From the NCBI GenBank assembly GCA_016219175.1, contig JACRCD010000069.1:1-46307 (forward strand): a stretch of 46,307 bases of DNA, in the 5' to 3' direction. Source of the DNA: Deltaproteobacteria bacterium. GTDB lineage: Bacteria; Desulfobacterota; Desulfobulbia; Desulfobulbales; SURF-16. Shown here in pieces: positions 1 through 46,307 of this stretch. Each line of letters starts with the position of its first letter. Position 1 is the stretch's first letter. The notes below the pieces were generated by a model. That model worked only from the letters and a program-made list of their open reading frames with translations, ran no database searches and was not told where the DNA came from. A program made the translations under genes and the position numbers.

Positions 1-86
1 AAGTACTTAAAGTGAAAGGTTTTATCTGATCAGAAAGTACCACAACTTTAGGCACTTGAAGTATTTTAAGTACTTTAGGCACTTTT
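1..86. repeat. Cluster of short degenerate word repeats
   Basis: AT-rich intergenic DNA built from variants of AAGTACTT, AAAGTG and TTAGGCACTT. The 13-mer ACTTTAGGCACTT occurs exactly at 45-57 and again at 72-84, and the palindrome AAGTACTT occurs at 1-8 and 68-75. The cluster runs off the left edge of the window. It resembles in style, though not in sequence, the word-repeat clusters at 11.3, 23.0, 31.6, 32.2 and 33.9 kb. No ORF was found in it. Confidence 0.5.
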
Positions 87-313
87 TTTGATCTTGTATT
101 TTGGTACCAGCGTTTAATCTGCCGAGATCAGGTTGTCTGAAATTAGGCTATGGGCAATGAGGCTGGGGGCTGTCGGAGGAAAGCTCAATTTCCCGCAGCC
201 TGCGGCCAAACGGATAGGTTATCGGCAGAAACGGCGGTTTTCCCCGGCTATCTTTCTTGCCGGCAATGACGTTTGGTAAAAATAGCTTTGAGGTGTGGAC
301 GGAAAATTATAGT

Positions 314-2851
314 ATGAATCAGGGCGAGAAGGGCTTAACCCCCTGCGTCGCGTCCTCACATTTTTTTTCCGGAGACCATGCCTTGCACCTGAACCACCGA
401 ATTCAAGACCTGATCGACATCCCCAAGCTCCAGAGCCTGCTGGACAGTCTTCATGCCGCGGCCGGCATCCCTTCAGCCATCATCGATCTTGAGGGTAATA
501 TCCTTACTGGCTCGGGCTGGCTGGATATCTGCACCAAGTTTCACCGGGTCAATGCCCGGACCAAACGGGATTGCATTGACAGTGACAAGACCATCAACAA
601 GGGGTTGTCACCCTCGGGCGGTCACTCCCAGATCACCTGCCCCCGCGGCCTGACCGACATCGCCGCCCCCCTCATCATTGAAGGCATTCATCTCGCTAAT
701 ATTTTCACCGGCCAGTTTTTTATCATTCCGCCGGACCGCGAACAGTTTCGCCGCCAGGCCGCGGAATTCGGATTCGACGAAGAGGACTACCTCGCCGCCT
801 TCGACAAGGTGCCGGTCATCAGCCAGACAAAGCTTGATCAATATCTCTCCCTCATTACCAATCTTGCCGAGTCCCTGGCTGGTCAGGGTTTGCGGGAGCT
901 GCGAAGTCTCAAAGCGCAAGAGGCGCTACGTGAACGGGAAACCCAGTACCGCAATCTGGCCAACTCGGGCCTGGCCTTAATCTGGACATCAGGCCCCGAT
1001 AAATTATACAATTATTTTAATAAGCCCTGGTTGAATTTCACCGGCAGAACGCTGGATCAGGAGCTCGGCAATGGCTGGACGGCAGGGGTGCATCCCGAGG
1101 ATTTCGACCGATGCGTCAAAACCTATGCCGCAGCCTTTGACAGGAGGAATTCCTTTGATATGGAATACAGACTCCGTCACCATGGCGGTGAGTATCGCTG
1201 GCTTCAGGATGTCGGTACGCCCAATTACAACAGCAGCGGGGAGTTCATGGGCTATATCGGCTATTGCTTCGATATCACGGAACGCAAGCGGGCGACTCAG
1301 TTACTGACAGAGAGCGAAACTCGTCTGCAGACTTTGGTGCAAACCATACCGGACCTGATCTGGCTTAAAGACCGGGACGGCACCTATCTGGACTGCAATC
1401 CGATGTTCGAACGGTTCTTCGGCGCCGCGAAAAAGGATATTATAGGTAAGACCGATTACGACTTTGTCGACAGGGAGCTTGCCGATTTTTTCCGGGAGCA
1501 CGACCGCAAGGCCATGGCAGCTGGCAGGCCCAACAGCAACGAGGAATGGATCATCTTTGCCGATGATGGCCATCGAGCCTTGCTTGACACCATTAAAACG
1601 CCAATGTTTGATGCCCAGGGCAAGCTTGTAGGTGTGCTTGGCATTGCCCGCGACATCACCGAGCGCAGGCGGTCCGAGGAGGAAAAAGAGAAGCTTCAGG
1701 AGCAGTTGAACCAGGCCCAGAAGATGGAGGCCATCGGCATCCTGGCCGGCGGCATTGCCCACGACTTCAACAATATCCTGGGACCCATAATCGGCTTTGC
1801 CGATATCGCCAGGGAGGATGCACCTCCTGGTTCACAATTGGCTCAAGATCTCGAGCAAATATTGACCGCGGCTCACCGCGCCAAGGATCTGGTCAGGCAG
1901 ATTCTGGCCTTCAGCCGGCATTCCGCCGTTGAGCGGATGGCGATCAATATTCAGCCGCTGGTCAAAGAATCGTTGAAGATGCTGCGGGCCTCGCTCCCCA
2001 CCACCATCACCATCAAGGAGAATATCCATCCCCAATGCGGGGCTGTCCTGGCCAGCGCGACCCAGGTTTATCAGATCATCATGAATCTGTGCACGAATGC
2101 CTTCCATGCCATGGAAAAGACGGGCGGCGTGCTTCTGGTGGGGGTGAATGCGGTCCGCTTAGACTCGCCCTTGCTGCTGGAGGCCAAGCAGATAAAGCCG
2201 GGCGAGTATGTCGAGCTTGCGATAAGCGACACCGGCATCGGCATAGGTCCCGATATTATTGATAAAATATTTGATCCGTACTTTACGACCAAGGAGATCG
2301 GCAAGGGGACGGGATTAGGCTTGTCCGTCACCCATGGGATCATCAAGAGCTATGGCGGGGCCATCACTGTCGAGAGTATCCTGGGTCAGGGGGCGACATT
2401 CCGTGTTTATATCCCGGTGGTGACTGAGGAGGAGGCAAGAAAAGCCGAAGAGCCGGGAGAGACGCCGAGAGGCAAGGAGCGGATCCTGTTTGTCGATGAC
2501 GAGGAGCTGCTCGCCGAATTGAGCAAAAAGATGCTGGAACGGCTGGGGTACTCCGTGATATCTCAATGCAGCAGTACCGAAGCCCTGGCAGTCTTCATGG
2601 CTGATCCTGACCAGTTCGATCTGGTGATCACCGATCAGACCATGCCTGGCCTGACAGGAACCGATCTTGCCCGCCGGATGCTCATGATCAGACCTGATCT
2701 GCCGATTATCCTCTGCACCGGGTTCAGTTCCGTTGTCAGCGAGGAGTCGGCCAAGGCTATCGGCATAAGGGAGTTCGCCTTGAAGCCGTTCAGCAAGTCA
2801 TCGATTGGTCAACTGGTCAGGAAGCTCCTCGATGGAGGGGCCGCGAACTAA
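314..2851 (+). CDS. PocR-PAS-PAS hybrid sensor histidine kinase with receiver domain
   Basis: A cytoplasmic-looking sensor kinase with no obvious transmembrane segment. From this start the order is a PocR-type ligand-binding domain (about residues 25-190, Cys-rich, with [15 protein letters not shown] and ITCPRG), a PAS domain (about 210-325), a second PAS (about 335-455), a HisKA region with phospho-accepting His in [10 protein letters not shown], a HATPase_c domain with N-box [10 protein letters not shown] and G-boxes DTGIGI and GKGTGLGL, and a C-terminal receiver (ILFVDDEE, phosphorylatable Asp in [10 protein letters not shown]). PocR-type domains are known to bind small organic ligands or metabolites; the ligand here is unknown. 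The start is uncertain: in-frame TTG 257 and ATG 266 lie upstream and none has a strong ribosome-binding site; I chose ATG 314 because all domains lie downstream. The C-terminal receiver suggests it passes phosphate to, or is modulated through, another protein. No cognate regulator is adjacent. Confidence 0.88.
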
Positions 2852-2883
2852 GCGGCAGAGCGCCTGTTGGCCGGACCCGCAAG

Positions 2884-2920
2884 AAAGCCCTTTGCTCAAT
2901 ATGAGTGAGGGGCTTTTTTC
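2884..2920 (+). terminator. Rho-independent terminator after the PocR kinase gene
   Basis: A stem of AAAGCCC pairing with GGGCTTT, extended by TTTGCTC/GAGTGAG with wobble pairs, around an AATAT loop and followed by a run of six T. It begins about 30 bp after the stop codon at 2851. Confidence 0.8.
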
Positions 2921-3043
2921 TTTGCTTCAGCCTCTTTCTGTTCTTGAAAAAAAATGGTAAAGTTGCTGATAATTCGGTGCGGAAATGGACTGAGATTCCT
3001 CTCCATCCGCGTGAAACCACATCATAATAAGGTTAGATTAAAG

Positions 3044-4030
3044 ATGAACGAAATACAACTATCACTTCACCGGGCATTGGTGCTTGCCGCCGTCATTTTC
3101 TTTTCCGCCGTCATCCGGGCGGGAGCTGTAACAATTGACGAATTGAAACCCAAAGCCATGGACGGCAATCCCGAGGCGCAACTCTATCTGGGCATCATGT
3201 ATGACAACGGCCAGGGTGTGCCCGAGGACAATAAGGAAGCGGTAAAGTGGTACAGGCTGTCGGCCAATCAGGGCAATGCGTTTGCCCGGTATAATCTGGG
3301 GTTGATGTATGAGAGCGGCGAAGGGGTTGCCAAGGACGATAAGGAAGCGGTGAAATGGTACACATTGTCGGCGGATCAGGGTAATGCGGACGCGCAGTAT
3401 AATCTGGGGCTCAAATATGACAACGGCGAAGGGGTTGCCAAGGACGATAAGGAAGCGGTAAAATGGTACACGTTATCGGCGGATCAAGGCAACGCCAAGG
3501 CACAGAATAATCTGGGCCAGAAATATGAGAGCGGCCAGGGGGTGACCCAGGATTATAAAGCGGCCCTTAAGGTGTATAAATTAGCTGCCGACCAGGGCAA
3601 TGCCAAGGCGCGGAATAATCTGGGAGTTATGTATGCCCAAGGCAATGGCGTTCGCCAGGACCACAAAGAGGCGGTCAAATGGTACAGATTAGCCGCGGAC
3701 CAGGGCAATGCCAATGCCCAGAACAATCTGGGGTCCATGTATGCGCAGGGGAATGGGGTCGAAAAAAACGATAAAGAGGCGGTCAAATGGTATAAATTAG
3801 CCGCCGACCAGGGCGATGTGAACGGCTTGAATAGTCTTGGCGCCATGTACGCCAAGGGTCAGGGCATCGAGAAGGATTTTATCATGGCTTATGCCCTGTG
3901 GGATATTGCCGCGGCCAAGGGAAATAAAATTGCCGAGGAGAACAGGACGGCCCTGATCAAGCAGCTTAGCCAGGAGCAAATCGCCAAGGGGCAGGAATTA
4001 GCCAAGAAGCTTTCTCAAGAGAAGAAGTAG
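3044..4030 (+). CDS. Secreted Sel1-like repeat protein
   Basis: The first about 28 residues (MNEIQLSLHRALVLAAVIFF then SAVIRAGA) form a signal peptide, so the protein is exported, probably to the periplasm. The mature part is almost entirely seven tandem about 36-residue Sel1 repeats (pattern A.AQ.NLG.MY..G.GV..D..EAVKWY.LAADQGN), a TPR-related alpha-solenoid used for protein-protein contacts. A short Lys/Gln-rich helix closes the protein. An in-frame ATG at 2954 would add 30 residues ahead of the signal peptide; I prefer 3044 because it places the signal peptide at the N-terminus. The repeats are very similar at DNA level, so unit number may vary between strains. The stop lies 24 bp before pepD, so the two may be co-transcribed. 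The specific partner is not evident. Confidence 0.87.
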   Translation: MNEIQLSLHRALVLAAVIFFSAVIRAGAVTIDELKPKAMDGNPEAQLYLGIMYDNGQGVPEDNKEAVKWYRLSANQGNAFARYNLGLMYESGEGVAKDDKEAVKWYTLSADQGNADAQYNLGLKYDNGEGVAKDDKEAVKWYTLSADQGNAKAQNNLGQKYESGQGVTQDYKAALKVYKLAADQGNAKARNNLGVMYAQGNGVRQDHKEAVKWYRLAADQGNANAQNNLGSMYAQGNGVEKNDKEAVKWYKLAADQGDVNGLNSLGAMYAKGQGIEKDFIMAYALWDIAAAKGNKIAEENRTALIKQLSQEQIAKGQELAKKLSQEKK

Positions 4031-4054
4031 GAAGATGGCGCGGGAGGAACTTTC

Positions 4055-5488
4055 ATGAAGGCTGTTTTGCACCATTTCGAGCAGATAAGCCGGATACCCA
4101 GGTGTTCCGGGCAGGAAGAAAAGGTGCGGGATTTTCTCCGGCAATGGGCGGGAAACCTGGGCTTTGCAGCCAAGTGCGATGGCGCGGGCAATCTGCTGGT
4201 CACTGTTCCCGCCAGCCCGGGACAGGAGGCGGCTCCGGTAATTGTCCTGCAGTGTCACATGGATATGGTCTGCGAAAAAGATCAGGACAGCAGTCATGAT
4301 TTTGCCCATGATCCACTCAGGCTTTGCTATGACGGGGAGTGGCTGCGGGCCGCGGGTACGACACTCGGGGCCGATAACGGCGCGGGACTTGCCATTGCCA
4401 TGGCAATGGCGGAAGACACCAAGCTTGTCCATCCGCCCCTTGAGCTGTTATTTACCGTGGATGAAGAGACGGGCTTAAACGGCGCGGCCTCACTGCAGCC
4501 CGGTTTTTTTTCCGGCAGGGCGTTGATCAATCTCGATTCCGAGGATGAGGGCATATTCACCATCGGGTGCGCCGGCGGCAGGGACAGTTGCCTCTTTCTG
4601 CCGGTGCGGTATGAAAAATTTCCCAGCTCCGCCATTCCCTATGAGGTGCGGGTGCATGGTCTGCAAGGCGGGCATTCCGGCATCAACATCGGCGAGCAGC
4701 GGGGCAATGCCAACGTGCTTCTTGCCCGTCTGCTCAGCGGTTTGCGGCAGCGTACGGATCTGTGTCTTGCCTCCCTTGCCGGAGGCAGCGCTCATAACGC
4801 CATTCCGCGGGAGGCGGTCGCCTGCTTTACCGCCCCTGCCGCCGCCGGAACCTTGCTTGAGGAATTTGTCCGGCAATGGCGGCTCACTCTGCGTCAGGAG
4901 TATGTGAACGAACCGGGGCTTGCCGTTGCCCTTGTCCGCGGGGTCAAGGCGCCGGATCATGTATACAGCGCCGCCGCGACGGATAAGCTCCTTGATCTTC
5001 TCGCCGCGGCCCCGGACGGGGTAATGGCCATGTCCAGGGAGGTGAAGGGGCTGGTCGAAACGTCAGTGAATTTTGCCACCATCGGTGAGAAGGATGGAGA
5101 GATTTGTCTTCTCTTCAGCCAACGGAGCAGCAAAGAGGAAAGCCTGCGCTGGCTGACCCGCGGGATCGAGTCCCTGGCTCGCCTGGCAGGGTGCAGGATC
5201 ATGACCAGCCAAGGATATCCCGGCTGGCAGCCGGACATGCAGTCGGATCTTCTGGCCAGGGCCCGCAAGGTCTTTCAGGAGCATTTCGGCAAAGAGGCTG
5301 GTATTGAAATCATCCATGCCGGTCTTGAATGCGGGATAATCGGGGCAAAATACCAGGGCATGGATATGATCTCCATCGGTCCCACCATTAGAAACCCTCA
5401 CTCTCCGGACGAAAGACTACATATCCCTTCACTTGCCAAAATTGCTGAATTCACCGGGGCTCTTCTTGCTTCCTATTGTGCTGTCTAA
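4055..5488 (+). CDS. pepD: Aminoacyl-histidine dipeptidase (PepD, M20 family)
   Basis: A cytosolic metallodipeptidase of the M20C/PepD type that hydrolyses Xaa-His and other dipeptides. Full length (477 aa) for the family. The metal-site motifs are in order: LQCHMDMVCEK (His68, with Asp70), GADNGAG (Asp107), VDEETGLNG (the catalytic/metal Glu pair at 137-138), NLDSEDEG (Asp161), and the C-terminal HAGLECG and IRNPHSPDE His residues. The start has a good ribosome-binding site (GGGAGGA). It follows the Sel1 gene closely, and a small Cys-rich gene follows after 20 bp. Alternative family readings (PepT, CPG2) are less likely given the lid-domain length and the HAGLECG motif. Confidence 0.93.
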   Translation: MKAVLHHFEQISRIPRCSGQEEKVRDFLRQWAGNLGFAAKCDGAGNLLVTVPASPGQEAAPVIVLQCHMDMVCEKDQDSSHDFAHDPLRLCYDGEWLRAAGTTLGADNGAGLAIAMAMAEDTKLVHPPLELLFTVDEETGLNGAASLQPGFFSGRALINLDSEDEGIFTIGCAGGRDSCLFLPVRYEKFPSSAIPYEVRVHGLQGGHSGINIGEQRGNANVLLARLLSGLRQRTDLCLASLAGGSAHNAIPREAVACFTAPAAAGTLLEEFVRQWRLTLRQEYVNEPGLAVALVRGVKAPDHVYSAAATDKLLDLLAAAPDGVMAMSREVKGLVETSVNFATIGEKDGEICLLFSQRSSKEESLRWLTRGIESLARLAGCRIMTSQGYPGWQPDMQSDLLARARKVFQEHFGKEAGIEIIHAGLECGIIGAKYQGMDMISIGPTIRNPHSPDERLHIPSLAKIAEFTGALLASYCAV

Positions 5489-5508
5489 CTGATCAAGGTC
5501 CATTTTTT

Positions 5509-5877
5509 ATGGCTGCGGAGATTTTTAAAAAATGTACTGCCTGCAGCGCCATCTGGCCCCTTCAGGCCGATTTTCTGGCCGATCCTTCTCTTTCGCTCCT
5601 AGGGTACCAGGTATCGTTTAAGGAGCTGGAGACGGGTTTTTTTCTTTTTAGTCATGCCTGCCGGAATACCATCGGCCTGCGGGTCAAACAGTTTCAAAAT
5701 CTCTATGACGGGGTTATTTTTACCGAAAAACTCACAGGGAGCAGGGAATGCCCTGGCTATTGCTTGAATATGAAGGAGCTGAAGCGCTGTCCTTCTCACT
5801 GCGAATGCGCCTATGTGCGTGAAATCATGCAGATTATAATGTCATGGCCTAAGGACGGCGATTCTCCCGTGATCTAG
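5509..5877 (+). CDS. Small Cys-rich protein, paralog of the gene at 15407
   Basis: A 122-residue cytoplasmic protein with no signal peptide. It has an N-terminal CTAC pair, a central YQVSFKELETGFFLFSH segment with HAC, and a C-terminal cluster ECPGYCLN...CPSHCECAYVREI. The same layout (CPSC, YQVCF...LFNHTC, CQGMCLN...CPAKCECAYAREI) is found in the gene at 15407-15772, so the two are paralogs. The paired cysteines suggest a zinc or other metal site, which is inference. I do not recognise a named family. The longer frame from TTG 5476 overlaps pepD; ATG 5509 with AAGG upstream is preferred. It may be the last gene of a Sel1-pepD run. Confidence 0.72.
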   Translation: MAAEIFKKCTACSAIWPLQADFLADPSLSLLGYQVSFKELETGFFLFSHACRNTIGLRVKQFQNLYDGVIFTEKLTGSRECPGYCLNMKELKRCPSHCECAYVREIMQIIMSWPKDGDSPVI

Positions 5878-5918
5878 GGTCGTGTCGTTTCCTGGCGACG
5901 CTTTGCGAGCCGGCAGCG

Positions 5919-5934
5919 CCGCCTGAAGGCGGCA
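5919..5934. other. GC-rich hairpin
   Basis: A perfect stem GCCGCC-TGAA-GGCGGC in the space between two convergent genes. It has no T-run, so it is not a classical intrinsic terminator. It may act together with the larger hairpin at 5989-6040 as a boundary element. Confidence 0.4.
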
Positions 5935-5988
5935 GGTTCCGGAAAAAACAATGTGGATGGCTTCTATTGGCTCATGCTGGCCAGATAA

Positions 5989-6040
5989 GATTGCAGCGTT
6001 GCCCGTGTCGCTTTCGTGCGACACGGGCAACGCTGCAATC
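5989..6040. repeat. Perfect 23-bp inverted repeat with 6-nt loop
   Basis: Left arm 5989-6011 (GATTGCAGCGTTGCCCGTGT then CGC) and right arm 6018-6040 are perfect reverse complements around TTTCGT. It sits between the convergent genes ending at 5877 and 6104. There is no U-tract on either strand, so it is either a Rho-independent-like barrier lacking the tract, a REP/palindromic unit, or a phage/transposon target. No second copy was noticed in the window. Confidence 0.75.
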
Positions 6041-6103
6041 ATGGAACAGCTCAGGGCTGAAATGTGTAAGGGTGAGAGTGAGTCTTGCGCTGGACGGTAA
6101 GGT

Positions 6104-7135
6104 CTATTTTTTTGATTTGCCGTTGCCGTTGCCGTTGCTGGTTGCCTTGCCATTGCCATTGGTCTGGCCATTGCCCTGGGTCTTTTGCTCATTTCGTACG
6201 GTGTTCTGATTCCCTTTCGCGGGCGGATTGATCAGGGTGATGCTGTCCGTGGCCGTAAAGGTTATACCGTCGCTTAAGGCTCCGCTTACCGTCACTTCTT
6301 TTTCCATGGGAAATTCAATGGTGTCATCGTCCTTAATGAGGGCAACCAGCTCTGCCCTGCTGAATTTCAATTTTAGGAGGCCATCTTCGACAACAGCCTT
6401 GTCCGCCGGGATGACGCCGTCCAGATAAATGGAAGTGACATCGATATCTTCCAAGGCATAGTCCGCGGGCACCGCCAGGGCGCAGGTGATCCAGTTGCCG
6501 TTGGCGTTGATATTTAAGGTTTCCGGAGTGCAGTTTGCCGTGGCGCTAAGAGTGCAGGAGGACAGACAATTGGTCTGGGCCGTATCGCACTCGGACTGGC
6601 AGAGGGTCTGCACGCTGTTACACGCATCGAGGCAGACGATATCCCCTGCCGGGCAGAGGCTTATGCAGGCGGTTACTGCCGTGTTGCAGTCCGCCAGGCA
6701 GAGTCCGAAGCCGGTGGTGCAATCGTCCTGGCATGTCGCCTCGCTGTTTGGCGCGTCAAGAGTCAGGGTGACATAATCCTGCAGCATGGTCGCTTCAGCT
6801 GCCGGACTTCCGCTGTAGAGCAGGGCGATGATTTTTGCATATTCACTTGCCGCGGAGAGGGTGAAGGTCCGGGTAAACGGTATTCCATCCATGAGGCACG
6901 GTTCGACTGGTTCAACCAGGGGGTCGGCAAAGAGCTGGATGATGAGCATGTCATCAACAGAGGTGGTGAGAGATGTCATGTTCCGTTCGCCGCAGCCCGA
7001 CAATGTTCCGGAAATCTCCACCGCCCGCGGCTCTCCCGGCGGCAGGATGATCTGATCAATAGTGTCGGCCAAGGCGAAAGGGGACCAGAGCCCGGAAATA
7101 ATACCTGTTAATCCGATGATTTTTAAACCGCGCAT
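6104..7135 (-). CDS. Secreted Cys-rich protein of unknown function
   Basis: A 343-residue protein with a signal peptide (hydrophobic residues 5-20, probable cleavage after SPFALA). Residues about 30-130 look like a beta-rich domain (bacterial pre-peptidase C-terminal-like character is possible but unproven). Residues about 132-208 carry a Cys-rich repeat in which C...C pairs recur every 3-8 residues (CQDDC, CLADC, CISLC, CLDAC, CQSEC, CLSSC), giving at least 14 cysteines and implying disulfides or metal binding outside the cytoplasm. Residues about 210-310 are a second beta-rich region, and the tail is an Asn/Gly/Lys/Gln-rich low-complexity stretch. It has no visible operon partner. I do not recognise a named family. 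Confidence 0.75.
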   Translation of the reverse strand: MRGLKIIGLTGIISGLWSPFALADTIDQIILPPGEPRAVEISGTLSGCGERNMTSLTTSVDDMLIIQLFADPLVEPVEPCLMDGIPFTRTFTLSAASEYAKIIALLYSGSPAAEATMLQDYVTLTLDAPNSEATCQDDCTTGFGLCLADCNTAVTACISLCPAGDIVCLDACNSVQTLCQSECDTAQTNCLSSCTLSATANCTPETLNINANGNWITCALAVPADYALEDIDVTSIYLDGVIPADKAVVEDGLLKLKFSRAELVALIKDDDTIEFPMEKEVTVSGALSDGITFTATDSITLINPPAKGNQNTVRNEQKTQGNGQTNGNGKATSNGNGNGKSKK

Positions 7136-7377
7136 TTTTTTCTCCTTTTTAAGTTAGATAACAATTTGTTCTGATACATAGCTGCAAAATAACTATGCCG
7201 GATGATATAGCAATGATTGTGCCATAGTGGTGGCATTCCGTCCGGATATGGCAGAGCGGCGGCGGGAAATGCGCTCGCCGAGGTTTCGTTTAAGGGTGCC
7301 TTGAAAATTTGCAGGACCCTGCCCACAATACGGCGCGCGAATTCGACGTCCGGCGCCGCGGTTTTTGGCGAAAAAAT
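7136..7377. other. Intergenic region upstream of the Fe-alcohol dehydrogenase
   Basis: About 320 bp lie between the divergent genes 6104-7135 (minus) and 7459-8604 (plus). Apart from a possible promoter near 7378-7406 I see no RNA gene or strong hairpin. A long minus-strand frame crosses it (7123-7518) but it runs through the start of the dehydrogenase gene and has no recognisable product. Confidence 0.5.
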
Positions 7378-7406
7378 TTCATGGTTTCTGTTGTTTCGGT
7401 TATAAT
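7378..7406 (+). promoter_or_regulatory. Candidate promoter for the alcohol dehydrogenase gene
   Basis: A perfect -10 hexamer TATAAT at 7401-7406 lies 52 bp before the start codon. A -35 with 17-bp spacing would be TTCATG, a poor match, so sigma-70 assignment rests mainly on the -10. Confidence 0.35.
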
Positions 7407-7458
7407 TTCTTTCATTTGCCAATAACCATTTCCCCAGTCCCTGAAAAAGGAGTTTGCC

Positions 7459-8604
7459 ATGTTTGATTTTGTCTTTCATAATCCGACGAAAATCGTCTTC
7501 GGCCGTGGGCAGGAACAATCAATCGGCCTTGAACTGAAACAGGCGGGCGTCAAAAAAGTCCTGTTTGTCCATGGGCGGAACTCGATAAAACGCTCAGGCC
7601 TTTTTGACCGGGTGGCGGCGAGTCTGAAAGAAAGCGGGGTCCGTTATGTGGAGTTTGGCGGAGTGGATTCCAATCCTGTGCTCTCCCATACCCGGCAAGG
7701 GGTGAAGCGGGCAAAACAGGAAGGTGTGGACGGTGTTCTGGCGGTAGGCGGCGGGTCGGTGCTGGATGAGGGCAAGGCCATTGCCGTGGGCGCCAAGGCT
7801 GCCGATGATGTCTGGCACTATTTTACCGGCAGGAAGGTGACGGAGGCCCTGCCGGTCTTTACCGTTCTTACCCTGGCGGCCACGGGTAGCGAAATGAACG
7901 GCAATGCGGTGGTGACAAACGAGGAAACGAAACAGAAATATAATATCTCCTCGCCCCTGGTCTATCCCAGGGTGTCCATTCTCAATCCTGAGTTGACCTG
8001 CTCAGTGCCGCCCGCTTATTCGGCCTATGGGGCGGTGGATGCCATTGCCCACGTGATCGAAGGCTATTTTACCCGCAAAGCCGGGACGCACCTGCAGGAC
8101 AGGCTGGTGGAGAGCATTATCAAGACCGTCATGGAGACAACCGAGGTGATCATGAGGGAGCCGGGAAATTACGAGGCCCGGGCGGAATTCATGTGGGGGG
8201 CGACCTTGGCCTTGAACGGCCTGACCACGGCGGGGCTGAAGGAGTACAGTTTCCCCAATCACATGATAGAGCACTCGCTGAGCGCTATCTATAATATCGC
8301 CCACGGGGCGGGGCTGGCCATTGTCATGCCGGCCTGGATGAAATGGTATTGCCGGAAAAATCCGTCCAGGTTTGAGCGGTTTGCCCGGGAGGTTTTCGGC
8401 CTTGAGGGGTCCATGGCGGGCATAGAAGCCCTGGAGAAATGGTTCGTCTCCATCCAGGCGCCGGTGCGGCTGCGGGACGGCGGCATACCAGCCGGGGATA
8501 TCGAGATGATCGCGGAAAATGGCGCGGCCCTGGCCACCCTCTGGGGAATAAGCGATATGTACCGCAAGGAGGAGATCGCCGATATCCTCAGACTGGCGGT
8601 CTGA
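7459..8604 (+). CDS. Iron-containing (group III) alcohol dehydrogenase
   Basis: A 381-residue NAD(P)H-dependent alcohol/aldehyde oxidoreductase of the Fe-ADH family, closest in style to the butanol dehydrogenases BdhA/YqhD. The N-terminal Rossmann part has VLAVGGGSVLDEGK (about 93-106) that binds the nucleotide. The catalytic half holds the metal ligands Asp194 and His198 in GAVDAIAHVIEGY, His272 in NHMIEHSLS and His282 in NIAHGAGLA. The ribosome-binding site is AAAAAGGAG. It appears to be a single-gene transcript. A fermentative or aldehyde-detoxifying role follows from the family; the exact substrate cannot be told from sequence. Confidence 0.92.
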   Translation: MFDFVFHNPTKIVFGRGQEQSIGLELKQAGVKKVLFVHGRNSIKRSGLFDRVAASLKESGVRYVEFGGVDSNPVLSHTRQGVKRAKQEGVDGVLAVGGGSVLDEGKAIAVGAKAADDVWHYFTGRKVTEALPVFTVLTLAATGSEMNGNAVVTNEETKQKYNISSPLVYPRVSILNPELTCSVPPAYSAYGAVDAIAHVIEGYFTRKAGTHLQDRLVESIIKTVMETTEVIMREPGNYEARAEFMWGATLALNGLTTAGLKEYSFPNHMIEHSLSAIYNIAHGAGLAIVMPAWMKWYCRKNPSRFERFAREVFGLEGSMAGIEALEKWFVSIQAPVRLRDGGIPAGDIEMIAENGAALATLWGISDMYRKEEIADILRLAV

Positions 8605-8771
8605 TTGGTGGTGGGGCGAGAGGGCGGATTGCCTTTCAGGCATAGCCCCATGTCCCTTTTGATTTTTCGGGGGTGGGCAGGCCTTTGCCGCCCACCGGTC
8701 CGCGTGGGCAAACGATGAAACCATTTGTCCATCATACGGAAAAAGAACTGTTACAGTGTAGTAGCGGATAA

Positions 8772-9227
8772 TTGTGGACATTGGAAAATATACTCGTTAA
8801 TAATGGCCTGCCGGCCCTGTTTGTTCTCAGCTTCCTGGCTGCCACGGTCGTGCCGCTTGGTTCGGAGTGGCTGCTGGTGGCCTTGGTGTTAAAGAGCTTT
8901 GAGGTCGAACATGTGGTGGCCGTCGCCACCTTCGGCAATTACCTGGGGGCCTGCACAACCTATCTGGCCGGACAGTGGGGCGCTGGGTACCTGGCCGGCA
9001 AAATCATGAGAATTGACGAGGCAGCCCTGGACAGGGCTCGGCGGTTTTATGGCCGGTATGGGGCCTGGACCCTGCTGTTCTCGTGGCTGCCGGTAATCGG
9101 TGACCCTCTCTGTCTGGCGGGCGGAGCATTACGGGTTAATTTTTTCCTGTTTTCCATCCTGGTTTTTACCGGGAAACTGACCCGTTACGCTGTGGTGGCG
9201 GCGATAACGGCATCAACCATGAACTGA
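8772..9227 (+). CDS. YqaA-type membrane protein (VTT/DedA-like)
   Basis: A 151-residue inner-membrane protein with about four hydrophobic segments (12-42, 45-65, 105-125, 130-150). It has the features of the YqaA/VTT group: PLGSEWLL near the N-terminus, GNYLGACTTYLAGQWG, and the FSWLPVIGDPLCLAGGALR loop. Related DedA proteins move lipids or support membrane homeostasis; function is unproven in this small subgroup. The only in-frame starts after an in-frame TAA at 8769 are TTG 8772 and TTG 8781, so a rare TTG start is required. It ends 31 bp before the hybrid kinase gene and may be co-transcribed with it. Confidence 0.82.
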   Translation: MWTLENILVNNGLPALFVLSFLAATVVPLGSEWLLVALVLKSFEVEHVVAVATFGNYLGACTTYLAGQWGAGYLAGKIMRIDEAALDRARRFYGRYGAWTLLFSWLPVIGDPLCLAGGALRVNFFLFSILVFTGKLTRYAVVAAITASTMN

Positions 9228-9258
9228 TGGGCCCTTGGGTTGCCTGGAGACCTATGAG

Positions 9259-11277
9259 ATGAACGAAAAGCCAAGCTATGATGAACTGGCCGCGCGGGTG
9301 CATGAACTGGAACGGGACCGCGCCGCGCACCGGCTGAGGACCGCTGCCCTGGAGGAATCCGTGGCGCGTTACAGCGACTTAATCGACAATGCCAGCGACC
9401 TGATCCACAGTGTTACACCTGAAGGATCTTTCCTGTTTGTCAATCAGGCCTGGCGCGATGCCCTCGGTTACAGCGACAGCGAGCTGGAGCATCTTAAGTT
9501 GATGGATATCGTTGACGAAGATTGCCGGAAAAAGTGCCGCAGTATCTTCAACTGTCTGCTCCAGGGCGAGAGGCTTGACCGTAACGAGACCGTCTTTGTG
9601 GCCAAGGACGGGAAAAAGATTGTCGTTGAGGGGCGATGCAGCACAAAATTTGAGGATGGCCGGCCCGTGGCCATGGTCGGCATCTTCAGGGACATCAGTG
9701 AACGGAAACGTAATGAACAGGCGCTGCGGGAAAGTGAGCAGCGCTACCGGAATCTCTTTGAGAATGCCCATGATCTGATCCAGATCGTGCGGCCTGACGG
9801 CTATCTGCAATATGTAAACCGGGCCTGGCGGCAGACTTTCGGCTACAGCGAGGAGGAAATTGCCGGACTTTCCATCTTTGACCTGATCTCCCCTGATTGC
9901 CGGGAGCATTGCCTGGAAACATTCAAACGGGTCATTTCCATCGAAAATGTCCATTATATCGATACGGTTTTTGTGGCCAAAGACGGTAGAAAAATCATCA
10001 TTGAGGGGAATGCCTGCTGTAAATTTCAGGACGGCAAGCCTGTTTCCACCCAGTGCATCTTCCGGGATGTCACGGAAAAGAAAAAGATGGAAGAGGAGTT
10101 GCTCAAGGGGCAGAAGCTGGAATCAGTCGGAGTTTTCGCCGGGGGGATTGCCCATGATTTCAATAATCTGCTCACCGCTATTTTAGGGAATATATCCCTG
10201 GCCAAGATGTATCTGAGTCCCGAGGATGAGGTTTACAAGCGGCTGGAGATGACGGAAAAGGCCTCCTTGCAGGCCAAGGGGCTGACCCAGCAGCTGCTTA
10301 CCTTTTCCAAGGGCGGGGCGCCGATCAAAAAAAAGACCACCATCACCGAACTCATCAAGGATTCGACAAGTTTTATCCTCAGGGGGGCCAATGTCAGGAG
10401 CGAGTATCATCTGGCGGAAAATCTCTGGCCCATTGAGGTGGACGCAGGTCAGCTCAGCCAGGTGACGCAGAATCTGGTCATCAATGCGGCCCAGGCCATG
10501 CCCTCCGGCGGCACGGTGACCATCCGGGCGGATAATGTTGAGCTTGGCGATCATAACCCGCTTACCCTGCCGGCCGGCAGATATGTCGCCATATCTTTTA
10601 CCGATGAGGGCAGCGGTATTCGCAAGGAAAATCTGTCCAGGATATTTGACCCCTACTTTTCCAGCAAGCGTACCGGCAGCGGGCTCGGGCTGGCAATTGC
10701 CTACTCGGTCATCAAAAAACACGACGGCATGATAACCGTTGACTCGGAGGAAGGCCGGGGGGCAACCTTCACCATTTATCTGCCGGCCACGGACAATGTT
10801 GCGCCCGTTCAGCAGCAAGCCGAGGAAACCAGGCGTCCCACTGTTCAGGGACGTGTCATGATCATGGATGACGAAGAAATCGTGCGGGAAATAGCAGCCG
10901 AAATGTTGGGCTATATGGGCTGCGAAAGCGAGGGAGTACGGGATGGCAGCGAGGCTATCGCTCTTTACCTGCAGGCCAGGGCTGAGGGACGCCCCTTTGA
11001 CGTGGTGCTGATGGATCTTACCATAGCCGGGGGCATGGGGGGCAAGGAGACAATCCAGAAGCTGCTGGAACTTGATCCCCAGGTCAAGGCCGTGGTGTCA
11101 AGCGGTTACGCCAACGACCCCATCATGGCCAACTTCACAGCTTACGGTTTTTGCGGTGTTGTCCCCAAGCCCTACAAGATGCATGAACTCAGTGCAGCCT
11201 TAAATAAGATCCTGGCCCCAAGGAAGAATGAAGGGGCCCGCTCATGCGGGAACTCAATTAACAGCCACGAACCATGA
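9259..11277 (+). CDS. PAS-PAS hybrid sensor histidine kinase with receiver domain
   Basis: A soluble sensor kinase of 672 residues. It begins with a short coiled coil (about 5-35), then two similar PAS domains (about 36-150 and 162-275, both with the VFVAKDGRK/KIIIEG type core), a HisKA with His299 in [10 protein letters not shown], a HATPase_c (NLVINAAQAM; DEGSGI; GSGLGLAIAYSVI) and a C-terminal receiver (VMIMDDEE; phospho-Asp in VVLMDLTIAGG). I prefer ATG 9259, which has GGAG upstream, over the in-frame TTG 9235. The last few codons (SINSHEP) run into the heptamer repeat at 11263, so the natural C-terminus may have been altered by repeat insertion. The PAS pair probably arose by internal duplication. 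Confidence 0.9.
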   Translation: MNEKPSYDELAARVHELERDRAAHRLRTAALEESVARYSDLIDNASDLIHSVTPEGSFLFVNQAWRDALGYSDSELEHLKLMDIVDEDCRKKCRSIFNCLLQGERLDRNETVFVAKDGKKIVVEGRCSTKFEDGRPVAMVGIFRDISERKRNEQALRESEQRYRNLFENAHDLIQIVRPDGYLQYVNRAWRQTFGYSEEEIAGLSIFDLISPDCREHCLETFKRVISIENVHYIDTVFVAKDGRKIIIEGNACCKFQDGKPVSTQCIFRDVTEKKKMEEELLKGQKLESVGVFAGGIAHDFNNLLTAILGNISLAKMYLSPEDEVYKRLEMTEKASLQAKGLTQQLLTFSKGGAPIKKKTTITELIKDSTSFILRGANVRSEYHLAENLWPIEVDAGQLSQVTQNLVINAAQAMPSGGTVTIRADNVELGDHNPLTLPAGRYVAISFTDEGSGIRKENLSRIFDPYFSSKRTGSGLGLAIAYSVIKKHDGMITVDSEEGRGATFTIYLPATDNVAPVQQQAEETRRPTVQGRVMIMDDEEIVREIAAEMLGYMGCESEGVRDGSEAIALYLQARAEGRPFDVVLMDLTIAGGMGGKETIQKLLELDPQVKAVVSSGYANDPIMANFTAYGFCGVVPKPYKMHELSAALNKILAPRKNEGARSCGNSINSHEP

Positions 11278-11353
11278 GCCACGAACCATGAGCCATGAAC
11301 CATGAGCCATCAGCCACGAGCCATCAGCCACGAGCCATCAGCCATGAGCCATA
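11263..11353. repeat. Tandem array of 13 degenerate 7-nt repeats
   Basis: Thirteen consecutive heptamers of the form (A)(G/A)CCA(T/C)(G/C), for example AGCCACG, AACCATG, AGCCATC, span the gap between two convergent genes. The first units encode the end of the hybrid kinase. The array ends one base before the stop codon of the ABC permease gene on the other strand. Confidence 0.9.
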
Positions 11354-11354
11354 T

Positions 11355-12113
11355 TTACTGGATCAGCCTCTTTCTTATCAGCACAATGGACAGCCAGCAG
11401 GTCAGCAGGGTGAGGAGTAGCGAACCAACGATTTTGAGCAGCCACGGTTCGCTGAACTGGCCGTAACAGAGCATGCGGGAGAGGGTGACTGTCGGGGTCA
11501 GGGGCAGCAGCTCAAAAAATATTCTTGCCGTGGGCGCGATGGATTGCAGGGGAAAGAATATGCCGGAAAAGAGAAAAAGCGGGGTCAGGATAAGCGAAAT
11601 AAAATAGTTGAAGAATTCATAGCTGGTGGCCAGGGCGGTCATGATCAGGCCGAAGGCGGCAAAAAACATGCCTGACACGAAAAGCACCGGCAGCAAGGTC
11701 AAGGTCCAGGCCGAAGGCCAGACCCCGAAAAGCGGCAGGGCGGCCAGCATGATGATGCCGGCAAACAGTCCCTTGGATGCCCCCCAGACTATTTCCCCCA
11801 GCACGATGTCGGTAACGTTCAGGGGGGTCATGAGAATGGCCTCGTAGGTCTTCTGCAGGGAAAGCCTGGTGTAGGAGCCGTAGGTGGTCTCGAAGGCGGC
11901 GCTGTACATGACGGCCGAGGCGGTCAGACCGGGGGCCAGAAACTGCAGGTAAGTCAGCCCTTCGATCTCTCCCATTTCCCGGCCCAGGCCGTAGCCCATG
12001 GCCAGAAGAAACAGCAGCGGCTGGCCGAGACTGCCGATCAGGGTGGCCATGAAATGTTTGCGCCATACCCGGCTGTTGCGCAGCCATAATGTCCGGAAAC
12101 GAAAGAATTTCAT
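11355..12113 (-). CDS. ABC-2 type transporter permease, NodJ-like
   Basis: A 252-residue integral membrane protein with six predicted membrane segments, matching ABC-2 permeases of the NodJ group (LGQPLLFLLAMGYGLG; LQFLAPGLTASAVMYSA; the FETTYGSYTRL amphipathic stretch; LTPLFLFSGIFFP). It pairs with the ATPase encoded immediately upstream, whose stop codon overlaps this start by 4 bp. In rhizobia NodIJ exports Nod factor; outside rhizobia relatives export unidentified hydrophobic or polysaccharide-linked compounds, so the substrate here is unknown. Confidence 0.88.
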   Translation of the reverse strand: MKFFRFRTLWLRNSRVWRKHFMATLIGSLGQPLLFLLAMGYGLGREMGEIEGLTYLQFLAPGLTASAVMYSAAFETTYGSYTRLSLQKTYEAILMTPLNVTDIVLGEIVWGASKGLFAGIIMLAALPLFGVWPSAWTLTLLPVLFVSGMFFAAFGLIMTALATSYEFFNYFISLILTPLFLFSGIFFPLQSIAPTARIFFELLPLTPTVTLSRMLCYGQFSEPWLLKIVGSLLLTLLTCWLSIVLIRKRLIQ

Positions 12114-13066
12114 GATTCCCGCAATGACCGGCCGGTGAGTTGAATAAAGAGATCTTCCAGATTAGCCGGCCTGCGCAGCCAGCCGCGGGAATTTTTGAGC
12201 AGGGCTTCGATCCGGCTGCAATCCTCCTGGGTGTAAGCGTAGAGCTTGTCGCTCAGCCTCTCTGTTGCGGCATTGCACTGGGTAAAGGTTTTTTCCAGGG
12301 CGTCGAGCTCCGCGGCCGTGCCTTCAATTTCAAAGACATCAGTGCCGACCAGCTCCTTGATAAGCTGACGGGGAACCCCTTGGGCCACAACCCTGCCGTG
12401 GTCCATGATGAGCACCCTGCCGCTGAGGCGTTCCACTTCATCCAGGTAGTGGCTGGTTAAAAGCATGGTGGTGCCTCTTTCCCGCAGTATGGCCAACCGT
12501 TCCCAGATGAGATGCCGGGCCTGGGGGTCAAGGCCCACGGTTGGTTCATCCAGGATGAGCAGCTGCGGGTCGTTGATCAGGGCCCGGGCCAGCAACAGCC
12601 TGCGGCGCTGGCCGCCGGAGAGATGTTCGATGATCTCCCGCCGCCGGTTGGCCAGGGCAAAGAAGTCAAGGAGTTCCGCGGTTTTTGTTTTGGCGGTTCG
12701 CGCCGGGATGGCAAAATAGCTGGCATAAGTGAGCAGATTTTCTTCCACCGTCAGGTCCGGGTCCAGGCTGTCGGTCTGGGGCACGACGCCGATCAGACGG
12801 TTTGCCTCTCGCTGCCGGCCGGGGATCTCCAGCCCCATGATACGGATGCGCCCGCTGCTTTTTTCAACCAGCCCGAGAAGCATATTGATTGACGTGGTCT
12901 TGCCGGCGCCGTTCGGTCCCAGAAAGCCAAGGCATTCCCCCTGTTGGACGGCAAAACTGATCCGGTCCACGGCGCAGCGGCTGCCGAAAAATTTACTTAA
13001 AGACTCCACTGTGACAATGCTGTTGTCAGCGATCGGGTCATGAGCGGCATGAGGGAAAGAAGTCAT
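12110..13066 (-). CDS. ABC transporter ATP-binding protein, NodI-like
   Basis: A 318-residue ATPase with Walker A (GPNGAGKTTS), Q-loop (GVVPQTDSLD), ABC signature (LSGGQRRRLLLAR), Walker B (LLILDEPTVGLD) and H-loop (LLTSHYLDE). The C-terminal about 90 residues follow the NodI/DrrA pattern (FEIEGT... LEDLFIQLTGRSLRE). It overlaps the permease gene by 4 bp downstream and the GAF/PAS gene by 4 bp upstream, which indicates translational coupling in a three-gene operon. Confidence 0.91.
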   Translation of the reverse strand: MTSFPHAAHDPIADNSIVTVESLSKFFGSRCAVDRISFAVQQGECLGFLGPNGAGKTTSINMLLGLVEKSSGRIRIMGLEIPGRQREANRLIGVVPQTDSLDPDLTVEENLLTYASYFAIPARTAKTKTAELLDFFALANRRREIIEHLSGGQRRRLLLARALINDPQLLILDEPTVGLDPQARHLIWERLAILRERGTTMLLTSHYLDEVERLSGRVLIMDHGRVVAQGVPRQLIKELVGTDVFEIEGTAAELDALEKTFTQCNAATERLSDKLYAYTQEDCSRIEALLKNSRGWLRRPANLEDLFIQLTGRSLRES

Positions 13067-14601
13067 GGTCTGTCGCTATGCGGCGCCACCGGATGGATCC
13101 GGTCCGCGCTGATCCAGTTGTTTTCCCGGGTTTGATTAATCCAGGCAACCGCCTCACTGTATCTTTTAAAAGGGGAGATGTTCATTGTCGTTGCCTCGGC
13201 AAAAAGGCCCAGCATCCTGATAACGGCGTAAATGACATCGCTGGTTACTATGACAGCCACACGGCATTGACCTCTTGTCTTCTCGTTTGCCTTGATAAAT
13301 GAAGTCAGATCATTGATCCTGTCAAAGTCAAGCTCCAGAGTTGTCTTGGACAAATCAACGATGCTGTCCATTCCTTTTCTGAACCGCGGATCGCCATAAA
13401 GTTTCGCCGCCCCTTTTTTAATGTCCTCCACGGAAAAGTGGCCGTTGCACAGGACCTGGATCAGATTTTTTTCCTGATCGATATTAAAGAACAATCTGTC
13501 GTCAAGCTCCTTGGTATCGAGAAACTCGGAGTAGAGCTGCTGGGCGCATTGCGGACAGATGCTGTGGCTGAATTGCACCTCGGAGTGATCCTTGATGTAT
13601 TCCTCAATCTGGTTCCAGTACCCGGCGTCATCCCTGATTTTCTTACAGGAGGAGCAGATCGGCAGCATGCCGCTTAGTTTCCTGACTTCCGTCAAGACGT
13701 TTTCCAGGTCCGTGATGAGCCGCAGATTTGCCTCCTCCAGTATTTTGTTCTCGGTAATGGGCATGACCACCTCAAGAACGGCATCAATACCACCATTGTC
13801 GTTTCTGAGTGGGGTGGCCACTATCTTTGACCAGATCTGCCTGCCATTGATGTCTCTTCCCGTCTGTTCATTGACGGATTTTTCCATATTGTTCTCAAAA
13901 ACATTTTTGGCCCCGCAGTCCGGGCAGATGTCTGATCGCTGGTTAAAAGCCGTATGGCATATCTTCCCTTCCGTCTGGCCGAAGATATCCTGGATGACTT
14001 TGTTGGTCCAGAGCACGTGATAGTCCGGGGAAATAACAACCAGACCCGCACCGATAGCGGCTGTCAGTTTCTCCAGTTTCTCTTTTTCGCGGCTCAGCAG
14101 CGCACAGGTCTGTTTGCGATTTTCCTCGATGCTGATGGCCTGGGCAAGAAGCAGAAACAGATCCTTGTCCGCTTGATTCGGGGTGAAGTCGCGCTGGAAG
14201 ACAACGCATAAAGAGCCGACACATCCGCCGTCCAAAAAAGCCGGCGTGCCCATGTAGGTCTGCAGATTATATAATCGGACATTGGCATCCGATTCGGCAT
14301 AGGGTGATTGCTGCAGGTTTGTCACCAGATACACATCATGCTTGCCCTGCCTGATCACGTCATAACAGATATGTCCTTCCGCCCAGTCAACCGCTTTATA
14401 GCCCGGCGGGGGATTCCATCCGCCCCAGGAGCAAAGCATGCCGTCGTTGAGTCGGTTATACAGGGCGCAGGTGGCCCCGAATTCTTTTCCGCAGAACGCG
14501 GTGATCTTGTTGATGTTGTAAAGAGGATCCGAGCCAAAGGCCAGAAAGCATGCGGTAATCCGGGACAGCCTGCTGTTGGTGTCGATTGCCTGAGTTGTCA
14601 T
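13063..14601 (-). CDS. GAF-PAS signalling protein with Cys-rich linker and C-terminal STAS-like domain
   Basis: A 512-residue soluble protein without kinase, cyclase or receiver domains. Residues about 10-175 are a GAF-like sensor; about 190-300 a PAS domain with an extra CPDCGAKNVFENN Cys pair; about 325-372 hold LPICSSCKKIRDD...GYWNQIE...HSICPQCAQQLY, a four-Cys module shared with the gene at 18283; about 378-500 look like an SpoIIAA/STAS-type alpha/beta domain (GAAKLYGDPRFRKGMDSIVD). The output is therefore probably protein-protein. The start at 14601 has a good site (GAGGG); the longer frame from 14667 lacks one. It is the first gene of an operon with the NodIJ-like ABC exporter, overlapping it by 4 bp, suggesting it senses a signal tied to export. 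Confidence 0.8.
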   Translation of the reverse strand: MTTQAIDTNSRLSRITACFLAFGSDPLYNINKITAFCGKEFGATCALYNRLNDGMLCSWGGWNPPPGYKAVDWAEGHICYDVIRQGKHDVYLVTNLQQSPYAESDANVRLYNLQTYMGTPAFLDGGCVGSLCVVFQRDFTPNQADKDLFLLLAQAISIEENRKQTCALLSREKEKLEKLTAAIGAGLVVISPDYHVLWTNKVIQDIFGQTEGKICHTAFNQRSDICPDCGAKNVFENNMEKSVNEQTGRDINGRQIWSKIVATPLRNDNGGIDAVLEVVMPITENKILEEANLRLITDLENVLTEVRKLSGMLPICSSCKKIRDDAGYWNQIEEYIKDHSEVQFSHSICPQCAQQLYSEFLDTKELDDRLFFNIDQEKNLIQVLCNGHFSVEDIKKGAAKLYGDPRFRKGMDSIVDLSKTTLELDFDRINDLTSFIKANEKTRGQCRVAVIVTSDVIYAVIRMLGLFAEATTMNISPFKRYSEAVAWINQTRENNWISADRIHPVAPHSDRP

Positions 14602-14717
14602 TTTCTGCCCTCTGTTGCTGAGTATTTTTAGAAACTTCGGGGACAGTCGTTCATCAATGCTCTTCATTTTATTACAATTTTATCATATATTGTCGTTAGG
14701 TAGAGCGCAAACAATTA

Positions 14718-15248
14718 TTAACTGCCGCCGTCCGCGGCAGGAAGCTGCTCTTCCTCGACAGCTGTTTGCGAGTCAGGCACATCATCGGCGGCTTCCGGGA
14801 TCTCCTCTTCGCCGAGGCCCGGAGGGTTGCCGCCATCATCGGCGGTTTCCGGGACCTCCTCTTCGCTGAGACCCGGAGGGTTGCCGCCATCATCGGCGGT
14901 TCCCGGGATCTCCTCTTCGCCGAGGCCCGGAGGGTTGCCGCCATCATTGGCGGTATCCGGCACATCCTCTTCGCTGAGGCCCGGGGGGTTACTATTGGCA
15001 TCCTCCGCGGTTTCAGCCACATCCTCTTCAACAACAGCGGGGATTTCTTCGGTTACTTCAGCCGGGTGGGTATCCGGCGGGGAGACATGCGCGGGCTCCG
15101 GCTGATTTTCCGTCTCAACGGCGGCATCCTGAATCTGTTCGGAGTTTTGGATCTGGGCAACGGCCTGGGGGAATGGTATGAGGGGACAGGCAAGGATCGC
15201 GGCGGCACACATTGAGACAGCAGCACTGCGCAGGAGTTTTATTCGCAT
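14718..15248 (-). CDS. Secreted acidic repeat protein
   Basis: A 176-residue protein with a signal peptide (MRIKLLRSAAVSMCAAAILA; probable cleavage after AVA) followed by a very acidic, Pro/Glu-rich chain. About four copies of an 18-residue unit (NPPGLSEEDVPDTANDGG and close variants) occupy residues about 85-160. There is no recognisable fold and the protein is probably disordered. Unit number is likely to vary. The ATG at 15248 has GAGG at proper spacing; an ATG two codons upstream does not. I do not recognise a family. Confidence 0.68.
   Translation of the reverse strand: MRIKLLRSAAVSMCAAAILACPLIPFPQAVAQIQNSEQIQDAAVETENQPEPAHVSPPDTHPAEVTEEIPAVVEEDVAETAEDANSNPPGLSEEDVPDTANDGGNPPGLGEEEIPGTADDGGNPPGLSEEEVPETADDGGNPPGLGEEEIPEAADDVPDSQTAVEEEQLPAADGGS
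14775..14996. repeat. 54-bp tandem coding repeat
   Basis: The unit start GGAGGG/GGGGGG recurs at 14821, 14875, 14929 and 14983, exactly 54 bp apart, with high identity between units. It encodes the 18-residue acidic repeat of the secreted protein on the minus strand. Confidence 0.9.
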
Positions 15249-15406
15249 GGACATCCTCGATTAGCAGATAAGAAAACAAAAATATGTTGATAGCTGAGAT
15301 TATAATGCTTATTTTTCGCTTCTACCATGCTATTTTTGTCACAACTACAGGTATTATGGCTGAAGGCTGATGGTCCGTGTTCCCTTAGAAAGATATTTCG
15401 GATGAT

Positions 15407-15772
15407 ATGGAAAAAAACATATTCAAAGCATGCCCCAGCTGCGGGAAAAAGTGGCAGGATTATAATCAGTTATTGGCTGATCCGGCCACCTGTGTCATTG
15501 GCTATCAGGTCTGTTTTGCCTCCTTGAGGGAAGGACTGTTCCTGTTTAACCATACCTGCGGCACGACCCTGGCGATCCCGGTCGGGGCCTTGCAACACTT
15601 ATATGATGGCCCCCTGTATCAGGAAAGGCTCGACAACAGCGAAAAATGCCAAGGGATGTGTCTCAACCAGCACGACACGGAGCCCTGTCCGGCAAAATGC
15701 GAATGCGCCTACGCCAGGGAGATTCTGCAGATCGTCAAGGGATGGCCGAAGGCCGGGCATTCACACCTGTAA
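15407..15772 (+). CDS. Small Cys-rich protein, paralog of the gene at 5509
   Basis: A 121-residue soluble protein. Cysteine layout CPSC (10-13), VCF/HTC in the middle, and CQGMC...CPAKCECAYAREIL at the C-terminus are shared with the protein at 5509-5877, along with GYQV, LFNH, LYDG and the final I...WPK. The paired cysteines suggest a metal site (inference). The ribosome-binding site is weak. It is convergent with the CoA-transferase gene, 37 bp apart. No named family was recognised. Confidence 0.72.
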   Translation: MEKNIFKACPSCGKKWQDYNQLLADPATCVIGYQVCFASLREGLFLFNHTCGTTLAIPVGALQHLYDGPLYQERLDNSEKCQGMCLNQHDTEPCPAKCECAYAREILQIVKGWPKAGHSHL

Positions 15773-15809
15773 TGCGTCAGGTCGTCCTGGTGGTGATGGC
15801 AAAAGAGGA

Positions 15810-17645
15810 TCAGTTATCAAAAGTGAACTTGAAGAGAAGATAGTCCTCTTCGCTTTCAAAATAGATCTTATAGGGCAGTGACTTCAGGACATGGAGCATC
15901 GCATCGTTTATGCGCAGGACCTCGCCCGTAAAGCCGGTGATCCCTTTTTCCCTGGCCACATCGATCAGTTTGCTCAGGCTGAAGCGGGTCAAGCCCTGTC
16001 TGCGGTATTCACGGGTCACGGTGAAGGCCACCTCCGCCCGGTTGAGAGACCGGTCAAGATAATAGGAACCTATGGAGACGATTTTCTGCTGCTCGGCGTC
16101 TCCGGCAAGGCCTACCAGGACAAAGACCGATTCGTAATCCACATTGACGGTTGACTGGGTTTCTCCGTGGGAGAAGGTGCTTTTCAAAGAGAAGAAGCGC
16201 AGCTTGCGGTCCTCCTGGTCCAGTTCGTAGTAAAGCTCCTGCAGCATCCTTTCATCGGTGGGTTTGACCGGACGGAAAAAGACGCAGCGGTTGTCCCTGG
16301 TGGTGAAATGCCACTCATACCGTTCCGGATAAACCACGACAACCCCGTCCCTGGTCTGGGGCAGCAGCTGATCCTCGTAGGCGAAATGCAGTTTTTTTGC
16401 TTCCTCCAGCAACGATTTCCTGAACTTCGGGTGGGCAATGCCGATCATCTGCATGACCCGTTCCCTGATGCTTTTGCCGTGCAGAAAGGCCACCCCCCAC
16501 TCGGTCACCACATAATGCACATCGCTTCTCGGCACGACAACCCCTGAGCCGGGTTCAAGGGTGGCGACGATGCGCGAGGTCTCGCCGTCATGGGTGACGC
16601 TGGGCAGGCAGATGATTGGTTTGCCACCCTCGGAAAGGGCCGCGCCCCTGGTGAAATCCAGCTGGCCGCCCACGCCGCTGTAAAAATTGGTGCCGATGCT
16701 GTCGGAGTTGACCTGACCGGTCAAGGATACCGACAGGGCGGCATTGATGGAAACCATTTTGTTGTTTCTGGCAATATTTGTCAGGTTGTTGATAAGGGAG
16801 GTGGGGTGGAATTCGATGAACGGGTTTTCGTGCACATAGTCATACAATTTCTTCGTTCCCATGACAAAAGAAGTCATGACGTGGGGATGGATATTGTTGC
16901 GGCAGTTGACATTGCCACTTTCGATCAGGTCAATGACGGAATCCGAAATAACCTCGCTGAATATGGCCAGCTCAGACTTGTCGGTCAGATGGCAAAGAAC
17001 GGAATTGGGGATCGCCCCTATGCCGAATTGCAGGGTTGAGCCGTTTTCAATGAGCCGGGCGCAGTACCTGCCGATTTTTTCCGTAACCTCATCCGGGGGC
17101 GGGTATTGAAATTCCAGCAAGGGGGCCTCGTGTCTGACGTAATAGTCGATATCGGCGAAACGGACGAAGGAGTCCCCGCTTGTTCTGGGCATGCGCGGAT
17201 TGACCTGGGCGATGACGATTTTGGCGCAGTCAAAAACGGTTCTGTTGATATCGACATCAATGCCGAGCGAGCAGAAGCCGAACCGGCCAGGCGGGCTGAC
17301 CTGCAGGAGGGCGACGTCAATTCTCAGTCTGCCTGACCTGAAAAGTTTGGGAATATCGGAAAGTGAGATGGGGATATAGTCGGCCTTGCCTTCATTCACC
17401 GCCTGGCGGATCGACTGGCCGACGAACAGGGCTTGATGCCTGAACAGGGAAGGTTCCAGCTGGTCAAAGAAATTATTGTCCGACAGGGTCAGGAAATGGA
17501 CTATTTCGCAATCCGCGAAATAGTGCTTTTTCATGACAAGCTGCCCGGTCAGAATGGTCGGTTCGCTGCAGCCGGTGCCGATAAATATCCGTGAGCCCGG
17601 CTGAATAATTTTGCTGATGTCTGCGGGGCTGATTTCTTTGTTCAT
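15810..17645 (-). CDS. Acetyl-CoA hydrolase/transferase fused to a GNAT acetyltransferase domain
   Basis: A 611-residue two-domain protein. Residues about 5-440 are a class I acetyl-CoA hydrolase/CoA-transferase (family of 4-hydroxybutyrate CoA-transferase) with the likely covalent-intermediate Glu231 in AIFSEVISD and the CoA-loop GVGGQLDFTRGA. Residues about 455-600 are a GNAT N-acetyltransferase with the acetyl-CoA-binding stretch VTREYRRQGLTRFSLSKL. This fusion is known among anaerobic deltaproteobacteria and suggests that acyl-CoA handling and protein or small-molecule acetylation are coupled, possibly as self-regulation; that link is inference. It stands alone on the minus strand. The ribosome-binding site is unremarkable. 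Confidence 0.88.
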   Translation of the reverse strand: MNKEISPADISKIIQPGSRIFIGTGCSEPTILTGQLVMKKHYFADCEIVHFLTLSDNNFFDQLEPSLFRHQALFVGQSIRQAVNEGKADYIPISLSDIPKLFRSGRLRIDVALLQVSPPGRFGFCSLGIDVDINRTVFDCAKIVIAQVNPRMPRTSGDSFVRFADIDYYVRHEAPLLEFQYPPPDEVTEKIGRYCARLIENGSTLQFGIGAIPNSVLCHLTDKSELAIFSEVISDSVIDLIESGNVNCRNNIHPHVMTSFVMGTKKLYDYVHENPFIEFHPTSLINNLTNIARNNKMVSINAALSVSLTGQVNSDSIGTNFYSGVGGQLDFTRGAALSEGGKPIICLPSVTHDGETSRIVATLEPGSGVVVPRSDVHYVVTEWGVAFLHGKSIRERVMQMIGIAHPKFRKSLLEEAKKLHFAYEDQLLPQTRDGVVVVYPERYEWHFTTRDNRCVFFRPVKPTDERMLQELYYELDQEDRKLRFFSLKSTFSHGETQSTVNVDYESVFVLVGLAGDAEQQKIVSIGSYYLDRSLNRAEVAFTVTREYRRQGLTRFSLSKLIDVAREKGITGFTGEVLRINDAMLHVLKSLPYKIYFESEEDYLLFKFTFDN

Positions 17646-17791
17646 ACTGATTGGGCAATAGGAAATTTTTGAATTTCATATTGATAGCTGTTGTTTTTCC
17701 ATGTTGGCACAGCGCCTGCCGGGATGTCAAGAGAAGTTGTGCTTGACATCCCGGCAAGCTTGCCCATAGCATAATCTCATGGGTTTATGAT

Positions 17792-17954
17792 TGATGGCGT
17801 CGTAAAAAATTCGATCTACTGCGTTGTAGCGCATTTTTGTTCGTTCGGCATACCGCATGTATAGCCTCACTCTCAAAAACACACTACGCCTTGTATAGCG
17901 AATTTTGTTACTTAGCCACCCGGGCTTTGTAGCAGACTTTTTACGAGATCATCA
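17792..17954. mobile_element. 163-bp MITE-like element, copy 1
   Basis: The ends are imperfect 17-bp inverted repeats (TGATGGCGTCGTAAAAA and the complement of TTTTTACGAGATCATCA). The inside is a long imperfect palindrome without coding capacity. A second copy of exactly the same length lies in the opposite orientation at 27023-27185, with roughly 90 percent identity by eye. Confidence 0.88.
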
Positions 17955-18282
17955 TGATTCAGTGGCCGGCAAAAACGGTGCACGAATCCCTATCCGGCCG
18001 GGCTGACCTTTTGGGGAAGGTTTGTTGGGCGGCGGATTGAACAGGAGGTACTGAAACACATGGTGCGGATGCCATCATGACCGAAAAGCGATAAAACGCC
18101 CCAGGTCACGATGACGCCGGCAGGAACGCAAATGATAAGCTTGCAGTTGCCCGTTTCACTCCTTGTCTCATGGAAAAACTCTGTCGGCCTTAGCTGGTTG
18201 GCAGGGTTTTTTTTGTGGGAATTTTGAAAAAAGGGCGCAGATTTTTCTGTTTCTTCTCGCCCGATCAGGTATTGTTACGAGC
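17955..18282. other. Intergenic region before the REC-PAS gene
   Basis: About 330 bp without a gene I can support. An in-frame extension of the downstream gene starts at TTG 18163 but has no site or domain. I see no tRNA, riboswitch or terminator here. Confidence 0.4.
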
Positions 18283-19434
18283 ATGAAAACCCTTCATAGT
18301 ATCCTCGTCGTGGATAACAATGCCGTTATTCTGCGTTTGATGAGCCATTTGCTGGCTGAGATGGGCTACGAGGTCAGGACCGCGGCCGACGGGCTAGAGG
18401 CCCTGGAAATGCTGGATTCCTTTCGTCCGGATGTGGTCTTTGTCGATCTGGTGATGCCGAAGATCAATGGGGAGAAGCTCTGCCGCGTGCTGCGCTCCAT
18501 GCCCGCCTTGCAGGATGTTTTTATTGTTATCTTTTCAGCGATAGCCGCGGAGGAGCAGATCGACGCGGCCGGCATCGGCGCCGATGCCTGTATTGCCAAG
18601 GGTCCTTTCAAGGAGGTCAAGGAGCACGTTAAAAAAGTTCTTGCCATGGCCGGGCTGCGGAGGTCTTCGTCCGCCGCGCAAGGCATCATTGGCGCCGAGA
18701 ACATCTTTGAGCGCGAAATCACCAAGGAGCTTCTTGCCGCCAAAAAACATTTTGAAATAGCCTTGAACCGCATTTCCGATGCGTTTGTTGAATTAACCCC
18801 GGAGGGCAGGGTTGTCTATGCCAATGTTGCGGCCTGCCGTCTGCTTTCCCAGCCTGAAGAGAAACTGCTTTTTCAGGATTTCGCGGATTTTTTCAGCGGG
18901 GATCAGCGGGTGTTTGTCAATAAGCTGTTGTCGCAGGTTGCCGGGGACCCAGTTATGGCGGGCGAGGATGAGCAGCTTCTTATTGATGGCCGGCAGGTCT
19001 TGCTGAATATGGTTGCGGTCAACGAGCTGGACCACAGGTTTATTGTCGCGGTTCTGCATGATATTACCGAGCGCAAGCGAGCGGAAACGGAACTGATCCG
19101 TCAACAGGAGGATCTGGAAAAGCTGGTGGCGGCGAGGACCGTGGAACTCATCGAGGCCAATACCAGGCTGCAGCGGGACATTGTGGAGCGCAAGAAACTC
19201 TATGACCAGCGCGAGGAGCTGATCCATGAGCTGGAAAACGCCCTGGCCAAGGTGAACACCTTGAGCGGCTTTCTGCCCATCTGCTCATCCTGTAAGAAAA
19301 TCCGCGATGACAAGGGCTACTGGCAGCAGATTGAGGCCTACCTCGGCAAACACTCGGGCGCGGAATTCAGCCACAGCATCTGCCCGGAATGCGCCAAGAA
19401 ACTGTATCCCGAACTGCAGGAGAAAAAAGAGTAG
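18283..19434 (+). CDS. Response regulator-PAS protein with C-terminal four-Cys module
   Basis: A 383-residue soluble protein: receiver domain at about 1-125 (ILVVDNNA; phospho-Asp in VVFVDLVMPK; conserved Lys in CIAKGPF), a PAS domain at about 150-265, a coiled coil at about 265-335, and the C-terminal module LPICSSCKKIRDDKGYW...HSICPECAKKLYP (about 335-375) shared with the gene at 13063. No DNA-binding, kinase or GGDEF domain is present, so the Cys module is probably the output or a redox/metal-responsive part. ATG 18283 is chosen because the receiver fold begins directly there; a 40-residue longer frame from TTG 18163 looks spurious. Confidence 0.82.
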   Translation: MKTLHSILVVDNNAVILRLMSHLLAEMGYEVRTAADGLEALEMLDSFRPDVVFVDLVMPKINGEKLCRVLRSMPALQDVFIVIFSAIAAEEQIDAAGIGADACIAKGPFKEVKEHVKKVLAMAGLRRSSSAAQGIIGAENIFEREITKELLAAKKHFEIALNRISDAFVELTPEGRVVYANVAACRLLSQPEEKLLFQDFADFFSGDQRVFVNKLLSQVAGDPVMAGEDEQLLIDGRQVLLNMVAVNELDHRFIVAVLHDITERKRAETELIRQQEDLEKLVAARTVELIEANTRLQRDIVERKKLYDQREELIHELENALAKVNTLSGFLPICSSCKKIRDDKGYWQQIEAYLGKHSGAEFSHSICPECAKKLYPELQEKKE

Positions 19435-19500
19435 CCCAAAGGGAATCGGGCTGCTCTGACAGGGGTTTAGGTGCGGGGTGGAAAAAACCCGCGGGGCTGC

Positions 19501-19851
19501 CTACTGCACCTTGAGGGTTTCGTCATCTTCGTAAAGGTGGCGGAAACCATGGATCTGTTCGAGTTCGGTCATTTTTTCGATGGCCTCTTCCCTGGAAAGG
19601 CCCAGCGATTCGGCAATGGCATCTATTTCATAGCAGGCCTGGCCGTCCCGGGTGTATCCCGAGGGTTTCAGTTCAGGGAAGCAGGCGGAGGTTGCCGAAT
19701 GGGAGGCCTGGCCCAGCAGTTCCCTGATGTGGGGCGGGCCATAGAGCAGCAGCCATTCCACGGCTTCCGACCAGGTCTTGGCGTCAACGTTTGTATTTTC
19801 AAGCACGGCCACGGCCATTTCCAGGGTCCATGATTTTTTAAAATCGTTCAT
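19501..19851 (-). CDS. Conserved hypothetical soluble protein
   Basis: A 116-residue acidic, mostly helical protein with no signal peptide. Notable stretches are KTWSEAVEWLLLYGPPHIRE and AIAESLGLSREEAIEKM, the latter resembling the recognition part of a helix-turn-helix, but this is not enough to call a DNA-binding protein. ATG 19851 is preferred to TTG 19872. It is convergent with the REC-PAS gene. I do not recognise the family. Confidence 0.6.
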   Translation of the reverse strand: MNDFKKSWTLEMAVAVLENTNVDAKTWSEAVEWLLLYGPPHIRELLGQASHSATSACFPELKPSGYTRDGQACYEIDAIAESLGLSREEAIEKMTELEQIHGFRHLYEDDETLKVQ

Positions 19852-20006
19852 TGTTTTTCCCGCGTTGTACAAAGTTGTGTTGCTTCTCGGATGGAACTTT
19901 ATTTATCTTAATCATCTCCTTATGATAAATCAACTCGGATGATTTTCCTCTTTTACGCCGGATCATTTCCCTCACTTTTTACATTTAACGATACAAGGTT
20001 TTCGAA

Positions 20007-23000
20007 ATGAAATCAGATTGCCATTATGCCGGATTTTTGCTGCCCCTGCTTCTGCTGCTTGCCCTGCTGACCGACAGACCGGTTTCCGCCGGCGAGTTCC
20101 CGCGGGTGGACCTGTCCGTTTCCTTTGACCTTGCCGGCCACGCGCTGACCGGTGTCACGCGCTTCACGCTGGCGCCGGGCGAGGAGACCTCCTTGCGGAC
20201 CGGAGGCCTGGAGATCCGCGAGGTGCTGGTGGATGGCCGGCCGCGGCAATTACCGATCGGCGAGGAGGGCCTGCTGACCTTTGCCGCGGCTGGTGCGGAA
20301 CAGTCAGTCAACATAGCCTTTGCCGGGGAAATTGCGGCGGAGGCAGCCTCCAGCTCCATGGTCGACCGCCAGGGCATCGTGTTGCTTGACCGCTGGTATC
20401 CGCAGCCGGTGAAACCCGCGCTCATCAGTCTGACAGCTGAGATTCCCCCTGATTTTTACGCGGTCTCCGAGGCCGATGACATTATTTACCAGCAGGGCGA
20501 AAACAGCAAAAAAGTCTCGTTTTCCTTCTCCCAGCCCCTGATGTTCAGGCACTTCATTGCCGGCCCCTACCAGGTTCAGGAAGAGAAGCTGGAGAGCGGC
20601 GTCATCCTCACCACCTATTTTTTCCCGGAGGACCAGGAGTTTGCCCGGATGTACGGGGAAAAAACCAAGGCCTATCTGACCAGATACGAGAAGCTCATCG
20701 GCCCTTATCCTTATAAACGCTACAGTGTGGTGGAAAATCGGCTGCCCACCGGCTTTGCCATGCCCACCTTCACCCTGCTCGGCCAGAGCGTGGTGCGTTT
20801 GCCTTTTATCACCGAGACCTCCCTGGGCCATGAGGTGCTGCATTCCTGGTTCGGCAATGGTGTGGGGGTGGATTATGACTTGGGCAACTGGTGCGAGGGC
20901 TTGACGACCTATCTGGCCGATCAGGCCTACGCCGCGGACAAAAATGAGGATACGGATTTCCGCAAAGGCCAGCTTGTCAAGTATCAGAGCCATGTGGCCG
21001 CGGACAACACCATGAAGGTGGCGGATTTCAAGGATGCGGGCGATCACGGCATCGCCAGTCAGGCCACCCGGGCCGTGGGTTACAACAAGGTGAGCATGAT
21101 TTTTCACATGCTGCGCAAAAAGATCGGCGATGAATCCTTTTATGCCGGGCTGCGCAATTTTTACGAGCAAAAGAAATTCCAAACCGCTTCCTGGGCTGAT
21201 CTGCAGCAGAGTTTTGGCGCGGCGGCAGGGGTTGATCTGGCTGAGTTTTTTGACCAGTGGCTCCTGCGGCCCGATGTGCCGGTGCTGACGGTGGAGAAAT
21301 TAAAGCTCGTGATCAAGGAGGGCTCTCCCCAGCTCACCTTTGACCTGGTGCAGCGGAACAATCCCCCATATCCTTTGACCGTTTCGGTCCAGGTGCAAAG
21401 CGGCAAGGAAAAGGTTGAACAGCAGTTTGAAGCCGCCGGCAACAGCACCCCGGTCTCCTTCACCCTGGCCGATATGCCGGAAACCATGGAGATTGATCCT
21501 CATTATGATCTGATGAGAAAGCTCGTGGCCGATGAGGTGCCGCCCGTCTGGTCAAGGTTCCAGGGCGGCGCGGAGAAACTGGCCGTGCTTGCCGCGGGAG
21601 GCGAGGATATTTATGCGCCGTTTACGCCGCTTCTGGAAGAGATGGGCTGCAGGATCGTCAGCGAAGAGGAACTTGATGAACATGATCTGGGGGTAAAGAA
21701 CCTGTTGTTTCTTGGTCTTGACTCCAAGGCGGCCAAGGGACTTTTTGCCCGGCCCCCCTTTCCCGCCACGGGTTTCACCCTGGAGGCGCGGGAAAACCCC
21801 CTGGCCCCGGGACTGGTGGCCGTGCTGGTGCAAGGCGCCGCTAAGGAGCAGGTTGAGGCCGTGGTGCATAAGCTGGGGCATTACGGCAAATATGGCTACC
21901 TGCATTTTGAGGATGGCCGCAACGCGGAAAAAAAGATCCCTGATTCCGATTACGGCATCGGTTACCTGCTCGATCAGCCGCCCCGCGGGGCCGCCGTGCA
22001 AAAGAGCCTGGAATTTGCTGCGATCATGGACAGCATCGCGGAGAGCCGGGTCGTTTACGTGGGGGAAACCCATGTGAGCCAGGCTGATCATCTCCTGCAG
22101 TACCGGGTATTGCGGGCCCTGCATCAGCGTTATCCGGAGGTGGCCATCGGCATGGAGATGTTTAACCTCGGCAGCCAGGCGGCCCTTGATGCCTATGTCA
22201 AGGGAGACATTGACGAACGGCAGCTTCTGAAGGAGGCCGAATACTTCAAGAACTGGGGCTATGACTACCGTTTTTACCGCGATATTCTGCAGTATGCCCG
22301 GCAGAACAAGCTGCCGGTGGTTGCCCTGAATCTCGACAAGGACATCGTCAGCGACACCTTCAAGGAAGGGGGGATTGCCGGTTTGTCTCCCGAGATCAAG
22401 GCAACCCTGCCCGAGGAGAGGGATCTGTCCATGCCGGGCTACCGGCAGCGGCTGGTCCAGGTTTTTCAAAGCCACAGCGGGCCGCATTTCAATGCCAATG
22501 ACAAGAAGATATCTTCTTTTGTCCAGTCCCAGGTGCTCTGGGATGAAACCATGTCCCAGACCATTGCCGATTATCTGGAATCCCATGCCGCCACCAAGAT
22601 GATTATTATTGCCGGCTCGGGGCATGTGGTCAAGGAAAACGCCATCCCGCCCCGGGTCGCAAGAAGGATTCCCGTTAAGCAGCAGGTGGTGGTCAATGTC
22701 CGGGAGGGTGATCTCCCGCCCGATGAGGCGGATTATGTTTTCTTTTCCGATCCGGTCAATATGCCGCCGTCGCCGCTGCTTGGCGTCATGCTGGTTGACA
22801 AGGGTGAAGGTCCGGTCATTGGCGGCTTTGCCGAGCAGAGCGGGGCGAAAATGGCGAAAATGAAGGAGGACGATGTCATCCTGGCCATTGATGGGGAAGA
22901 GGTTCGCACCGTTGACGATGTGAAGATCTGCCTGCTGTACAAAGAGCATGGTCAGAAAATAACGATAAGGGCGCGGCGGCCGGTCATACTGCTGCCCGAT

Positions 23001-23030
23001 GCGGTGCTTGATTTTGAGGTGCAGCTGTAA
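20007..23030 (+). CDS. Three-module exported protein: M1-like metallopeptidase, ChaN-like domain, PDZ domain
   Basis: A 1007-residue protein with an N-terminal signal peptide (hydrophobic 10-22, cleavage near VSAG). Residues about 30-500 resemble M1 aminopeptidases: the zinc motif HEVLH (275-279) is followed by Glu297, 17 residues on, in NWCEGLTTYLAD; the canonical spacing is 18. The usual GxMEN exopeptidase motif is replaced by a GFAMPTFTLLG stretch. Residues about 665-885 are a ChaN/DUF399-type domain (VVYVGETHVSQADHLLQY; IGMEMF; GSGHVVKENAIP), a fold linked to heme binding in ChaN. Residues about 925-990 are a PDZ domain (LGVMLVDKGEGPVIGGFAEQ; DVILAIDGEEV). The protein probably acts in the periplasm on peptides or proteins. 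A good ribosome-binding site (AAGG) precedes it. The stop is immediately followed by the octamer repeats at 23031. Confidence 0.85.
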   Translation: MKSDCHYAGFLLPLLLLLALLTDRPVSAGEFPRVDLSVSFDLAGHALTGVTRFTLAPGEETSLRTGGLEIREVLVDGRPRQLPIGEEGLLTFAAAGAEQSVNIAFAGEIAAEAASSSMVDRQGIVLLDRWYPQPVKPALISLTAEIPPDFYAVSEADDIIYQQGENSKKVSFSFSQPLMFRHFIAGPYQVQEEKLESGVILTTYFFPEDQEFARMYGEKTKAYLTRYEKLIGPYPYKRYSVVENRLPTGFAMPTFTLLGQSVVRLPFITETSLGHEVLHSWFGNGVGVDYDLGNWCEGLTTYLADQAYAADKNEDTDFRKGQLVKYQSHVAADNTMKVADFKDAGDHGIASQATRAVGYNKVSMIFHMLRKKIGDESFYAGLRNFYEQKKFQTASWADLQQSFGAAAGVDLAEFFDQWLLRPDVPVLTVEKLKLVIKEGSPQLTFDLVQRNNPPYPLTVSVQVQSGKEKVEQQFEAAGNSTPVSFTLADMPETMEIDPHYDLMRKLVADEVPPVWSRFQGGAEKLAVLAAGGEDIYAPFTPLLEEMGCRIVSEEELDEHDLGVKNLLFLGLDSKAAKGLFARPPFPATGFTLEARENPLAPGLVAVLVQGAAKEQVEAVVHKLGHYGKYGYLHFEDGRNAEKKIPDSDYGIGYLLDQPPRGAAVQKSLEFAAIMDSIAESRVVYVGETHVSQADHLLQYRVLRALHQRYPEVAIGMEMFNLGSQAALDAYVKGDIDERQLLKEAEYFKNWGYDYRFYRDILQYARQNKLPVVALNLDKDIVSDTFKEGGIAGLSPEIKATLPEERDLSMPGYRQRLVQVFQSHSGPHFNANDKKISSFVQSQVLWDETMSQTIADYLESHAATKMIIIAGSGHVVKENAIPPRVARRIPVKQQVVVNVREGDLPPDEADYVFFSDPVNMPPSPLLGVMLVDKGEGPVIGGFAEQSGAKMAKMKEDDVILAIDGEEVRTVDDVKICLLYKEHGQKITIRARRPVILLPDAVLDFEVQL

Positions 23031-23104
23031 CGTTCCAACGATCCAACGTTCAAGCGTTCAAGCGTTCCAGCGTTTAATCGTTGGAACGCTTACCCGCTGG
23101 AACG
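23031..23104. repeat. Inverted cluster of 8-nt word repeats between convergent genes
   Basis: Octamers CGTTCCAA, CGATCCAA, CGTTCAAG (twice), CGTTCCAG and CGTTTAAT are followed by the opposite-strand words CGTTGGAA, CGCTTACC and CGCTGGAA, so the two halves can pair. A TTTTTT run follows, so the structure could end transcription on the plus strand. The stop codon and last codons of hrpB on the minus strand are made from these repeats. Confidence 0.85.
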
Positions 23105-25645
23105 TTTTTTCGTTTTCGCGGTGGGCAGGGCGGTCAGGGGATCGTCCGGCCAGCTGTGTTTGGGGTAGCGTCCCTTGAGTTCCTTTTTCACCTCGGGGTA
23201 GGACCTCTGCCAGAAGCCGGCGAGATCACTCGTCACCTGGATGGGGCGCTGGGCAGGAGAGAGCAGGTGCAGCACTATTTTTACCCTGCCGTGGCAGACA
23301 GTGGGCGTCTGCTCCAGACCGAACATCTCCTGGAGGCGAACGGCCAGCACCGGCGCTTCTCCGGGGTGGTAGTCAATGCGGATGCGGGAGCCGCTGGGAA
23401 CCTGCAGCCGTTCCGGCGCGGCGTGCTCCAGTTCCTGCTGTTTGCGCCAGTCGAGCATATTGCGGAAAATAGCGGCCAGATCAAGCTGCCTGAGCTGTTC
23501 GCGTCTGGTGATGCCGGTGAGATAAGGGGCAAGCCAGTTCAGGTCGGCCAGCAGATGGGCGTCATCGAGCAGCGGCCACTGCTCCTCCGGCTGCCATTCC
23601 CGCAAACAGCGGAGGCGCGCCTGGATCTGCCGGGCCTGGCTGCTCCACGGCAGACAGTCAAGCCCCATCTGTTTGATGCCGGTCAGCATCGCCTGGACCA
23701 CCTGCTCCGCATCGGGGCGGGCCAGGGGCTGCTCGCTCACCACCAGTTTTCCCAGATACTGCCTGCGCAGGGCCATGACCCGTTGCTGCCGCGGGTCCCA
23801 GTCAACGTCTTCCCGTAATCGGCACAGGGCGGGTTGGCTTGCCCGCAGTTCAGCCAGATCGACGGCGGCGGCCAGAAAGATGCGCCCCTCCTTCTGCCCG
23901 GCATCAAGCTGGGCCACGGCCAGATACTCAAAAGCCGACAGGGGATCATTCGGCGGGAGATAACCGCCCCGGCCCCCGGCCAGCTGGTAGCGTTCCCGCT
24001 GGCCGGGGCGGCGCACGGCGATGCGGTCCGGATAGGCAAAGGCCAGGATGAGGCCGGTCTTGTCGTCATCATAGCCGCTTTGGCTGTTGTTGGTGAGCAT
24101 CCTCCGCCACTGTCCAGACAGAGTGTCCACCAGACGGCATCCCCCCGCGTCACCTCCTTCCCTCTGCAGCGCCGCTGCGCCCGCCCTGCGGTACAGGGCG
24201 AGCAGCCGCAGCCTTTCCTGCAGATCGGCCGTGCTTTCCCCCCCGCCCCGGCTGCGGATATCACGTTCGCTCACCAGAGCCGCCACGTCGCAGGCCAGGG
24301 CGAGTTGCCCCATCTCCGCCGCCTTGATCAGCATATGGGCCAGACGCGGATGCAGGGGCAGGGCGGCCAGCTGTCTGCCGGTTGGTGTGATACGCCCGGC
24401 GGCGTCGACGGCGCCAAGGGAGATGAGCAGCTGGCGGGCCGTTTCATACGAGGCTTCGGGCGGCGGATCAAGCCAGCGCAGCTGGTGCGCGTCATGCGCC
24501 CCCCAGAGGGCCAGCTCCAGGGCCAGGGGCGCCAGATCAGCCGCGCATATTTCCGGGGGATGAAAGGGGGCAAGCCCATGATGGAGATGTCTGGTCCACA
24601 GCCGCAGGCAATAGCCGGGGCCGAGCCTGCCCGCCCTGCCCGTGCGCTGCCGGGCCGCGGCCCTGGAGACCCGCACCGTTTCCAGCCTGCTCAGGCCGCT
24701 GGCCGGTTGAAAGCGGGGCAGCCTGGACCAGCCGCTGTCCACGACATTTTCAATTCCTTCAATAGTGAGGCTTGTTTCGGCAATGGAGGTGGCCAGCACC
24801 ACCCGCCGTCTGCCCCCCGGGTCGGGCAGAATGGCCCTGTCCTGGTCCTGCTGGCTGAGGTTGCCGAAGAGCGGCAGGATAACCGTGCCGGCATCTTTTC
24901 CCTGCTCAAGCTGCTCCCGGACCTCTCTGATTTCCCCGCTGCCGGGCAGGAAGGCCAGGATATCTCCCTTTTTTTCCGCCAGCACCCGCCTGATGCCCTG
25001 TCCCGTGACCGCGGCAACCCTGCCTGGTGGTTCCCGGTCAAGATAGTCGATCTCCACCGGAAAACTCCGGCCGTGACCGGTGATCACCGGGACATTACCC
25101 AGCAGTGCCGCGACGGGACCGGTATCCAGGGTGGCCGACATGACCAGCAGCCGCAGGTCCTCCCGCAGCTCTCTGAGATCAAGGCAGAGGGCCAGGCCGA
25201 GATCGGCATGGATGGAGCGTTCATGGAATTCGTCAAAGATGACCAGCCCCACCTCGGCAAGTTCCTGATCGCTTTGCAGGCGGCGGGTCAGGATACCTTC
25301 GGTGAGCACCTCGATGCGGGTGGCGCGGTCAATGCGCCGTTCAAAACGGATCTGAAAACCCACGGTTTCCCCCACCTGTTCGCCAAGCAGACTTGCCATG
25401 CGGGCCGCGGCACCTCGGGCGGCCAGACGGCGGGGCTGCAGCATGAGGATTTTTCTGCCGGCCAGCCAGGGCTCGTCAAGCAGGGCCAGGGGCGCGCCGG
25501 TGGTTTTGCCGGAGCCGGGCGGGGCGGCAAGCACCGCGCAACCCGCGCCCAGGGCCTGACGCAATTCAGGCAGGGCAGGGGCAATGGCCAGGGCGGACAA
25601 GGCCTGGGTAATGGCCTGTTTTTGTCTTTCATTGGTAGCGGGCAT
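23090..25645 (-). CDS. hrpB: ATP-dependent helicase HrpB
   Basis: An 851-residue DEAH/RHA helicase of the HrpB family. Motif I is APPGSGKTTG (about 41-50), Ia MLQPRRLAARG, II FDEFHERS (138-143), III SATLDTG, V VVLATSIAETSLTIEG, VI RQRTGRAGRLGPG; the helicase-associated and HrpB C-terminal domains follow, ending with the typical RYPKHSWPDDPLTA motif. The cellular role of HrpB is poorly known; RNA remodelling is assumed. The start lies 8 bp after the stop of the XPB-like helicase gene, so the two form an operon. The very last codons (RSSG, stop) lie in the octamer repeat cluster. Confidence 0.94.
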   Translation of the reverse strand: MPATNERQKQAITQALSALAIAPALPELRQALGAGCAVLAAPPGSGKTTGAPLALLDEPWLAGRKILMLQPRRLAARGAAARMASLLGEQVGETVGFQIRFERRIDRATRIEVLTEGILTRRLQSDQELAEVGLVIFDEFHERSIHADLGLALCLDLRELREDLRLLVMSATLDTGPVAALLGNVPVITGHGRSFPVEIDYLDREPPGRVAAVTGQGIRRVLAEKKGDILAFLPGSGEIREVREQLEQGKDAGTVILPLFGNLSQQDQDRAILPDPGGRRRVVLATSIAETSLTIEGIENVVDSGWSRLPRFQPASGLSRLETVRVSRAAARQRTGRAGRLGPGYCLRLWTRHLHHGLAPFHPPEICAADLAPLALELALWGAHDAHQLRWLDPPPEASYETARQLLISLGAVDAAGRITPTGRQLAALPLHPRLAHMLIKAAEMGQLALACDVAALVSERDIRSRGGGESTADLQERLRLLALYRRAGAAALQREGGDAGGCRLVDTLSGQWRRMLTNNSQSGYDDDKTGLILAFAYPDRIAVRRPGQRERYQLAGGRGGYLPPNDPLSAFEYLAVAQLDAGQKEGRIFLAAAVDLAELRASQPALCRLREDVDWDPRQQRVMALRRQYLGKLVVSEQPLARPDAEQVVQAMLTGIKQMGLDCLPWSSQARQIQARLRCLREWQPEEQWPLLDDAHLLADLNWLAPYLTGITRREQLRQLDLAAIFRNMLDWRKQQELEHAAPERLQVPSGSRIRIDYHPGEAPVLAVRLQEMFGLEQTPTVCHGRVKIVLHLLSPAQRPIQVTSDLAGFWQRSYPEVKKELKGRYPKHSWPDDPLTALPTAKTKKRSSG

Positions 25646-25653
25646 GGCGCTTT

Positions 25654-27006
25654 TCAGGCAGAGATGGTCATTTCGTAGATCTGCCTCCGCGCCTTGGCCG
25701 AGGCCTTCAGCACACCCACGGGATCGACGTAGTCATACACCTTCGGCTCCTTGCCCTGGGCCGGTCGCAGGATGCGGCCGATGACCTGGGTCAGGCGGCC
25801 TTCGAACTTGATGGGGGTGCAGAGAAAAAGAGTGGTCAGCCCCGGACAGTCAAAACCCTCGCCGATGAGCTGAATGGTCGCCACCAGCACCGTCACCTCC
25901 CCCTGCTGCACCCGTCTGACGATTTCTCCGCGCTCCTCGCCCGCCACCCTGCCGGTGAGCAGCAACGGCTGCAAGCCATGCGCGGCCAGCATGGCGCGGA
26001 TGGTTTCGCAGTGTGATATCCGGTCGGAAACCACCAGGATCGTGCCCGCCTCATTTTTTACCTCCTGGCGGATATCATTGACAATGAGTTCGTTACGTCT
26101 GGCATCCTGGGTCAGGGCGGCCATCAGATCCTGATAGTTGCGGCGGTAGTTGAAGGTAAACGTGGTGAGCCGCTCGATGATGACGGGTTTGAGCACGGCG
26201 CCGTGGCGGTCAAGATCACGCGCCGAAACGGTGTGCACCAGGTCGCCGATATGCCAGTAGATCAGCTCGGTCAGACCGTCGCGGCGCATGGGCGTGGCGG
26301 TGAGTCCCAGCATGAAGCGGCAGTCGAACTCCTTGATGATATCGGTGAACATGGAGCTTGGCGTGCGGTGGCATTCATCGACAATAATGTGGCCGAAATG
26401 GGCTGGCAGCTCGATTAAATGCTTTTTCACCGTGTGGATCAGCCCCACGGTGACAGGGGCCAGTCCAAAGGAGCCGTCGCCGATGAGTCCCGGTTCCAGG
26501 CCGAGAAAAGTCCGGATGCGTTCCTGCCACTGGTAGAGCAGCTCCTTGGTATGGATGAGGATGAGCGCTGGTTGCCCGCGTCCGGCGATGATGGCCGCCG
26601 CCATAACGGTTTTGCCGCTGCCGGTGGCCGCCTCAAGCACCCCGAAATCACGGGAAAGCATGGCCGCGCATCCTTTTTCCTGATAGGGGCGCAGGTCGCC
26701 GTTGAAGGCAAGCTCAACCGGGTCGAGCAACCGCCGCTGGTCGAGGATTTCCACCTGATAGCCCGCCTTGCGGCACATGAGCACCGCCTGGTTGCCGAAG
26801 CCTCGCGGGAAGCGGATGTCGTTGCCTGCCACCGTGAAAAAATGCAGTTCCTTTTTGAGATTCTTGCCGATCCAGCGCGCGTATTTTACCGCGTCCCGGT
26901 ACTGGGGGTTGATCAGGGTGAGCTTTTTTTTCAGTTCACGGATCAGCTCGGGCGGCGCGCCGCTCAGTTTGCAGTCCCGGGAAACGGTGAGATGTAATGT
27001 TTGCAT
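25654..27006 (-). CDS. SF2 DEAD/DEAH helicase, XPB/type III restriction-like
   Basis: A 450-residue superfamily 2 helicase. An N-terminal about 100-residue region precedes LRPYQEKG (Q-motif region, about 105), motif I EAATGSGKTVM (125-135), motif II IIVDECHRTPS, motif III LGLTATPMRRDG, and the second RecA domain with VLVATIQLIGEGFDCPGL and QVIGRILRPAQGK. The architecture fits the XPB-like/ResIII group used in DNA repair or DNA translocation. ATG 27006 has GGAAG at proper spacing. The open frame continues to 27120 only because it runs into the MITE at 27023-27185, so that extension is not real. The next gene, hrpB, follows at 8 bp. Confidence 0.88.
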   Translation of the reverse strand: MQTLHLTVSRDCKLSGAPPELIRELKKKLTLINPQYRDAVKYARWIGKNLKKELHFFTVAGNDIRFPRGFGNQAVLMCRKAGYQVEILDQRRLLDPVELAFNGDLRPYQEKGCAAMLSRDFGVLEAATGSGKTVMAAAIIAGRGQPALILIHTKELLYQWQERIRTFLGLEPGLIGDGSFGLAPVTVGLIHTVKKHLIELPAHFGHIIVDECHRTPSSMFTDIIKEFDCRFMLGLTATPMRRDGLTELIYWHIGDLVHTVSARDLDRHGAVLKPVIIERLTTFTFNYRRNYQDLMAALTQDARRNELIVNDIRQEVKNEAGTILVVSDRISHCETIRAMLAAHGLQPLLLTGRVAGEERGEIVRRVQQGEVTVLVATIQLIGEGFDCPGLTTLFLCTPIKFEGRLTQVIGRILRPAQGKEPKVYDYVDPVGVLKASAKARRQIYEMTISA

Positions 27007-27022
27007 GGTGTCTTCCAATCTA

Positions 27023-27185
27023 TGATAAACTCGTAAAAAGTCGGCGACAAAGCCCGGATGGCTAAGTAACAAAATTCGATATACAAGGAGTAGTGTATTT
27101 TTGAGAGCGAGGCTATACATGTGGTATGCCGAACGAACAAAAATGCGCTACAACGCAGTAGATCGGAGTTTTTACGACGCCATCA
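27023..27185. mobile_element. 163-bp MITE-like element, copy 2 (inverted)
   Basis: Same length and termini as the element at 17792-17954, in opposite orientation: TGATAAACTCGTAAAAA at the left and TTTTTACGACGCCATCA at the right. It ends 16 bp before the start codon of the helicase operon, so that operon's promoter lies inside or beyond it. Confidence 0.88.
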
Positions 27186-27268
27186 ATCTATCCGCGGCAG
27201 TTGCCCAAGTCAAGCACGAGTGGTTTGGAACTTCCAAAAGAAGGCTGCCAGGGATTTGTTAAAAATAA

Positions 27269-27403
27269 TGAGGCTCTTGCGAAATATGCAAAAGAGTGCC
27301 TCCTGTCATTTCGACTGAAGGGAGAAATCTAATAAAATCAAGGCAATTAAAGATTCCTCACTGCGTTCGGAATGACACACAAGTTTATTTTGCAAGAGGC
27401 TCA
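27269..27403. mobile_element. 135-bp MITE-like element, copy 1
   Basis: The ends are TGAGGCTCTTGCGAAAT and ATTTTGCAAGAGGCTCA, near-perfect inverted repeats. The inside is non-coding and contains TCATTTCGAC and GGAATGACA as subterminal complementary segments. Copies of identical length are at 29536-29670 and (inverted) 30958-31092. Confidence 0.88.
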
Positions 27404-27534
27404 ATAAACAATGCAAATAATTTTCAGGAAAAGCTGTAAAAATCCCGGATGATTAGTATATTATATTAAATAAAGTGGTTTTCGGTTTGGAGGCAGAGGG
27501 GAGTTTCCAAGGTGTCTGCATAAAGGAGGCGTGC

Positions 27535-29358
27535 ATGGAAAGGAAACTGGAAGATTTTTTCAGCCGGCATCTTCTTCTCCAGAAAGAGGGTTTAAGCGAA
27601 GGGCAGCTCCAGAAACTGATCAACACCATTGAGTCGGAATATCAGTCCTGGTTTTTGTCCACCATTATTCAGGAAATTGAAGAAATAATGGCCATCGACC
27701 CCAGCCTGTCCGTCAAGGAGATTGTCCAGGTCGCGGCTGAGCGCATCGTGCAGAACCTGGCCGCCGATGCGGCCACCATCCGCATGTTCGATCCGGAAAC
27801 CCTGCGCTTGACCAGTTTCGGCGCCTACGGGGTTTCGGATTATGAGCGCATGTCCACCATCCCCGTTAAAAACACCATCTCCGGCCAGGTCATCGAGCAG
27901 CAACGCTCCATTGCCGTGCCCAGCATCATGAAGGATCCCCTCTATCAGAACAAGGATATCGTCAGGTCGTGGGGCTTCAATTCCCTGCTGGCCGTTCCCC
28001 TGGTCATGCCCGTTCCCAAGCCTGGCGGCAATAATCTGCTCGGCTCCCTGCAGATCTATTACAAGGAGGATGACCGGAAGTTCGACAAGCTGGAAGTCAT
28101 CCACGCGGAACTGCTGGCCCGCCGTATCAGCTTTGTGCTGGCCAAAAAGAAGATACTTGACCTGGAGGAGCTGAACCGGCGCAAGGAAACCATTGTTAAC
28201 AAGATCTTTGTTAAACTAAGCCGCCGGGAAGGAATCAAGCTGAAGGATTTTTTCGTGCTGCTGATTCCCGAGATCCGGGAGTTGCTGGAGGTGCAGAGCT
28301 GTTCACTCTTCACCGTCTCCGAGGACCAGCAGTTCATCAACCTGGAGGCGGCCTATCCCCAGGACGCCTGCTATCACGATGCGGGGCATAGTTTTACCAT
28401 TGCCCATCATCCCTATTTCCAGGTGGCGGTCAGTGAGACAAAAAACGCGATTGACACGGAATTCGAGCGGATAACCCAGGCCTACGTGCTGATCAAGGAC
28501 CCGGCCCGAAGCGCCCTGCTCAGCAGCCCCCTGCAGGAATTCACCGCCTCCAAGCATATTCACTCCATCCTGCTCGTGCCGCTCAGTGTCGACGGCAGGG
28601 TGCGCCACCTTTTGTCATTTAACGCCACCAACCAGAAGCACTCGTTTTCCGACGAGGAAATAGAGCTGCTCACCTTTTTCGGCAAGGAGATCATGAAGGC
28701 CTCCCGGCTGGAATTCTTTGGCGACATCCTGCATGATATCAAGAATCCGGCCATTGCCGTGGCGGGATTTGCCAACCGTGCCTGCAAGTTGATGGAAAAT
28801 GCCGACTTGGAGCAAGTGCGGGGTAAGCTGAAAAAATATCTTGATATCATGGCCTCCGAGGCCGCTCGTATGCAGGATCTGGCCCAGGCCATGGCCGGCG
28901 AGGGCAGGGAAACAACCGTCGAGCTGTCCGCCATTGCCGCGGTGCGCTACAGCATCATCGAAGAGGTGGTGCATGAGTTGAAGCTCAAAGGGGTCACCGT
29001 GTTGCCGTCGCAGCTGGAAGCGGATCTTTTTGTCTCCTGCTCACGCTTTGCCCTGGAGCGCGTGCTGGACAATCTGCTCAGCAATGCCATGCGCGCCGCG
29101 GCCGAGCAGGGAGAGGGCACGGTGGCGCTAAGGATCCGCAGCCGCAACGGCATGGCCGAGCTTGCTATTGAGAATACCGGCGAGATCCCGGCGGAGCATC
29201 TGGCCCGGATGAAGCAGGGCGCGGTCAAAGGCCGGGGGTTGAACATCATCAACCGTTTTGTCCACACCAACCATGGCAACATAAAAATCGAGTCCGGAAG
29301 CGGCATAACCCGGTTTATTATCATGTTGCCCCTGGTGGCTCCCACAGCAAAACATTGA
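27535..29358 (+). CDS. Double-GAF sensor histidine kinase
   Basis: A 607-residue soluble kinase. Residues about 40-215 and 235-395 are GAF domains; both have the ...LLAVPL/ILLVPL...G core. The kinase part has the phospho-His in GDILHDIKNPAIAVAG, N-box LDNLLSNAMRAA, and a G-box reduced to ENTGEIP and KGRGLNIINRF. Such GAF sensors bind small molecules, cyclic nucleotides or redox cofactors; the ligand is not visible. ATG 27535 has a near-perfect ribosome-binding site (AAAGGAGG), so the longer frame from 27475 is dismissed. No response regulator is adjacent. The gene is bracketed by MITE copies. Confidence 0.88.
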   Translation: MERKLEDFFSRHLLLQKEGLSEGQLQKLINTIESEYQSWFLSTIIQEIEEIMAIDPSLSVKEIVQVAAERIVQNLAADAATIRMFDPETLRLTSFGAYGVSDYERMSTIPVKNTISGQVIEQQRSIAVPSIMKDPLYQNKDIVRSWGFNSLLAVPLVMPVPKPGGNNLLGSLQIYYKEDDRKFDKLEVIHAELLARRISFVLAKKKILDLEELNRRKETIVNKIFVKLSRREGIKLKDFFVLLIPEIRELLEVQSCSLFTVSEDQQFINLEAAYPQDACYHDAGHSFTIAHHPYFQVAVSETKNAIDTEFERITQAYVLIKDPARSALLSSPLQEFTASKHIHSILLVPLSVDGRVRHLLSFNATNQKHSFSDEEIELLTFFGKEIMKASRLEFFGDILHDIKNPAIAVAGFANRACKLMENADLEQVRGKLKKYLDIMASEAARMQDLAQAMAGEGRETTVELSAIAAVRYSIIEEVVHELKLKGVTVLPSQLEADLFVSCSRFALERVLDNLLSNAMRAAAEQGEGTVALRIRSRNGMAELAIENTGEIPAEHLARMKQGAVKGRGLNIINRFVHTNHGNIKIESGSGITRFIIMLPLVAPTAKH

Positions 29359-29535
29359 GATTTCGGCTGGGCAAGGCGCTCTTTTTTTGCGGTTTTTGAC
29401 TTATGTCAAAGACAGCTCTGGGCAAAGAGGTCATCATCAAGAAACCGGAAGGTAATCCGCATTACGCCTTTTTCTGTTGCCCCCTCATGCAGACCAAGGG
29501 CGTCAGGCGGAACGGGATGACTAAAAAATATCAGG

Positions 29536-29670
29536 GGAAGCTCCTGCAAAATAAGCAAAAGAGGGCCTCCTGTCATTTCGACCGAAGAAAGAAATCTAAT
29601 AAAATCAAGGCAATTAAAGATTCCTCACTGCGTTCGGAATGACACACAAGTTCATTTTGCAAGAGCCTTA
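29536..29670. mobile_element. 135-bp MITE-like element, copy 2
   Basis: Same orientation and length as 27269-27403; the left end is more diverged (GGAAGCTCCTGCAAAATA), the right end is ATTTTGCAAGAGCCTTA. Its right end abuts the ribosome-binding site of the CBS-domain gene, so it may carry or have displaced that gene's promoter. The 180 bp before it hold no gene I can support. Confidence 0.85.
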
Positions 29671-29682
29671 GGAGAGACATCT

Positions 29683-30288
29683 ATGAGTGACGCAACGGAC
29701 AGAGACCGCGGCTCGATAGAAATTGTTGAGCCGGATATTATTGCGGCGATGAAAGATATCCAGGGCTATATCGATATCAGTCCCGGCGATTTCAAGGAAG
29801 TCTTTCAGGTGGCCTACCGTCATGCCGTGCAACGGATCAAGGATTCCCTGACGGCCAGGGATATCATGACCAGCCCTGTACACTGTGTCGGCCTGGAAAT
29901 GGATCTGATGCAGGCCGCGGCCTTTATGGCTGACAAACGTATTTCCGGAGCCCCGGTTCAAGACACCGGAGGGAGGATTGCCGGCATGGTGTCGGAGAAG
30001 GATTTCCTGGCCAGGATGGGGCTTGGGAAATCGGTATCCTTCATGCAGATCATCGCCCATTGCTTGCATAACAAAGGGTGCATGATGACCGGCCTGCGTA
30101 ATCATTTCATCCGGGATATCATGACCACCCCGGCAATCACCGCCGGCGCCGGAATGACCGTCGGCGCGATTTCGGCCTTGTTTGTCGACAGGCAAATCAA
30201 TCGTCTGCCGATTGTTGATAGCGATGACAGAATCATCGGCATCGTTACCCGCAATGATCTCGTGCAATCATACCGTGTAACCCGCTAG
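29683..30288 (+). CDS. CBS-domain pair protein
   Basis: A 201-residue soluble protein. After an about 55-residue helical N-terminus come two CBS motifs: about 60-110 (TARDIMTSPVHCVG...AAAFMADKRISGAPV) and about 145-195 (IRDIMTTPAITAGAGMTVG...INRLPIVDSDDRIIGIVTR). CBS pairs bind adenine nucleotides and regulate partner proteins. The HPP-family membrane gene starts 12 bp downstream. In many bacteria HPP and CBS domains are fused in one protein, so this pair is probably a regulator and its transporter-like partner. The ribosome-binding site (GGAGAG) is good. Confidence 0.87.
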   Translation: MSDATDRDRGSIEIVEPDIIAAMKDIQGYIDISPGDFKEVFQVAYRHAVQRIKDSLTARDIMTSPVHCVGLEMDLMQAAAFMADKRISGAPVQDTGGRIAGMVSEKDFLARMGLGKSVSFMQIIAHCLHNKGCMMTGLRNHFIRDIMTTPAITAGAGMTVGAISALFVDRQINRLPIVDSDDRIIGIVTRNDLVQSYRVTR

Positions 30289-30300
30289 AGGCCGAATGCT

Positions 30301-30837
30301 ATGATATTATTGCAAAAAATGAGAGGCAATGGCCAGAGCCCGCCACGGGTGAGCATGGTCGAGGTGTGCTGGTCCTGGATCGGCAGTTTCTGCGGCATAG
30401 CCGCGGTCGCTCTGCTGCATTATAAACTCGTGGATCAAAATGGGCTGCTCATGCTCATCGGCTCATTCGGCGCCTCGGCCGTCCTGATCTATGGCGCCAT
30501 TCGCAGCCCCCTGGCCCAGCCGAGAAACCTGCTCGGCGGGCATATCCTCTCCGCCTTCATCGGCGTTACAGCCTTTCAGTTGCTCGGCGGACATCCCTGG
30601 CTGGCGGCCGCGGCGGCAGTTTCCTTCTCGATTGCCCTGATGCATCTCACCAGCACCCTCCATCCGCCAGGGGGCGCTACGGCGCTGATCGCCGTGATCG
30701 GCGGCGAGAGTGTGCATAACCTTGGCTATCTTTATGTCGTGATGCCGGCCGCCTTGGGAGCAGGCGTGATGCTTGTTGTCGCCCTCATTGTCAACAATAT
30801 CCCCAAGACCAGGAAATACCCGGAATTCTGGCTGTAA
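30301..30837 (+). CDS. HPP-family membrane protein
   Basis: A 178-residue inner-membrane protein with four to five hydrophobic segments and the family signature LHPPGGATALIAV (about 120-132), plus SFGASAVLIYG and SPLAQPRNLLGGH. HPP proteins have been linked to nitrite transport in plastids and cyanobacteria; the substrate here is unproven. It is encoded directly after the CBS-pair gene, probably co-transcribed. The length fits the family core without the C-terminal CBS pair that often follows it. Confidence 0.9.
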   Translation: MILLQKMRGNGQSPPRVSMVEVCWSWIGSFCGIAAVALLHYKLVDQNGLLMLIGSFGASAVLIYGAIRSPLAQPRNLLGGHILSAFIGVTAFQLLGGHPWLAAAAAVSFSIALMHLTSTLHPPGGATALIAVIGGESVHNLGYLYVVMPAALGAGVMLVVALIVNNIPKTRKYPEFWL

Positions 30838-30957
30838 GCGGGATCGTTTCAGGAATCTCCTCACCTCTTCTCTCTCCAAGCAGGGCGGCGTGTCATTTTT
30901 CCGGAAATGATGCGCCGTTCTTTTTCTGGATTTGCTCTGCTCGTATTTTCTTTCATT

Positions 30958-31092
30958 TGAGGCTCATGCCAGATGAACTTGTGTGTCATTCCAAACCCAG
31001 TGAGGAATCTTTGATTGCCTTGATTTTATTATATTTTTCCATTCGGTCGAAATGCCAGGAGGCACTTTTTCGCTTATTTTGCAAGAGCCTCA
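30958..31092. mobile_element. 135-bp MITE-like element, copy 3 (inverted)
   Basis: The reverse complement of the element at 27269-27403 with the same length; it starts TGAGGCTCATGCC and ends ATTTTGCAAGAGCCTCA. It lies in the 428-bp gap between the HPP gene and a coiled-coil gene remnant. The flanks 30838-30957 and 31093-31265 show nothing else I can name. Confidence 0.87.
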
Positions 31093-31265
31093 TTTCAGAA
31101 TCATTCCATTCCGGTAATTTTCGCTGGCCTGCAACTAAAATGAGAAGTAGTGTTTTTTTGTGTTTGAGTAAATTTTTTGATCCGGTAGGACACTATCTGT
31201 CCGGGGTCTCGGGATATGCTGGAGAGTGTCACGCCGGGATGGATTCATGCTATTTCCCCAGGGAA

Positions 31266-31564
31266 ATGGAGGAGGGCATTAAGAGAGCGGTCAAGGAAAC
31301 GACGGAGAGACTGACCGCCGAGGCCGCTAAAAACGAGGAACGGCCGCGCAAAACCTTTGAGGGCGAAAAAAATGTGCTCGCCACCAGGATTTCCGCCCTG
31401 GAGCAGGTTGCCGCCGACCAGAAAAAACAGCTCGATCTGCTGGCCTCCCAGCTTGACAAGGCCTACGGCAAGGTGCAGGACATTGCGTCAAGGCGGTTTC
31501 CAGCCCCAGGGAGCGCTATTATGGGGAACCCGCGAAAGGTTCCGGCCAGAATGAGGGAAAGTAA
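31266..31564 (+). pseudogene. Frameshifted coiled-coil gene remnant
   Basis: From ATG 31266 the frame encodes a charged coiled coil (MEEGIKRAVKETTERLTAEA ... QLDLLASQLDKAYGKVQDIA). Near 31489 the reading changes: in the original frame it drifts into basic nonsense, while a one-base shift restores KAVSSPRERYYGEPAKGSGQ followed by a stop at 31562-31564. The expected junction is GCG-GTC-AAG-GCG, of which one G is missing. It is probably the 3' end of a longer coiled-coil gene. The stop lies 6 bp before the octamer cluster. Confidence 0.65.
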
Positions 31565-31570
31565 AAAAAA

Positions 31571-31691
31571 GTTCAAACGTTCCAGCGTTCAAACGTTCCA
31601 ACGTGAAAACATTCGAACGCCGAATCGCTGCAACGTTTGAACGCTGGAACCTTGAAACGCTGAAACGCTGGAACGTTGGAACGTTGGAACG
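31571..31691. repeat. Inverted octamer-repeat cluster upstream of the four-helix-bundle gene
   Basis: The left half has CGTTCAAA, CGTTCCAG, CGTTCAAA, CGTTCCAA in tandem; the right half has TTTGAACG, CTGGAACC, TTGAAACG, CTGAAACG, CTGGAACG, TTGGAACG (twice), which are opposite-strand versions. The whole can fold into a long hairpin. Its end abuts the GGAGGAGG ribosome-binding site of the next gene. Confidence 0.9.
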
Positions 31692-31704
31692 GAGGAGGTT
31701 CGCC

Positions 31705-32154
31705 ATGACCGCGAAAAACTTTGAAGACCTGGAAATCTGGCAACTGGCCCGGTCATTGACCGGCAGGATATATAAACTTACCAGAGAGGGTGGATTCGCC
31801 AGGGATTTCGGTTTGGGTAACCAGATCCAGCGGGCCTCGGTGTCAGTGATGTCGAATATCGCCGAGGGATATGAAAGAGGCGGCAACCAGGAGTTCATTC
31901 AGTTTCTTGCCATTGCCAAAGGCAGCTGCGGCGAGGTGCGCTGCCAGCTTTATGTGGCCATGGATCAGGGGTATATCGGCCGTGAAGAGGCTGAGCCCCT
32001 GATTGATCAGCACAAAAAATTGTCCATCATGATTCATAAGTTTATGGAGCATCTGAAAGGCAGCAGCTTTAAGGGGCAGAAATACAAACCCCCAAAGCCA
32101 GATGCCAAAATGGCGGAATTCGACGCCCTGTTGCAGAGCTATCTGAAAAAATAA
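31705..32154 (+). CDS. Four-helix-bundle protein (23S rRNA intervening-sequence/Avd-like family)
   Basis: A 149-residue helical protein with the family hallmarks: FEDLEIWQLARSLTGRIYKL at the N-terminus, GLGNQIQRASVSVMSNIAEGYERG in helix 2, and the FLAIAKGSCGEVRCQLYVA helix. Relatives are encoded in intervening sequences of 23S rRNA genes, and a relative (Avd) is the accessory protein of diversity-generating retroelements. Here there is no rRNA gene or reverse transcriptase nearby. ATG 31705 has a perfect site (GGAGGAGG); the longer frame from 31603 passes through the repeats. It is flanked by related inverted octamer clusters at 31571-31691 and 32161-32250, so gene and repeats may move or be copied together (inference). 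Confidence 0.9.
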   Translation: MTAKNFEDLEIWQLARSLTGRIYKLTREGGFARDFGLGNQIQRASVSVMSNIAEGYERGGNQEFIQFLAIAKGSCGEVRCQLYVAMDQGYIGREEAEPLIDQHKKLSIMIHKFMEHLKGSSFKGQKYKPPKPDAKMAEFDALLQSYLKK

Positions 32155-32160
32155 CGGGTC

Positions 32161-32250
32161 CAGCGTGGAAAACGTTCCAACGCGTGAACGCTCAAACGTT
32201 TGAACGCTGGAACATTGAAACGCTTGAACGCTATAACGCTGAAACGTTTC
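32161..32250. repeat. Inverted octamer-repeat cluster downstream of the four-helix-bundle gene
   Basis: Words ACGTTCCA, ACGCTCAA and ACG on the left pair with TTTGAACG, CTGGAACA, TTGAAACG, CTTGAACG, CTATAACG, CTGAAACG on the right around the palindrome CAAACGTTTG (near 32193-32202). It is the same word family as 31571-31691 and lies directly before the ribosome-binding site of the HIRAN gene. Confidence 0.88.
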
Positions 32251-32268
32251 ACCACAGGAGGAAACCGG

Positions 32269-32661
32269 ATGAACCGTCGCAATTTTATCAAAACAACCCT
32301 TGCCGCCCTTGCCTGGCTCGCCTTTCCCCGGCCGGGAAAGTCAGCCGCCCAGGAGATCATCCCCCTGTTTTCCTGCCATGCCGCTGGATTTCAATACTAC
32401 GAGGGACCCGAAATCATCAGCACCCTGCGCCACGGAGAGCAGCTTACTCTGCTCCGCGAACCGGCCAACCCCCATGACGGCAAGGCCATTGCCGTTTATA
32501 GCGCTGCCGGGCAAAAACTCGGCTACCTTCCTGCCTACATCAACGAAACCCCGGCCCTGCAGATGGACGCGGGCCGAAAATTCACCGCCCTGGTGAAGAA
32601 AATTGATCCCACCGCCCAGCCCTGGGAGATGCTGGAGATGACCATTGTTGGGCCGGGTTGA
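32269..32661 (+). CDS. Exported HIRAN-domain protein with Tat-like signal
   Basis: A 130-residue protein. The N-terminus MNRRNFIKTTLAALAWLAF is a twin-arginine signal (RRNFIK), followed by an about 95-residue HIRAN domain (HAAGFQYYEGPEIISTLRHG; LLREPANPHDGKAIAVYSA; KLGYLPAYINE). HIRAN domains are best known in DNA-damage helicases where they bind DNA ends, so an exported stand-alone copy is unexpected. ATG 32269 has AGGAGG at good spacing; the longer frame from 32200 runs through repeats. Confidence 0.82.
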   Translation: MNRRNFIKTTLAALAWLAFPRPGKSAAQEIIPLFSCHAAGFQYYEGPEIISTLRHGEQLTLLREPANPHDGKAIAVYSAAGQKLGYLPAYINETPALQMDAGRKFTALVKKIDPTAQPWEMLEMTIVGPG

Positions 32662-32712
32662 GTGAACCGGCGGTCCGGTTGGAGATACTAACAAATTATA
32701 TCTCTTTTTTTA

Positions 32713-32740
32713 TTGCACTTTCCTGTCGATGCAGTATGTT
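32713..32740 (+). promoter_or_regulatory. Candidate promoter for the WYL regulator
   Basis: TTGCAC at 32713-32718 and TATGTT at 32735-32740 with 16-bp spacing, about 60 bp before the ATG at 32802. The surrounding sequence is AT-rich. The match is moderate. Confidence 0.3.
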
Positions 32741-32801
32741 TCCCCTAACCTTTTTGTGATCGTAGTGGTTTTTCCGAGACAAAAACGAATGGTGGGGAAA
32801 C

Positions 32802-33776
32802 ATGTCAGACCAGCTGGCCTATGAACGATTCTACTGGTTCAATGACGAGATCAAGTCCGGCCGCTATCCCAATACCACCGGCCTGGTTGAGGAATTCGGC
32901 ATTTCCCGGCGCACCGCTCACCGGGACATCGACTTCATGCGCGTCCGCCTCAATGCCCCGCTGGAGTTTGTCCGGTTCCGCAATGGCTACCAATACACCA
33001 ACGACGCCTATGAATTGCCGGGCCGCTGGATCAGCGAGGCCAATGTCTTCTCCCTGGCCCTGGCGGTCCGCCTCGCCTCCACCATCCCCGATCCGGCCAT
33101 CAAAAACGATCTGTGCGCCATCATCAACAAGGCCCTCGGACGCTCAGGCAAGAGGGGAAATAATTGCCTGGAGACCTTTCACGACAAGATCTCGGTCAAG
33201 AATATCGAATATTCCAGGGTGAATACGTGGTGCTTCCGGGAAACGGTGCAGGCCCTGTTTGCCGATTCCCCGCTGCGCATCACCTACCATTCGCCCCACA
33301 TCGGCCGAAATTCGACCCGCACGGTGCAGCCCCTGCATCTCATGCACTACATGGGCAACTGGCACCTGATCGCCTGGTGTACCGCCAGCCGGGCGCTCCG
33401 GGACTTTGCCCTGGCCCGCATCAAAAATGTTACCCCCTCGGACGACAGCCTGAAGCTGCCGGACAACCTGCCTCCCATGAAGGAATATACCCGCAAATAC
33501 TTCGGCATCATGCAGGGTGACGCCGGTTGCGAAGTCGTGCTCTGCTTTTCGCCGCAATCCGCGCCGTGGGTGGTCGAGCAGGTCTGGCATCCGGAGCAGC
33601 AAACCAGCCCGGAACCGGACGGGGGCTTGCTGCTTTACTTTCCGGCCGCTGATTTCCGTGAACTGGTCAAACGCATCCTGAGCCACGGCGCCGGGGTGAA
33701 AATCATCTCCCCGCCGGAACTGCGGGATTTGGCGCGCCGGGAGATCAGAAAAATGGCGGAGATGTATGAGAAGTAA
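32802..33776 (+). CDS. WYL-domain transcriptional regulator
   Basis: A 324-residue regulator. Residues about 8-65 are a winged helix-turn-helix (TTGLVEEFGISRRTAHRDID...). The WYL domain lies at about 148-235 (LRITYHSPHIGRN; VQPLHLMHYMGNWHLIAWC), followed by the WCX C-terminal part (GLLLYFPAADFRELVKRILS). WYL proteins sense ligands, probably nucleic-acid fragments, and often control CRISPR and other defence genes. Its position 430 bp before cas3 on the same strand, with only a repeat cluster and a cas3 relic between, makes it a likely regulator of the cas operon (inference). The start has GGGG upstream. Confidence 0.9.
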   Translation: MSDQLAYERFYWFNDEIKSGRYPNTTGLVEEFGISRRTAHRDIDFMRVRLNAPLEFVRFRNGYQYTNDAYELPGRWISEANVFSLALAVRLASTIPDPAIKNDLCAIINKALGRSGKRGNNCLETFHDKISVKNIEYSRVNTWCFRETVQALFADSPLRITYHSPHIGRNSTRTVQPLHLMHYMGNWHLIAWCTASRALRDFALARIKNVTPSDDSLKLPDNLPPMKEYTRKYFGIMQGDAGCEVVLCFSPQSAPWVVEQVWHPEQQTSPEPDGGLLLYFPAADFRELVKRILSHGAGVKIISPPELRDLARREIRKMAEMYEK

Positions 33777-33900
33777 CGGTGGCAGAGGGGCCTTTTCTTT
33801 TTTTGAAAAAATATTTTTCGGTATGACATCGTCTGACAGGGTGGAGATGGTAGGATGGAGAGGAAGAAGCGGCGCCAAGGGGTAAATGATTGGTGCGCCG

Positions 33901-34010
33901 GAACAATGAAACAGCTTGAACGTTGAAACGCTGAAGCGGCTTGAACACTGCAACTCTGGAATGCTTGAACTGTTTGAGCTCTCCAAACGCTTACACATTG
34001 AAACGCTGGG
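33901..34010. repeat. Degenerate word-repeat cluster upstream of the cas3 relic
   Basis: Variants of TTGAACGTT, TTGAAACGCTG, GCTTGAACA and CTCCAAACG follow each other in mostly one orientation. They are the same word family as the 31.6 and 32.2 kb clusters but more diverged. The cluster ends just before the ribosome-binding site of the broken cas3 start at 34020. Confidence 0.75.
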
Positions 34011-34019
34011 AAGTATGAC

Positions 34020-34178
34020 ATGAAATATTACGCCCACAGCCTTGAGGGACAGCCGCCGGATGAATGGCAGACATTTGAAGAGCATTTGGAAAATGTGGCT
34101 GCGATGACCTCAGGCTTTGCAAGAGCCTTTTGGCGGCGAAGAGTGGACCTGCCTGGTTTGGTCGAGAGCCGTATTTGA
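34020..34178 (+). pseudogene. N-terminal relic of a second cas3 gene
   Basis: From ATG 34020 (with GGGAAG upstream) the frame reads MKYYAHSLEGQPPDEWQTFE then EHLENVAAMTSGFARAF, the typical start of a Cas3 HD domain. A one-base insertion in TTTT near 34120 shifts the frame: the other frame would continue FGGEEWTCLV. Both frames stop by 34190 and the conserved HD motif is never reached. The intact cas3 at 34209 has a different N-terminus (MKKIKFIAHHRQSNGEEQAV), so this is a leftover of a different cas3, not the start of the present one. Confidence 0.8.
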
Positions 34179-34208
34179 AATATGAAAGCGTAGTTAAGGG
34201 ATTTTTGA

Positions 34209-36629
34209 ATGAAGAAAATTAAATTCATCGCCCATCACAGACAATCTAACGGGGAAGAGCAAGCTGTTTGTGACCATTTATTGGAAGCATCAATAATAAG
34301 TCGTTGCTTTGCTGAAAAGATTGGTTGCCCTGACATTGGGGAACTACTTGGCCTACTTCATGATTTAGGTAAATATAGTAAGCAATTTCAGTCATATATC
34401 AAGTCAGCAATAGGCATGCTTAATCCTGATATAGATGATGAGTTTGTGGACGTTCAGTCTTTGAAGGGAAGGATTGACCATTCCAGCGCGGGGGCACAGT
34501 GGATATGGGGGAAATTCCGTCGATATGGGCCACAAGGGGAGCTGGTTGGGCAGATACTCGCATTGTGTCTTGCTTCTCATCATGGCGGCTTGCTCGACTG
34601 TCTGAAACCGGGAGGGGAAAATAGTTTCATTGCCAGAATGAAGAAGGATGTGAAAAAGACTCATCTGAAAGAATGTGAGGATAATATGGATTTCGAGGTA
34701 TTGGGGCATCTGGACGCTCTCACCTCCCCAAGGCTCATTCAAGAATGTTCACATCGTATCCTGAACTTGGTTGATCCTAAAAGAAACCAAATCGTAACCA
34801 GTTTTAATATTGGTTTTTTTGCCCGCTTTTTGTTTAGTTGCCTGATTGACGCAGACAGGATGAACAGCGCGGACTTTGAAAATCCAGATAAAGAAAAATT
34901 TCGGCAACAGAAGGCAGTTGATTGGCAATCAGCAATAATACGTTTTGAAAACTACCTTGCAAACCTGCCTGTAAAAAGCGAAAAAATTGACCCAATACGA
35001 AGATCGATCTCAGCGAAGTGCAAGGAGAGAGCTGCTGGCGCGCAAGGGATTTACACCTTCACCGTGCCGACAGGCGGAGGCAAAACTTTTGCCAGTATGC
35101 GGTACGCCTTGCATCATGCCCATCAGCATCAACTTGACCGTATCATCTATATCATTCCTTACACGTCGATTATCGAGCAGAACGCCCAAGCCATCCGGGA
35201 GGCAATCGAAGTTGAAGGTGATGAATTCCCCTGGATATTGGAGCACCACTCCAACCTTGAACCGGAACGGCAAACTTGGCGTGATAAGCTCATTGCCGAA
35301 AACTGGGATGCACCTGTGGTCTTCACCACCATGGTTCAATTCCTTGATGTCCTGTTTAGCGGCGGTACGCGTGGGGTCAGGCGGATGCACCAATTGGCAA
35401 GATCGGTTCTGATATTTGACGAGATCCAGACCCTGCCGATTAACTGTGTTCATCTCTTCTGTAACGCCGTTAATTTTCTTGTCTCTCAAGCCAGAACCAC
35501 TGTTGTCCTTTGTACCGCGACGCAGCCATTGCTGGACAAGTTGAAAGCTCCTGACAAGGGTCAGTTGAATATCCCGAAAGAGAATGAACTTGTCTGTAAC
35601 GTGGCCGAAGTGTTTGATCAGCTTAGAAGGGTGCGCATTGACACCAAAGGGATTCGTCCGCAAGGATGGACAGAGTCAGAGCTGGTTGATCTGGCAGTTG
35701 GCGAATTCAACGAAAAAGGAAATTGTCTGGTGGTGGTCAACACAAAGGGCTGGGCGCAGCGGTTGTATGAATCATGCAGAAGTAGAATTGAGACGGGAAG
35801 CCTATTTCATCTCAGCACGAGTCTCTGCCCCGCGCATAGAAAGAAGATCCTGGATCAAGTCCGCCAACGCTTAGACAACGAACTGCCGGTCCTTTGCATA
35901 AGTACGCAGTTGATTGAGGCGGGTGTTGATGTGGATTTTGCGTCGGTGATCCGTTTCCTTGCCGGTTTGGATTCCATAGCCCAGGCCGCCGGACGGTGCA
36001 ACAGAAACGGACGGCTGCCCCAGGCAACGGTACATGTTGTCAATCCACAACTGGAACAGATTGATATGCTGCATGACATCAAGGAAGGCCGGGATAAAGC
36101 CCTGCGGGTCTTTTCAGAAAAGGGTGACGCGGACCTGTTGGATCCTGATGTGATGAGTCTGTATTTTTCCTATTATTTTTACAGCCGGGCAGGCGAGATG
36201 GTTTATCCGGTCTCGGCGAATCAAGCCGGACGACAAGACAGTTTGCTCAGTTTGCTGAGCAATAATCACCTGAATATTGCCAGGACAAAACCCTTGCAGC
36301 TCAGGCAATCATTCAGTACGGCCGGGAAAATTTTCAAAGCGATTGATGCGCCCACCGAGGCTGTGATAGTCCCCTATGGAGAAGGGAGGGAAATCATTGC
36401 CTGGCTTTGTGCTGCCCCGGAACCTGCTAAGGCGTATCAATTGCTCAAGCGCGCCCAGAAGTTCAGTGTCAATGTGTTCCCCAATATCATGCGGAAGCTT
36501 AAGGAAGCGGGAGCTATAAGGCCGGTACAGCAAGGCGAGGAAATTTATTATCTCGACGAACGCCACTATAGTCAGGAATTTGGGTTATCCACAACAGAAG
36601 TCAGTACCATGCAATTCCAGAATGCTTAG
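34209..36629 (+). CDS. cas3: Cas3 nuclease-helicase (type I-C)
   Basis: An 806-residue single-chain Cas3. The HD nuclease domain (about 1-260) has His-Asp 51-52 in GLLHDLGKYSKQF, a His in DHSSAGAQ, HHGG (123-126) and Asp213/215. The SF2 helicase has motif I VPTGGGKTF (285-293), motif II IFDEIQTLP (401-409), TATQP (435-439), LIEAGVDVDF and the motif VI QAAGRCNRNG. It degrades target DNA opened by the Cascade complex. The start has AAGGG upstream. It heads the I-C cas operon; cas5c begins 14 bp after its stop. By eye the HD part is richer in A+T than the helicase part, which may reflect mosaic origin. Confidence 0.95.
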   Translation: MKKIKFIAHHRQSNGEEQAVCDHLLEASIISRCFAEKIGCPDIGELLGLLHDLGKYSKQFQSYIKSAIGMLNPDIDDEFVDVQSLKGRIDHSSAGAQWIWGKFRRYGPQGELVGQILALCLASHHGGLLDCLKPGGENSFIARMKKDVKKTHLKECEDNMDFEVLGHLDALTSPRLIQECSHRILNLVDPKRNQIVTSFNIGFFARFLFSCLIDADRMNSADFENPDKEKFRQQKAVDWQSAIIRFENYLANLPVKSEKIDPIRRSISAKCKERAAGAQGIYTFTVPTGGGKTFASMRYALHHAHQHQLDRIIYIIPYTSIIEQNAQAIREAIEVEGDEFPWILEHHSNLEPERQTWRDKLIAENWDAPVVFTTMVQFLDVLFSGGTRGVRRMHQLARSVLIFDEIQTLPINCVHLFCNAVNFLVSQARTTVVLCTATQPLLDKLKAPDKGQLNIPKENELVCNVAEVFDQLRRVRIDTKGIRPQGWTESELVDLAVGEFNEKGNCLVVVNTKGWAQRLYESCRSRIETGSLFHLSTSLCPAHRKKILDQVRQRLDNELPVLCISTQLIEAGVDVDFASVIRFLAGLDSIAQAAGRCNRNGRLPQATVHVVNPQLEQIDMLHDIKEGRDKALRVFSEKGDADLLDPDVMSLYFSYYFYSRAGEMVYPVSANQAGRQDSLLSLLSNNHLNIARTKPLQLRQSFSTAGKIFKAIDAPTEAVIVPYGEGREIIAWLCAAPEPAKAYQLLKRAQKFSVNVFPNIMRKLKEAGAIRPVQQGEEIYYLDERHYSQEFGLSTTEVSTMQFQNA

Positions 36630-36642
36630 GGAGGAAAATTGG

Positions 36643-37347
36643 ATGAAAAACGATATCAGTTTCCGGTTATGGGGGCGGTACGCACTTTTTACCGACCCGG
36701 TAACCAAAACCGGTGGGGAGAAATGCTCCTATCATGTCCCGACCTATGAAGCCATCAAAGGGGTATTGAAGTCGATTTACTGGAAACCCACTATCATCTG
36801 GCATGTGGATAAGGTGCGGGTCATGAAACCTTTGCGCACCCAGACCAAGGGGACAAAACCTTTGGTCTGGGGTGGCGGCAACAGCCTGGCGATTTACACT
36901 TTTCTGCATGATGTGGAATACCAGGTTAAGGCGCATTTTGAATGGAATGAACACCGCCCGGAACTGACCAAGGACCGGATCGACGGAAAACATTTCAGTA
37001 TTGTAAAGCGAATGCTGGAAAAGGGAGGTCGGCAGGACATCTTCCTCGGTACCCGAGATTGTCAAGGCTATGTGGAACCCTGCGAGTTCGGCGAGGGAAA
37101 AGGCCCCTATGATGAAATCGACGAACTCAGCTTTGGCCTGATGTTTCACGGTTTTGATTATCCGGATGAAACAGGAACGAATGAATTTCATAGCCGCTTC
37201 TGGCATGCCGTCATGCGGAGAGGAATTCTGGAGTTCCCCAGACCGGAAACATGTGAAAGTCGCCGCTTCATCCGCAAGATGTTCCCCAAGGAATTCGGGC
37301 TAGGTGAGAATGTCCTGTCTGTTGAACATGAAGAGGCACTGCTATGA
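36643..37347 (+). CDS. cas5c: Cas5c crRNA-processing endoribonuclease
   Basis: A 234-residue Cas5 of the I-C (Cas5d/Dvulg) type. It starts SFRLWGRYALFTDPVTKTGG and has VPTYEAIKGVLKSIYWKP, both diagnostic. In type I-C there is no Cas6: Cas5c cuts the pre-crRNA and stays at the 5' handle. ATG 36643 with GGGAGGA is chosen; the longer frame from 36580 overlaps cas3. Its stop overlaps the cas8c start by 4 bp. Confidence 0.94.
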   Translation: MKNDISFRLWGRYALFTDPVTKTGGEKCSYHVPTYEAIKGVLKSIYWKPTIIWHVDKVRVMKPLRTQTKGTKPLVWGGGNSLAIYTFLHDVEYQVKAHFEWNEHRPELTKDRIDGKHFSIVKRMLEKGGRQDIFLGTRDCQGYVEPCEFGEGKGPYDEIDELSFGLMFHGFDYPDETGTNEFHSRFWHAVMRRGILEFPRPETCESRRFIRKMFPKEFGLGENVLSVEHEEALL

Positions 37348-39371
37348 GCTGGCTTGCGAGGCTATATGAGACTTATGAGGCTGTTTCCCAAAACCATCAA
37401 TTGAATGAGTCGTTAGAGCCTTACTATCACAAGAAGGAACAATGTCACATTGAAATCATTATTGATGGCGATGGGGATTTTATTCGTGCTGAGCCGCTTC
37501 TGCAGGAGGTGACTTATGGCAAAGAGACTTATTGGAAAGGAGAAGAAACCGTTATTCCAATAACTCCTAAAAGTTTGACCGGCCGTACAAGTGGGCCAGC
37601 CCCATATCCATTGGTAGAGCAAATTCAATATGTGGCAAAAGACTACCCTTATTATGGGGGTGCCAAGGAGTCATACTTTGAAGACTTTTGTGAGCTTATT
37701 ACTTGTTGGGCAATTTCTGAATACACCCATCCTAAGATTGAGGCCGTAAAAAAATATGTGGGGAAAGGGTTCGTGGTTCGTGATTTGCTTAAAGCCAAGA
37801 TCCTTTATTCTTATCTGAATGACGGTCGCGAGATATTGATAACCAATTGGGCAAAGCAGGGTCCGTGCGAGGAGGGATCGAAAAAGAGATTACCTAAACC
37901 AGCCCTGCTTAATGCAGTGAACAACAACGAACAAGGAAATGCTAAAATTCGATGGCGGGTCCAACGCCTTGGTGACCCGGATGATCTGACTTGGTCAGAT
38001 CCAATTTTGATAAAGAGATGGCAAAAATTTCAGGAAGATACAAATCAAAAAAACGGTTTTTGCCAAATATCCGGGAAAGAAAGTTTTATAGCCAAGAATC
38101 ATCCTAAAGGGATCATTGCCAAGGTCAATGATGCCAAGTTGATATCTGTACCTACCGATCCAAGTTATTTGACCTATCAGGGCAGATTCACTAACGAAAA
38201 CCAGCCTTATGCCATAAGTTTTGAAGTAAGCCAGAAAGCACATAATGCATTGCGTTGGTTAATTTCCAGGCAAGGACCAGGAAGTCAAACCAATGAGCAA
38301 GTGTTCGTGACTTGGGCGATTTCTGGCAGGCCTATACCAGACCCCTTTGACGATATATGGGCTGTACTTGGAGATGAGATAAAATTTTCTCCTGAATCTG
38401 AGGAAAAGAAAGGGCTTGAAATAGACCATTCCATTGATGCCGGGCAGTCTTTTGCCATAAAATTCAACAACTATATGAAAGGTTATAAGGAAAACATCCA
38501 GCCTACTGAATCAATAGTCGTGCTTGGTTTGGATGCAGCTACAAAAGGAAGGCTTGGAGTCATGTACTACCTGAAACTTCAGGGGAGTGAATACCTCGAG
38601 CGTATTGAAAGTTGGCACACGCAGTTTGCCTGGCCACAGCGGCATACAATCGAAATACCAAGCGGAAAAGAGGGTAAGAAGCCGGGCAGTAAAGTGATTT
38701 GGCCGGTGAGTTCACCTGTCCCAAGAAGTATCGCCGAGGCGGCTTATGGCAATATCCTGAAAAGCAACGACACCCTTAAAAAAAGCCTGATTGAGCGGAT
38801 ATTGCCCTGCATTGTTGATGCCCGACCCTTGCCGGAAGATATTTTGAATTCCGCTGTCCGGCGGGCCAGCAACCGGCATAACTGTGAACAATGGGAGTGG
38901 GAACGGAATCTAGGTTTCGCTTGTGCACTATACAGAGGTTTCTATAAACGGCACCCAGACCAAAAACAAAGGAGAGAATATGATATGATACTGGAAGAAA
39001 ATAACACTTCAAGGGATTATTTATATGGCCGACTACTGGCGATAGCCGAGCGGATAGAAGAAATTGCGTTATCGGTTGGTGGAGAAAATCGTTCCACCAC
39101 AGCCGCCAGGATGATGCAGCGTTTTGCGGATCGACCGTTTTCCACCTGGCGGAGTATTGAGTTGGCGCTTCAACCCTATATGCAGCGACTGCAAAGTTCC
39201 CGGCCAGGATTTCTGACGAACAGAAAAAAAGAGCTTGATTCGGTTTTATGTTCCTTCAAGCCTGGTGATTTTACCAGCGATAAACCTATGTCAGGTGAAT
39301 TTTTGCTGGGCTATCATTGCCAGAGGATGTTTTTTCGTAATACGCAAACAGATTCCACCCATGAAGTCTGA
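37344..39371 (+). CDS. cas8c: Cas8c large subunit (Csd1 family)
   Basis: A 675-residue Csd1-family protein and the large subunit of I-C Cascade, which recognises the PAM. It starts MSWLARLYETYEAV and includes PYPLVEQIQYVAKDYPYYGG and ALRWLISRQG. The C-terminal about 128 residues are also made separately as Cas11c from an internal start at 38985. The 4-bp overlap with cas5c suggests coupled translation. The 5' two thirds is A+T-richer by eye than the genes around it. Confidence 0.94.
   Translation: MSWLARLYETYEAVSQNHQLNESLEPYYHKKEQCHIEIIIDGDGDFIRAEPLLQEVTYGKETYWKGEETVIPITPKSLTGRTSGPAPYPLVEQIQYVAKDYPYYGGAKESYFEDFCELITCWAISEYTHPKIEAVKKYVGKGFVVRDLLKAKILYSYLNDGREILITNWAKQGPCEEGSKKRLPKPALLNAVNNNEQGNAKIRWRVQRLGDPDDLTWSDPILIKRWQKFQEDTNQKNGFCQISGKESFIAKNHPKGIIAKVNDAKLISVPTDPSYLTYQGRFTNENQPYAISFEVSQKAHNALRWLISRQGPGSQTNEQVFVTWAISGRPIPDPFDDIWAVLGDEIKFSPESEEKKGLEIDHSIDAGQSFAIKFNNYMKGYKENIQPTESIVVLGLDAATKGRLGVMYYLKLQGSEYLERIESWHTQFAWPQRHTIEIPSGKEGKKPGSKVIWPVSSPVPRSIAEAAYGNILKSNDTLKKSLIERILPCIVDARPLPEDILNSAVRRASNRHNCEQWEWERNLGFACALYRGFYKRHPDQKQRREYDMILEENNTSRDYLYGRLLAIAERIEEIALSVGGENRSTTAARMMQRFADRPFSTWRSIELALQPYMQRLQSSRPGFLTNRKKELDSVLCSFKPGDFTSDKPMSGEFLLGYHCQRMFFRNTQTDSTHEV
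38985..39371 (+). CDS. cas11c: Cas11c small subunit, internal translation within cas8c
   Basis: In-frame ATG 38985 in cas8c has a strong Shine-Dalgarno AAAGGAG at 38968-38974, 10 nt upstream. The product is 128 residues (MILEENNTSRDYLYGRLLAI...), all-helical, matching the size of known I-C Cas11c. It is established for type I-C that the small subunit is translated from inside cas8c and forms the Cascade belly. The sequence evidence is the site plus the length; the function comes from the family. Confidence 0.82.
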   Translation: MILEENNTSRDYLYGRLLAIAERIEEIALSVGGENRSTTAARMMQRFADRPFSTWRSIELALQPYMQRLQSSRPGFLTNRKKELDSVLCSFKPGDFTSDKPMSGEFLLGYHCQRMFFRNTQTDSTHEV

Positions 39372-39389
39372 TTAAAGAGGAGACAGAAT

Positions 39390-40250
39390 ATGAGCAGTCT
39401 GAATAACAAAATTGATTTCGCGGTCATCTTCAGTGTCAAAAAAGCCAATCCCAACGGCGACCCCTTGAATGGCAACCGCCCTCGCATAGACTATGACGGC
39501 TATGGCGAGGTTTCCGATGTTTGTCTCAAACGAAAAATCCGGGATCGTTTGCAGGATGCCGGCCACACTGTTTTTGTTCAATCGGATGAGAAAAAAATTG
39601 ATGGCATGCCAAATCTTAGGGCACGGGCTGAATCTTCTCAGTTCGGGTTGGGCAAGGATGCTTTCAAGATTGACAAAAGTATGCCGGAAAAGAAGGATGA
39701 GACGGCTAAACTTGCCTGCGAAAAATGGCTTGATGTGCGTGCATTTGGGCAGCTTTTTGCCTTTGGTAAAGGAGATGATGCTTCTGGTGTGTCAATACCT
39801 ATTCGTGGTCCGGTCACTATTCAATCTGCCTTTAGTGTTGAACCTGTCAGTATAACCAGTACTCAGATTGTTAAGAGTGTCAATGCAGAGGAAGCAAAGG
39901 GGAAAAGCGATATCAGCGCTGATCGTATGGGGATGAAACATCGGGTTGACCAAGCTGTTTATGTCACCTTCGGCAGCATGAGCCCTCAGTTGTCCGGAAA
40001 GACCGAGTTCAGTGATTCGGATGCCGAAGTTATCAAATCCGTTCTCCCAAAACTTTTTGAAGGGGACGCATCGTCGGCAAGACCGGACGGCACGATGGCG
40101 GTCGAGAAAGTCATCTGGTGGAAGCACAACAGTAAAGCTGGCCAATATTCTTCGGCAAAAGTGCACAGGACGTTGTCAGTAAATCCGGATGGCAGCTATC
40201 AGTTAAACAACCTTGATGGGTTGATTCCTGAAGAAATCAATGGGTTTTGA
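39390..40250 (+). CDS. cas7c: Cas7c backbone subunit (Csd2 family)
   Basis: A 286-residue Cas7/Csd2 protein with the signature AVIFSVKKANPNGDPLNGNRP and DYDGYGEVSDVCLKRKIRDRL near the start. Several copies coat the crRNA in Cascade. It begins 19 bp after cas8c with an AAAGAGGAG site. Normally cas4 follows; here a 3.4-kb accessory island intervenes. Confidence 0.95.
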   Translation: MSSLNNKIDFAVIFSVKKANPNGDPLNGNRPRIDYDGYGEVSDVCLKRKIRDRLQDAGHTVFVQSDEKKIDGMPNLRARAESSQFGLGKDAFKIDKSMPEKKDETAKLACEKWLDVRAFGQLFAFGKGDDASGVSIPIRGPVTIQSAFSVEPVSITSTQIVKSVNAEEAKGKSDISADRMGMKHRVDQAVYVTFGSMSPQLSGKTEFSDSDAEVIKSVLPKLFEGDASSARPDGTMAVEKVIWWKHNSKAGQYSSAKVHRTLSVNPDGSYQLNNLDGLIPEEINGF

Positions 40251-40288
40251 GCCAAGCGCTGTGATTGGTTTAAAAACTGGATGGTGAT

Positions 40289-40975
40289 ATGGTGGAAACC
40301 AAACTGGGTGTCTTCAAAAACAAGGAAATCAGGCGAACCCTGCATAACAACGACTGGTGGTTCGTGGTCGAGGACGTCGTTCACTCCATGATCGACTCAA
40401 AAGATCCGAAGCAGTATATCCGGCGCATGAAACAGCGCGACCCGGAACTTGGTAAAGGGTGGGTACAGATTGTACATACCCTTCCCATCGAGACGGAAGG
40501 TGGCGCGCAGCGTATGTTGTGCGCCAACACCGAAGGCCTCTTCCGCATCATCCAGTCCATCCCCTCGCCCAAGGCCGAGCCGTTCAAACTCTGGCTGGCC
40601 AAGGTTGGCTATGAACGGGTACAGGAGATCGAAGACCCGGAACTGGCAACAAAGAGAACCAAGGCCCTTTACCGGGCCAAGGGCTATTCGGAAGCTTGGG
40701 TTGAAAAGCGGATGCGCGGCATTGCCGTCCGGGCCGAACTGACCGACGAGTGGCAGAATCGGGCCGTCAATGGCGAACCGGAATACGCCATCCTGGCTGC
40801 GGAAATTTCCAAGGCCGCCTTCGGCCTCACCCCGTCAGAGTGTAAGGAATTGAAAGGGCTGGAGCGGGAAAATTTGCGGGATCACATGACCGATCTGGAA
40901 CTGATCTTTTCCATGCTGGGCGAGGCGGCCACCACCGAGATCGCCCGCCGGCAGGAGCCGATTGAAACACTTTAG
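40289..40975 (+). CDS. BRO-N/antirepressor-like protein 1
   Basis: A 228-residue protein. Residues about 1-110 are a BRO-N domain (IRRTLHNNDWWFVVEDVVHS; CANTEGLFRIIQSIPSPKAE), and the C-terminal half is the helical part common to DinD/antirepressor-like proteins (KRMRGIAVRAELTDEWQNRA; LRDHMTDLELIF). It lacks the basic C-terminal tail seen in its paralog at 40990. BRO-N proteins bind DNA and occur in phages and as DNA-damage-linked genes. Here it lies 38 bp after cas7c on the same strand, so it may be transcribed with the cas genes. The site is weak. Confidence 0.85.
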   Translation: MVETKLGVFKNKEIRRTLHNNDWWFVVEDVVHSMIDSKDPKQYIRRMKQRDPELGKGWVQIVHTLPIETEGGAQRMLCANTEGLFRIIQSIPSPKAEPFKLWLAKVGYERVQEIEDPELATKRTKALYRAKGYSEAWVEKRMRGIAVRAELTDEWQNRAVNGEPEYAILAAEISKAAFGLTPSECKELKGLERENLRDHMTDLELIFSMLGEAATTEIARRQEPIETL

Positions 40976-40989
40976 GAGGAGAGTGCTTG

Positions 40990-41832
40990 ATGGTATCAAC
41001 GGAACTGATTCGGGTTGCGGTTTTTGAAGGTGAAAAGATTCGAAAAATCTTCCATGAGGGGGAATGGTGGTTTTCGATCATTGATATCGTGCGTGTGTTG
41101 ACCGGCAGTAGCGTCCCAAAGCGCTATTGGAGTGATCTTAAGCGCAAACTCACAAAAGAGGGTTATGTCGAGTTGTACGAAAAAATCGTACAACTGAAAT
41201 TTATCGCAACCGACGGGAAGTATTACGCTACCGACTGTGCGGACACGGAAACTATGTTTCGGATCATTCAATCCATTCCTTCACCCAAGGTGGAACCGCT
41301 AAAGCGTTGGCTGGCAAGGGTCGGCAAGGAACGAATTGAGGAAATCGAGAATCCGGAACTCTCCATGGACCGGATGAAGTCGATTTATGAGAAAAAAGGG
41401 TACACAAAGGAGTGGATCGATAAACGGATGCGCGGCATTGCCGTGCGCCAGGATCTGACTGACGAGTGGCAGAACCGTGGGGCGAAGACAAGCCTGGAAT
41501 TTGCCATCCTGACCAACGAGATCATGCATGGGGCGTTTGATCTGAAAGTGGAGGAATACAAACAGGTGAAGGGGCTGGTAAAAGAAAATCTCCGCGACCA
41601 CATGACCGATATTGAACTGATTCTCACCATGCTGGCCGAGGCTACAACAACCAAGCTACATCGTGACCGGGGTTCCCAGGGTTTTGAACCATTGAAGAAA
41701 GATGCCAAGGATGGCGGGGCCGTGGCTGGAAGGACCCGCAAGGATATTGAAAAGCAGTCCGGCACCCCGGTGGTTTCAAGAGATAATTTCAAGAAGCTGA
41801 CGGGGACAGGGAAGAAGAAACTTACGAGATAG
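40990..41832 (+). CDS. BRO-N/antirepressor-like protein 2
   Basis: A 280-residue paralog of the preceding protein (shared IIQSIPSPK, MRGIAVR, LTDEWQNR, LRDHMTD segments; BRO-N with EGEWWFSIIDIVRVL). It has a C-terminal extension DAKDGGAVAGRTRKDIEKQS then GTPVVSRDNFKKLTG of the DinD-like type. A very good site (AGGAGGAG) precedes ATG 40990, 14 bp after the first paralog. Its TAG is followed in the same frame by a second copy of a similar tail (41836-41970). Confidence 0.85.
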   Translation: MVSTELIRVAVFEGEKIRKIFHEGEWWFSIIDIVRVLTGSSVPKRYWSDLKRKLTKEGYVELYEKIVQLKFIATDGKYYATDCADTETMFRIIQSIPSPKVEPLKRWLARVGKERIEEIENPELSMDRMKSIYEKKGYTKEWIDKRMRGIAVRQDLTDEWQNRGAKTSLEFAILTNEIMHGAFDLKVEEYKQVKGLVKENLRDHMTDIELILTMLAEATTTKLHRDRGSQGFEPLKKDAKDGGAVAGRTRKDIEKQSGTPVVSRDNFKKLTGTGKKKLTR

Positions 41833-41835
41833 CGC

Positions 41836-41970
41836 GATGCTGAGAAAAAAGACTGGAAAGTGGAGGCGCGGGAAAAACTGGAGGTTGAGACGGGCAACAA
41901 GGTGGTCAGTTCTGAAAATTATCTCACGGAGCAGGAGAGCCGGAAGCGGCTAAAAGGCAAAAAGAAGTAG
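41836..41970 (+). pseudogene. Orphan C-terminal tail of a third BRO/DinD-like gene
   Basis: Directly after the stop of BRO 2 plus one codon, and in the same frame, 44 codons read DAEKKDWKVEAREKLEVETG then NKVVSSENYLTEQESRKRLK and a TAG. This matches the tail of BRO 2 (GRTRKDIEKQSGTPVVSRDNF) and has no start of its own. It is a remnant of tandem duplication or recombination among BRO genes. Confidence 0.75.
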
Positions 41971-41985
41971 CATGGGGCAATCGGA

Positions 41986-42987
41986 ATGAGCGAAAAAACA
42001 GAAAAACCAGAAAACATGCATTCAGAGCTCGGGGAAATCATCCTATATCAGTCTGAGGAAGGAAAATCATTGATCGATGTCCACCTCAAGGATGAGACTG
42101 TCTGGCTGACTCAGGCGCATATGGTGGAGCTGTTTCAGCGTGATCAATCGGTTATTTCCCGGCATTTGAATAATGTTTTCAAGGAAAGAGAGTTGCCTCG
42201 GGAAAGCAATATGCAAAAAATGCATATTGCTGATTCGGATAAACCGGTAGCTTTTTATAACCTCGATGTCATCATATCGGTCGGTTACCGGGTAAAATCG
42301 CAACGCGGCACCCAGTTCCGCATCTGGGCCACCTCCGTCTTGAAAGACCATCTGGTGCGCGGCTATTCACTCAATCAACGCAGGCTGGCGGAAAAAGGCG
42401 TGGATGAGGTGCGGCAGGTTCTGCGTCTTTTGGCCACCACTCTGGAAAGTCAGAGTCTGGTCAGCGATGAGGGCCGAGCGGTACTGAAAGTTGTAAACCG
42501 CTATGCCAGGACCTGGCAGCTTCTTCTGGAGTATGACGAAGACAGACTGCCGGTGCCAGAGAGAAAGCACGACACCAGATCGGTGCTGGAGATTGACCAG
42601 GTCCGGCAGGCCATTGTCATTCTGAAAAAGGAATTGTTGAGCAGGGGGGAGGCGACTGATCTTTTCGGCCACGAACGGGGCCACGGCCTTGCCGGCCTCA
42701 TCGGTGCGGTGCAGCAGTCCTTCGGCGGCCAGGATCTGTATCCCAGCGTGGAGGAGAAGGCGGCCCATCTCCTCTATTTTGTTATCAAGGACCATCCTTT
42801 TTCTGATGGCAACAAGCGGATCGGCTCTTTTCTCTTTCTGCTGTTTCTCCAGGCCAACGGCCTGCTGGATGAAAAGGGGTTGAATAACCGGGCGCTGGTG
42901 GCCCTGGCCCTGCTCACCGCAGCAAGCGAATCAGGGCAGAAGGAATTGATGATCCGGCTGATCATGAACCTGATTGGAGAAAAATAA
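41986..42987 (+). CDS. RhuM-Fic fusion protein
   Basis: A 333-residue protein. Residues about 10-135 are a RhuM-type domain (ILYQSEEGKSLIDVHLKDET; VWLTQAHMVELFQRDQSVIS; FYNLDVIISVGYRVKSQRGT) with a DNA-binding-like fold. Residues about 150-330 are a Fic/Doc domain with the active motif HPFSDGNKRIG (270-280), intact catalytic His270. Fic enzymes transfer AMP or another group to target proteins, so this could be a toxin; RhuM may supply regulation or inhibition. No inhibitory (S/T)xxxE(G/N) motif was clearly found. It lies on the cas strand after the BRO genes. Confidence 0.87.
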   Translation: MSEKTEKPENMHSELGEIILYQSEEGKSLIDVHLKDETVWLTQAHMVELFQRDQSVISRHLNNVFKERELPRESNMQKMHIADSDKPVAFYNLDVIISVGYRVKSQRGTQFRIWATSVLKDHLVRGYSLNQRRLAEKGVDEVRQVLRLLATTLESQSLVSDEGRAVLKVVNRYARTWQLLLEYDEDRLPVPERKHDTRSVLEIDQVRQAIVILKKELLSRGEATDLFGHERGHGLAGLIGAVQQSFGGQDLYPSVEEKAAHLLYFVIKDHPFSDGNKRIGSFLFLLFLQANGLLDEKGLNNRALVALALLTAASESGQKELMIRLIMNLIGEK

Positions 42988-43011
42988 TGGAGATCCGGGC
43001 AAGAGGGTCTT

Positions 43012-43401
43012 TCATGGGTTTTTTACTGCACATTTACTCAACCCTTTGGAGCGGCGGATGAAATCAGAGTCAAAGGTGGCGAAATGGCCGCAATCTTTGC
43101 AGCATGCAAGATGGAGGGCATCGGCAAAATCAAGCCCTTTCCGGGTCCATTCCAAAGCGGAAAATAAGGTGTCAGGATTTTTCGTTTTGACGTTCGTCAG
43201 ACTGAGGAGTTTTATAAATGCGTCACAGATTTCAAGGGTTTTGAAACTGTATGCAAAACGTAAAACCCATTCTGTTTCGAGCATAACGGTGTCGGAAATA
43301 AAAACGGTGTCCTTATTGAAAAGGGCAAAGGCCTTCTTGAATTGGTCTTCATTGTCGCGGGTCAGCAGCCGGACAAGAATATTTGTATCAACCCCGGTCA
43401 T
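43012..43401 (-). CDS. vapC: VapC-type PIN-domain toxin
   Basis: A 129-residue PIN ribonuclease with the acidic residues Asp5 (VDTNILVRLL), Glu42 (LETEW), Asp91/Asp94 (DFADALHL) and Asp111 (FATFDSDF). VapC toxins cut tRNA or rRNA. ATG 43401 has GGAGA upstream; it overlaps vapB by 14 bp. Transcription runs against the cas genes. The gene ends 25 bp from the RhuM-Fic stop (convergent). Confidence 0.9.
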   Translation of the reverse strand: MTGVDTNILVRLLTRDNEDQFKKAFALFNKDTVFISDTVMLETEWVLRFAYSFKTLEICDAFIKLLSLTNVKTKNPDTLFSALEWTRKGLDFADALHLACCKDCGHFATFDSDFIRRSKGLSKCAVKNP

Positions 43402-43651
43402 TGGCACTCTCCAGGGCGCCTTTCCTTATGGCCTCATCCATTTCTTTCAGGCTTTTGGCCTGGCCGTTATACTTGAGACAGGCTGCCACTTCGGAAAGAG
43501 TTGTCGGCGGATATGGCCGGGGGGGTTTCAGCAGGATGCCGTCAGCGGTGTCAATCACCTCCAGTTTCTGGCCAGGTTCCAATTGGTGGGCGTCTCGCAC
43601 GGGTTTGGGGATAATAATCTGTCCCTTGCTGGAAAGTACGGTTGTTGCCAT
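43388..43651 (-). CDS. vapB: VapB-type AbrB/MazE-fold antitoxin
   Basis: An 87-residue protein with the swapped-hairpin AbrB DNA-binding N-terminus (TTVLSSKGQIIIPKPVRDAH; LEPGQKLEVIDTADGILL) and a C-terminal tail that would bind VapC. Such antitoxins also repress their own operon. The site GGAGGT is strong, and a promoter with a palindrome lies just upstream (43684-43712). Confidence 0.9.
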   Translation of the reverse strand: MATTVLSSKGQIIIPKPVRDAHQLEPGQKLEVIDTADGILLKPPRPYPPTTLSEVAACLKYNGQAKSLKEMDEAIRKGALESANDRG

Positions 43652-43683
43652 GGGTGACCTCCGGGTAAGAAAGTTGTAAGAAT

Positions 43684-43712
43684 ACTTTAGAGAGCTAAAC
43701 TTGTTTTGTCAA
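43684..43712 (-). promoter_or_regulatory. vapBC promoter with palindromic operator
   Basis: On the minus strand a perfect -35 TTGACA (43712-43707) and a -10 TAAAGT (43689-43684) are 17 bp apart. The inverted repeat TTTAG-AGAG-CTAAA (43686-43699) covers the -10 and is a likely VapB operator. The same short gap must also hold any promoter for cas4-cas1-cas2. Confidence 0.6.
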
Positions 43713-43735
43713 TCAGAGGCTCACGATTAAAGCAA

Positions 43736-44377
43736 ATGGCTATTTACACAGAAGACGACCTCCTACCTCTGTCTGCCCTGCAGCATCTGCTGTTCTGCCC
43801 GCGGCAGTGCGCCCTAATTCACATCGAGCAACTGTGGCAGGAGAACCTGTTCACCGCCCAGGGCAGGCTGATGCATGATCGGGTTGATCAGTCGGGCCGG
43901 GAATCGCGGAAAGATGTCCGCGTTGAATACGGCATGCCTTTGCGCTCCATGCGGCTGGGATTGATCGGTAAGGGTGATGTTGTCGAGTTTCACCGGATGG
44001 ATTCTAAAGAAGGCTGGCAGCCGTTCCCGGTTGAATATAAGCGGGGCAAGGAGAAAAAGGAGAACTGGGACAAGGTGCAGCTCTGCGCCCAGGCCATCTG
44101 TCTTGAAGAGATGCTTGGGCTTGCGGTCCCGGCCGGCGCGCTTTTTTACGGCAAGAATCGGAGGCGGCAGGATGTTGTTTTTACCGATGAGCTGCGGCGG
44201 GAGACGGAAGAGACGGCGCTGAAGTTGCACGAACTCATCGGCGCGGGCAGGACACCCCAGTCGGTTTATAGCAAAAGATGCGATTCCTGTTCGTTTTATG
44301 AAATCTGTCTGCCGAAGATACTGGAGAAAAGAAGAAAGATTGATCGTTATCTTGATCAGGCCTGCGAGGAACAATGA
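43736..44377 (+). CDS. cas4: Cas4 RecB-like nuclease
   Basis: A 213-residue Cas4. Iron-sulfur Cys21 in LLFCPRQCALIH pairs with the C-terminal CDSCSFYEIC cluster. Nuclease residues Asp81 (GKGDVVEF), Glu100 and Lys102 (PVEYKRGK) and the QhxxY-like QLCAQAI stretch are present. Cas4 trims prespacers and sets the PAM end for integration by Cas1-Cas2. ATG 43736 is preferred over TTG 43706. It overlaps cas1 by 4 bp. It is separated from cas7c by the accessory island. Confidence 0.93.
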   Translation: MAIYTEDDLLPLSALQHLLFCPRQCALIHIEQLWQENLFTAQGRLMHDRVDQSGRESRKDVRVEYGMPLRSMRLGLIGKGDVVEFHRMDSKEGWQPFPVEYKRGKEKKENWDKVQLCAQAICLEEMLGLAVPAGALFYGKNRRRQDVVFTDELRRETEETALKLHELIGAGRTPQSVYSKRCDSCSFYEICLPKILEKRRKIDRYLDQACEEQ

Positions 44378-45405
44378 AAAAACATCTGAACACACTGTTT
44401 GTCACCACCCAGGGCGCGTATCTGGCCAAGGAAGGCGAGACGGTAGCCGTCAAGGTGGAAGGCAAGATACGCATGCAGCTGCCGGTGCACACCCTGGGCG
44501 GCATTGTCTGTTTCGGACAGGTGTCCTGCAGCCCGTATCTTATGGGGTTCTGCGCCGAAAAAGACGTGGCCATAAGCTTTTTGTCCGAACATGGGCGTTT
44601 TCTGGCCAAGGTGCAGGGGCCGGTTTCCGGCAATGTTCTGCTCAGGCGTGAGCAGTACCGCTGGGCCGATGACCAGGACAAATCGACATCTATCGCCCGG
44701 TCAGCCGTGGTCGGTAAAATCAGCAACTGCCGGAGTGTGTTGCAGCGGGCTCTGCGCGACCATGCCGACAAGATCGACGTGGTGGTTCTGCAGGGGGCGA
44801 TTGACCGGCTCAATTCCATCCTCATGCACATCCGGGAGGACATCCCGCTTGATACCATTCGAGGATATGAAGGCGAGGCCGCCCAAGTCTATTTCAATGT
44901 CTTTGACAATCTGATCACTTCGCAGAAGGAAAATTTCGTTTTTCACGAGAGAAGCCGCCGGCCACCTCTGGACAGGGTAAACTGCCTGCTCTCCTTTCTT
45001 TACACCATGGTCATGCACGATGTGCGATCGGCCCTGGAATGTGTCGGGCTTGATCCTGCTGTCGGGTTTCTGCACCGAGACCGTCCCGGACGTCCCGGCC
45101 TGGCCCTGGACATGATGGAGGAATTCAGACCGTTTCTTGCCGACCGTCTTGCCCTGTCGCTGATCAACCTTTCCCAGGTGAAAGATAAGGGTTTCCGGGT
45201 CATGGAATCCGGGGCGGTTCTGATGGATGACGATACCCGCAAGACGGTGCTGGTTGCCTATCAGAACCGCAAACAAGATGAGATCATGCACCCTTTTATC
45301 AAGGAGAAAATGGAGGTCGGACTGTTGTTCCATACCCAGGCGCTGCTGCTGGCCCGGTATCTGCGGGGTGATCTTGACGGATACCCGGTCTTTCTCTGGA
45401 AATAA
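44374..45405 (+). CDS. cas1: Cas1 integrase (type I-C)
   Basis: A 343-residue Cas1 with metal-binding Glu166 (GYEGEAAQVYF), His234 (GFLHRDRPGRPGLALD) and the Asp/Glu near 246-250. It integrates new spacers at the leader side with Cas2. It overlaps cas4 by 4 bp and is 5 bp from cas2, a tightly packed adaptation operon. Confidence 0.96.
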   Translation: MKKHLNTLFVTTQGAYLAKEGETVAVKVEGKIRMQLPVHTLGGIVCFGQVSCSPYLMGFCAEKDVAISFLSEHGRFLAKVQGPVSGNVLLRREQYRWADDQDKSTSIARSAVVGKISNCRSVLQRALRDHADKIDVVVLQGAIDRLNSILMHIREDIPLDTIRGYEGEAAQVYFNVFDNLITSQKENFVFHERSRRPPLDRVNCLLSFLYTMVMHDVRSALECVGLDPAVGFLHRDRPGRPGLALDMMEEFRPFLADRLALSLINLSQVKDKGFRVMESGAVLMDDDTRKTVLVAYQNRKQDEIMHPFIKEKMEVGLLFHTQALLLARYLRGDLDGYPVFLWK

Positions 45406-45410
45406 ATGTC

Positions 45411-45701
45411 ATGTTTGTACTGGTAAGCTATGATGTGTCGACAATGGACAAGGGTGGGCAGAGAAGACTGCGGCGGGTGGCAAAGGCCTGCAAGAATTTC
45501 GGCCAGCGGGTGCAGTTTTCCGTTTTTGAATGCATCGTCGATCCGGCCCAATGGACGGTTCTCCGGCAGACGCTGATTGATGAGATTGATGAAGAGATGG
45601 ACAGCCTGCGCTTTTACTTTCTGGGCTCGAACTGGCAGCACCGGGTTGAACATGTCGGGGCCAAAAAGGGGATCGATCAGGAGGGGCCGTTGATTGTTTG
45701 A
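45411..45701 (+). CDS. cas2: Cas2 (type I-C)
   Basis: A 96-residue ferredoxin-fold protein beginning MFVLVSYDVSTMDKGGQRRL (Asp8) and containing RVQFSVFECIVDPAQW. It forms the centre of the Cas1-Cas2 integrase. It is the last cas gene, 184 bp before the first repeat. Confidence 0.96.
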   Translation: MFVLVSYDVSTMDKGGQRRLRRVAKACKNFGQRVQFSVFECIVDPAQWTVLRQTLIDEIDEEMDSLRFYFLGSNWQHRVEHVGAKKGIDQEGPLIV

Positions 45702-45885
45702 TATGGGGCGCGAACCGTGAATTGCCATGAAATCCCCGGTAGGTTCGCGCTGTGTGTAACTGTTTGTAATAGAGAGATTTTGAGTTCAGAGTGTTCTTCG
45801 GGAGGAGTGATTTTTTGTTTATTGTATTTGGTATCGCGGAATATGGCGAGCGAAAGGAGGTGGGATAACAGGTTGAAAGGAGACA
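45702..45885 (+). promoter_or_regulatory. CRISPR leader
   Basis: The 184 bp between cas2 and the first repeat are AT-richer than the cas genes and contain no ORF with support. Position and composition mark it as the leader that carries the array promoter and directs spacer integration. No exact promoter hexamers could be fixed. Confidence 0.7.
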
Positions 45886-46307
45886 GTCGCCCCCTGCACG
45901 GGGGCGTGGATTGAAACCTGTCGTCACGGTTGTTCTCCTTATAAAAGTTGGTCGCCCCCTGCACGGGGGCGTGGATTGAAACACATAATCGTCCGCTTCT
46001 TTTTTGGTATCAAATAGTCGCCCCCTGCACGGGGGCGTGGATTGAAACATTTCTCACCTCGTTAAGAAATGGGGCCGATGGGTCGCCCCCTGCACGGGGG
46101 CGTGGATTGAAACAGATTGGGGGGCCTATGTTTCCGGTGGTTCAGCGGTCGCCCCCTGCACGGGGGCGTGGATTGAAACAAATAGGCTTTGACATTATTT
46201 GCGTTGAACCAGGTCGCCCCCTGCACGGTGGCGTGGATTGAAACAAGAAGAGTTTCAATTATTGATATTCGTTCTAAGTAGACCACTTCACGGGGGAGTG
46301 GATTGAA
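45886..46307 (+). CRISPR. Type I-C CRISPR array, seven repeats visible
   Basis: A 32-bp repeat (begins GTCGCCCCCTGC, ends GTGGATTGAAAC, with a CCCC/GGGG stem) starts at 45886, 45951, 46017, 46082, 46148, 46213 and 46278, separated by six spacers of 33-34 bp. Repeats 1-5 are identical. Repeat 6 has one change (GGGGG to GGTGG). Repeat 7 (46278 to window end) has five mismatches in its visible 30 bases, consistent with the trailer end. The orientation follows cas2 and the ATTGAAAC 3' end typical of I-C. Confidence 0.97.

Follow-up and report, generated by a model that had tools for sequence, protein, structure and literature searches.

The stretch of DNA analyzed here (the window; 46,307 nt, contig JACRCD010000069.1 of a deltaproteobacterial genome, G000, that is 98.4% complete) carries at 31571–32251 a compact unit in which a gene of the IVP/S23 family (PF05635) is enclosed between two arrays of short words. 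The gene (31705–32154, plus strand, ATG at 31705, stop at 32154, 149 aa) is preceded by an array at 31571–31691 and followed by another at ~32159–32251, both built of period-8 words of the form GYTNNAAC|G, with the word orientation reversing within each array. A ribosome-binding site recognized from the sequence, GGAGGAGG (31691–31698, plus strand), abuts the upstream array. The unit follows the tail of a host gene on the plus strand (31254–31564, stop TAA at 31562–31564), which by eye is coiled-coil-like and is frame-shifted relative to congeners; identity to four congeners over 31254–31562/32232 is 80–86%. On the other side, the ribosome-binding site AGGAGG (32256–32261) of a HIRAN-domain gene (32269–32661, plus strand, Pfam E = 7.2e-17) stands after the downstream array.

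A preliminary, sequence-only reading of this DNA had described a four-helix-bundle gene between two hairpin-forming clusters of one word family, with the ribosome-binding site at the cluster edge and neither an rRNA gene nor a reverse transcriptase nor a transposase nearby, and the description is borne out. The protein belongs to PF05635 (E = 1.9e-35), both arrays are hairpin-forming (fold z = -3.65 and -2.71), no Rfam family matched in the window, RVT_1 was not matched anywhere in the genome, and a Pfam scan of 26 window ORFs revealed no transposase. Over a 701-nt stretch of the unit, the predicted fold is more stable than that of 20 of 20 shuffled sequences (z = -6.2), with the arrays pairing mostly internally and less across the gene. 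Each flank in the window is a complete hairpin, unlike the Flavobacterium flanks described below, which, as judged by eye, have one orientation each. The same reading had placed similar clusters, without the gene, elsewhere in the window. One of these, at 23016–23119, is confirmed as an array (hairpin z = -5.4) inside which two convergent ORFs, of the ChaN/M1 and HrpB types, both terminate; the other, at ~33910–34010 after a WYL gene, is present in degenerate form.

Several other features of the window can be recorded. The WYL regulator gene (32802–33776) lies upstream of a CRISPR-Cas operon (34209–45405; Cas3, Cas5, Csd1, Cas7, later Cas1), presumably of type I-C, in which Bro-N and RhuM/Fic-domain genes (40987–42987) are situated between Cas7 and Cas1. 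The HIRAN gene is found 3' of an array both in the window, after the IVP gene, and in the congener G005, after the WYL gene (L163 7560–7730 compared with window 32166–32661), as though genes had changed their order at arrays. A dispersed repeat of ~135 bp, unrelated to the octamer, occurs at 30959–31092, 29537–29668, and 27267–27404 (copies 83–90% alike) and in at least 43 other places in the genome.

The AlphaFold2 model of the window protein (pLDDT 91.1) shows a four-helix bundle followed by a predicted fifth, C-terminal helix (residues 134–148). When the predicted fold was searched with Foldseek, 2gsc (XCC0516; E = 9.7e-6) and 2rld (BT_0352; E = 1e-4) were retrieved, both of which were recovered by sequence as well. 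The Avd structure 4dwl is a more remote fold match (E = 0.066, TMt up to 0.88, 8–10% identity). PF05635 is the sole Pfam match of the protein, with no enzymatic domain found by Pfam, and a PHROGs search gave no match. Viral contigs yielded no relative of the window protein alone and 28 loci of the family as a whole; a phage search returned four records, three of them annotated as Avd, and array-like DNA on plasmids was limited to three records, all weak.

The octamer is greatly over-represented in the window and throughout the genome. A pattern of two words, 17 nt long, matches the window 66 times (up to two mismatches, both strands), compared with a mean of 2.3 and a maximum of 8 in shuffled sequences, and the octamer pattern has 174 + 191 matches (365) genome-wide, compared with 2 + 4 (6) for a reversed control pattern. 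In the window and 15 further stretches fetched from the genome, 24 arrays were counted, against one gene of the window's IVP subfamily in the genome. The only other PF05635 match of this genome (L010, on contig C67) has another word at its flanks, the 9-nt AAGTGCCTA, which is present on one side and inverted on the other. Given a second IVP gene with a second word in the same genome, the association was examined across loci in general.

Loci encoding PF05635 proteins were collected from three sources: 58 relatives of the window's genome, 38 of which encode the family (one locus per genome, with 20 added subsequently); named genomes from many phyla, including Methanophagales archaea (80 of at least 585 confirmed loci kept); and further genomes added to the locus collection. 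From 198 loci, 159 were used, providing 161 genes that scored at least 40 over at least 70 profile positions and were non-redundant once duplicates had been taken out. Of the other 39 loci, 29 had an IVP match that was duplicate, weaker, or truncated, and 10 had none, namely nine Flavobacterium junctions lacking the IVP gene and L278.

In 66 of 153 IVP genes, the upstream flank has an exact 12-mer in common with the reverse complement of the downstream flank, compared with 12 of 153 in the direct orientation, a mean of 2.3 (maximum 5.1) of 153 for shuffled pairings, 9 of 808 random placements in the same loci, and 6 of 215 control ORFs (240–900 nt) from the same loci; the remaining 87 of the 153 genes share no such 12-mer. 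The fraction was similar for genes with full 250-nt flanks (64/150) and after removal of the Flavobacterium junction loci (56/130). Checked separately, 13 of the 29 loci set aside for their IVP matches, L010 included, also share an inverted 12-mer. In the separate collection of viral contigs, inverted 11-mers were found in 16 of the 21 loci (of 28) that entered the test, several of which are related to one another. A strong period was detected in at least one flank of 110 of the 161 loci, with lengths of 7 nt (81 loci, the period of the published repeats discussed below), 8 nt (22, the period of the window), 9 nt (5), and 10 nt (2). About a third of the loci (51/161) show no strong periodicity, and some flanks consist of two or three words. 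One viral contig (L299, 1–760) carries the array-gene unit in tandem, the copies being joined via an array. By these comparisons, the mirrored-array anatomy of IVP genes is general, extending over bacteria and archaea.

IVP genes typically lie in tight spaces between co-oriented genes. With a crude ORF caller, 81 of 101 were located between two co-directional ORFs, compared with 112 of 218 controls, and the median gaps to the neighbors were 66 and 50 nt. Neighbor pairs identified by eye from translations include carA|carB, groES|groEL, nuoC|nuoD, sdhA|sdhB, and gmk|nadD; on a Nostoc plasmid, an element lies antisense between two ribonucleotide-reductase genes. No functional theme was apparent among the neighbor genes at the sites inspected by eye. 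The seven bases from the upstream stop onward match the array word at six or more positions in 39% of 108 loci, compared with 12% of in-gene controls, and in 79% of 19 Flavobacterium loci (control, 13%), so that arrays often start in register with the upstream stop. TAG is enriched among the upstream stops (46/117 versus 98/404, p = 0.002).

Closely related genomes differ in what is present at such positions. At the window site, the full array-gene-array arrangement occurs in G000, G001, and G003, the gene of G003 being frame-broken; the congener G005 has an array without the gene, G002 has neither, and no match to the site was obtained in G004. Of the 24 arrays counted above, four, all on a single contig of that genome, were compared with the corresponding sites of congeners, where the flanks are 86–96% identical (71–84% for G004). 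G004, which has no octamer arrays in its genome, lacks the array at all four compared sites, and arrays of quite different words occupy the same position at site a1 in G002 and G005 and at site a3 in G002. The finding of different words at one position suggests that where an array sits depends on tolerance or on some feature of the host, and not on the word itself.

The gmk|nadD junction of Flavobacterium provides a broader view. The junction was matched in 149 of 150 genomes searched, and 50 loci, picked non-randomly by score or gap size, were read, with states assigned by eye; all but L235 could be parsed. Among these 49 loci (two of which, L250 and L271, are from the same genome), the IVP gene with arrays is present in 20 and an internally deleted copy in one; a gene-free insert of 40–111 nt, in most cases an array or hairpin belonging to one of several word families, in 20 (19 genomes); only 7–27 nt in four; and another gene in four. 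In the last group (L243, L244, L251, L272), the junction holds a small non-IVP gene with no visible word arrays. The order gmk-four helix bundle-nadD is also listed for F. columnare, in a table in the accessible part of PMC5524665. Of the two features expected of a DNA transposon or MITE, inverted ends are seen in the flanks of IVP genes (the shared 12-mers above), and a target-site duplication could not be resolved by eye at the empty sites; neither a transposition event nor an excised form was seen in the compared genomes. Comparison thus shows arrays gained and lost at fixed junctions, and the protein would be the driver. The suggestion of the sequence-only reading that the unit is mobile or amplifying gains support from the empty, array-only, and full states among congeners and from the co-occurrence of arrays and cognate genes across genomes described below.

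Multi-copy IVP genes in Calothrix PCC 7103, the one such case found, were considered as evidence for an IVP element and rejected. Five identical genes and two that are ~83% alike (L212–L218) ride on a repeated unit of ~2.6 kb with inverted ends of ~94 nt, present in at least five near-identical copies, behind what was judged by eye to be a transposase, and their multiplicity is therefore taken to be IS-driven. Two copies on Calothrix brevissima plasmids are part of a longer block of shared genes and proved uninformative.

The word changes with the protein. Among pairs of loci at different sites, at least three array 9-mers are shared by 2–6% of pairs with less than 55% protein identity, 13.6% at 55–60%, 28.6% at 60–70%, 23 of 28 at 70–80% (the other five share none), and 7 of 7 above 80%, the high-identity pairs being non-independent, with many joining L141 or L143 to Flavobacterium junction loci; at least one shared 9-mer is found in 16–24% of unrelated locus pairs. 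The window's octamer occurs together with its protein at other sites in two further genera of the family (L289, L294). The word differs among protein subfamilies and, judging from these pairs, tends to accompany the protein to other sites.

The same link is seen at the level of genomes. Octamer arrays were detected in all seven genomes with a homologue at least 72% identical to the window protein (pattern matches: G000, 244; G001, 331; G003, 304; G011, 122; G018, 15; G023, 10; G056, 4), compared with 5 of 51 others (G005, 181; G002, 158; G052, 6; G019, 1; G045, 1; Fisher p = 2.6e-6). The congeners G002 and G005, both draft assemblies, contain many arrays with the cognate gene undetected, which may reflect assembly gaps; arrays without a detected gene imply that arrays can persist, and perhaps spread, without it. 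A second word family, the CAGGAG heptamer, weakly replicates the link: at least 10 matches were found in 16 of 38 IVP-positive versus 2 of 20 IVP-negative genomes (p = 0.011), but some genomes also have many matches to the reversed control (225 + 141 in G023, the highest count). Nine solo arrays were set against IVP flanks in search of a cognate word; the match exceeded its null clearly for one (site a3 of G002, with L063 and L066) and modestly for two (L261 with L050, L267 with L128), and did not for the other six. One family of Flavobacterium solo hairpins shows weak covariation, with two-sided change in 3 of 25 pairs. According to the sequence-only reading, the link would be put down to chance if the words were just as frequent away from such genes and strains showed no difference in the unit. 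Within this genome the words are indeed frequent at a distance from the gene (24 arrays, one gene), but the congeners do differ by the unit.

Comparison of genomes shows the anatomy, the linkage of word to protein and to genome, and the presence, absence, and replacement of arrays. From these observations, we consider it probable that the unit at 31571–32251 represents a class of minimal selfish elements that is widespread and IVS-like, with a word-specific protein and, as in the RAYT/REPIN system, dispersed gene-free arrays. A full copy would consist of a word array, a four-helix-bundle IVP gene, and an inverted word array, the arrays being able to pair into long hairpins and each protein subfamily having its own word of 7–10 nt; seated, as it usually is, between two co-directional genes, it would probably be expressed by read-through. 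Gene-free arrays, settling at the ends of genes, would be non-autonomous copies or relics. An oligomer of the IVP would recognize its word in DNA or RNA, and this recognition would drive array copying or insertion in trans, along the lines suggested for RAYT and REPINs. Candidate chemistries include hairpin-DNA transfer, an RNA-level IVS-like step with subsequent copying, and protein-seeded recombination or slippage; the likeness to 23S IVSs suggests an RNA step. Counting against this reading are the negative results for a transposition event, an excised form, a target-site duplication, and an enzymatic domain; the arrays of G002 and G005 with no cognate detected; the loci that show no strong periodicity or no inverted 12-mer; the five pairs at 70–80% identity that have no array 9-mer in common; the IS-borne nature of the Calothrix copies; the weak results for covariation and for the second word; and the difference in flank orientation between the window and Flavobacterium.

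Other readings account for parts of these data. A rather unlikely one is that the IVP is a word-specific RNA- or DNA-binding regulator, with the dispersed arrays as its regulon and those beside its own gene serving autoregulation: arrays are found between the stop codon of one operon gene and the start codon of the next, adjoin ribosome-binding sites, and form RNA hairpins, the word and protein go together, and a role of this kind has been proposed for the TAACTGA arrays (available part of PMC4679880), but the sites inspected by eye share no functional theme, and a given site can hold arrays of unrelated words in different congeners, with junctions empty in others. Alternatively, gene ends could be hot spots for arrays generated by slippage, hairpin-primed synthesis, or an unseen enzyme, with IVP genes merely inserting into the arrays or staying beside them. 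That arrays outnumber genes, that G002 and G005 are array-rich with no cognate detected, and that arrays of different words share sites would all fit, but the word accompanies the protein subfamily at other sites, array presence tracks the cognate gene across 58 genomes, and the flanks are inverted rather than direct repeats, all of which make this account unlikely.

Dependence on a retroelement, a kind of element to which the sequence-only reading had linked the family, is not supported, the window's genome being without an RVT_1 match. The IVP might, like Avd, partner a reverse transcriptase encoded elsewhere that copies array-bounded RNA into DNA, and both the resemblance of the predicted fold to 4dwl and the frequency of RVT_1 in relatives (26/38 IVP-positive versus 8/20 IVP-negative, p = 0.051) are in its favor. 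However, no reverse transcriptase was seen beside the window gene, and RVT_1 is unmatched in the window's genome and 11 other IVP-positive relatives (some incomplete), so that a resident reverse transcriptase seems unnecessary for keeping the system, and we regard this partnership as quite improbable. Chance juxtaposition of low-complexity words and a small gene could draw on the degeneracy of the words and the single 9-mers common to many unrelated pairs, but is already contradicted by the shuffled pairings (~2 versus 66 of 153) and by the reversed pattern (6 versus 365 genome matches), and is extremely improbable.

The selfish-element reading can be extended, tentatively and with somewhat less than even confidence, to IVP genes at large. 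These would form an undescribed class of minimal selfish elements of bacteria and archaea in which a non-enzymatic four-helix-bundle oligomer reads the 7–10-nt word of its subfamily and propagates inverted arrays into gene ends, with gene-free arrays, perhaps including the published heptamers, as non-autonomous copies and the 23S IVSs as a special case. Since word and protein change together, each element would, on this bolder reading, carry its own address code. From the findings as a whole, the IVP/S23 family gains a consistent genomic context, short tandem intergenic repeats so far described separately gain one possible source, and core operons are seen to tolerate insertions repeatedly and exactly at gene ends. 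The long-open IVP question becomes testable through own-word binding and gene-dependent array turnover.

Searches of the open PMC literature turned up nothing that connects IVP genes with arrays of tandem words. The IVSs of Coxiella 23S rRNA encode S23p/IVP and are excised by RNase III; in the available part of PMC4990558, IVS function and origin are called unclear, mobile-element hypotheses are cited, and IVP/S23 proteins have no known function. Like the window unit, these IVSs encode the same protein family, have ends that pair into a stem, and reside within a host transcription unit (PMC4990558, same part). The window unit, in contrast, lies between protein genes, ends in short-word arrays, and has dispersed gene-free arrays; with no Rfam match in the window, it is by this feature not a 23S rRNA IVS. 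With Avd of diversity-generating retroelements (DGRs), the protein shares the predicted four-helix-bundle fold, but sequence identity to 4dwl is low and word arrays flank the gene; with no RVT_1 match in the genome, the unit is by this feature not a DGR.

Cyanobacterial STRRs are among the short tandem intergenic repeats to which the arrays can be compared. The TAACTGA heptamers of Beggiatoaceae are tandem, intergenic, and strain-specific, and MacGregor considered a repeat-binding protein as a mobile element behind them (PMC4679880); intergenic heptamers of the GGGAATC type occur in Xanthomonas and Nostoc (PMC4692102). The terms S23, intervening, and four-helix are absent from the accessible portions of both sources, and TCAGTTA/TCAGTTG, the reverse complement of the TAACTGA type, flanks one IVP gene (L087). 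As far as those portions describe the heptamers, the window arrays resemble them in being tandem words in intergenic positions that differ among strains, but have a word of 8 rather than 7 nt that is tied to an IVP gene. By its Pfam matches the unit is not a RAYT, only PF05635 having been matched and no Y1 (HuH) tyrosine transposase, and its ends are tandem 7–10-nt words rather than single palindromes. RAYT/REPIN systems, as described in the part of PMC3116915 available, share with it a single-copy gene that has its own repeats at either side, hairpins dispersed without the gene, and linkage between repeat and protein.
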